Program-made: the position numbers and the translations under genes | The notes under the pieces: generated by a model | The model's input: the letters and a program-made list of their open reading frames with translations, nothing else | The model's database searches: none | What the model was told of the DNA's origin: nothing | From: a virus | Virus record (IMG/VR): IMGVR_UViG_3300010392_000750 | Coordinates: 1 to 29,821 of that record | Strand: one strand, 5' to 3' | Length of the DNA stretch: 29,821 nucleotides | Shown: positions 1 through 29,821 of the stretch, one piece after another | How positions within the stretch are numbered: the first letter of the stretch is position 1 | Layout: every line of letters starts with the position of its first letter

Positions 1-45
1 AGTTTGGAACCAATGGACACTGGCAGTCAACAGGGGTTTAGATAA
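1..45 (+). CDS. 3' end of an upstream gene (partial)
   Basis: The window opens inside a gene. Frame 1 is open from base 1 and stops at TAA 43-45, giving the tail SLEPMDTGSQQGFR and a TAATG overlap with the next gene, a junction used many times in this window. Frame 3 is also possible: it reads FGTNGHWQSTGV and stops at TAG 39-41. Too little is present to choose firmly or to assign a function. Confidence 0.35.
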   Translation, partial: SLEPMDTGSQQGFR

Positions 46-470
46 TGAGTAACGTAGATATAATGCGCAAGTACGCAGATATACTTAAAGAAGATGAATA
101 CGGACGCGATCAAGGTGCGATGAACGAGCCAGAAAATGCCAAAAGCGAAGAAGAGTTTATGGAATGGGTTCGTTACGACGACTTAGAATTCGAACGTTAT
201 CGTGGCGAAGGTGATGGCAGTAATGTTACTATCCAAGGCAGCGAAGTTTATCACGGTGACCGTAGAATGGGCAAGCTTTCATCTGAAGGTGGAAACATTG
301 TTATTATGCACGGTGATTACTCGGAAGGCGGCAACGACTCGGATCTAATCGGCGCAATTAAGAAAGGGCCTAAAGGCGTAGACGTATTCTTTTATGCAAC
401 TGGTTACGAAGGTACCAATGAAGATATGGCATCAGCACTAGACACATTAATTACAGCTGGCTGGAGTTAA
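45..470 (+). CDS. Acidic hypothetical protein with capsid-targeting-like N-terminus
   Basis: This 141-residue acidic protein is not recognised. Its N-terminus, MSNVDIMRKYADILKE then D, ends in L-K-E, which fits the L/I-x-E rule for cleavage by T4 prohead protease gp21. The peptide is longer (18 residues) than in the following genes. The rest is rich in Gly, Asp and Glu, with no membrane segment and no cysteine. It starts a run of genes with similar N-termini, so a packaged internal head protein is the inferred role. The ATG is preceded by AGGGG at 32-36 and overlaps the likely upstream stop. The gene is clearly coding; its function is unknown. Confidence 0.8.
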   Translation: MSNVDIMRKYADILKEDEYGRDQGAMNEPENAKSEEEFMEWVRYDDLEFERYRGEGDGSNVTIQGSEVYHGDRRMGKLSSEGGNIVIMHGDYSEGGNDSDLIGAIKKGPKGVDVFFYATGYEGTNEDMASALDTLITAGWS

Positions 471-472
471 CA

Positions 473-898
473 ATGAGAGCAAAGGATTTTATTAAAGAAG
501 ACTACGACACATCGCAAGATGCTGACGCTGGTTACGATTACGAAGGTGGTGGGAATGTCGACTGGGATGAACACGATGACTCTCCTAATGACGCTGACGG
601 TTTTATTGTAGACAAACCAAGCGGCGGTTATGACGCATCTGTGGATCAGAAGTTCTTAGGTAATTTTGAAGACTCTGATCTAGCTTTTCAAGCTATCAGA
701 GATAACGCTGGTCCTAACTATTTTCCAAGTGTTTGGTTTGTTGATGACCACGGCGGAATGCAGCCGTTTACGCCTTATGACCAAGAACTTATGGCAGGTG
801 ATATGAAGCAATGGGACAAAGAAGCTAACGAACTAATGGCAAGCCGAGGACAACTTCCAAAAGCACAAGCACGTATTCGTAGACATAAATTACGATAA
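473..898 (+). CDS. Acidic hypothetical protein with capsid-targeting-like N-terminus (MRAKDFIKE)
   Basis: The product has 141 residues and is not recognised. It begins MRAKDFIKE followed by D, close in length and pattern to the T4 internal-protein leader MKTYQEFIAE, with I-K-E as the expected gp21-type cleavage site. Residues 10-45 are very rich in Asp and Gly; the C-terminus (about 110-141) is basic, ending RIRRHKLR. That acidic-to-basic layout would suit a DNA-associated head protein, which is an inference. It starts two bases after the previous stop and its own stop overlaps the next ATG (TAATG), so it belongs to the same transcript. Confidence 0.8.
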   Translation: MRAKDFIKEDYDTSQDADAGYDYEGGGNVDWDEHDDSPNDADGFIVDKPSGGYDASVDQKFLGNFEDSDLAFQAIRDNAGPNYFPSVWFVDDHGGMQPFTPYDQELMAGDMKQWDKEANELMASRGQLPKAQARIRRHKLR

Positions 899-1146
899 TG
901 AAAAACCCGTTTACGGAGCATCCACAAAATACTGAGAATCCGCAAACGTATATTGAGCACGGCTATTTCGCATTTAAAAATTCGTGCCTGTTAGTATATG
1001 CAGGCATTGTTGGAATAATACACGCGATCTTTCCATTTATATTACCGTTTACAACATCAACAATTGTAATAAAAGCATTTAAGAAATTAGTAAAGTCTCG
1101 CAGACATAAGAAAGAATTAAAAGAACACTACGATGAAAATATTTGA
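898..1146 (+). CDS. Small membrane protein, DUF6356-like
   Basis: This 82-residue protein has the pattern seen in the DUF6356 family: FTEHP near the start (residues 5-9), then Y-x-EH-x-x-FA (about 18-25), then a long hydrophobic stretch (about 30-60) with prolines. The basic tail KSRRHKKELKEH should stay in the cytoplasm. The family is of unknown function and known mainly from bacterial genomes, so its presence in a phage head-protein cluster is unusual. It has no capsid-targeting-like leader, unlike its neighbours. The start overlaps the previous stop and the end overlaps the next gene by 14 bases. The family call rests on memory of the motif and has not been searched. Confidence 0.7.
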   Translation: MKNPFTEHPQNTENPQTYIEHGYFAFKNSCLLVYAGIVGIIHAIFPFILPFTTSTIVIKAFKKLVKSRRHKKELKEHYDENI

Positions 1147-1158
1147 ATTAACAGAAGA
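1133..1158 (+). repeat. Direct repeat of the leader-coding sequence (copy 1; copy 2 at 1945-1970)
   Basis: The first 26 bases of the gene at 1133 and of the gene at 1945 are the same except for one synonymous base (GAATTA versus GAACTA). Both encode MKIFELTE. Downstream the two proteins are unrelated, so only the leader is shared, either by recent copying of a targeting cassette or by strong selection on it. Confidence 0.85.
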
Positions 1159-1948
1159 ACGTAATTGGGTACAGGATGAAGGGTACGATTTTGTAAACCC
1201 ATTACCTGTGATTCAGAACGATGATGCCTTCGAATTAATCGATCACGTTGATGGCGTTCTGTTACAAATGTACAAGGATGAGCAAGGCATCGAAGGCAAC
1301 TTGCCAGATTACCGTCAGGCTGGTTCTATCACAGTATCAATGCGCGAAAGAGAAGGCACAGTACAAGACGTTCCTATAGCCCAAATTGTTTCGCTTGAGA
1401 AGTATCTAAATAAAAAACACATTGATGGACTGCGTAGACAAGATGACGTGAAGACTTCTAGCAATATGCCATTGTTTTATAAGCAAGGAAACACTTACTA
1501 CGCAGGAGATGGCAATCACCGCATTGTAGCACAGCATTTAAACGGTGACAAAACTATTAAAGGTCTTGTGTTAGACATAGCTAACTATCCAAACGAGGAG
1601 CTAGACGAAATGGACGCAGATTCGGCTGATGCAGAATCTCGCAGAAAGGAATCACGAGAGCCTGCTGAAATAGGAATGCATACAATTTATCGTGCAGTTC
1701 CAGTTGATGTAACAACATTCAGAGAAATGGATTACGTTACTAAGTCACGTAAGTTTGCAGCAGAACATTCGGAATCAATGTACTGGACAGAAGAAGAGCC
1801 ATACCATGTTATAAGAGCAATGGTTAGCAATCGCCACGGCGGAATAGTATTATACAATGCTTCAAATCCAGGTGAATACTTTTACGATGGACCGGAAATA
1901 GCAGGACGAGTTGTATATAAGGCAAAGGAGTACGCAGAATACCAATGA
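1133..1948 (+). CDS. Putative packaged effector: ParB/Srx-like domain plus ADP-ribosyltransferase-like domain
   Basis: The 271-residue product starts MKIFELTE followed by E, a capsid-targeting-like leader. Residues about 80-150 resemble the ParB/sulfiredoxin-like fold: a basic strand region, then YYAGDGNHRIVAQHLNGD (123-140), where the D-G-N-H-R box is the hallmark. Residues about 180-262 resemble the ADP-ribosyltransferase-like domain found in phage head-associated proteins: TIYRAVP (184-190, candidate NAD-binding Arg), DYVTKS (200-205, S-T-S-like strand) and NPGEYFYDGP (245-254, Glu near the end). A clear E-x-E is not visible, so activity is uncertain. T4 Alt is a known packaged and injected ADP-ribosyltransferase with a cleaved leader, which makes an injected host-modifying enzyme a reasonable inference. 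The ATG lies 14 bases inside the previous gene. Confidence 0.65.
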   Translation: MKIFELTEERNWVQDEGYDFVNPLPVIQNDDAFELIDHVDGVLLQMYKDEQGIEGNLPDYRQAGSITVSMREREGTVQDVPIAQIVSLEKYLNKKHIDGLRRQDDVKTSSNMPLFYKQGNTYYAGDGNHRIVAQHLNGDKTIKGLVLDIANYPNEELDEMDADSADAESRRKESREPAEIGMHTIYRAVPVDVTTFREMDYVTKSRKFAAEHSESMYWTEEEPYHVIRAMVSNRHGGIVLYNASNPGEYFYDGPEIAGRVVYKAKEYAEYQ

Positions 1949-2322
1949 AAATATTTGAACTAACAGAAGATATTACACAATCACAACTAAGCCAAGTTGA
2001 AGCTTTTGCTGACAAGCTGTTCGCTAAAGCTGGCATTGACGTAGAGTTTACTAGACACTTTATGGATCGTATGAACGATGACCGTAACGGCAAACCTATT
2101 TCCGCTGGCGAGTTAGTTCGCTTGTTTAAAAACACTTGGATTAAATTTGGTCGTGCAATTGAAAAATTCCCAGACAACTTTGAAGCAGTTATACACGAAC
2201 TAGCTAGCGACGTGAATGTTCCTTTCGTTATTAATGATCGCCGTGACGGCAGAAAGTTAGTAAACAAGACTATTATGCGCAAGAAAGACTTCAAAACAAG
2301 CAACCGCAAGCTAGAAATTTAA
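1945..2322 (+). CDS. Hypothetical protein with capsid-targeting-like leader (MKIFELTE)
   Basis: The product has 125 residues. Its first eight residues are identical to those of the preceding gene (MKIFELTE, then D), and the first 26 bases match with one difference. The body contains TRHFMDRMNDDRNGKPIS (about 36-53) and ends with the basic stretch IMRKKDFKTSNRK. I know this H-F-x-D-R-x-N pattern only as a recurring phage hypothetical; a small RNase-toxin-like fold is conceivable but not shown. The start overlaps the previous stop by four bases (ATGA). A packaged, injected small protein is the inference. Confidence 0.78.
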   Translation: MKIFELTEDITQSQLSQVEAFADKLFAKAGIDVEFTRHFMDRMNDDRNGKPISAGELVRLFKNTWIKFGRAIEKFPDNFEAVIHELASDVNVPFVINDRRDGRKLVNKTIMRKKDFKTSNRKLEI

Positions 2323-2353
2323 CCAACCCACCAAGCCTATCATAAGTACAACT

Positions 2354-2626
2354 ATGGAAACATATGTTATAGAATTTTATCTGTATTGCGATTGGAAAGA
2401 TCTTCCTCCAACTTATCGTATCTACTGCGATGACCAGTTAATGACTGAACGAACATACATTTGGCACAACGATACACACGTATTGCGAGAACGACTGCCA
2501 ATAATCACAGCCGCTAAAGAAGCTAATATTGTTATAGAACAAATTGGACAACAGTCTGGTGAGTTTAGTGTCAAGCGTATTATCCGAACTCCTCCTGAGC
2601 TATCTGTTAACATCGATATTGTATAA
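2354..2626 (+). CDS. Hypothetical protein
   Basis: This 90-residue protein is not recognised. It lacks the capsid-targeting-like leader. Alternating hydrophobic stretches (METYVIEFYLYC; a C-terminal VNIDIV) suggest a small all-beta protein, and two cysteines lie in the first third. A 31-base gap separates it from the previous gene, with no convincing ribosome site. Its stop codon sits inside the late promoter box at 2622-2629 that drives the next gene. Confidence 0.7.
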   Translation: METYVIEFYLYCDWKDLPPTYRIYCDDQLMTERTYIWHNDTHVLRERLPIITAAKEANIVIEQIGQQSGEFSVKRIIRTPPELSVNIDIV

Positions 2627-2629
2627 ATA
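2622..2629 (+). promoter_or_regulatory. T4-type late promoter box TATAAATA
   Basis: This is a perfect T4 late promoter element. It ends only five bases before the ATG at 2635, so transcription starting 6-7 bases downstream would begin at the start codon itself. No Shine-Dalgarno sequence can fit in such a message, so it would be leaderless; alternatively the gene is translated from read-through. Confidence 0.65.
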
Positions 2630-2634
2630 GTAAT

Positions 2635-3141
2635 ATGAGATATTATGAACTTTTAGAAAACGCGTCTGCTGGCGCATCCAGCTCTGGTGGCATTGCAACA
2701 GTAGCAACGTCAATGAACCAGAAACCCATCAAGCGTGGTGTTTACGGCATTGAAGAAAATTACCGTGTTGATATGGTGGACGAGTTTACTCGTGCATATA
2801 TGCAAGCTATGTTATGGGCAGAAACAGATAACTCCAATGACCAGGGCGGCGACCCGCTTGATCAGAACTATGATGAAACAGATTTCTCGGACGACGCAAT
2901 GGAAAGAATTATCAATGATTGCAAACAGTTCCAGCAACAAGCGCAACTAGAAAATTACAGTGAAGAGATTGCTGGCAAAATGGCAGGACACGATTTCTGG
3001 CTAACAAGAGTTGGACACGGTGCAGGATTTTGGGACGGCGATTGGCCAGAAGCTGAGGGTAAAAGGTTAACAGATCTTAGTGAAAAGTTTGGTAACGTAG
3101 ACGTTTACGTTGGCGACGATGGACAATTGGAATTAATGTAA
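2635..3141 (+). CDS. Hypothetical protein with capsid-targeting-like leader and a conserved phage C-terminal domain
   Basis: The 168-residue product starts MRYYELLE followed by N (L-L-E cleavage-type site). A low-complexity stretch, SAGASSSGGIATVATS, follows. Residues about 48-168 form a compact domain seen widely in phage hypothetical proteins as I recall it: EFTRAYMQAMLW, later AGHDFWLTRVGHGAGFWDGD, then a C-terminal VDVYVGDDGQ. The conserved Trp, His and Asp residues are striking but no catalytic role is known to me. It is preceded at close range by a late box and overlaps the next gene by TAATG. A leader grafted onto a widespread domain fits a packaged cargo protein. Confidence 0.8.
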   Translation: MRYYELLENASAGASSSGGIATVATSMNQKPIKRGVYGIEENYRVDMVDEFTRAYMQAMLWAETDNSNDQGGDPLDQNYDETDFSDDAMERIINDCKQFQQQAQLENYSEEIAGKMAGHDFWLTRVGHGAGFWDGDWPEAEGKRLTDLSEKFGNVDVYVGDDGQLELM

Positions 3142-4067
3142 TGAGATACAACGAATTTTTAAAAGAAGCAACCACTATAACCGAAGCCATTCCTGCATTG
3201 AACGACATCGGTCTACCTCCAAAGTTTGTACATTGGTTAGCAAAAAACCGCAGCTTTGATCATGACTTGGAAGTAGAAGAGTTACCAGGAGCACCATCTG
3301 CAAAGAAAGCTCATAGCACTGTAATTCTTTTTGTTAAAAATGACGGTACAGCATACGCAATCAACCGCATCGATTATTGGGGCAGAAAAGGTTGGGAGAT
3401 TTTTGAGTACAGCAACGGCGAAGTTACTGAACACTTTGAACCAACGTGGGCAGATCTTAAAAAGCAAATTGGGCCAGTTCGCAGCGGTAAGTTTTATAGT
3501 ACTAGTTGGGGTGGCGGGCGTCAGCGTTATCGCAGCGATAAAATATCAGGTGACGCAGCAGATGTGAAGGATCGTGAAAACGTTGGGCATCCTGAGCGCG
3601 AAGATATTTACAAATACATGAATAAAGTATTCCTTCCTAAAATTAGAGGAAAACTAGAAACAATGGCAGCTGACATATTTTCAAACATACAAGCAATTCC
3701 ACGTAAGGTTGACACAAGCGGTCATTATTCAAATACAGATCGTCAGTTCTTAGTTCGCTCGCGATGGAACGAAAGTGCTAGAGACGAAGCATTAAGATAT
3801 GCAGAAATCATCGAGCAACTTGCAGAAGATGGCTTTGATCGCGACGTTATGAAACGTTGGTTAGAATCAGAAAAGAGATTAAAGAAGGGTCGCACTGACA
3901 AATACAAGGATATGGACGAGCTTGAAAGAGCACTACACTTGGAAAAGGCTGCTCCTGCTAAAATCGCTAAATCATTATTAAATACTGCCAAACATTACCA
4001 CAACGAAGTTCTTCAAATAAGAAAGAACATCGAGAAGAATAAAGGCGAACCTCGCGGCCGACGTTAA
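3141..4067 (+). CDS. Basic hypothetical protein with capsid-targeting-like leader (MRYNEFLKE)
   Basis: The 308-residue product begins MRYNEFLKE followed by A, the closest match in the window to the T4 internal-protein leader MKTYQEFIAE followed by A. A second possible site, I-T-E before A, lies at residues 13-15. The N-terminal half is mixed alpha/beta with a Gly-rich stretch (TSWGGGRQRYR); the C-terminal half (about 200-308) is helical and strongly basic (EKRLKKGRTDKYK and a C-terminal EPRGRR), compatible with DNA contact inside the head. No enzyme motif is recognised. It starts on the previous stop (TAATG) and is followed by a 51-base gap with a late promoter. Confidence 0.8.
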   Translation: MRYNEFLKEATTITEAIPALNDIGLPPKFVHWLAKNRSFDHDLEVEELPGAPSAKKAHSTVILFVKNDGTAYAINRIDYWGRKGWEIFEYSNGEVTEHFEPTWADLKKQIGPVRSGKFYSTSWGGGRQRYRSDKISGDAADVKDRENVGHPEREDIYKYMNKVFLPKIRGKLETMAADIFSNIQAIPRKVDTSGHYSNTDRQFLVRSRWNESARDEALRYAEIIEQLAEDGFDRDVMKRWLESEKRLKKGRTDKYKDMDELERALHLEKAAPAKIAKSLLNTAKHYHNEVLQIRKNIEKNKGEPRGRR

Positions 4068-4088
4068 CAACCTAAAAACTTACAGTCT

Positions 4089-4096
4089 GATAAATA
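4089..4096 (+). promoter_or_regulatory. T4-type late promoter box GATAAATA
   Basis: The box matches the NATAAATA late consensus known from T4-like cyanophages. It lies in the 51-base gap before the giant gene, 22 bases ahead of its ATG, leaving room for a short leader with the weak ribosome site TAGGA near 4107-4111. Confidence 0.7.
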
Positions 4097-4118
4097 CATT
4101 AAAATATAGGATTAATGT

Positions 4119-7100
4119 ATGTCAGATTTTAACATCAAGAAATTTTTAGCCGAGTCAGTGGATCCATTTTTAGCGACTCTAAAACAACATCCAGCAACCC
4201 AACAGTCTTGGGATGATGAAGATCACTTCTTCCAAAACGAACCAAAGCCAGTTATGTGCCCAGATTGCGAAGGCGAAGGAACACGTTTTGGTGATGATTG
4301 CACACGATGCGGTGGACACGGTGAAGTTTTTGAAAGTTCAGACGAACAAAACGTTGAGCATAGTGATCAAATGGATGATGAAGATTATGACGTTCCTGCA
4401 ATGGAAGGCTACGAATTCGGCGATATTGTTAACGGCTATGATCCAAGACTAATTGCACAAGATATGCTCGACGGCGGCATATCTGCTATAAGTGATGCAA
4501 ACTTTGATGATTTATATGCTCAGTATATGGGAAGCAACGGTGACCCATCTACAGTGTTCGATGACGATCTTAAAGAAGCAGTACGCAAAGCATACAAAGC
4601 AATCCTAAAGAATAAAGCAATGAGCGGTTCAGACTTCAACAAACTTCCAGGTTCAGACTTTAACGAAAGCGACGATGAGGAAGACATTAGTGTTAAGTAT
4701 CGCAAGAGTGCTAGCAATCCTTATGGAACTGAAGGCAACGGATACGATGACTCCCGTTTAGATCATGATCCAGACGAGCAGATCGACGAAGTAGGCGATG
4801 TGTTTATGAATGACCTATCACAGTTAAAAGAATTTGCAGGCATCGAAGAAACAGCTCCACAAGGCGCAGCACCTGCCGCACAACTTAAAGGCAAAGATAA
4901 GCTTAAAGGTAAAGGCGTTAAAGGCTATAACGATGCACATCCTGCGTCTGGTCAGTTAGTAGGCGAAACAGGCTTTGCTGGATCGGGTGGAAGCCCAGAC
5001 GACTGGGCAAGCCCAGCATACGATGAGCAACTAGCAGCCGCAGAACGAAATGTTGAAATGTTCTTAGGTGATACTGATCCTGAGAATGCAGCAGAAGAAG
5101 CTTTCACACTAGCAGTTGATGGCGCAATGGATGCAGGCGCATCTAGCGAAGAAGCAACTATGATAGGCCGCGAAGTTGCTGACGCTTATCGTGAAATGGG
5201 TATGGCTGCTGATTCAGAAATAAACAAAATGAAGAGCGATGCTGGAATCTTGACGGAGCCAATGGCTGAAGAGCCAGAAGCTCCAGAAGGACAATCTCCA
5301 GACGACATCTTTCGTAGCGTAATGGGTTGGGACGAAGAAGAAGCTACTCCTGTACAGGATATGCCTACTCAGCCAAAAGATTATGCTGAAGGCGATGAAG
5401 ATCCATTGGATGATATGAGTGAATTTAACGACGAAGACGCTGAATTCTTTGGATATGATCCACGCAGTCTTGAAGACGAATTGCTTGGCGAGTACGATGA
5501 CTTCGAAGACGACTATGAAGAAGACGACGACGAGTATTACGAAGAAGAAACAACCGTAAGAATTCGTGGTAGATCTCCTGAGCAAAGCTACTGGAACAAC
5601 AACGGTAAATTCCAAAACAAGATTGGAAAATTAGAAGAATTAATACCAGCACAAGACGAAGTAGACGATGCAGAAAACAACCCAGCACTAGAACGTTTTC
5701 GTTCTGCTGCTAATTGCTACTATGACGTTTACAACAACGGCTTATGGGACGAAGGGCGCGGACAGCGCGGCGAAGAGTTTGAAGAGCTATTTGGTTTAGG
5801 CGTAGGACATAACATTGACACCGGCGACTTAGAAGATTTAATAGACGATGTTGTACACGAAGCGTGGGAAGAGCAATCAGCTAAAGGCACCGTAAGCGAA
5901 GAACAACTGGATGAATTTCTTCCAGCACTAGCAGGCGCGGCAGTTGGTTCTATGCTGACTGACGATGACGATGACTTAATTGGTAAAGGCGATGTTGATG
6001 CTGGCGACAACTTAACAGTTTCTCCAGGTCAAACAGTACAAGTTGATTCAGCGTTAGGCGGTGAAGCTACAGTCGTAGCACAACGTTCTAACTATCTTGT
6101 TGTTAAGCTGCCGAAAGGTGGTATGAAACTATTGCGTGATGACGAATGGTGGATGAACGACGAAGATGAATTTGGCAGTGAAGATGGTTACGTTGATGTT
6201 GAAGGCGGCTACGAAGAGCCAGACGAATTAACATTTGAAGCTAAAGTTGACGGCTTTGACGAGCTTCCAATGAAAATGACACCGGGATCTGCTATTGAAG
6301 TTAGAAAGAACGGCGGCAAACGTCGATTGTTCCTTAACTACAACGGCGAACGTACAATAAAAATTCGTACTGCTGATGCAAAGATAGTCCGTAAAGGAAT
6401 TATTATTGGCAAAGATCCAAAAGATTTACTTCAGAAAATAAACAAAATGGGCTTTGCACCATATAACTATTCAGACTCAATGAACGAAGCGCCAAACGCA
6501 CTACAGAAAGTAGGCAAATGGGCGAAGCGTGGCTTCCAATGGGGCAGCGACGATACTCCGGGCGATATGGTTAAGCGTCATCAAGAATATGACACTGACT
6601 CTCTTAAAAACTTACAAGACAAGCCTGGGACTTGGAAAACTGGCCCAGCTAAGTTACAACAAAAATTAATCAAGCGTAACCTACGTAAGCGTGGCGAACG
6701 CGATTTTGAAAAGTACATGGACGAAAGCAATTTCGGCGATCGTAAACGTGAACACGAAGAGCTAGTTGCTAGATCTAAAGTACAAGGCAAACAGATCACT
6801 GACAAGATGGAACTTAGACGTCAAGCACAACAACGAATGGATGCTAAGAGAAATAAAGTTAAAGAAGATCAAGCATCGGTAATGCCACAACACGCGCAAG
6901 ACGATAGACAAAATCATTTCTTTAGCGAAGGCTACAAAATTATGCCTCCAATGGATCCTAAGTATGTTGAACGTGATGGATTAGAAGGTCCTTTCTCAAC
7001 GCACTCTGGCAAGGTAGTTTACTACGATCCTAAAGCTGGTAAGCATTACGATCCTGACACTGATATGTATATGGACTACGACGAGTTCGCAGAATACGAT

Positions 7101-9272
7101 CGCGATCCTGATATGATATACCCAGAATTTACAACTCCAGCACCTAAACCACGCGAACGTGGACGTATGGACGAGACTGGAATAGATACTGAAAAATATC
7201 CACAAATTGAAGGGAAACGTGGCCCATTCGTTAGAGGCGATGGCCACATTTATTACATAGATGTTGAAACTGGCAATTACTATATGCCAGACTCATTCGA
7301 CGAGCTGGACTACACAGATTTCCAAATGAAAGAAGCTAGTTACGGTTACGGACGTGATCACAACGACGAAATGCATAGCCTAGAAAATGACAAGGCATGG
7401 TTCAAGCGCCAAGAAATGCAACACGAGCTTGGACACGAAGATGAATGGAACAGACGTCAGCAAGCACAAGCAAGAATCAATCCAAGAACCGGACACCCAA
7501 TATCTCATGTCAAATATGACGATGATATGGACGAAGGCGCTTTCGGACCTATTGGCAAACGACTTGCTCGACGCAAGTTTAAAAAGCAAGCAAAAAACTC
7601 AATGAAGGCAGCAACAGACCAATATTTTGGTCCTGTACAAGATTATGATTTTGCTGATCCAGATCGTTTTCCAGAAGAAGACAAGTTCCGCGATCACATG
7701 GGCAACGAACGTCGATATTCACGAGCTGCTAAACGACTGGGCAGAGAAGACAATGAAAAGGCTTATCAAAAAGCAATTAAGAAGCACGACAAGCAAATGG
7801 GAGTGGAAGAAGGCAAGACAAGAACTTATACTGGCGATTTAGCTACAACTGAAGTGGAGCCACCATACGGCGGATTTTCCAGATTAGGAATGAAGGACTT
7901 AGCGGAGTGGATTAAACTACGCAAAGATCACCCACGTTGGGCAGAGATGGTTAAGAAAGCTAAGAAAGTATTAGCACAGAAGAAGTCTCACGCAAAGTTT
8001 ATGAAGGGCAATCGTCCACCACAAACAAAATACAAATACACAATCGCCAAGCAAGTAGGTGGCGATGATGGTTATCAGTGGGCAGTTATTGATAAGAAAA
8101 CTGGTCATGTTTTCATAAACGGACTTACAAGGCCCGAAGTAAAATATTACAGGGATCAAGCAGAAGCTGACCTTGCTAAGAAGTACGGCGTGGGCGAAAG
8201 CATTAATGAATACGAGTACGATACTAAAGACAAAGGCAAAGGCGCTGGTTGGTCTGCAGGTGGAGACGGTGGCAAGAAGAACCGTAAGAACCGTAAAGCA
8301 TTCCGTAAAGCAGAAAAGAAACGTAAGCACGATGCAATGATGCGCGGTGAGAAATGGGCACAGGAACCAGTAGACGAAGCCATCATACCGTGGGACAGCG
8401 AGCACAGTGAAGGTGATTTCGTAGACGATGAGTCTGGTCAAATCCATAGAGCAGATGATGTTATACAAGATCCCGAAACTGGTGAATGGCGCGAAAAAAC
8501 ACAACAAGAACAAATGGGTCCTGAAAAGTGGGCAGAGTTCGAACGTGAAGAAGAAAAATTACGAGCAGAACTCGATGCGCAATATGCAGCATGGGACGCA
8601 GAAGACGAAGCAGAAGCTAACGCAGGACCTCAAATATCTAAGATGGGTTGGGATGCTATTGGCGACTTCGGTGACGTAGCTGGCGGTGGAGGTGATCCTA
8701 TTGATTTTGTTATGCAAAAGTACGGACTTAATATGGAATCTATCGACGCAGAAGCTGTTAACCAAGGATATGCAGATGCGTATGAATGGGCTGAAAGCTA
8801 TCGAGATTTGCCTACCGAAGGACCAGAAATGGAAGAAAGCAGCAATTTTAAGAAAGGCTACAAGAACAAAGGCGGAGCATACACTCGTCCAGGTTCTGCA
8901 GATGAGAAAAGAGCTGGTGGAAAGTTTAATCGCAAAGATGCAAAAGGTAAAAGCGACGAAGAAGGTGCAGCGTGGGCAGAACGCAATCAAGTAAATGAAA
9001 TTGAAACTGCGTCCGACCAACTAGCATCCGATCGTGCAGGCGAAGCAGAACAGGGCTTGGGTGATACAAACAGTGATGTCCCAATGGGAATTGATTCTGA
9101 TGCTGAGTTAGCTGGTATGCAACAACTAATCAAAAACGTAATGCAAGAGCCAGACCAAGATATGGAACAAGCTATACAACAAATGGCTATGGCAAATACT
9201 GATCCAGCAGATGCAGAGCTAGGCACAGACGAAGTAGCGGACTTAAAGAACTTATTGGGGCTTCTTAAATAA
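4119..9272 (+). CDS. Giant acidic modular protein, putative packaged internal virion protein
   Basis: This 1717-residue protein is the largest in the window. It starts MSDFNIKKFLAE followed by S, a capsid-targeting-like leader with an L-A-E site. Residues 47-70 form a DnaJ-type zinc knuckle with C47, C50, C61 and C64 in two CxxCxGxG-like units. A very acidic zone follows (about 440-480), then a small beta domain near 630-680 and basic helical segments. Two related repeats lie near 957-990 and 1033-1066, sharing GPF, a Y-x-D strand, G-[KN]-[HY]-Y and P-D. A basic KNRKNRKAFRKAEKKRK stretch lies near 1387-1403. Many internal x-D/N-E-[AGSV] junctions separate the modules and could be processing points. 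No enzyme domain is recognised. A polyprotein-like core or injected protein is the inference; tail or scaffold roles are not excluded. Confidence 0.8.
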   Translation: MSDFNIKKFLAESVDPFLATLKQHPATQQSWDDEDHFFQNEPKPVMCPDCEGEGTRFGDDCTRCGGHGEVFESSDEQNVEHSDQMDDEDYDVPAMEGYEFGDIVNGYDPRLIAQDMLDGGISAISDANFDDLYAQYMGSNGDPSTVFDDDLKEAVRKAYKAILKNKAMSGSDFNKLPGSDFNESDDEEDISVKYRKSASNPYGTEGNGYDDSRLDHDPDEQIDEVGDVFMNDLSQLKEFAGIEETAPQGAAPAAQLKGKDKLKGKGVKGYNDAHPASGQLVGETGFAGSGGSPDDWASPAYDEQLAAAERNVEMFLGDTDPENAAEEAFTLAVDGAMDAGASSEEATMIGREVADAYREMGMAADSEINKMKSDAGILTEPMAEEPEAPEGQSPDDIFRSVMGWDEEEATPVQDMPTQPKDYAEGDEDPLDDMSEFNDEDAEFFGYDPRSLEDELLGEYDDFEDDYEEDDDEYYEEETTVRIRGRSPEQSYWNNNGKFQNKIGKLEELIPAQDEVDDAENNPALERFRSAANCYYDVYNNGLWDEGRGQRGEEFEELFGLGVGHNIDTGDLEDLIDDVVHEAWEEQSAKGTVSEEQLDEFLPALAGAAVGSMLTDDDDDLIGKGDVDAGDNLTVSPGQTVQVDSALGGEATVVAQRSNYLVVKLPKGGMKLLRDDEWWMNDEDEFGSEDGYVDVEGGYEEPDELTFEAKVDGFDELPMKMTPGSAIEVRKNGGKRRLFLNYNGERTIKIRTADAKIVRKGIIIGKDPKDLLQKINKMGFAPYNYSDSMNEAPNALQKVGKWAKRGFQWGSDDTPGDMVKRHQEYDTDSLKNLQDKPGTWKTGPAKLQQKLIKRNLRKRGERDFEKYMDESNFGDRKREHEELVARSKVQGKQITDKMELRRQAQQRMDAKRNKVKEDQASVMPQHAQDDRQNHFFSEGYKIMPPMDPKYVERDGLEGPFSTHSGKVVYYDPKAGKHYDPDTDMYMDYDEFAEYDRDPDMIYPEFTTPAPKPRERGRMDETGIDTEKYPQIEGKRGPFVRGDGHIYYIDVETGNYYMPDSFDELDYTDFQMKEASYGYGRDHNDEMHSLENDKAWFKRQEMQHELGHEDEWNRRQQAQARINPRTGHPISHVKYDDDMDEGAFGPIGKRLARRKFKKQAKNSMKAATDQYFGPVQDYDFADPDRFPEEDKFRDHMGNERRYSRAAKRLGREDNEKAYQKAIKKHDKQMGVEEGKTRTYTGDLATTEVEPPYGGFSRLGMKDLAEWIKLRKDHPRWAEMVKKAKKVLAQKKSHAKFMKGNRPPQTKYKYTIAKQVGGDDGYQWAVIDKKTGHVFINGLTRPEVKYYRDQAEADLAKKYGVGESINEYEYDTKDKGKGAGWSAGGDGGKKNRKNRKAFRKAEKKRKHDAMMRGEKWAQEPVDEAIIPWDSEHSEGDFVDDESGQIHRADDVIQDPETGEWREKTQQEQMGPEKWAEFEREEEKLRAELDAQYAAWDAEDEAEANAGPQISKMGWDAIGDFGDVAGGGGDPIDFVMQKYGLNMESIDAEAVNQGYADAYEWAESYRDLPTEGPEMEESSNFKKGYKNKGGAYTRPGSADEKRAGGKFNRKDAKGKSDEEGAAWAERNQVNEIETASDQLASDRAGEAEQGLGDTNSDVPMGIDSDAELAGMQQLIKNVMQEPDQDMEQAIQQMAMANTDPADAELGTDEVADLKNLLGLLK

Positions 9273-9565
9273 TGAAAATCGAGGATATTATGAATGAGTC
9301 GGAAACGGCTCATCATAATAGGATACAAACGTATACTGATTCTACAATTAAGAGTTTAGTTAATCGAATCCGTTCAGACATCAATAGCTTTGGTTCTGCG
9401 AAGATCGACGGCCGAGCTTCTGTGCTTAATGTAAGCGGCAGACAAGTCGAGAAAGCATATGGCTTAAACTTACTTCAACTGTCTCAACAGTCTGAAAGAC
9501 ATAGCAAGACGGCGTGGTTACATCAAAACGCTAGAGATCTTTACTCAATGGGTTACAACAAATAA
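9272..9565 (+). CDS. Hypothetical protein with a capsid-targeting-like N-terminus
   Basis: The product has 97 residues. It starts MKIEDIMNE followed by S, echoing MKIFELTE, although the spacing I-M-N-E does not strictly fit L/I-x-E. The ATG overlaps the giant gene's stop (TAATG). A second in-frame ATG at 9290 has GAGG at 9281-9284 in front of it, so the start could be there, which would remove the leader. The rest is helical with no known motif. A perfect hairpin with a GAAA loop lies at 9294-9313 inside the early coding region. Confidence 0.72.
   Translation: MKIEDIMNESETAHHNRIQTYTDSTIKSLVNRIRSDINSFGSAKIDGRASVLNVSGRQVEKAYGLNLLQLSQQSERHSKTAWLHQNARDLYSMGYNK
9294..9313 (+). other. Eight-pair hairpin with GAAA tetraloop
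   Basis: ATGAGTCG and CGGCTCAT pair over eight positions (one T-G wobble) around a GAAA loop, a GNRA-type tetraloop known to be very stable in RNA. It lies 22 bases into the coding region of the gene at 9272, or four bases after the alternative ATG at 9290. It is not followed by a T tract, so it is not a terminator; control of translation or RNA processing is possible. Confidence 0.55.
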
Positions 9566-9771
9566 TGAGTTATGAAGGTAAATGGTCAGAAATTGAATTG
9601 TCTGAATTATCAGCAATGAAAAGATTGGCGGGTATCACCGATCCTGAAATTTTCGTACACTTGCCAAATGCCGAATATCGTGGACGTGTTGGCGGACCTA
9701 CAATGGAAGACAGAGTTCCACCAAAGCACTGGCCAAATATGGTCACAGGAGAGATAAAAACAGATGAGTAA
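9565..9771 (+). CDS. Small hypothetical protein with LSAMKRLAGI motif
   Basis: This 68-residue protein is not recognised. The segment ELSELSAMKRLAGI (about 11-24) resembles DLSQLKEFAGI in the giant protein encoded just upstream, which suggests a shared short helix for binding the same partner. The remainder is Pro- and Gly-rich. It overlaps the previous stop (TAATG) and runs eight bases into the next gene. Confidence 0.72.
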   Translation: MSYEGKWSEIELSELSAMKRLAGITDPEIFVHLPNAEYRGRVGGPTMEDRVPPKHWPNMVTGEIKTDE

Positions 9772-9991
9772 AATATTAGACCAAGTACTACACTTCGCAT
9801 GGAGCGCAATAGCTCTAACACCAATTATACTTTTGAATGACAAGATATTGGGTGGCGCAATTTCGGGCTTCTTAATAGGAGCTCCACGTGAGTTAGTTGA
9901 TCAATGGCCGGTTGGGCATTGGAAAGACACAATACTCGATTTAATCTTCTTCGCAGCGGGTGGCGCATTTATCGGCTACTTTTTATTCTAA
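9764..9991 (+). CDS. Small integral membrane protein
   Basis: The 75-residue product has hydrophobic segments at about 7-24, 28-40 and 57-74, consistent with two or three membrane passes and a short loop ELVDQWPVGHWKD between the last two. Size and layout would allow a holin, but nothing diagnostic is present, and an accessory inner-membrane protein is equally likely. The ribosome site AGGAGA lies at 9747-9752, inside the previous gene, which it overlaps by eight bases. Confidence 0.72.
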   Translation: MSKILDQVLHFAWSAIALTPIILLNDKILGGAISGFLIGAPRELVDQWPVGHWKDTILDLIFFAAGGAFIGYFLF

Positions 9992-10248
9992 TGAGCAAGG
10001 CAAAACAAACTTTCAAAGATTTTTTCAACCACGACGAGCCGGTAGTTTCTACAGCCGCGCGATTTCTTGCTGACATACAAGAAAAGTATGAAGCTGGCGA
10101 AATTACTAAAGACGAATTCAAAGAACTTGCAAACGATGCATTAGAGATAAACGAAATAAGCGGATTGGCCGACGACATAGATCGCAAAGCAGCGATCAGC
10201 AGAGCACTTAGCACATTGGAAATTATTGCATCGTTCATTCCAATATAG
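9991..10248 (+). CDS. Small helical hypothetical protein
   Basis: The product has 85 residues. The frame stays open upstream to 9904, but the ATG at 9991 overlaps the previous stop (TAATG) and gives MSKAKQTFKDFF, so it is the better start. The body has the helical pattern YEAGEITKDEFKELANDAL, seen as I recall in small phage proteins that span a few helices, and a hydrophobic C-terminus (IIASFIPI). Its function is unknown. The two membrane-linked neighbours suggest a cell-envelope module. Confidence 0.7.
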   Translation: MSKAKQTFKDFFNHDEPVVSTAARFLADIQEKYEAGEITKDEFKELANDALEINEISGLADDIDRKAAISRALSTLEIIASFIPI

Positions 10249-10258
10249 GAGATTGAAC

Positions 10259-10630
10259 ATGAAAAAAATATATTTACTTGTGGCAGTTATGCTACTAACA
10301 GGCTGTTCTTACTTAGCACCCGATTTTGATAATCGCGAATACGGCGACTTTGTCTTAATTAACACACACGCAGAATATGCTATTAAAGAATGCGCAACTG
10401 GTATAGTCTATAATAGATTACACGCTATGAAGTTTAAATCAGCCAACTTAGTAACTTATGCTAAACACATTCCAAATAACGAGGAAATAACCAGAATCGC
10501 AACGATCATTGACAACGATATACAAGAGATGCTTGATCGTCCAGATATGTCTAAAACATACTGTGAACTCAAAACCAAACAACTGCTAATTAAATTGGGC
10601 AGAGCACTAACAGCAATAGGAGCATTATAA
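10259..10630 (+). CDS. Phage lipoprotein
   Basis: The product has 123 residues. The ATG at 10259 follows the strong ribosome site TAGGAGA (10246-10252); the frame is open a little further upstream but without support. The N-terminus MKKIYLLVAVMLLTGCS is a classic lipoprotein signal: a basic start, a hydrophobic core, and an LLTG-C lipobox with the Cys at 16. Two further cysteines lie in the mature part. The protein should be lipid-anchored in the envelope of a Gram-negative host. It could act in superinfection exclusion or as an outer spanin subunit, but it has neither the Pro-rich region nor the small size typical of Rz1. It overlaps the nuclease gene by TAATG. Confidence 0.8.
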   Translation: MKKIYLLVAVMLLTGCSYLAPDFDNREYGDFVLINTHAEYAIKECATGIVYNRLHAMKFKSANLVTYAKHIPNNEEITRIATIIDNDIQEMLDRPDMSKTYCELKTKQLLIKLGRALTAIGAL

Positions 10631-11085
10631 TGTACACATACAAAGCAACACTAGACCGTGTAGTAGACGGCGACACCGTAGACCTAAATATTGATTTGGG
10701 ATTTCACGTTTGGTTCAACAGCACACGAGTAAGACTACGTCGCGTAGACACTCCAGAAAAACGAACTAAAGACTTGCTTGAAAAGCATTTTGGGTTATTA
10801 GCTTCGGACTTTGTATTAGACAAGCTAATTAACGCTAAGAAAATTACTGTCAGAACTGTAATAGACGGTCGCCAAGACAAGTATGGACGTATACTAGGTG
10901 AAATTCATGTAGACGATGAATCAATGTCGCTTAATGACCAGCTTATCGAAAAACGATATGCGGTCAGTTATGAAGGGCAAAATAAATCTTCAGTCGCTGC
11001 GCAGCATATAAATAACTATCAATACTTAGTAGAAAATGGAGAAGTATTAACGCCAGAACTACAAGAACTATTCGAGAAATTATAA
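10630..11085 (+). CDS. Staphylococcal nuclease-like (SNase/TNase) protein
   Basis: The 151-residue product covers the whole SNase OB-fold domain. Catalytic and calcium-site features are intact: VVDGDTVDL (11-19), RVRLRRVDTPE (33-43) containing the Arg and the D-T-P-E box, and DKYGR (83-87) with the second Arg. The family cleaves DNA and RNA to 3'-phosphate ends with calcium. No signal peptide is visible, so it should act in the cytoplasm, perhaps on host DNA or RNA, unless carried out some other way. It is translationally coupled to the lipoprotein gene by TAATG, so the two may work together. A plausible role is host nucleic acid breakdown or exclusion of other phages. Confidence 0.88.
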   Translation: MYTYKATLDRVVDGDTVDLNIDLGFHVWFNSTRVRLRRVDTPEKRTKDLLEKHFGLLASDFVLDKLINAKKITVRTVIDGRQDKYGRILGEIHVDDESMSLNDQLIEKRYAVSYEGQNKSSVAAQHINNYQYLVENGEVLTPELQELFEKL

Positions 11086-11105
11086 TTTAACCGCAGGAGA
11101 TCTTC

Positions 11106-11363
11106 ATGGATCACGTAATCACCCCCGAGCAAGCAAGCAAACTAAAGCAAATCGTTAACGAAGGTTGTGCAATCTTCCAAGAAATTGACGACTTAAACGA
11201 AGGTCTCAATGACACCATTAAAGCAGTAGCTGAAGAAATGGACATCAAACCAGGCGTTTTAAAGAAAGCAATCAAAACAGCACAAAAAGGCACATTCCAA
11301 AACCAGTTCGATGATTTCGATACACTGGAAACTATTCTGGACACTGTTGGTCGCAAGCAGTAA
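11106..11363 (+). CDS. dsbA: DsbA-like double-stranded DNA-binding protein
   Basis: The 85-residue product resembles T4 DsbA in size and in its C-terminal half: EEMDIKPGVLKKAIKTA (about 43-59) followed by a helix ending DTLETILDTVGRKQ. T4 DsbA binds late promoter regions and modulates late transcription, which fits the late boxes in this window. Similarity is modest and judged by eye. A good ribosome site, AGGAGA, precedes the ATG. The SGNH hydrolase gene follows immediately (TAAATG). Confidence 0.6.
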   Translation: MDHVITPEQASKLKQIVNEGCAIFQEIDDLNEGLNDTIKAVAEEMDIKPGVLKKAIKTAQKGTFQNQFDDFDTLETILDTVGRKQ

Positions 11364-12086
11364 ATGACCCGCTTATCGACCTTCGAGCCTTGGTCAATGA
11401 CGAACTGGTTACACGGTGACAGCGAAGACCAGTTCGATAGACATATGGGAAATGCTCATTGTAAAAAGCAACTGGAAGAGAATGGATTTACATATAAAAC
11501 TGTAATAGAATACCAAATTGACCAATGTGGATTGCGAAACAGTCCTGATATTAATATAAGTGACTCTATATTAACGTTGGGATGTAGTTTTACATTTGGC
11601 ACCGGACTTGACGCAAAAGATATCTGGCCAACTATACTTGGTAAATTAATGAACACGTCAGTGTACAATGGTGGAATTCCTGGGTCTTCCAATGATACAG
11701 CATTTAGGATAGCAGATTATATAATACCAAAATATAAGCCTCTTGCCGTTGTATTGTTGTCTCCGTGGGATCTTCGTTACGAATTTTATGACAAGTGGAC
11801 ACCGTTCGAGTACAGTGCATCTAAGTTTCCAATTTGGGTTACAGATACAATCGAAGTAGCAAGCGATCTGCATAATAAACTTAACGCCAAAAAGAATATC
11901 TTAGCCATTCAATGCTTATGTGACGAGCAGAATATACCGTTTATCTGGGAGTCGATTGACGATGCGAGAGCTGGTGTAGATAAAAATGATCTGGCTAGAG
12001 ACTTACAGCATTTCGGCAGAAAGTCACATAAGTTAATTGCAAAGAACTTTTCAAACCGCTTGACATTAAACAATAACACTGTATAA
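11364..12086 (+). CDS. SGNH/GDSL-family hydrolase-like protein
   Basis: The 240-residue product shows the SGNH blocks: ILTLGCSFTFGTGL (69-82; Ser75 is the expected nucleophile, with Cys in place of the Asp of GDS), NGGIPGSSND (102-111; Gly and Asn of the oxyanion hole), and D-L-Q-H (213-216; catalytic Asp and His). The family removes acyl or acetyl groups from sugars and lipids. There is no signal peptide, so a cytoplasmic or virion role is expected. Related proteins are common in marine T4-like phages, as I recall. It starts directly after the previous stop. Its own end overlaps the -10 element of the promoter at 12060-12087. Confidence 0.72.
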   Translation: MTRLSTFEPWSMTNWLHGDSEDQFDRHMGNAHCKKQLEENGFTYKTVIEYQIDQCGLRNSPDINISDSILTLGCSFTFGTGLDAKDIWPTILGKLMNTSVYNGGIPGSSNDTAFRIADYIIPKYKPLAVVLLSPWDLRYEFYDKWTPFEYSASKFPIWVTDTIEVASDLHNKLNAKKNILAIQCLCDEQNIPFIWESIDDARAGVDKNDLARDLQHFGRKSHKLIAKNFSNRLTLNNNTV

Positions 12087-12087
12087 T
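12060..12087 (+). promoter_or_regulatory. Consensus sigma70 promoter, likely leaderless
   Basis: TTGACA (12060-12065), a 16-base spacer and TATAAT (12082-12087) give exact consensus in both boxes. The -10 box ends six bases before the ATG at 12094, so the expected first transcribed base falls on or next to the start codon. It would drive the small membrane gene, DNA polymerase and the methyltransferase. Confidence 0.75.
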
Positions 12088-12093
12088 ATTCAT

Positions 12094-12387
12094 ATGAAAT
12101 TCACGAAAGATATCGTCAATATGTGGCGAGAACTATGGCGCACTAACAAGACCTTGTTTTGGGTTGGCGCCGTAGGAACAATAGCATCAGTCATAGCATC
12201 CGTAACACTTAACGTAACAGTAGCTGATCCGCATATGTGGACAGTATTAATCTTCTTTACGATTGGTAGCGTCTGCTTGACATATAACGCATATGTTATG
12301 CGAGATAGCTGGATGCTTGTGCTAATGTCTTGGTATACACTTATCAATGTTTTTGGTATAAGCAATTTATTTTTAGGACCAATGTAA
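12094..12387 (+). CDS. Small three-helix membrane protein
   Basis: The product has 97 residues. After the amphipathic start MKFTKDIVNMWRELWRTNK come hydrophobic segments at about 20-43, 48-66 and 73-95. Nothing identifies a transporter family; PnuC-like transporters are larger. The gene lies directly upstream of DNA polymerase with no gap and directly under a consensus promoter with no room for a ribosome site. A membrane anchor for replication or a small carrier are only guesses. Confidence 0.75.
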   Translation: MKFTKDIVNMWRELWRTNKTLFWVGAVGTIASVIASVTLNVTVADPHMWTVLIFFTIGSVCLTYNAYVMRDSWMLVLMSWYTLINVFGISNLFLGPM

Positions 12388-15282
12388 ATGTCGTACGTAG
12401 ATGCATTCCATGACAATGATATAATTCGTGTAGTAGAACGAGATGAGGCTGGAGAACGTAAGTTCCAAGTTTATCCTGCTGAGTATACGTTCTATGTGGA
12501 CGATAAGAATGGTGCGTACAAAACTGTTTATGACACACCTGTCAGTAAATACACTTGCAAGAACAAGAAGCAATTCCGAATCGAAGTGGCACAAGCAGGC
12601 GGGCAGGTATGGGAGAGCGATATCAAGCAAACAAATCGATGCTTGGAAACGTTCTACTCTCCGGAGAACACACTAACACCAGACTTGCACGTAGCGTTTT
12701 TTGACATCGAGGTAGACTTTGATAAAGAAAAAGGCTTTGCACCTCCAGACGATCCGTTTAATTATATCACTGCGATTACAGTTTACTTGCAGTGGCTTGA
12801 CCAACTCATTACCTTAGCAATTCCACCAAAATCTATGGCGTTAGACGTAGCTGAAGACATTGCTGCGAAGTTTGATAACACATTCATATTTACAGACGAA
12901 GGATTAATGTTAGAAACGTTCTTAGAATTGCTAGAAGATGTTGACATTATATCTGGTTGGAACAGCGAAGGCTTTGATATTCCATACACAGTTAACCGCA
13001 TCTCGCGCGTGTTAAACAAAGAAGACAATCGTAAATGGTGCTTATGGGATCAAATGCCCAAGAAGCGCAAGTTTGAAATGTACGGTGGCGAGCAGAATAC
13101 ATACGATTTAATTGGGCGTGTTCACTTGGATTATATGGCGCTTTACAAGAAGTACACATACCACGAAATGCATTCATATAGCTTGGACGCAATTGGCGAA
13201 CACGAAGTAGACGAAAAGAAAATAGAGTATGAAGGAACACTTGATCAATTGTACAACAATGACTTTGAAAAGTTCATAGCATACAACAGACAAGACACAT
13301 ATCTAATCCACAAGATCGACGTGAAGAATGATTTCATTGCGTTGGCATCTTCTGTTGCACACGGCAACACAGAACTAATTCCAAAGACAATGGGCGCGGT
13401 TGCGGTTACTGAGCAGGGCATTATTAACGAAGCGCATAGCTTAGGTTTCATTGTACCAAACAAAAGAAAAGAACAAGTAACAGAATTTGATCAGGCTGCT
13501 GGCGCATATGTTGCACATCCAAAGAAAGGCTTTTGGCAATGGCTAGCATCAATCGACATCAACTCACTGTATCCATCTGTGTTACGTGCTTTGAATATGG
13601 GACCTGAAACATTGATTGGACAAGTACGTCAAACAGATACGAACGCAATGATCCATGCATATTTGGATGAACACAAGTCGCACACATTTGCTGGAGCTTG
13701 GGAAGGAAAGTTTGCAAGCTTAGAATACGATTACATAATGGAAAAACGTACAGATACTAAAGTTATCATTGACTGGGAAACTACTGGCAATAACGAGACA
13801 GCAACAATGGCTCGTTTAGGAAATGCATCAACTGAATTAACGGGTAAAGAAGCGTACGAATTAATATACGAAACAAACCAACCGTGGATGATGAGTGCTA
13901 ACGGCACAATCTTTACGTATGAAACGAAAGCAATCATTCCTGGTTTGTTGGAGCGTTGGTACACTGAACGACAAGCAATGCAAAAGACTAAAAAGAATTT
14001 CGTTGCACTGCAAAACGCAGACGGAGACAAAGGCGTCTTTCTTCCAGCTGGCTTTGAAGATATAAAGGTTACAGGCGGCGTCGAACCAATGCGTGAACTA
14101 GACTGGGATGCATTGAATACAGCATTCGATAACGTTGACGTAAGAGCCGCAGAGAAGATCTTAGATCGATATAACGTAAGTATCGTTGACGGTGCTATTA
14201 TTCCTGACTCTGCTGACGCGAAATTAGCTGTAAACTACTGGGATAAGCTCCAATTAGTGCGTAAGATCGGCTTAAACAGCCTGTACGGCGCATTACTTAA
14301 CAAGCACTGTAGATTCTTTGATCAACGCTTAGGTCAAAGCACAACGCTTACAGGTCGCACGATAGCTAAGTTTATGGCGGCGTATGTAAATGAATGCATA
14401 GCTGGCGAGTTTGATCATACTGGCGAAAGCATTATATACGGCGACACAGACTCAGTGTATTTTAGTGCTCAACCTTTTACAGGTGAAGATACAGAATGGA
14501 CAGTTGAAATGGCCAACGAATTGTACGAAACAATATCAGATTCTGTAAACGACAACTTCCCAGGCTTTATGCAGCGAGCATTCCACAGTCCTAAGGACTT
14601 TGGACAGATCATTAAAGGCGGCAGAGAAATAACTGCGTCCACTGGATTGTTCTTAACTAAAAAGCGTTATGCAGCAATGGTAAAGGACTTAGAAGGAGAT
14701 CGCCAAGACATTGATGGCAAGCCAGGATACTTGAAGGCAATGGGCTTAGAACTAAAGAGATCTGATACTCCACCGCTTGTACAGGATTTCTTAAAGGATA
14801 TTTTAATAGACTTGTTGACCGATAAACCACGCGAAGATATATTTGAAAAGATTAGAATCTTCAAGCGCGAGTTCGCTGCAATGAAGAGTTGGGAGAAAGG
14901 TGCGCCTAAGCGCGTAAACAAACTAACCACGCACACTGCAATATACAACAAGACAGGCAAGTGTGGTGTTGGCCACGCTAAGGCAGCAATCCATTGGAAT
15001 ATGTTGCGCAAAGTTAACAGCGACAACTACAGTATGGAAATTTCAGATGGACAGAAATGCATTGTATGCAGACTGCGTAAGAACCCAATGGGAATGGACA
15101 GCATAGCTTATCCAGTTGACGAGCACAGACTGCCAGATTGGTTTAAAGAATTGCCGTTTGATGACAACGCAATGGAAGACTCAGTAGTCGACAAGAAAAT
15201 TGAAAACTTGTTTGGCGTATTGAAATGGAACATATCTGATTTCACAGACACAAGATCTACATTTAATTCATTATTCTCGTGA
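12388..15282 (+). CDS. 43: Family B DNA polymerase, T4 gp43 type
   Basis: The 964-residue product contains both activities of replicative family B enzymes. The 3'-5' exonuclease motifs are AFFDIEVDFD (about 103-112, Exo I), ISGWNSEGFDIPY (about 190-203, Exo II) and YNRQDTYLIHK (Exo III). The polymerase motifs are DINSLYPS (about 390, motif A), KIGLNSLYGAL (about 627, motif B) and IYGDTDSVY (about 684, motif C with the two metal-binding Asp). T4 gp43 is 898 residues, so this is slightly long, with no visible intein. It should work with the clamp encoded at 16253 and must accept or be followed by 7-deazaguanine modification. The stop overlaps the GTG start of the methyltransferase. Confidence 0.97.
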   Translation: MSYVDAFHDNDIIRVVERDEAGERKFQVYPAEYTFYVDDKNGAYKTVYDTPVSKYTCKNKKQFRIEVAQAGGQVWESDIKQTNRCLETFYSPENTLTPDLHVAFFDIEVDFDKEKGFAPPDDPFNYITAITVYLQWLDQLITLAIPPKSMALDVAEDIAAKFDNTFIFTDEGLMLETFLELLEDVDIISGWNSEGFDIPYTVNRISRVLNKEDNRKWCLWDQMPKKRKFEMYGGEQNTYDLIGRVHLDYMALYKKYTYHEMHSYSLDAIGEHEVDEKKIEYEGTLDQLYNNDFEKFIAYNRQDTYLIHKIDVKNDFIALASSVAHGNTELIPKTMGAVAVTEQGIINEAHSLGFIVPNKRKEQVTEFDQAAGAYVAHPKKGFWQWLASIDINSLYPSVLRALNMGPETLIGQVRQTDTNAMIHAYLDEHKSHTFAGAWEGKFASLEYDYIMEKRTDTKVIIDWETTGNNETATMARLGNASTELTGKEAYELIYETNQPWMMSANGTIFTYETKAIIPGLLERWYTERQAMQKTKKNFVALQNADGDKGVFLPAGFEDIKVTGGVEPMRELDWDALNTAFDNVDVRAAEKILDRYNVSIVDGAIIPDSADAKLAVNYWDKLQLVRKIGLNSLYGALLNKHCRFFDQRLGQSTTLTGRTIAKFMAAYVNECIAGEFDHTGESIIYGDTDSVYFSAQPFTGEDTEWTVEMANELYETISDSVNDNFPGFMQRAFHSPKDFGQIIKGGREITASTGLFLTKKRYAAMVKDLEGDRQDIDGKPGYLKAMGLELKRSDTPPLVQDFLKDILIDLLTDKPREDIFEKIRIFKREFAAMKSWEKGAPKRVNKLTTHTAIYNKTGKCGVGHAKAAIHWNMLRKVNSDNYSMEISDGQKCIVCRLRKNPMGMDSIAYPVDEHRLPDWFKELPFDDNAMEDSVVDKKIENLFGVLKWNISDFTDTRSTFNSLFS

Positions 15283-16220
15283 CACATACAGAACTATTAT
15301 TATTTCGTGATCGCCTAATAAGGCTACGACTTGACGAGCTAGGTGACGCAGCCATAGCTCGTCAATATGATATTGGCAAACTGATGGACGATTATCCAGA
15401 AGATGAAGTTTGTCCTTTTATGGATAAGTTGCTGGAACACGCTATATTAAATATCAACAGTTTGAATTCATTAGTAGCACAACACATAGCAGAAATCGAA
15501 ATCGACATTCGCGAGTCAACAGTCAAGCACGTAACCGCCGACAACGAGCACTGGGCACAACACAATGTTCGTTTTAAGACAGCTGAATACAACAGAGATT
15601 ATCGACAATTGCCAACTACTGAAGATGCGGCAACTCTTATACGCTCTAGGATTGGATTCTACACTGACTGGAGATTTCCTGGGTTAGAAATTGGTCCTGG
15701 CGATGGTGCGTGGACTGATATGCTTGTAGCGTGTGATCCATTGTATCTAATAGATCATAACGACGAATGCTTGGTTACTACAAAGAGCCAATTCAGTCCA
15801 AAATATCAAAACAGATTGCGGTGTTACACAAACCGCGGCGAAGGTTTACATATGTTGCCGCAAGATCAATTTGGTTTTGTGTTTAGTTGGAACACGTTTA
15901 ACTATTTTTCATTTAATCAAATTCACGACTATCTCGGAGATATCTGGGATGTTCTAAGACCGGGCGGAGCTTGTATGTTTAGTTACAACAACGCTGAACG
16001 CCCGTTATGCGCTAGACGCGCAGAAGATTTGCTTATGACGTTTGTACCAAAGTCAATGCTAGTAGGAATGCTAGAAGGATTTGGGTTTAAGCAGATCAAA
16101 ACACAAGACGTAGATTCAACCGTATCATGGGTTGAATTTCGAAAACCGGGTCAGCTAGAGAGCAATCGAACTGGCCAAACACTTGGTAAGATAATTTTAA
16201 CGCCACACGTTATAGCATAA
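15279..16220 (+). CDS. Class I SAM-dependent methyltransferase
   Basis: The 313-residue product starts with GTG overlapping the polymerase stop (GTGA). After a helical N-terminal part of about 110 residues comes a Rossmann methyltransferase domain: GLEIGPGDGAWT (135-146, SAM-binding loop), LIDHNDE (157-163), FVFSWNTFNYF (200-210, post-II acidic/aromatic region) and DVLRPGGACMFSY (224-236). There is no DPPY/NPPY motif, so a DNA N6-adenine or N4-cytosine methyltransferase is unlikely; a small-molecule, protein or modified-base substrate fits better. Its position between polymerase, clamp and the 7-deazaguanine genes makes a role in base tailoring possible but unproved. Confidence 0.82.
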   Translation: MTHTELLLFRDRLIRLRLDELGDAAIARQYDIGKLMDDYPEDEVCPFMDKLLEHAILNINSLNSLVAQHIAEIEIDIRESTVKHVTADNEHWAQHNVRFKTAEYNRDYRQLPTTEDAATLIRSRIGFYTDWRFPGLEIGPGDGAWTDMLVACDPLYLIDHNDECLVTTKSQFSPKYQNRLRCYTNRGEGLHMLPQDQFGFVFSWNTFNYFSFNQIHDYLGDIWDVLRPGGACMFSYNNAERPLCARRAEDLLMTFVPKSMLVGMLEGFGFKQIKTQDVDSTVSWVEFRKPGQLESNRTGQTLGKIILTPHVIA

Positions 16221-16221
16221 C

Positions 16222-16227
16222 TATAAT
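16222..16227 (+). promoter_or_regulatory. Possible sigma70 -10 element upstream of the clamp gene
   Basis: TATAAT lies two bases after the methyltransferase stop. No good -35 box is found at the normal distance (TTTAAC lies 20 bases upstream). The clamp gene then has a conventional leader with GGAGAG near 16241-16246. This is a weak or activator-dependent promoter candidate. Confidence 0.4.
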
Positions 16228-16252
16228 AAACATAACTATTGGAGAGTACAGA

Positions 16253-16984
16253 ATGAGAGATCAACTAGTGGATATTGTAAACCACACTCATAAACTTGGT
16301 ATTTTTGATACCATTAAGGTAATTGGCGATGACGCTAGCACTTTGTTAGAAGGTGAAGCTGAAGATAAGTCAGTTATTATGCGAGCAGAATTTTTGAATC
16401 CTGCGGCAGAATTCGAAGGCACATTTGGTATGCCGGGGATTGGTCAGCTTTCAACATTGTTGAACTTGGACGAATACCAAGCAGACGCTAGCATTTCGGT
16501 AACAAAGGAAGTGAAGAATGGCGAATCAGTTCCAGCTGGCGTTCATTTCGAAAACTTGGGTGCAACATTTGAAAACGATTACCGTTTTATGACAACAGCA
16601 CTTGTAAACGAAAAGCTTAAAACATTAGAGTACAACGAGCCGCCGTATGAAGTAACACTGGAGCCATCTATGATTAGCATTCAGCGTCTACGTCAGCAAA
16701 GTTTGGCTAACGCTAATGAATTGCTATTCACAGCAGTGGTAGCAAACGGTGATTTGATTTTCAACTTTGGAGATCACAGCACAAACTCTGGTAAATTTAC
16801 ATTTGCTAACAATGCAAATGACAAGCTTAACAAACGCTGGGCATATCCTGTATCACAAGTAATGGGAATCTTAGCACTAGCAGGCGAGATTGAAATGAAG
16901 TTTAGCAACGCCGGCGCGTTGGTTATTACTTGCAACTCAGGCTTAGTTAAGTACACATATATTTTACCAGCACAAGCAAAGTAA
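16253..16984 (+). CDS. 45: Sliding clamp, T4 gp45 type
   Basis: The product has 243 residues (T4 gp45 has 228). It shows the layout of a two-domain phage clamp subunit: an N-terminal domain ending near 120 and a second domain with FTFANNANDK and the C-terminal strands ALVITCNSGLVKYTYILPA. The trimeric ring tethers DNA polymerase and, in T4, also couples late promoters to RNA polymerase through gp33 and gp55, which fits the late boxes here. A good ribosome site, GGAGAG, precedes the ATG. The call rests on size, the strand pattern and the position beside polymerase; clamp loader genes are not in the window. Confidence 0.82.
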   Translation: MRDQLVDIVNHTHKLGIFDTIKVIGDDASTLLEGEAEDKSVIMRAEFLNPAAEFEGTFGMPGIGQLSTLLNLDEYQADASISVTKEVKNGESVPAGVHFENLGATFENDYRFMTTALVNEKLKTLEYNEPPYEVTLEPSMISIQRLRQQSLANANELLFTAVVANGDLIFNFGDHSTNSGKFTFANNANDKLNKRWAYPVSQVMGILALAGEIEMKFSNAGALVITCNSGLVKYTYILPAQAK

Positions 16985-16993
16985 GGGCATAGT

Positions 16994-18574
16994 ATGTCTA
17001 AACCAGAACAGGATAATTTAACAGCGAAGCAAGGCGATTACGCAATGTTTTTGCCGTCTATTAGCAGTTTTTACGTCAATTACATCAGTAAACAGTATCA
17101 CGAAGAGTTCGTTAAGAAAAGTCGTATACCGTTTGCCAATGGTATGGAAGCACTCAACTTCTTTAACGAGCAGGACGGTAACTTCACATACAAGTGGGCA
17201 TTGTACTCTGGTGGACACGCTGTACTAGATGTCAACAAACCAACACCGCAGGAAGATATGATTCGCAAGCGTGACCGCAATAAGACGTGGTTACTAGGCG
17301 ACTCGGGTGGATTCCAGATTGCGAAAGGTGTTTGGGATGGCGACTGGAAAGATCCTGCTTGTCCAAAAGCACAGAAGAAGCGCGAGCTTGTATTGAAGTG
17401 GCTGGACGAGTATATGGACTATAGCATGGTACTTGATATTCCTGCGTGGTTGCGCCGTATTCCTGGTGCAAGCGACAAGACTGGTATTTACACATTTGAT
17501 GATGCTGTCAAAGGTACACAGTATAACCACGACTACTTCATGAAACATAGACGCGGCGCTGAAAACGGTGGTACCAAATTCTTAAACGTACTGCAAGGCG
17601 AGAATCACGCAGAGTCGGATGAATGGTACAGAATTTTCAAAGACTACTGTGATCCTGCTGTATATCCTGACACGCACTTCGAAGGATGGGCGTTTGGTGG
17701 GCAGAATATGTGCGACTTGCACCTTACATTAAAACGCATAGTAGACTTCCACTTTGATGGATTGCTAAAAGAAGGCGTACACGATGTTATTCACTTACTT
17801 GGAATGAGTAAGCTGGAATGGGCTGTGCTGTTAACTGACGTGCAACGTGCGGCGCGTAAGTATTACAACCCAGCACTGTCAATAACATTTGACGCAGCAA
17901 GTCCATTCTTAGCGACAGCTAATGGACGCATATACACAACACTTAGAACAACACACGACACGAAGTGGACATACAAATCCGAAGCAAGCTTGGATGACAA
18001 CTCATACACAAGCGACACACGAAGCTATAAAGATGCAGTGTTGAACGATGGTCACTACAAAGTATTTGATGACAGTCCTATTATGGATGAGTGCAAGATT
18101 AACGATATTTGTTTCTATCCACCGGGATCTATCAACAAGCAAGGCAACGTGGCAAAGACTTCATGGGATACGTTTAGTTACTGTATTCAAATGGGTCATA
18201 ATGTTTGGAGTCATATCAATGCTGTACAACAAGGCAACAGAGATTATGACAACGGCCAAATACCTAAGATGCTTATTCCAACAGGACAATCCGACGGAGC
18301 AACGTTTAGAGAAATAGTAGATGCTATATTCTCTTGTGACAAGCGCGAAGATGCTTATGCTATTATTGATCACTACGATCGTTATTGGATGCGTATAGTT
18401 GGATCGCGTGGACTTACAGGCAAGAAGACCAAAAATGCTAGCGGGCAGTTTGACCAGTTGTTTGCTGTAACAGAAAGCACCGCAGAGCCAGCAATTGAAA
18501 CTCCAGTAACAGATAAGCTGGAAGCGTTAGAAGAAACAGTATCCGAGTCAACGTTCACAACATTATTCAAATGA
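16994..18574 (+). CDS. dpdA: DNA guanine transglycosylase, DpdA/TGT-like
   Basis: The 526-residue product belongs to the tRNA-guanine transglycosylase superfamily, in the DNA-acting DpdA branch found in phages. Visible motifs are WLLGDSGGFQ (99-108, substrate Asp103 and the SGGFQ loop), MVLDIPAW (145-152, base-recognition Asp148), NVLQGE (198-203, Gln), GWAFGG (231-236) and SITFDAASPF (296-305, candidate nucleophile Asp300). DpdA swaps guanine in DNA for a 7-deazaguanine base such as preQ0. The C-terminal part (about 310-526) is not typical of tRNA enzymes. QueC, FolE and QueE are encoded downstream, supplying the base. The modified DNA should resist host restriction. The ribosome site AAGGG lies at 16983-16987. 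Confidence 0.9.
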   Translation: MSKPEQDNLTAKQGDYAMFLPSISSFYVNYISKQYHEEFVKKSRIPFANGMEALNFFNEQDGNFTYKWALYSGGHAVLDVNKPTPQEDMIRKRDRNKTWLLGDSGGFQIAKGVWDGDWKDPACPKAQKKRELVLKWLDEYMDYSMVLDIPAWLRRIPGASDKTGIYTFDDAVKGTQYNHDYFMKHRRGAENGGTKFLNVLQGENHAESDEWYRIFKDYCDPAVYPDTHFEGWAFGGQNMCDLHLTLKRIVDFHFDGLLKEGVHDVIHLLGMSKLEWAVLLTDVQRAARKYYNPALSITFDAASPFLATANGRIYTTLRTTHDTKWTYKSEASLDDNSYTSDTRSYKDAVLNDGHYKVFDDSPIMDECKINDICFYPPGSINKQGNVAKTSWDTFSYCIQMGHNVWSHINAVQQGNRDYDNGQIPKMLIPTGQSDGATFREIVDAIFSCDKREDAYAIIDHYDRYWMRIVGSRGLTGKKTKNASGQFDQLFAVTESTAEPAIETPVTDKLEALEETVSESTFTTLFK

Positions 18575-18819
18575 TGAACTGGTGGCAACCAATCTACGAG
18601 GCTCTAGTAAAGAAAGAGCCCGAACCAAGGACAGAGCCGTGTCCAAAATGCGGCACAATGGATTGTATTACTAGCGAAGAATATCGCAAACACATTAAGA
18701 TTGAAGGTGCTGGTCAATTAAGTGTCGACTCTAAGATACTTACTAAATCATGTAAATTTAGACAACAACTTATACAAGCAAAACAAATAGTAGAACACAC
18801 GAGGAAGAATCTCAAATGA
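18571..18819 (+). CDS. Small Cys-containing hypothetical protein
   Basis: The 82-residue product overlaps the dpdA stop (ATGATGA), with two possible adjacent Met starts. It holds CPKCGTMDC (about 24-32) and a later SCKF; these four Cys could bind one zinc ion. The C-terminus is basic and helical. It is unrecognised. Its place inside the dpdA-queC operon suggests an accessory role in the modification, perhaps DNA or enzyme binding. Confidence 0.68.
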   Translation: MMNWWQPIYEALVKKEPEPRTEPCPKCGTMDCITSEEYRKHIKIEGAGQLSVDSKILTKSCKFRQQLIQAKQIVEHTRKNLK

Positions 18820-19325
18820 AAAGACAATTCGAAGATAAAAAAGACGTAGTATATTACACTGGCATCAATGTTGAACGAACATTGGCGTACGGTAAGCAAA
18901 CACTATTCCTAAACGAATTTCGCGCAGCCAAAATGGTTATGGACATTGCCGCAGATAGAGAATGTGAACATATTTACATTGGTGCTAACGGCACGTTTCG
19001 ACCAAAGAACAACGAAGATTGGTCTTTGTATGAAGTCTTAGTTGAAGGCTTAACAGCAGGTGGTTACTTAGTCACTATGGAGCACAACTTAACACAATCT
19101 GCTTGGTTCTTGGATAGCTGTTTTGCAGACAACAATATGGTCATACCAGTTTTGACTGTGGAGATCCCATACATTGCACAATATGGTAACAACTCTGCTC
19201 TGAAAATTACAGATAAGAGTTTTGGTGAAACCAATCCTGGTGTTTGGGTACACAGTTACAACGACATTACTAAGACTGATGCGTTTACACACTGGAACGA
19301 CTATAAGGATGATAAAGCGATATGA
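18816..19325 (+). CDS. Unrecognised protein between dpdA and queC
   Basis: The 169-residue product overlaps both neighbours by four bases, so it is firmly inside the modification operon. Noteworthy stretches are VVYYTGINVERTLAYGKQT (about 11-29), CEHIYIGANGTF (about 47-58), YIAQYGNNSALKITDKSF (about 118-135) and NPGVWVHSYNDI (about 139-150). It looks like a soluble alpha/beta domain with conserved-looking Asn, His and Trp positions, but I cannot assign a family. It shows no QueD zinc motif, no QueF signature and no amidotransferase motif. By position it is the best candidate for an accessory or tailoring factor in 7-deazaguanine synthesis or insertion. Confidence 0.82.
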   Translation: MKRQFEDKKDVVYYTGINVERTLAYGKQTLFLNEFRAAKMVMDIAADRECEHIYIGANGTFRPKNNEDWSLYEVLVEGLTAGGYLVTMEHNLTQSAWFLDSCFADNNMVIPVLTVEIPYIAQYGNNSALKITDKSFGETNPGVWVHSYNDITKTDAFTHWNDYKDDKAI

Positions 19326-20089
19326 AAGAACTTAACGTAATCACAAAAGGACGCGAGATAGCCAAAGGTAAATCGGTGTTGCTGTTTAGCGGCGGGATGG
19401 ATTCGGTAATGTTTGACTTGCTCTTAAAGCCGGACATTTTGCTGTACGCTCCAACTGGTTCTAACTATGAAACAATTGAAACACAGAAGATCAAACAGTT
19501 AGCAAAGGACAACATTATTGATGAGCAGAAGCTGATCATAATGGACGAGACTATTAACTTGGCTCCGTTCGAGCGCGATGATTTGATTGTCCCTAACCGC
19601 AATGCGTACTTGGTATTGCTAGCTTCACACTTTGGTGAAACTATTTACTTGGGTTCTGTGTATGGTGACCGTTCGTTTGACAAGGACAAGACATTCTACG
19701 CACTGATGGAAGGCCTGCTCAACCATATGTGGAGCGAACAACACTGGACAGAGGAACGTGTATTCAGCGTGAGCTCTCCATACAAGGACACAACTAAGAC
19801 AGAGCTTATCAAAGAGTACGAGCTTGCTGGTGGTGATGTTCAAAACATACTGGATTCATATAGCTGTTACAGAGGCGAAGAGCAAGCTTGTGGAATATGC
19901 AAGCCGTGTGTTCGTAAGGCTGTATCACTAATTTGTAATTTTGTAGCAATACCAGACGATTACTTTGAACAGCATCCAATGTCAGCTCCGTGGATTGAAG
20001 AGTTGCTCCCACAGATGGTGGAAGGCAAATATCGCGGACGCGAAGATGCAGAATTTATTACTGCAATGAAGTTGACAGGCTGGTTGTAA
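19322..20089 (+). CDS. queC: 7-cyano-7-deazaguanine (preQ0) synthase QueC
   Basis: The 255-residue product has the PP-loop ATPase signature LLFSGGMDS (20-28), the PNRN box (91-94), KDTTKTELI (155-163) and the zinc site C182, C190, C193, C196 in SCYRGEEQACGICKPC. QueC converts 7-carboxy-7-deazaguanine to preQ0 with ATP and ammonia. It is not fused to a glutamine amidotransferase domain, so preQ0 rather than an archaeosine-type amidine is the expected product. It is slightly longer than the usual 220-235 residues because of its C-terminus (about 215-255). It overlaps the genes on both sides (ATGA upstream, TAATG downstream), consistent with coupled translation with dpdA. Confidence 0.95.
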   Translation: MKELNVITKGREIAKGKSVLLFSGGMDSVMFDLLLKPDILLYAPTGSNYETIETQKIKQLAKDNIIDEQKLIIMDETINLAPFERDDLIVPNRNAYLVLLASHFGETIYLGSVYGDRSFDKDKTFYALMEGLLNHMWSEQHWTEERVFSVSSPYKDTTKTELIKEYELAGGDVQNILDSYSCYRGEEQACGICKPCVRKAVSLICNFVAIPDDYFEQHPMSAPWIEELLPQMVEGKYRGREDAEFITAMKLTGWL

Positions 20090-20466
20090 TGGACGCAACC
20101 GACCCTGAATACAACGGCGCGTTAGATCCTGAAGAACAGCATCGCGCGTATATGGATCTGCAGCGCAAAACACTTATGAAAGATGCGCTCAATATGGCGC
20201 GTGTACGTTACTCTATTACAGTCGGCACTCGCGTATACAATTACAAAGTTTACATACAAATTTGGCAAGACGATGACTTCAACTATGAAGAATTTCTCGA
20301 CTTCTGTAAAAAACTTACAGTGAATGAAGTGGAGCTAAATACTAATAGTTACAAAGCAATGGCAGACCAATTATACAACTTATTAGCGATTGGGATGCCA
20401 GGACGTAGCATATGGATATGTATCAATCAAAATGATACTGGTATAACAATACAATACGAACAATAA
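20089..20466 (+). CDS. Hypothetical protein downstream of queC; possible divergent QueD-like fold
   Basis: The product has 125 residues. The C-terminal 85 residues run in the order seen in the QueD/6-pyruvoyl-tetrahydropterin synthase T-fold: strand YNYKVYIQIWQ (around 49-59), EEFLDFCKKL, a helix NSYKAMADQLYNLL (around 83-96), and strands SIWICINQNDTGITIQYE. The zinc-binding His triad and catalytic Cys of QueD are not present (Y-N-Y stands where H-G-H is expected), so if it is related it is not a normal enzyme. This is a by-eye alignment and is uncertain. The gene overlaps queC by TAATG. Confidence 0.72.
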   Translation: MDATDPEYNGALDPEEQHRAYMDLQRKTLMKDALNMARVRYSITVGTRVYNYKVYIQIWQDDDFNYEEFLDFCKKLTVNEVELNTNSYKAMADQLYNLLAIGMPGRSIWICINQNDTGITIQYEQ

Positions 20467-20479
20467 CTTGGAGCCTTCC

Positions 20480-20737
20480 ATGGCACATTATAACAAAAAG
20501 AACAAGCAACAAAAGCCCCGCGGCATGAAGCCGGAAGTAATTAAGATCTTCGAGGAGCTAGAAGAATACCACGATTATTGCAGATTTCAATTATGCAAAT
20601 TTGACGAAGCAGATTTATTCAAATCTAAAAACTGGCAGCGTTTCAATGAAGCCCGTAAACGCAAAGCAGCATTTGAACAGCGCGAAGCAAAGCGCGAAGC
20701 AAAGAAACTAGCAGAGCAACAAGCAAAACAGGCGTAA
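20480..20737 (+). CDS. Small highly charged helical protein
   Basis: The 85-residue product is basic at both ends, with a Tyr/Cys-containing middle (YHDYCRFQLCKFDEADLF) and a long charged C-terminal helix carrying the REAK repeat. The ATG at 20480 follows TTGGAG (20468-20473) at a good distance and is preferred over the in-frame TTG at 20468. It is unrecognised; a protein- or nucleic-acid-binding helix is the only structural inference. Confidence 0.75.
   Translation: MAHYNKKNKQQKPRGMKPEVIKIFEELEEYHDYCRFQLCKFDEADLFKSKNWQRFNEARKRKAAFEQREAKREAKKLAEQQAKQA
20680..20703 (+). repeat. Tandem 12-base duplication
   Basis: GCGCGAAGCAAA occurs twice in direct succession. It keeps the frame and encodes REAK twice in the C-terminal helix of the gene at 20480, an example of recent in-frame duplication. 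Confidence 0.9.
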
Positions 20738-20740
20738 CCA

Positions 20741-21025
20741 ATGATTAAGTATATGAACGACATTGACTTGTCGAACTACGGCTTATATTTAGAATCAACA
20801 TCTATCAAAGCAGATGCAATCAATGCAACGGTATCAATGGAACTTACTATACCTAGCGGTGTGTTAAATTCCAGCGATACCGTTGAAAACTTAGAACGAT
20901 TTTACTTAGATCTAAAAATGATGAATGCATTAAAGGGCAACTTCACGCCAGCAGTTCAAACCCATTATGAAGAGCTACTAATTTTGTTAGCTTTAAGTAA
21001 CGACACCGCAAAAAAAGATAAATAA
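20741..21025 (+). CDS. Hypothetical protein with YEELLILLAL C-terminal motif
   Basis: The 94-residue product is unrecognised. A second in-frame ATG at 20753 (MNDIDLSNYG) is an alternative start. The C-terminus PAVQTHYEELLILLALS (about 70-86) closely matches the C-terminus of the gene at 25235, although the rest of the two proteins is unrelated. It ends within the box GATAAATA at 21017-21024. Confidence 0.72.
   Translation: MIKYMNDIDLSNYGLYLESTSIKADAINATVSMELTIPSGVLNSSDTVENLERFYLDLKMMNALKGNFTPAVQTHYEELLILLALSNDTAKKDK
21017..21024 (+). promoter_or_regulatory. Possible T4-type late box GATAAATA
   Basis: The sequence matches the late box used elsewhere in the window but lies within the last codons of the upstream gene, 65 bases ahead of folE. 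A late promoter for folE would be unexpected, so this may be coincidence or a second, late start. Confidence 0.35.
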
Positions 21026-21033
21026 ACTCATAG

Positions 21034-21052
21034 TATCAACAAGAGGTTGATA
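21034..21052 (+). promoter_or_regulatory. Inverted repeat overlapping the folE -35 box
   Basis: TATCAAC, a five-base loop, and GTTGATA form a perfect seven-pair dyad. The right arm contains the candidate -35 box TTGATA of the folE promoter. It could be an operator or a small hairpin; no T tract follows. Confidence 0.5.
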
Positions 21053-21076
21053 ACTAATCATAATAACAATTATAAC
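21047..21076 (+). promoter_or_regulatory. Sigma70-type promoter upstream of folE
   Basis: TTGATA (21047-21052), an 18-base spacer and TATAAC (21071-21076) precede a normal leader with the strong ribosome site GGAGG (21078-21082), seven bases before the ATG at 21090. Both boxes are one or two bases off consensus. Confidence 0.55.
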
Positions 21077-21089
21077 TGGAGGTTATAAC

Positions 21090-21770
21090 ATGTCTTTAAA
21101 CAAGCAAAAATGCGATCCTGAACTTGGACTCGCGGTACACAAACACTTAGAATCACTCGGCTTAGAAACGCCAAAAAGCGACAGCTCATTAACCGTCAAA
21201 GAACGTATTGCTCTTATCGAGGAAGACTTCAGACGCATAATGGTAACACTAGGCTTAGACTTAACTGACGACAGCTTAATCGACACCCCAAAACGTGTAG
21301 CAAAAATGTATGTAAGCGAAATCTTTTACGGATTAGATTACGACACATTTCCAAAATGCACAGCAATCGACAACAAATTTAAAGCAGACGAAATGATCAT
21401 TGAACGCAATGTCAATGTTATGACAAACTGCGAACATCACTTTGTTGTGATTGATGGTCTAGCAACAGTTGGTTACATTCCAGAAGGAAAGGTAATTGGA
21501 CTTAGCAAGATTAACCGTATTGTTGAATACTTCAGCAAGCGACCACAAGTACAAGAGAGACTAACAGCTCAAATTCATGCTGCTCTGTGTTTCATATTGA
21601 AAACAGATCACGTAGCTGTAATGATCGATGCAAAGCATTATTGCGTAGCATCTCGCGGTATCGAAGATACTGGATCATTCACTACGACTAGCAAACTTTC
21701 AGGAGCTTTTAAAGATCCTAAAGAAGGTGCTAGACAGGAATTTATGGCTATTGCAAATAGCTCTAAGTAA
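21090..21770 (+). CDS. folE: GTP cyclohydrolase I FolE
   Basis: The 226-residue product matches the type I enzyme over its whole length. Zinc ligands and active-site blocks are present: NCEHHF (113-118; C114, H117), IGLSKINRIVEYFSKRPQVQERLT (136-159) and HYCVASRGIED (183-193; C185). It turns GTP into 7,8-dihydroneopterin triphosphate, the first step toward 7-deazaguanines. Here it should feed QueE, QueC and DpdA rather than folate synthesis. It has its own promoter and a strong ribosome site, so it is set apart from the dpdA-queC operon. A nine-pair hairpin follows its stop. Confidence 0.96.
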   Translation: MSLNKQKCDPELGLAVHKHLESLGLETPKSDSSLTVKERIALIEEDFRRIMVTLGLDLTDDSLIDTPKRVAKMYVSEIFYGLDYDTFPKCTAIDNKFKADEMIIERNVNVMTNCEHHFVVIDGLATVGYIPEGKVIGLSKINRIVEYFSKRPQVQERLTAQIHAALCFILKTDHVAVMIDAKHYCVASRGIEDTGSFTTTSKLSGAFKDPKEGARQEFMAIANSSK

Positions 21771-21772
21771 TT

Positions 21773-21794
21773 ACCAAAAATATTGATTTTTGGT
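21773..21794 (+). promoter_or_regulatory. Nine-pair hairpin between folE and queE
   Basis: ACCAAAAAT and ATTTTTGGT pair perfectly around ATTG. The hairpin lies three bases after the folE stop and its loop and right arm hold the -35 box (TTGATT) of the queE promoter. It may be a weak bidirectional terminator or an operator. No T tract follows the stem. Confidence 0.5.
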
Positions 21795-21811
21795 TCAACT
21801 TGTGGTATAAT
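21783..21811 (+). promoter_or_regulatory. Sigma70 promoter with extended -10, likely leaderless, for queE
   Basis: TTGATT (21783-21788), a 17-base spacer ending TGG, and TATAAT (21806-21811) form a strong promoter with an extended -10. The box ends five bases before the queE ATG (21817), leaving no room for a ribosome site. Confidence 0.7.
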
Positions 21812-21816
21812 ATAAT

Positions 21817-22710
21817 ATGAAGAAAATTAAAGTAAGCGAAATGTTCTATTCCATTCAGGGAGAGGGCAAATACGTGGGCGTACCTAGTATATTCCTGCGC
21901 ACTTTTGGATGTAACTTAACCTGTGAAGGTTTTGGTATGCCAAAAGGAATGAAATCTAACGATAGATTCAGTCACGAAATTGAAGTGGCTACTGTTGGTG
22001 CGAAGTCAATACACGAACTTCCGCTAGTAGAAACAGGATGTGATTCATACGCATCTTGGGACGTAAGGTTTAAAAACCTTAGCCCAGCTAAAACAACTGA
22101 TGCAATAGCGCAGGAACTAATTCGGTTTATTCCAAGCTGCCCATTTTCTTGGGCTGGAGTACATTTGATTATAACTGGCGGTGAACCACTGTTAGGTTGG
22201 CAGCGCGGTTATGTTGAATTACTCGAGCACGAATACCTGTCAACATTGCGCAACATTACATTTGAAACGAACGGTACGCAGAAGTTACACAAAGACTTCG
22301 AGGAGTACTTGCGCAAGCACAAAACAGCACGTGGTTTGGATCATTATTTGTTAGCAGCTCGTCGGACATTGGACTTCAACTTTTCAATAAGTCCAAAGCT
22401 ATCAGCAAGCGGAGAAGACCCTGCTGTATCAATCCAACCAGATATTGTTGCATTGTATGGCGAACTAGGTGAAGTTAACCTTAAGTTTGTATGCAACACA
22501 GAAGATCACATCATTGAAGCACTTGACGTAGTTTCACAATATAAGGCTGCTGGTCTCAAGGATCACAACATTTGGATTATGCCAGAAGGCGGAATGTCAA
22601 CTCGTTACAATGCACACGCGAAGCCAATGGCAGAGCTTTGCATGAAATATAAACTAAACTACAGTCCAAGATTGCACGTTGATTTATTTGGCAATGCGTG
22701 GGCAACATAG
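21817..22710 (+). CDS. queE: 7-carboxy-7-deazaguanine synthase QueE (radical SAM)
   Basis: The 297-residue product starts with the standard QueE N-terminus (VSEMFYSIQGEGKYVGVPS). The radical SAM cluster motif is unusual: C32 and C36 (CNLTC) are followed not by the usual nearby third Cys but by an insertion (GFGMPKGMKSND and on), then C75 in TGCDSYASWD. Other blocks are TGGEP (120-124), FETNGT (149-154) and IMPEGG near the C-terminus. It makes 7-carboxy-7-deazaguanine from 6-carboxy-tetrahydropterin. It is longer than most bacterial QueE (210-250), largely because of the insertion. It appears to have its own promoter abutting the ATG. Confidence 0.93.
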   Translation: MKKIKVSEMFYSIQGEGKYVGVPSIFLRTFGCNLTCEGFGMPKGMKSNDRFSHEIEVATVGAKSIHELPLVETGCDSYASWDVRFKNLSPAKTTDAIAQELIRFIPSCPFSWAGVHLIITGGEPLLGWQRGYVELLEHEYLSTLRNITFETNGTQKLHKDFEEYLRKHKTARGLDHYLLAARRTLDFNFSISPKLSASGEDPAVSIQPDIVALYGELGEVNLKFVCNTEDHIIEALDVVSQYKAAGLKDHNIWIMPEGGMSTRYNAHAKPMAELCMKYKLNYSPRLHVDLFGNAWAT

Positions 22711-22713
22711 GAG

Positions 22714-23040
22714 ATGGACGTGGACGAATTAGACGATCTTAGTAGAAATATGACAGACGGCGAAATTAGCGAAATCGAAGAACTGGGAACAGTTCTTTTC
22801 GTTAAGACGATATCAGCTTTGTTAAAGGATGACGAAGGAGTTGTCATCCATCACGACGACAAAGGATACGTAGTCTTCAAAAATAGTGTACAAGGTACCA
22901 TTTCAATTATGGGCGATGAAGACTATTTGGAAATGGAACACGGTACCCTGATTTGGATGCATTACGAAGATGGCGGAGGCGAAGCTCCTGAACCAGAATT
23001 TGATGACCTTATAGTTGGGAAGAACGAAAAGCTACACTAA
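22714..23040 (+). CDS. Acidic hypothetical protein
   Basis: The 108-residue product is very acidic, with a beta-rich middle (GVVIHHDDKGYVVFKNSVQG) and an acidic tail. The ribosome site TAGGAG (22708-22713) abuts the ATG at 22714, so the real start may be GTG at 22720 (six bases away) or ATG at 22750 (MTDGEIS). It is unrecognised. Confidence 0.72.
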   Translation: MDVDELDDLSRNMTDGEISEIEELGTVLFVKTISALLKDDEGVVIHHDDKGYVVFKNSVQGTISIMGDEDYLEMEHGTLIWMHYEDGGGEAPEPEFDDLIVGKNEKLH

Positions 23041-23041
23041 A

Positions 23042-23383
23042 ATGGTGTGGAAGAATTATTTTAAAGAAAAGCCGGAGTCTAGTATGTGGCCAGGAAACCT
23101 AGAAAGCATTGAGCTCGTTGGAGATATGACGTTTACAGAACTGTGGATGTTAAAGGAGCAAATCGATCATGGTAACGCACCAATCATCGATGGACCTGAA
23201 AAAGTGTTTGGCAAGTCTGGTCGTTATTACACCATATACGCGATAGGTGAGCAAGCATATACAGTATGTACGCATGGACTTTACGGTAGCAACACCAGCG
23301 ACGATAGTTGGTGTTGTGTAACAAGAATCAATAAAATTTCTGCCGCACGAGTGGCTGAAATACGGTCTTGGAAGTATGAGTGA
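23042..23383 (+). CDS. Small protein, TELW paralogue 1
   Basis: The 113-residue product begins MVWKNYFKEK; the frame is open upstream only to a TTG inside the previous gene, so ATG at 23042 is preferred. The segment LESIELVGDMTFTELWMLK (20-38) is shared in pattern with the genes at 23376 and 24134, followed in each by a variable basic or acidic beta region. It is unrecognised, but clearly part of a small local family. It overlaps the next gene by eight bases. Confidence 0.75.
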   Translation: MVWKNYFKEKPESSMWPGNLESIELVGDMTFTELWMLKEQIDHGNAPIIDGPEKVFGKSGRYYTIYAIGEQAYTVCTHGLYGSNTSDDSWCCVTRINKISAARVAEIRSWKYE

Positions 23384-23696
23384 AGATGATTTTCAAACGG
23401 TTACAGTTTTTATTGATGACGAAGACGTGGACAGTGAACCAAGATTATTTATAACAGATGACAAAGGCGAAGATCACGAAGTGGGGAAACCTAAACTAAT
23501 CGGTTTGAATTATACAGAATGGTGGGCGTTACAGGAGATAATGGATCATCAAGAATGCTGGTACGAGTCTCACGGATTTGGTGGAGCATTTACTACAACC
23601 GTAACCACTCCAGGCGGCGATAAATATGAACTTGACGAATTTATGGAAGTTCTTACAAGCGTCAGAAAACTAAAAATTAAGAAGAAAACAAAATGA
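23376..23696 (+). CDS. Small protein, TELW paralogue 2
   Basis: The 106-residue product has an acidic N-terminal region (1-35), then KLIGLNYTEWWALQEIMD (40-57), which aligns with the motif in paralogues 1 and 3, and a basic tail KLKIKKKTK. In this copy the Leu of TELW is Trp (TEWW). It is unrecognised, and overlaps the next gene by four bases (ATGA). Confidence 0.75.
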   Translation: MSEDDFQTVTVFIDDEDVDSEPRLFITDDKGEDHEVGKPKLIGLNYTEWWALQEIMDHQECWYESHGFGGAFTTTVTTPGGDKYELDEFMEVLTSVRKLKIKKKTK

Positions 23697-23902
23697 GAAT
23701 TGAAAAATCAACAAAAGTACGTAAGCGGTTTTGGATACCGCTGGTAATGGTAGTCTATGTCACCAGCGCACTGTTATCTTATAATATAGGGGCAACAGAT
23801 ACACTAGACATAATTTCAACAATGTGTAAAGAGTTCAACGGTTTTATAATTGATGATCAAACATATCAGTGTAAAACAATTATAAAAGGAATACAATCAT
23901 GA
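23693..23902 (+). CDS. Small single-pass membrane protein
   Basis: The 69-residue product has a basic N-terminus (MRIEKSTKVRKR), one membrane segment (about 13-33) and a short outer domain with two Cys (MCKEFNG and TYQCKT) that could form a disulfide in the periplasm. It interrupts the run of TELW paralogues. Its function is unknown. Confidence 0.7.
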   Translation: MRIEKSTKVRKRFWIPLVMVVYVTSALLSYNIGATDTLDIISTMCKEFNGFIIDDQTYQCKTIIKGIQS

Positions 23903-24165
23903 GCAGAAATGCAGCACACATAAGACAGTTCGCAGATGAACTGCAAAATTTTATCGACAGAACACATCCAATGGAAAAATTTGGCATTACAACAGAGGAA
24001 GACACGGAGATGAACAAGATTCTATCTGATGTGGGCAAAGCTCTCTCCCTAACTGCTGAAATTTCTAAAGAAGTAGAATTCTTTATGCAAGGAGATATCA
24101 GTAGAACAACGTTCTTACAACGATACAAGAAAATTGAAGATAGAATTAATACTGAACTGGCCTGA
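23899..24165 (+). CDS. Small helical hypothetical protein
   Basis: The 88-residue product is mostly charged helix (MSRNAAHIRQFADELQNF and on), without Cys or a membrane segment. The ribosome site AAGGAA lies at 23885-23890. It overlaps the previous gene by four bases and probably the next by about 30. It is unrecognised. Confidence 0.72.
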   Translation: MSRNAAHIRQFADELQNFIDRTHPMEKFGITTEEDTEMNKILSDVGKALSLTAEISKEVEFFMQGDISRTTFLQRYKKIEDRINTELA

Positions 24166-24436
24166 AGCATTAGGCGAAATTACGCTTAAGAATATGAACA
24201 TGACTGAGTTATGGTTCTTGCGTAACACGCTGGACGGCGGAGAAGGAAAGCTGTCAACGTTCGGTGTACTAGATGTTCGAACTCCAAAGTTTGGATACAA
24301 TGAATGTTACGTTGACATTGAAGATCAACGTTACTTAATCAAGCACAAGACACACATTAGCGGCGAAGAATTCTTGCCGCCACTACACAATATAGTTTTT
24401 TACGTGCGCAAGCACAAGAATCCAATAGGAAAGTAA
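24134..24436 (+). CDS. Small protein, TELW paralogue 3 (start uncertain)
   Basis: The first ATG in frame is at 24194, but the paralogue pattern begins upstream of it: EITLKNMNMTELWFLRNTLD (15-34 if started at the TTG at 24134) matches LESIELVGDMTFTELW in paralogue 1. A non-ATG start upstream, most simply TTG 24134 inside the previous gene, is therefore likely. The C-terminal half is basic (RKHKNPIGK). It is unrecognised. Confidence 0.7.
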   Translation: MKIELILNWPEALGEITLKNMNMTELWFLRNTLDGGEGKLSTFGVLDVRTPKFGYNECYVDIEDQRYLIKHKTHISGEEFLPPLHNIVFYVRKHKNPIGK

Positions 24437-24437
24437 A

Positions 24438-24761
24438 ATGACAGTAAATGAACGCGGCGAACAAGACAGTTCTCCAAGCAATCCGACAACCATAGGTGAC
24501 AGACTTGAGTCGCTTGAAAATGCAGTTGAGCAATACGAAGTATTAATTGACAAGCTAGAGCGTAGATTGTTTGATCTTGAGCAAATGGTTGGTACTTGGC
24601 CACCAGAAATACCCGAACCACCAGCAGAATTAGGCAATGCTTGTCAAGTATGTGCTATTGAATGGAGTGGCGCGATGGGTTATTGTTGCACCCGATCCGA
24701 TTGTCCATTTGCTGGATCTACTAGCATCGGTTTTCCTCTTGGGCTCAACACCGGAGGATAA
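24438..24761 (+). CDS. Coiled-coil protein with C-terminal Cys-rich knuckle
   Basis: The 107-residue product has a disordered start, a coiled coil at about 19-51 (IGDRLESLENAVEQYEVLI), a Pro-rich hinge and a Cys-rich end: C69-x2-C72, then GYCC (C83, C84) and C89. The spacing suits a small zinc ribbon. It could be a multimeric zinc protein, perhaps a virion or regulatory component. The stop lies inside the next late box. Confidence 0.75.
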   Translation: MTVNERGEQDSSPSNPTTIGDRLESLENAVEQYEVLIDKLERRLFDLEQMVGTWPPEIPEPPAELGNACQVCAIEWSGAMGYCCTRSDCPFAGSTSIGFPLGLNTGG

Positions 24762-24764
24762 ATA
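24757..24764 (+). promoter_or_regulatory. T4-type late promoter box GATAAATA
   Basis: The late box overlaps the previous stop codon and ends 16 bases before the ATG at 24781, with the ribosome site GAGGA in between. Confidence 0.7.
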
Positions 24765-24780
24765 CACCGAGGAATAAAAT

Positions 24781-25260
24781 ATGTGGAATCCATTCAAAAA
24801 TAAAGAAAAAGAAAGAGCTGACAAGCTTCAAGCTCAACTATTAGAACTAGTAGAGAAAGAGCAAATCAGAGAAGAGCAAGCAGCTCAAGAACAATTCGAA
24901 ATCGAAGAAGCGATTAAAGAAGCGAACAGAACTAAAAAACTTGCTGAAGAAGAAAAAGCACGTAAAGATGCTGAAAAAACATTAGCAACTGAAAACGAAG
25001 AGCCTTGGATCAATATAGTAAATATTGAAATGGAACCTGACAATGGTGCTAACATTGGCGCGATCGAAATGGACTGGAATGAGCATTTCATTATTATGTT
25101 GCAAAAGAACGGTTACATTGGTGTGAGCGACGAAGATGCTGTTGACCAATGGTTTCGCGATGTCTGTAAGCACGTCATCCTAGAAACATATGAAGATGAA
25201 GAAGGCGATCAGAAGATTACTCGTAATGAGCTAGATGATGGCCGTGCAGAGTACAGCTAG
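24781..25260 (+). CDS. Late-expressed conserved phage protein with coiled coil
   Basis: The 159-residue product has a charged coiled coil at about 6-70 and a compact C-terminal domain containing GAIEMDWNEHFIIMLQKNGY (about 93-112) and AVDQWFRDVC. I know this pattern as a conserved hypothetical in marine T4-like phages. With its own late box and good ribosome site it is probably a structural or assembly protein, but no role is established here. It is overlapped by the next gene by 26 bases. Confidence 0.8.
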   Translation: MWNPFKNKEKERADKLQAQLLELVEKEQIREEQAAQEQFEIEEAIKEANRTKKLAEEEKARKDAEKTLATENEEPWINIVNIEMEPDNGANIGAIEMDWNEHFIIMLQKNGYIGVSDEDAVDQWFRDVCKHVILETYEDEEGDQKITRNELDDGRAEYS

Positions 25261-25645
25261 TCAAGTAGGAATGTCTCAACGAGAAATTAACAATCAAGTT
25301 AATCAATGGTTACGATGTGTTCGTGCTGAAGTCGTTGGACAAAAGCGCAGAGCAGTCTATCAAACAATTCCACTAACTTGGATAGAACCTGTAAATCAAA
25401 TGGACATTCCAGCACCATCGATTGAAAACGAAGATGTAGTTGTTGTTGAAATTCCGACGCGCGAATTAGAAGCAATGGGCAAGACGCAAGACTGGTATAA
25501 GCAGAATATTGGTGGGTTTAAGATAGAAAAATTAGATCGAATGATTCGAAATGAGCATATCGAAGAAAATCTGCGCAGTATTCATCCCGGCCTGCAAGAA
25601 GCTTGGGAACAGTACCAAATCCTATTAGCTCTCACTAAAAAGTAA
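25235..25645 (+). CDS. Hypothetical protein with WEQYQILLAL C-terminal motif
   Basis: The product has up to 136 residues. It begins at 25235 (two adjacent ATG) inside the previous gene, or at the ATG 25271 (MSQREINNQ) just after it. It has a helical N-terminus, a beta-rich middle (VVVVEIPTRELEAMG) and a C-terminus, PGLQEAWEQYQILLALTKK, that matches the end of the gene at 20741. It is unrecognised. Confidence 0.75.
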   Translation: MMAVQSTASQVGMSQREINNQVNQWLRCVRAEVVGQKRRAVYQTIPLTWIEPVNQMDIPAPSIENEDVVVVEIPTRELEAMGKTQDWYKQNIGGFKIEKLDRMIRNEHIEENLRSIHPGLQEAWEQYQILLALTKK

Positions 25646-25658
25646 TTTTTCAAAAAGG

Positions 25659-25687
25659 TTGTAAAGCCTCCCCAACAAAGGTATAAT
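25659..25687 (+). promoter_or_regulatory. Sigma70 promoter, likely leaderless, for the RNase H gene
   Basis: TTGTAA (25659-25664), a 17-base spacer and TATAAT (25682-25687) lie in the gap before 25694. The -10 ends six bases before the ATG, and no ribosome site fits between. Confidence 0.65.
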
Positions 25688-25693
25688 AACGCA

Positions 25694-26689
25694 ATGAAGT
25701 ATATTATAATCGATACAATGAATATGTTCTTTCGCTGCAAACATATTGCAGCCAAAGGCTCTGACGCGTGGACGAAGGTTGGTTTCGCGCTTCATTTAAC
25801 ATTGTCATCAGCTGCAAAAGAATTTCGCGAACACAAAGGAGATCACGTCGTTTTCGCACTGGAAGGACAGAATAGCTGGCGTAAAAAGTTTTATAGTCCT
25901 TACAAGCACAATCGCAAAGTCGCACGGCAAGCACTAACAGAGGATCAGCTAGAGGAAGATGCGCTGTTCTTTGAAGCGTTCGATGACTTAGCAAATTTCT
26001 TAGTCAAGCGAAGCAATTGTACAGTTCTGCAAGTAGAAGGTGCAGAAGGTGACGATGTTATTGCACACTGGACACAAATGCATCCGGACGATCAGCACGT
26101 AATCATAAGCAGCGACACAGATTTCATTCAGTTAGTAAGCCCAAATATATCACAATACAATGCGGTTACTAAGAACCTAATTACAATCAACGGCATCTTA
26201 GATGAAAAGGGACAGCCAGTTGTAGACAAGAAAACAGGCGAAGTAAAGCCCAATCCAGAGCCAGACTGGGAACTCTTTTACAAGTGTATCCGCGGTGATA
26301 CTGGTGACAACGTATTCTCAGCATTTCCTGGTGCTCGATTAAAGGGCACAAAGAACAAAGTTGGCATTCGCGAAGCATACGAAGACCGCGACGCTCAAGG
26401 CTATAGTTGGAACAACTTTATGTTACAACGTTGGATGGACCATAAAAAAGAAGAGCACAAAGTATTAGAAGATTACGAACGTAATGCTACGTTGATTGAT
26501 TTAACTCGTCAGCCTAGTCATATCCGCGAGTCAATGGATATTTCACTTGCTAACGCATATATGAAGCCTCCGGCAAAGATGGTAGGCGCACAACTTTTAA
26601 AGTTTTGTGGAAAGTATGAGCTTGCAAACATTGCAAAGTATCCTGACAACTACGCCGAATTCCTTAACGCCGGATTGCCAGAGTTATGA
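25694..26689 (+). CDS. rnh: 5'-3' exonuclease / T4 RNase H-type flap nuclease
   Basis: The 331-residue product has the PIN/FEN-type acidic metal sites: IIIDTMN (4-10, Asp7), EGAEGDDVIA (115-124), SSDTDF (139-144) and CIRGDTGDNV (198-207). T4 RNase H (305 residues) removes RNA primers and nearby DNA from lagging-strand fragments. The C-terminal third (about 230-331) is helical and basic. It would act with the polymerase and clamp encoded upstream. It overlaps the next gene by four bases (ATGA). Confidence 0.92.
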   Translation: MKYIIIDTMNMFFRCKHIAAKGSDAWTKVGFALHLTLSSAAKEFREHKGDHVVFALEGQNSWRKKFYSPYKHNRKVARQALTEDQLEEDALFFEAFDDLANFLVKRSNCTVLQVEGAEGDDVIAHWTQMHPDDQHVIISSDTDFIQLVSPNISQYNAVTKNLITINGILDEKGQPVVDKKTGEVKPNPEPDWELFYKCIRGDTGDNVFSAFPGARLKGTKNKVGIREAYEDRDAQGYSWNNFMLQRWMDHKKEEHKVLEDYERNATLIDLTRQPSHIRESMDISLANAYMKPPAKMVGAQLLKFCGKYELANIAKYPDNYAEFLNAGLPEL

Positions 26690-27054
26690 AGAAAGCAGCC
26701 ATTTGGACAGCAGCCATAGCAGCATTACTTAGTATTGTTATGGTTCTAATGTATACAGCTGAGCCTGATATAGCAAAGACACGCTTTGATTCAGTCTTCT
26801 CCGTAACAACACTAGACAACGTAGAACTGAAAGTTAGACTAATTGGATCTTACAGCACTAAAGTTTGGAATGGCGCTGAAGAATTTGTTGTAGTGTTCAG
26901 CAGCGAAGTACGCGAGAAGCTTGCTAGTATAAATTATGCAGACATTCCTACTAAAATAAAACTGCTGTTCGCAGAAACATTAGGTGAACTGGAAGATGCT
27001 GGCGCTAAGATTGACAGTATGCACGAATACAAAGCAGAAGAAGCCGATGAGTGA
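26686..27054 (+). CDS. Membrane-anchored hypothetical protein
   Basis: The 122-residue product has an N-terminal signal anchor (about 4-24) followed by a soluble, probably periplasmic, alpha/beta domain (VELKVRLIGSYSTKV and a helix-rich end). A faint resemblance to the SPFH/prohibitin type is not convincing. No Cys. Its function is unknown; it is coupled to RNase H upstream and overlaps the next gene by eight bases. Confidence 0.72.
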   Translation: MKKAAIWTAAIAALLSIVMVLMYTAEPDIAKTRFDSVFSVTTLDNVELKVRLIGSYSTKVWNGAEEFVVVFSSEVREKLASINYADIPTKIKLLFAETLGELEDAGAKIDSMHEYKAEEADE

Positions 27055-27337
27055 AGACTTAATAAAGAAGATTTCTGAAGACTTAATCTATTGCAAAGAT
27101 TGCAAGCATATTGGTACGCAAAGCAGACATTATACGCTTTCTACTGTTGTCTGCTACGCTAATCCGTTACGGACACCAAGCTTTCATAAATTAGAAACAG
27201 AACATTACATCTGTTCTGTGAAGAATGAAAACAACGATTGTACAGATTACGAGAAAGGCTGGTCATTTGGTGATAAAATGCAAGCAGGCGTTATATCCTT
27301 TTTTGTAATTGTAGTTGGGTTAATTACATTATTATGA
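27047..27337 (+). CDS. Tail-anchored Cys-rich (zinc-ribbon-like) protein
   Basis: The frame is open upstream to 26984, but ATG 27047 (MSEDLIKKI) overlaps the previous stop and is the likely start, giving 96 residues. Cys at 16, 19, 36, 56 and 65 (CKDC, VVCY, ICS, DC) could hold zinc. The last 18 residues (AGVISFFVIVVGLITLL) form a C-terminal membrane anchor, so the Cys domain should face the cytoplasm. It is unrecognised. Confidence 0.75.
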   Translation: MSEDLIKKISEDLIYCKDCKHIGTQSRHYTLSTVVCYANPLRTPSFHKLETEHYICSVKNENNDCTDYEKGWSFGDKMQAGVISFFVIVVGLITLL

Positions 27338-27897
27338 ACGATGAAAATACAGCAGCATTAAACGCGAAGCATCCAAAGATGTTTCTGTTTCACAATTTCC
27401 GTTCAGCCAGTCACTTCATATTTGAATGTGGCGACGGCTGGTATAATATCATATCAGCTATGTTGAATCAGATAGAATATCATATTGGAAACAACAACGA
27501 TCGCTTTAACAGATTTGCCGAAGCACAGGATATGATTAACAATGGTGCAGAAGACCAAGTTTATCCTTATATGCTGCAACAAATTGAAGCAATTAAAAAT
27601 GGAAACGGCGAATGGCCTGTTGAGCTAGACTATCCTGTAGTCCAACAGATCAAAGAAAAGTTTGGAACTTTGCGTGTATATATGAATGGGCTCGATAATG
27701 AAACCACCGCTATAATTAATATGGCCGAAGCTATGTCTCACACTACTTGTGAAGAATGTGGTAACATTGGCAAAATACGCGCCGGTGGGTGGGTTAAAAC
27801 ACTTTGCGATGGTGATGAAATAAAACGCCAAGAACAGATTGCAGAACGCGAAGCGCAACAAGCATCTTACTTGGCTTCGATGGTGGATAAAAAATGA
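27334..27897 (+). CDS. Conserved phage protein with zinc-ribbon-like end
   Basis: The 187-residue product contains FECGDGWYNIISAML (30-44), QQIKEKFGTLRVYM (104-117) and CEECGNIGKIRAGGWVKTLC (139-158), the last a likely zinc site. I know this order of motifs from many phage and some bacterial hypotheticals, without a known function. It overlaps neighbours on both sides by four bases. Confidence 0.8.
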   Translation: MNDENTAALNAKHPKMFLFHNFRSASHFIFECGDGWYNIISAMLNQIEYHIGNNNDRFNRFAEAQDMINNGAEDQVYPYMLQQIEAIKNGNGEWPVELDYPVVQQIKEKFGTLRVYMNGLDNETTAIINMAEAMSHTTCEECGNIGKIRAGGWVKTLCDGDEIKRQEQIAEREAQQASYLASMVDKK

Positions 27898-28424
27898 AGA
27901 ACGACACTAAAGAATACTTTGAATCAACCTTAGCGCGTGGACTTGAATTTGAACACGGTCACGCTATTGAAATATTACATAGGACGTTCCCTGAGCATCT
28001 TATAATGAACAATCAAGTAGATCCAGTGGAAAGTACTGCTGGGCAAACTGTTGGGCCGCGCTTGTATCGTGGCGAAAACAGAGAAGATGAGTTTATTGCA
28101 CCAGATTTTGTTATGTTTAGCGATGAAGGTAAAGCTACGTGGGTAGACGCTAAACTTAAGGGAGCATCGTATCCATTTAAAGGACGTTTGTATTTTTCTA
28201 TTGACAAGAAGAAACACAAGCAATACTGTAAGTTTCCACCGCACATTAAAGATAATTTCTTACTGCTGTTCAAGCACGAGAAGACAAAGGAAATATATTT
28301 GACTGAGTTCAGAGAGGATCCAGCCACCATCTATTTCAATAATCAATACGGCAAGGGTGAAACTCCAGTGTATTACTTGGATACTATGGCTAAGTTGTTT
28401 GGTCTACACGAGAAAAGCGAATAA
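27894..28424 (+). CDS. PD-(D/E)XK nuclease-like protein
   Basis: The 176-residue product shows a plausible PD-(D/E)XK core: an N-terminal helix with Glu (GLEFEHGHAIEIL), APDFVMF (69-75) and, after a strand turn, WVDAKLKG (83-90), which supplies D-x-K. The remaining length has basic residues suited to DNA binding. It could be a repair or resolvase-type enzyme or a packaged nuclease; the specificity cannot be told. The next gene overlaps by TAATG. Confidence 0.6.
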   Translation: MKNDTKEYFESTLARGLEFEHGHAIEILHRTFPEHLIMNNQVDPVESTAGQTVGPRLYRGENREDEFIAPDFVMFSDEGKATWVDAKLKGASYPFKGRLYFSIDKKKHKQYCKFPPHIKDNFLLLFKHEKTKEIYLTEFREDPATIYFNNQYGKGETPVYYLDTMAKLFGLHEKSE

Positions 28425-28705
28425 TGTTTTCAGCTGAAGAAAAAGCAGCAATAGCTGAGAAAGTACAACAAATTCTGCGAGACACCAACCATCCTGAGTT
28501 AGGCGATGGCGAGATCAATTTCACCTTGTTTGTAGAAGGTGCTGAAGATTGGTCGTGGGCAGATATCAAGAATAACGGTGCATTCATTGTGGATGCACTT
28601 AGTAAGGACGAAATTGATCGTATGTGGCCGGAGCCGTCAGAAGCACGAGTTCGACACGGACATATAACACGAGACAAATTCCCCGGATCCGAAAGTATCG
28701 ATTGA
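28424..28705 (+). CDS. Acidic hypothetical protein
   Basis: The 93-residue product begins with a helix (EEKAAIAEKVQQILRDT). The stretch INFTLFVEGAEDWSWADIKN (31-50) is reminiscent of small phage hypotheticals. No known domain. The stop overlaps the next late box. Confidence 0.75.
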   Translation: MFSAEEKAAIAEKVQQILRDTNHPELGDGEINFTLFVEGAEDWSWADIKNNGAFIVDALSKDEIDRMWPEPSEARVRHGHITRDKFPGSESID

Positions 28706-28711
28706 TAAATA
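28704..28711 (+). promoter_or_regulatory. T4-type late promoter box GATAAATA
   Basis: The late box lies across the previous stop. A transcript starting near 28718 would include the strong AAGGAG at 28745-28750, which supports the ATG at 28758 as start of the next gene. Confidence 0.7.
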
Positions 28712-28757
28712 GAACTCCATAATGAGCAATAATCAAATAAAAATAAGGAGCAAGAAT

Positions 28758-29228
28758 ATGCTAGCAAAGCCAGTAGTAAAAAACAAATTCTGGATCGTCG
28801 AAGACAACGAAGGCGACAAAGTAGCAACAATACAAAAACTGATCAACAGAAAAGGCGTTATGCTTGTCAACGACGAGACACGCACAGAATATCCATCCAT
28901 CAAAGTATTAGGCGAGAAGCATAATATTAAGATTGGACGTGCAATCACAAAGCCTACTAAAGAAGAAGAAGGCACAGTGTATGGCTATCCTGCCGACGGC
29001 GACATCTTTAACACTGTTTACAATGTTCAGCAGAATCTGCCACTGTACACCAAATCCGAAGCGAGCAAGAGCTTTTTCTGTGCTGGCTATTACATCATTA
29101 GTTTCAACGGCAATTGGGTTAAGAACTTTTGCCCGAAGTTGCTAACGCTTGATCGTAACGATCACAAAGGTCCGTTCCATACTGAAACGGAAATGAAAGA
29201 CCGTCTAGCAGAGATACGCAGAAAATGA
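28758..29228 (+). CDS. Conserved phage hypothetical protein under late control
   Basis: The 156-residue product starts at ATG 28758 (MLAKPVVKNKFWIVE), seven bases after AAGGAG. An in-frame ATG at 28722 would add 12 residues but has no ribosome site. Conserved-looking parts are NKFWIVEDNEGDKVATI, NVQQNLPLYTKSEASKSFF and CAGYYIISFNGNW. I recall similar proteins in T4-like cyanophages with no assigned role. The late promoter suggests a structural or late function. Confidence 0.8.
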   Translation: MLAKPVVKNKFWIVEDNEGDKVATIQKLINRKGVMLVNDETRTEYPSIKVLGEKHNIKIGRAITKPTKEEEGTVYGYPADGDIFNTVYNVQQNLPLYTKSEASKSFFCAGYYIISFNGNWVKNFCPKLLTLDRNDHKGPFHTETEMKDRLAEIRRK

Positions 29229-29395
29229 AAAAGTATCAGGAAGCTTGGCTTGCGCAGCTCAAAGACGCGTGGAATAGTCCCGACAAGAACTTCATCCTGT
29301 GGAAAGTTACCACTGAAATGATCGAAGATGATACCGGTGACACCGACGAGCTGACCCAAGAACTAGCCAAGTGGCTTGCGGAATCGCAAAACTAG
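29225..29395 (+). CDS. Small hypothetical protein
   Basis: The 56-residue product (MKKYQEAWLAQLKDAWN..., ending KWLAESQN) overlaps the previous stop by four bases (ATGA). It is helical and Trp-rich, with an acidic centre. It is unrecognised. Codon use and tight packing support it as real. Confidence 0.7.
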   Translation: MKKYQEAWLAQLKDAWNSPDKNFILWKVTTEMIEDDTGDTDELTQELAKWLAESQN

Positions 29396-29409
29396 GAGAT
29401 TGACAAACG

Positions 29410-29565
29410 ATGAGCGACCGAGATAAATTACAAGAATACGCCTACTGGATTTTAGGATTGATGGACGGCGATACATATTTCATTAGCGATATGATGGAAA
29501 CACTTGAAGCAGATGGCTTTGTTGATGAAAATGGAGAAGCCATCTACGAGGACGACGAAGAGTGA
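29410..29565 (+). CDS. Small acidic hypothetical protein
   Basis: The 51-residue product begins MSDRDKLQEYAYWILGLM and ends in an acidic run (YEDDEE). The ribosome site AGGAGA lies at 29394-29399, overlapping the previous stop. The next gene's GTG start overlaps its stop. Confidence 0.7.
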   Translation: MSDRDKLQEYAYWILGLMDGDTYFISDMMETLEADGFVDENGEAIYEDDEE

Positions 29566-29774
29566 GCACACCATTACACGTTTCAAAATTCAACGAGCGC
29601 ATCAAAGCAATGAACGCCAGTTCTGGCAAAGAGCTTAGGATGACAGCAGCAGAAGCGCGAGCATTGCACACTGATATATTCGCAATGCTCGACGAATTGC
29701 ACAATATGCAAGTGAGTAGCAATGAACCACAACTCATTGAACTCAAATTAGACGCCGGTGATAATTCATTATAA
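29562..29774 (+). CDS. Small helical hypothetical protein
   Basis: The 70-residue product starts with GTG overlapping the previous stop (GTGA). The core FNERIKAMNASSGKELRMTA and a following helix resemble small T4-like phage hypotheticals that I know without function. It has no Cys and no membrane segment. Confidence 0.68.
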   Translation: MSTPLHVSKFNERIKAMNASSGKELRMTAAEARALHTDIFAMLDELHNMQVSSNEPQLIELKLDAGDNSL

Positions 29775-29786
29775 CCGGATATAATA

Positions 29787-29794
29787 GATAAATA
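29787..29794 (+). promoter_or_regulatory. T4-type late promoter box GATAAATA
   Basis: The late box lies 22 bases before the ATG at 29817, with AAGAGG (29803-29808) as ribosome site. TATAAT at 29780-29785 just upstream lacks a -35 partner. Confidence 0.7.
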
Positions 29795-29816
29795 CCTTAC
29801 ATAAGAGGTATTATCA

Positions 29817-29821
29817 ATGTC
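29817..29821 (+). CDS. Start of the next gene (partial)
   Basis: Only ATGTC is present. The late box and ribosome site directly upstream mark it as a genuine late gene running off the window end. Confidence 0.6.

Follow-up and report, generated by a model that had tools for sequence, protein, structure and literature searches.

Phage T4 encodes the internal proteins with which it disarms host defences in separate genes, each carrying its own targeting leader. These proteins are injected into the host, where some block restriction enzymes (PMC12373910). The T4 prohead protease gp21 cuts after L/I-X-E and removes capsid-targeting propeptides of 10–19 residues. It also splits gp22 and gp67 into several pieces each, and most core fragments then leave the head (PMC9026906). 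Here we describe a 1717-residue protein, labelled P0001, that is probably a precursor of internal head proteins, led by a capsid-targeting sequence (CTS) and predicted to be cut into about ten cargo peptides by the prohead protease. An earlier note made from the DNA letters had suggested that the product may be a polyprotein from which this protease releases several internal peptides, and comparison with relatives supports that idea. A search of the open-access PMC literature turned up no comparable polyprotein of the phage head.

The window, by which we mean the whole stretch of DNA analysed, is a 29,821-base virus record from IMG/VR. Its PolB shows 39–44% identity to those of Sinorhizobium phage Phosso, Vibrio phage 2.275.O and Agrobacterium phage Atu_ph07, all jumbo T4-related phages, and the window is a 29.8-kb piece of an uncultured T4-related jumbo phage. 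The single open frame of 1717 codons is real and intact, and the composition of its product is extreme (D 11.6%, E 10.3%). P0001 had no relative in INPHARED at E 1e-5 and only partial relatives in IMG/VR, where a full-length homologue was not found. Alignment A1 as a search query gave the same three loci only, PolB as a query gave one 5-kb relative that has no P0001-type gene, and a look-up of genome contigs gave 3 MAG contigs only. The parts of P0001 and the adjoining genes are as follows, with an arrow marking each predicted cut.

45..470, + strand: neighbour gene, leader ...ADILKE↓D
473..898, + strand: neighbour gene, leader MRAKDFIKE↓D
1133..1948, + strand: neighbour gene, leader MKIFELTE↓E; ParB-C-like match
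1945..2322, + strand: single-cargo gene, leader MKIFELTE↓D
2635..3141, + strand: neighbour gene, leader MRYYELLE↓N
3141..4067, + strand: neighbour gene, leader MRYNEFLKE↓A
4090..4096, + strand: ATAAATA, a weak −10 box resembling T4 late promoters, within the 51 bp that separate the P0001 gene from the gene upstream
4119..9272, + strand: whole precursor open reading frame, 1717 aa (P0001)
4119..4154, + strand: N-terminal leader MSDFNIKKFLAE↓ (aa 1–12), capsid-targeting-like, ending L-x-E↓S
4155..6488, + strand: aa 13–790, mostly very acidic N-terminal half; main pieces of pI ~4.1–4.4; sites not enriched
4254..4322, + strand: aa 46–68, CPDCEGEG...CTRCGGHG, DnaJ-type half zinc site, sub-threshold
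5574..5753, + strand: aa 486–545, domain known as free-standing small genes
6489..6725, + strand: putative cassette aa 791–869, basic (pI 9.7), between inferred sites MNE↓A and MDE↓S
6726..6929, + strand: putative cassette aa 870–937, basic (pI 9.6), ending FSE↓
6930..7175, + strand: OCRE-like module copy 1, aa 938–1019, starting GY directly after FSE↓ and ending MDE↓T
7176..7334, + strand: diverged OCRE-like copy 2, aa 1020–1072, starting after MDE↓T and ending MKE↓
7335..7535, + strand: putative cassette aa 1073–1139, MKE↓A to MDE↓
7536..7811, + strand: putative cassette aa 1140–1231, basic (pI 9.7), MDE↓G to VEE↓
7812..8198, + strand: putative cassette aa 1232–1360, basic (pI 9.8, net +12), VEE↓G to VGE↓
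8199..8378, + strand: putative cassette aa 1361–1420, basic (pI 9.7), VGE↓S to VDE↓
8379..8837, + strand: putative cassette aa 1421–1573, acidic (pI 4.1), VDE↓A to MEE↓
8838..9269, + strand: C-terminal piece aa 1574–1717, after MEE↓S
9272..9565, + strand: downstream gene, leader MKIEDIMNE↓S

The packaging-like leader that had been noticed at the start of P0001 is indeed present (MSDFNIKKFLAE↓S, 12 aa) and has the form of a T4-type CTS leader, with a length of 10–19 residues and a gp21 site at its end. Similar leaders stand on at least seven neighbouring genes, an enrichment of p=4.5e-5 for a loose pattern and a cluster picked post hoc, and the run of genes with short hydrophobic-x-E leaders at 45–9565 is possibly an entire capsid-targeted cargo operon. 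The idea that the seven leader-bearing neighbours are further polyproteins was dropped, as they hold 3 sites against 5.2 expected. Likewise, the ATAAATA boxes could not be kept as firm late promoters, since the overall count in the window (9 versus 7.9 expected) is not above chance. The domain of the 1945–2322 gene sits within longer proteins of other phages, several of which have a site at its edge. This FTRHFxDRxND domain occurs in at least ten other contigs, alone or fused to parts that by eye look HAD-like or nucleotidyltransferase-like, and its product is a candidate injected protein. Besides the leader genes, the neighbours of P0001 are DNA metabolism genes, and the window stops short of any head gene. 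QueC, FolE and QueE genes cluster at 19322–22710, which suggests 7-deazaguanine modification of the phage DNA. Near them, a 526-aa protein (16994–18574) matches nothing in Pfam, PHROGs, NCBIfam or PDB sequences; our guess by eye is a DpdA-like phage transglycosylase.

The earlier note had read the junctions within P0001 as acidic x-D/N-E-[AGSV]. A junction motif does exist, and what the relatives support is [V/I/L/M/F]-x-E↓[G/A/S], with N tolerated after the cut. The strict x-D/N-E rule was dropped, D/N at P2 being a preference only. P0001 holds 14 such sites where shuffled versions hold 7.4–7.6 (p ~0.02). This excess is confined to residues 781–1717 (9 versus 3.2 expected), there being none in residues 1–780 (5 versus 4.4 expected), so about ten C-terminal cuts are to be expected and the N-terminal 780 residues may stay as one or a few pieces. 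As P0001 lacks a full-length homologue, conservation can speak to few of its sites, and the only junctions anchored by homology are those of the two OCRE-like copies. Judged from P0001 alone, the putative junctions are weakly above chance, and it is the relatives that supply the strong evidence.

Several other parts of the chain were assessed. The proposed DnaJ-type knuckle at C47/C50/C61/C64 held up as two CxxCxGxG motifs, but the match is below the cut-off for Pfam PF00684 (E=0.0058, 17.3 of 32.7 bits), and DnaJ 1exk is matched at E=0.0085 over residues 46–71; a DnaJ central domain needs four CxxCxGxG repeats forming two zinc sites, and P0001 has two. The domain at aa 486–545 is found as free genes in L031 (121 aa, 35% identity) and L266 (105 aa, 55% identity), L- and G-numbers here being labels of loci or contigs that carry modules. 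The motif is absent at the edge of this domain in P0001, and we do not claim cutting there. For the cassette at aa 1232–1360, a query spanning residues 1229–1360 found no relative.

Of the two GPF-block repeats noticed earlier, copy 1 (from residue 957) is a clear family member. Copy 2 (from residue 1035) has diverged but remains recognisable by its matches to family members of other phages (E ~1e-4), and it likewise starts just past a hydrophobic-x-E motif (MDE↓T). A GPF-block alignment search found 394 IMG/VR stretches that encode the module, 80 of which were fetched. The module comprises about 60 residues, GYxxLPPMDxEKYQERDGLEGPFxTxSGKVVYYDPKEGKYYDPDTDMYxSYDEF. Several members have OCRE (PF17780) as their best Pfam match, with E values of 1e-4 to 3e-4, although the score of 21.2 bits (21–22 across members) does not reach the gathering threshold of 24.7. 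Segment-wise structure prediction, suggested as a check, succeeded in part. A model of the module from 36 sequences has a pLDDT of 83 and shows four short strands (19–23, 29–33, 38–41 and 46–48) plus a helix, whereas a single-sequence model of aa 1293–1360 has a pLDDT of 54 and is too poor to use. The module fold matches the PDB weakly (best E=0.7, WWE/WW domains), and its best match among the BFVD predicted viral structures is named OCRE (E=3e-4). In L263 and L264, which are metagenome-assembled contigs, the module stands alone as a short free gene starting M-GY, so the residue after the predicted cut is the first residue of the free module. In L037–L040, a leader runs at once into the GY of the module (MKINEITE↓GY).

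Related marine phages appear, from their protein sequences, to swap cargo units as cassettes exactly at the cut signals. The L001, L002 and L003 proteins are almost identical except for two regions holding unrelated segments, which are flanked by GVAE↓G or VEE↓S sites in one protein and follow a SINE↓A-type site in another. L033 and L028 have their N-terminal sequence in common, and L033 has an SLT transglycosylase plus LysM insert between sites. Such enzymes and domains, DUF6321 among them, vary between close relatives in the manner of cargo, and this speaks against the alternative that P0001 is a core protein in the style of T4 gp22/gp67, one that is cut often and then degraded or expelled before DNA packaging, its pieces having no function in the host. 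We consider that alternative unlikely, even though most T4 core fragments do leave the head (PMC9026906) and the N-terminal half of P0001 is acidic as core proteins are. It also draws on L104:163-1239, a core-like acidic gene directly before gp21, in the gp67/68 position, where VDE↓A sites bound a ~55-aa stretch that is duplicated almost exactly in tandem. P0001 itself has no family match to a gp22-type scaffold and no gp21–gp23 location, and an ART-PolyVal gene, again of a cargo type, lies close to the polyprotein gene of L001.

This ART-PolyVal gene lies close downstream of the polyprotein gene at L001:10338-12527, L002:9891-12194 and L003:10323-12527. Its product has three ART-PolyVal ADP-ribosyltransferase domains (PF18760) in L001 and L003, the two loci tested, and it begins with a leader MKI[GS]QLLE and has its copies separated by a V-E↓G site, which makes this a candidate Alt-like cargo gene. 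Between the polyprotein and ART genes sits a small protein that by eye looks like a DNA-protection protein of the Dps/ferritin-like kind (L001:9901-10341, L002:9454-9894, L003:9886-10326).

The boundary rule was assessed across relatives, with upstream contexts counted once per dissimilar upstream sequence; some of these may still share distant descent. For the OCRE-like module, in 28 mutually unrelated contexts, P1 is Glu in 27/28, P1' is Gly in 27/28, and P3 is V/I/L/M/F in 21/28 against a background of 24% (p=1.6e-8), the other seven having a different residue there. The P3 result is the more telling, since P1 and P1' could be the module's own while P3 lies in unrelated sequence. The DUF6321 module (P1 Glu in 31/33, hydrophobic P3 in 22/33, p=1e-9) and the NFADGK module (7/7 for both) obey the predicted rule independently of the OCRE-like module. 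The KDACY module follows it loosely: 31 of its 52 contexts show a site no more than 3 residues away, the background being 5%. The name DUF5872 for this module was dropped, as Pfam did not return it. Nor are the modules restricted to large T4-like phages, since one DUF6321 homologue belongs to a cyanophage record of 37 kb.

We also compared every site-bearing protein of the fetched loci with every other, counting a [VILMF]xE↓[AGSN] site if it lay within 4 residues in both partners. The starts of shared segments coincide with the motif in 29% of cases, versus 1.1% when sites were rotated. As the loci had been picked by modules, the control without module hits matters; with the selecting module excluded, the coincidence is 12–14% versus 1.1%, and 0/500 rotations reach the value. 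Overall, boundary and motif coincide 10–27 times above chance. Site density is likewise raised in the 47 module proteins (243 sites versus 88 ± 8.5), the figures for other open reading frames being 338 versus 308.

These data bear on a second alternative, that P0001 is a single uncut structural or scaffold protein with acidic linkers, in which the V-x-E-G strings are a conserved linker or recombination sequence. The acidic residues 1–780, with their lack of site excess, would suit such a protein, and modular phage proteins generally recombine at linkers. However, a linker does not account for a P1 Glu and hydrophobic P3 kept in otherwise unrelated upstream sequences, nor for a boundary effect specific to Glu at P1, which gives 49 coincidences versus 4.9 expected where any other residue gives at most 3. 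Together with free genes that start at the P1' residue, and with the existence of leader-only genes, this leaves the uncut protein improbable, a little more so than the discarded core.

Since modules start after [V/I/L/M/F]-x-E↓, their boundaries match the T4 prohead-protease rule L/I-x-E↓. A protein query, used because the Pfam gp21 and gp23 models matched nothing, controls included, detected a gp21-type protease in 7 of the 12 module-carrying contigs tested, including all six of at least 230 kb. The near-complete relatives sampled do carry such a protease. A neighbouring major capsid protein was present in 5 of 6 gp21 contigs examined, and by alignment its propeptide apparently ends L-x-E↓A or L-x-E↓S in L100, L102 and L105, and L-x-E↓N in L101 and L104. 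The module gene and the gp21 gene are direct neighbours in G007. Cutting by some other protease (host Glu-specific, or a self-cleaving domain), or cutting after host entry, is very improbable: polyvalent proteins often carry their own peptidase (PMC5512222) and no protease gene was seen within the 29.8-kb window, but Pfam and other profile searches found no peptidase domain and no known polyvalent domain in P0001, and the motif is both the gp21 rule and that of the capsid-protein propeptide ends in the same relatives.

The cleaved cargo precursor is thus supported by gp21-type motifs at module starts in unrelated contexts, by whole-module swaps at the motif, by free module genes or leader-only genes, and by a gp21-type protease in module phages. 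In such a scheme, the leader of P0001, like the T4 capsid-targeting sequence, would bring the chain into the prohead core, where the phage's gp21-type protease would remove the leader and make cuts at about ten [V/I/L/M/F]-x-E↓[G/A/S] sites along the C-terminal part. The products, peptides of ~50–150 residues, would include several strongly basic ones and an OCRE-like beta module; they would stay with the packaged DNA and presumably be ejected into the host. The acidic N-terminal half is probably a core- or scaffold-like part, or else one larger cargo. With cut signals as their borders, units could be gained, lost or exchanged as cassettes. We infer cleavage and packaging, as well as, by analogy with T4, ejection and the function of each piece.

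More broadly, we lean towards the view that T4-related phages, from the sea and from other waters, draw on a common pool of interchangeable small proteins that are encoded as polyproteins and packaged. The prohead-protease signal would then be both cut site and cassette boundary, with units gained and lost between two such sites. If true, this would explain the organisation of many large 'hypothetical' proteins in T4-like phages of the sea. It would also offer a simple rule for dividing these proteins into their real mature products and, thereby, a means of listing what such phages probably inject into bacteria.

Finally, we compare P0001 with known systems. The OCRE domain (PF17780) and the module share the aromatic octamer repeat YYDPKxG-KYYDPxTD, although the module scores below the Pfam cut-off and its fold match to the PDB is weak. 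The cyanophage T4-GC119/phrog_727 proteins (P-SSM2 PSSM2_123, Syn19_101 and S-SM1 SSM1_115) have the KDACY module, as do the P0001 relatives L001–L003, plus DUF6321, with sites in front. Their gene sits between gp15 and gp17, and a cyanophage record note ties GC119 to S-SM1, as for other virion proteins, which is an indirect hint at a place in the virion. They differ in being shorter, in having no OCRE-like module and in showing no overall homology to P0001. Polyvalent proteins (ART-PolyVal and others; PMC5512222) are likewise phage proteins of several domains that are presumed to be packaged and injected, and L001 and L003 have a triple-domain ART-PolyVal gene close to that of the polyprotein; P0001 differs in having neither a polyvalent domain nor its own peptidase, and in units split by prohead-protease motifs. 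T4 gp22, gp67 and gp68 resemble it as single precursors with several L/I-x-E sites, small peptides and acidic regions, but these are scaffold parts that are mostly discarded, whereas units of the P0001 type are diverse, recombining and in some relatives enzymatic. T4 IPI, IPII, IPIII and Alt share with it the short N-terminal leader ending hydrophobic-x-E↓, the gp21-type motif, an origin in T4-like phages and a variable, probably host-facing cargo. In T4, however, each gene carries one cargo trimmed at one or both ends, whereas P0001 would carry many units with internal sites.

Follow-up and report, generated by a model that had tools for sequence, protein, structure and literature searches.

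A phage gene family that accompanies DpdA, and its putative place in a QueC-less 7-deazaguanine modification of DNA

Results

A run of overlapping genes with dpdA and a gene of a family without a name

We analysed a 29.8-kb IMG/VR virus record, which over its whole length is referred to here as the window. At positions 18816-19325 of its + strand lies an ORF of 169 aa, running from ATG to stop, whose product represents a family that we call FAM. The genes around it are as follows.

15279-16220, + strand: methyltransferase-fold protein (Pfam Methyltransf_25, E 5.3e-9), a neighbour in 71 of 185 FAM loci
16253-16984, + strand: presumed sliding-clamp-like protein upstream of dpdA (161 of 185 loci)
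16994-18574, + strand: DpdA-type DNA guanine transglycosylase, 526 aa, with DSGGFQ and TFDAASPF (hhalign 82.5% to ACP17 gp123)
18571-18819, + strand: g82, small protein with CPKCG..C cysteines, in the window only
18816-19325, + strand: FAM, family without a name; no match in Pfam, PHROG or NCBIfam; AF2 model pLDDT 85.8
19322-20089, + strand: QueC-like protein (Pfam PF06508, E 6.9e-14) with SGGMDS, PNRN and C(x)7CxxCxxC and without YxQxHxxE
20089-20466, + strand: g125, conserved partner (116 of 119 FAM loci), C-terminal part weakly QueD/PTPS-like
20468-20737, + strand: g89, small conserved neighbour (64 loci in the first set, 135 of 185 later)
20741-21025, + strand: 94-aa protein at the place usually held by a glycosyltransferase in most other FAM loci; no GT4 profile match
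21090-21770, + strand: FolE, GTP cyclohydrolase I (Pfam PF01227, E 2.6e-58)
21817-22710, + strand: QueE, radical SAM CDG synthase (PHROG 2076, E 1.6e-50), with QGEG, GGEP and ETNG

The product of 16253-16984 we take to be sliding-clamp-like from its position; in Phosso, the gene at a like place is annotated as a sliding clamp. ACP17 gp123, the relative of the window's DpdA, is a match to the TGT superfamily and is related to proteins of phages nt-1 and KVP40. The likeness of the C-terminal part of g125 to a small PTPS profile is weak (hhalign P 0.021), and the g82 profile matched no locus of the first set other than the window (also listed as L084). The QueE of the window has no compact C..C..C arrangement; a long insert separates GCNLTC from the next cysteine, unlike in the short cellular QueE. 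Upstream of the replication genes there is an acidic-looking 1717-aa ORF (4119-9272).

A first-pass annotation of this DNA had claimed four-base overlaps on both sides of FAM, and the gene boundaries bear this out. Three ATGA overlaps link the end of dpdA (18574) to the start of g82 (18571), the end of g82 (18819) to the start of FAM (18816), and the end of FAM (19325) to the start of queC (19322). The stretch GAGGAAGAA lies directly 5' of the FAM ATG, and FAM may therefore have its own ribosome site besides being translated by coupling. The two motifs singled out in the annotation both occur in the protein, where residues 50-61 read CEHIYIGANGTF and residues 140-151 read NPGVWVHSYNDI. Conservation across the family falls on HIYfGAN.SF and NPGVWcHslhdL.

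FAM looks like a phage family

Among the 599, 598 and 600 candidate stretches listed in three IMG/VR scans, 466, 551 and 584, respectively, encode relatives of FAM. FAM is a real gene: the first of these counts, and the residues that are invariant across all 63 sequences of the alignment (63/63), make the ORF more than a product of chance. The best 80 loci per scan were retained for analysis, and 185 distinct ORFs were found among the 239 best-match loci, duplicates being judged by identical last 400 bases. A scan of IMG/VR with the single FAM protein gave nothing useful.

The family comes almost entirely from uncultivated phages; only 13 records of cultured phages contain FAM (tblastn), 11 of the PA5oct/Paride type and two of ACP17. 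In 84,980 genomes of bacterial and archaeal species there were only four matches, three of them adjoining DpdA and one a likely chimera, and FAM therefore looks like a phage family. As for an apparent hemA-FAM fusion in L088 (1913-2890, a Flectobacillus MAG contig), in which FAM forms the C-terminal part, a chimeric contig is the likelier explanation, because the N-terminal part reads by eye as a host glutamyl-tRNA reductase.

FAM accompanies DpdA, GT4 and g125

We counted linkage only for ORFs with enough flanking sequence (165 upstream, 119 downstream), and many of the loci are relatives of each other and hence not independent events. Among the best-match loci, 165 distinct FAM ORFs have 3 kb or more of upstream sequence, and DpdA is present at 164 of them; the sole exception is L179, on a 21-kb fragment. 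In the first set, DpdA is present at 80 of the 80 loci. The first-pass annotation was thus right to place FAM with the modification enzymes, and the link to dpdA survives a search for homologues that do without it, since these almost never occur. In 180 of 181 loci DpdA lies upstream of FAM and shares its strand, and in 49 of the 181 the two genes overlap or are at most 5 bases apart. Such a neighbour might be a non-catalytic partner of DpdA, which binds DpdA or DNA and sets the site or the amount of guanine exchange; that the window keeps FAM though GT4 was not found there and QueC is present would suit this role too.

Of the 119 FAM loci with at least 4.5 kb downstream, 117 encode GT4, a group-1 glycosyltransferase, and 116 encode g125. 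The loci without GT4 are L021 and L179; L023, a relative of L021, carries GT4 on the opposite side. In a reverse search from GT4 (80 loci, 74 of them distinct, 53 with at least 6 kb upstream), FAM was found in 51 of the 53. The other two, L319 and L321, are Phosso-like, and no FAM was found in their contigs or in Phosso. DpdA is present in Phosso and in the L319 contig, and a search of the L321 contig for DpdA found none. Phosso, BUCT-ZZ01, L319 and L321 all have GT4 and g125 with no FAM detected; FAM is not obligatory.

Reciprocal co-occurrence of this kind is what would be seen if FAM were a protein of the sugar step, preparing the base for GT4 or assisting it, and in X1 and L317 a compact FAM-like ORF runs four bases into the start of GT4. 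We nevertheless regard this role as unlikely, as the four genomes just named have GT4 with no FAM detected and the window has FAM with no GT4 in its 29.8 kb, though GT4 may sit elsewhere in that phage.

Many FAM loci have nearby genes of the epimerase/GDP-mannose-dehydratase type and of the phosphomannomutase type. QueE (PHROG 2076) is strong in 19 of 21 large FAM records, FolE is present in 89 of the 185 loci, and PTPS in 17 of 33 records, many of which are fragments.

QueC of the window type is absent from other FAM loci

The description of FAM in the first-pass annotation as locked between dpdA and queC stands in its dpdA half (164/165) and fails in its queC half. Gene-neighbourhood analysis showed the window to be the exception: a QueC matching the window profile is found in none of the 239 other FAM loci, and a true FAM-queC lock is rejected. 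Nor is there a QueC (PF06508) in the three complete genomes searched, a PA5oct-type genome, Paride and ACP17 (0/3).

Two further sets of FAM records gave one PF06508 match above the cut-off each (1/50 and 1/30). The one in the set of 50 is NadE-like by eye, and the one in the set of 30 is a 192-aa QueC-like ORF distant from FAM (L104), judged from its motifs by eye. The PF06508 matches in L099 to L103 were rejected as QueC by eye, L099 and L102 being NadE-like in their motifs and L100, L101 and L103 being other N-type ATP-pyrophosphatases. The QueC-like protein of the window itself also has a weak match to QatC. The YxQxHxxE motif is reported for canonical QueC in PMC13329287.

FAM in cultured and independent lineages

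In PA5oct-type genomes the clamp, DpdA, GT4 and g125 genes stand together and FAM lies some 28 kb from them; FolE is elsewhere, as are two PTPS genes, QueE is at 87 kb, and QueC was not found. ACP17 carries QueD, FolE, FAM, a DpdA2-type transglycosylase, GT4, g125 and QueE in one stretch. FolE, QueD and QueE are therefore all present in both, and two kinds of transglycosylase accompany FAM, the window type, to which the DpdA of the PA5oct type belongs, and the DpdA2 type of ACP17. The DpdA2 of nt-1 and the dPreQ0 of that phage are described in PMC6884629, and DpdA2 phages of the nt-1/KVP40 kind gave no FAM match.

These genomes bear on two other explanations. The partnership with DpdA raised above is doubtful, as FAM also occurs with the DpdA2 type, in the PA5oct type it is GT4 and g125 that stand beside DpdA with FAM far off, and the DpdA2 phages of the nt-1/KVP40 kind have no FAM match. 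The order polymerase-clamp-DpdA-FAM is common to most loci, which are related phages, and FAM might be a hitchhiker of this replication block, with its own role outside base modification. We think this very unlikely, since FAM tracks GT4 and g125 and its association persists where the gene order is broken (PA5oct type, ACP17, L023 and L040).

DpdA, GT4, g125, FAM, FolE, QueD and QueE are encoded in LC727697.1 and in other genomes of the PA5oct/Paride type (L001, L002, L085, L086, L105). In these Pseudomonas jumbo phages, DpdA, FAM, g125 and most copies of GT4 are annotated as hypothetical, which points to a DNA modification of the 7-deazaguanine type that has gone unreported.

Xanthomonas phage X1 and the IMG/VR locus L317 encode DpdA2, GT4, g125 and FolE (X1 also QueE) together with a compact protein of 127-143 aa. 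The GT4 of X1 scores above the Pfam Glycos_transf_1 cut-off (45.5 versus 26.4 bits). In X1 (L306, 6091-7279), FolE is separated from the compact FAM-like gene by a short ATP-pyrophosphatase that is PAPS-reductase-like and by a 215-aa protein, possibly a substitute for QueC.

The window is atypical

The window is atypical in that queC is present, GT4 is absent and FAM is diverged. Within its 29.8 kb no GT4 profile match was better than E 0.55, and no QueD was recognisable. Of the 49 columns with a conservation of 90% or more, its FAM differs from the family at 15 (family median 0), the changed positions including E18, D89, D132 and H149; only the FAM of ACP17 departs more (17 of 49). One reading is that the phage of the window may have changed the finishing step, and that FAM drifted along with it.

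A predicted fold weakly resembling QueE

We compared AF2 models of the window FAM and of L018 (pLDDT 92.3) with known structures. The models order their strands and helices as beta-(beta-alpha)n, which we interpret as a half-barrel. Foldseek against the PDB gave nothing at E 0.001 or better for either model, and a BFVD fold search returned the ACP17 homologue only (E 2e-6). In VIA-align, the QueE rows had 97-129 aligned residues, rmsd 2.5-4.9 and Z 5.5-6.4. The window model gave Z 6.3, rmsd 3.5 and 123 aligned residues with 5th5, and Z 6.4, rmsd 2.5 and 97 residues with 6nhl; the L018 model gave Z 6.2, rmsd 3.3 and 129 residues with 5th5. Among rows aligning at least 115 residues, a QueE chain had the top Z in each list, although the Z values of QueE are below 8 and tied with rows of STAS and ThrRS-editing domains. 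These domains were rejected as the identity of FAM in spite of their top Z rows; most STAS rows span only about residues 7-115.

Profile comparison gave little more. With hhalign, FAM against 32 cellular QueE reached a probability of 4.4%, equalled by 2 of 100 column shuffles, and its score of 23.8 compares with 23.1 for g125, an unrelated family. The local alignment pairs FAM columns 53-106 with QueE 77-123, in the register expected by eye. Against phage QueE the probability was 1.1%, and PDB sequence searches with FAM profiles gave spurious or weak rows only.

The highest cysteine column of FAM is occupied in 52 of the 73 sequences of an alignment of 72 of the 73 representatives (all except L267:3787-4233) plus the window; the structure alignments omit L001-L003. 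The window FAM has two cysteines, at positions 50 and 102. No cysteines are conserved in FAM, and it is therefore not a radical SAM enzyme, for which three cluster cysteines would be expected. A carboxylate-amine ligase (GxExE motif) was considered by eye and also rejected.

Discussion

FAM probably belongs to a modification module. Since the transglycosylase, g125, GT4 and, in the larger records, QueE are nearly constant and QueC is not, the branch with FAM would leave the preQ0 route at 7-carboxy-7-deazaguanine (CDG). We propose that FolE, QueD and QueE make CDG; that FAM, as a small alpha/beta half-barrel resembling QueE without the iron-sulfur cluster, may bind it, and either convert its 7-carboxylate or hand the base to the transglycosylase; that DpdA (or DpdA2) would then swap the base into DNA; and that GT4 would decorate it. 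As a whole, the statement that FAM is a component dedicated to a normally QueC-less, DpdA-dependent 7-deazaguanine DNA modification with CDG handling and GT4 decoration is possible rather than probable, and we offer it tentatively. Against it stand the low and tied scores for QueE, the genomes with GT4 and g125 in which no FAM was detected, and the window, which keeps FAM despite having queC and no GT4 in its 29.8 kb.

We take FAM to be a CDG-handling component from its modelled QueE-like fold and from the pathway, with a partner of DpdA and a helper of GT4 as close rivals; that CDG is the ligand FAM contacts is a possible but somewhat doubtful part of the proposal. For the putative product in DNA, a fair guess would be a glycosylated 7-deazaguanine, given that GT4 belongs to the group-1 glycosyltransferases and that genes of the sugar-nucleotide type often lie nearby. 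The suggestion of the first-pass annotation that the gene could set the final chemical form of the base fits the gene context. A bolder version is distinctly unlikely: FAM would be a former QueE that, having given up radical chemistry, now converts CDG, providing a handle for the phage glycosyltransferase after DpdA insertion. In that case glycosylated 7-deazaguanine would be a hypermodification both widespread and undescribed, found also in cultivated Pseudomonas phages of the Paride/PA5oct type.

If the proposal is true, phages including the Pseudomonas aeruginosa PA5oct/Paride types carry a modification branch that stops at CDG and continues with glycosylation, which would explain why they keep FolE, QueD and QueE without QueC. 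FAM, GT4, g125 and DpdA would be the four genes to search for, and a direct test would be possible in cultured phages.

Further phage 7-deazaguanines have reportedly been found by Cui and colleagues (2023), who are said to have predicted a CDG decarboxylase, DpdL. Our literature search found no co-mention of DpdL with 7-deazaguanine. The available text of the papers covered, including PMC6884629, PMC13329287, PMC12783734 and PMC9025141, holds no description of the FAM family, which may nonetheless be in print; we regard its novelty as provisional.

Among known systems, the phage DpdA/DpdA2 7-deazaguanine systems resemble the FAM genomes in having FolE, QueE and DpdA or DpdA2 in one genome (PMC6884629, available part). 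FAM genomes show the linkage to DpdA/DpdA2 and the FolE, QueD and QueE of a DpdA pathway; the QueC of a preQ0/dG+ pathway is normally missing. The groups described in that part of PMC6884629 have either DpdA alone or the complete pathway to dG+ or preQ0, QueC included, whereas the FAM module has no QueC and adds GT4, g125 and FAM. The likeness to the QueC family of phage defence (QatC and Cap9; PMC13329287, available part) concerns the QueC of the window and not FAM.

QueE (5th5, 6nhl, 4njg) is the best whole-chain structural match of both models, with the same strand order by eye and the same pathway context. FAM differs from it in having no conserved cluster cysteines, in being shorter and in showing no significant sequence similarity, and the window, like most large FAM records, carries a separate QueE gene besides FAM.

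The compact GIEVEG protein of X1 and L317 has, like FAM, a G.EVE...TLFC start and a TGDI-type end, and adjoins GT4, DpdA2 and g125. It is unlike FAM in its length of 127-143 aa and in being without NPGVW. A search by regex for additional compact FAM proteins, over eight loci of cultured phages and two of the PA5oct type, found X1 only. Compared with FAM by hhalign, the compact protein gave P 0.0035, with a score above those of 15 control families, and judged from these sequences it is likely a relative of FAM.
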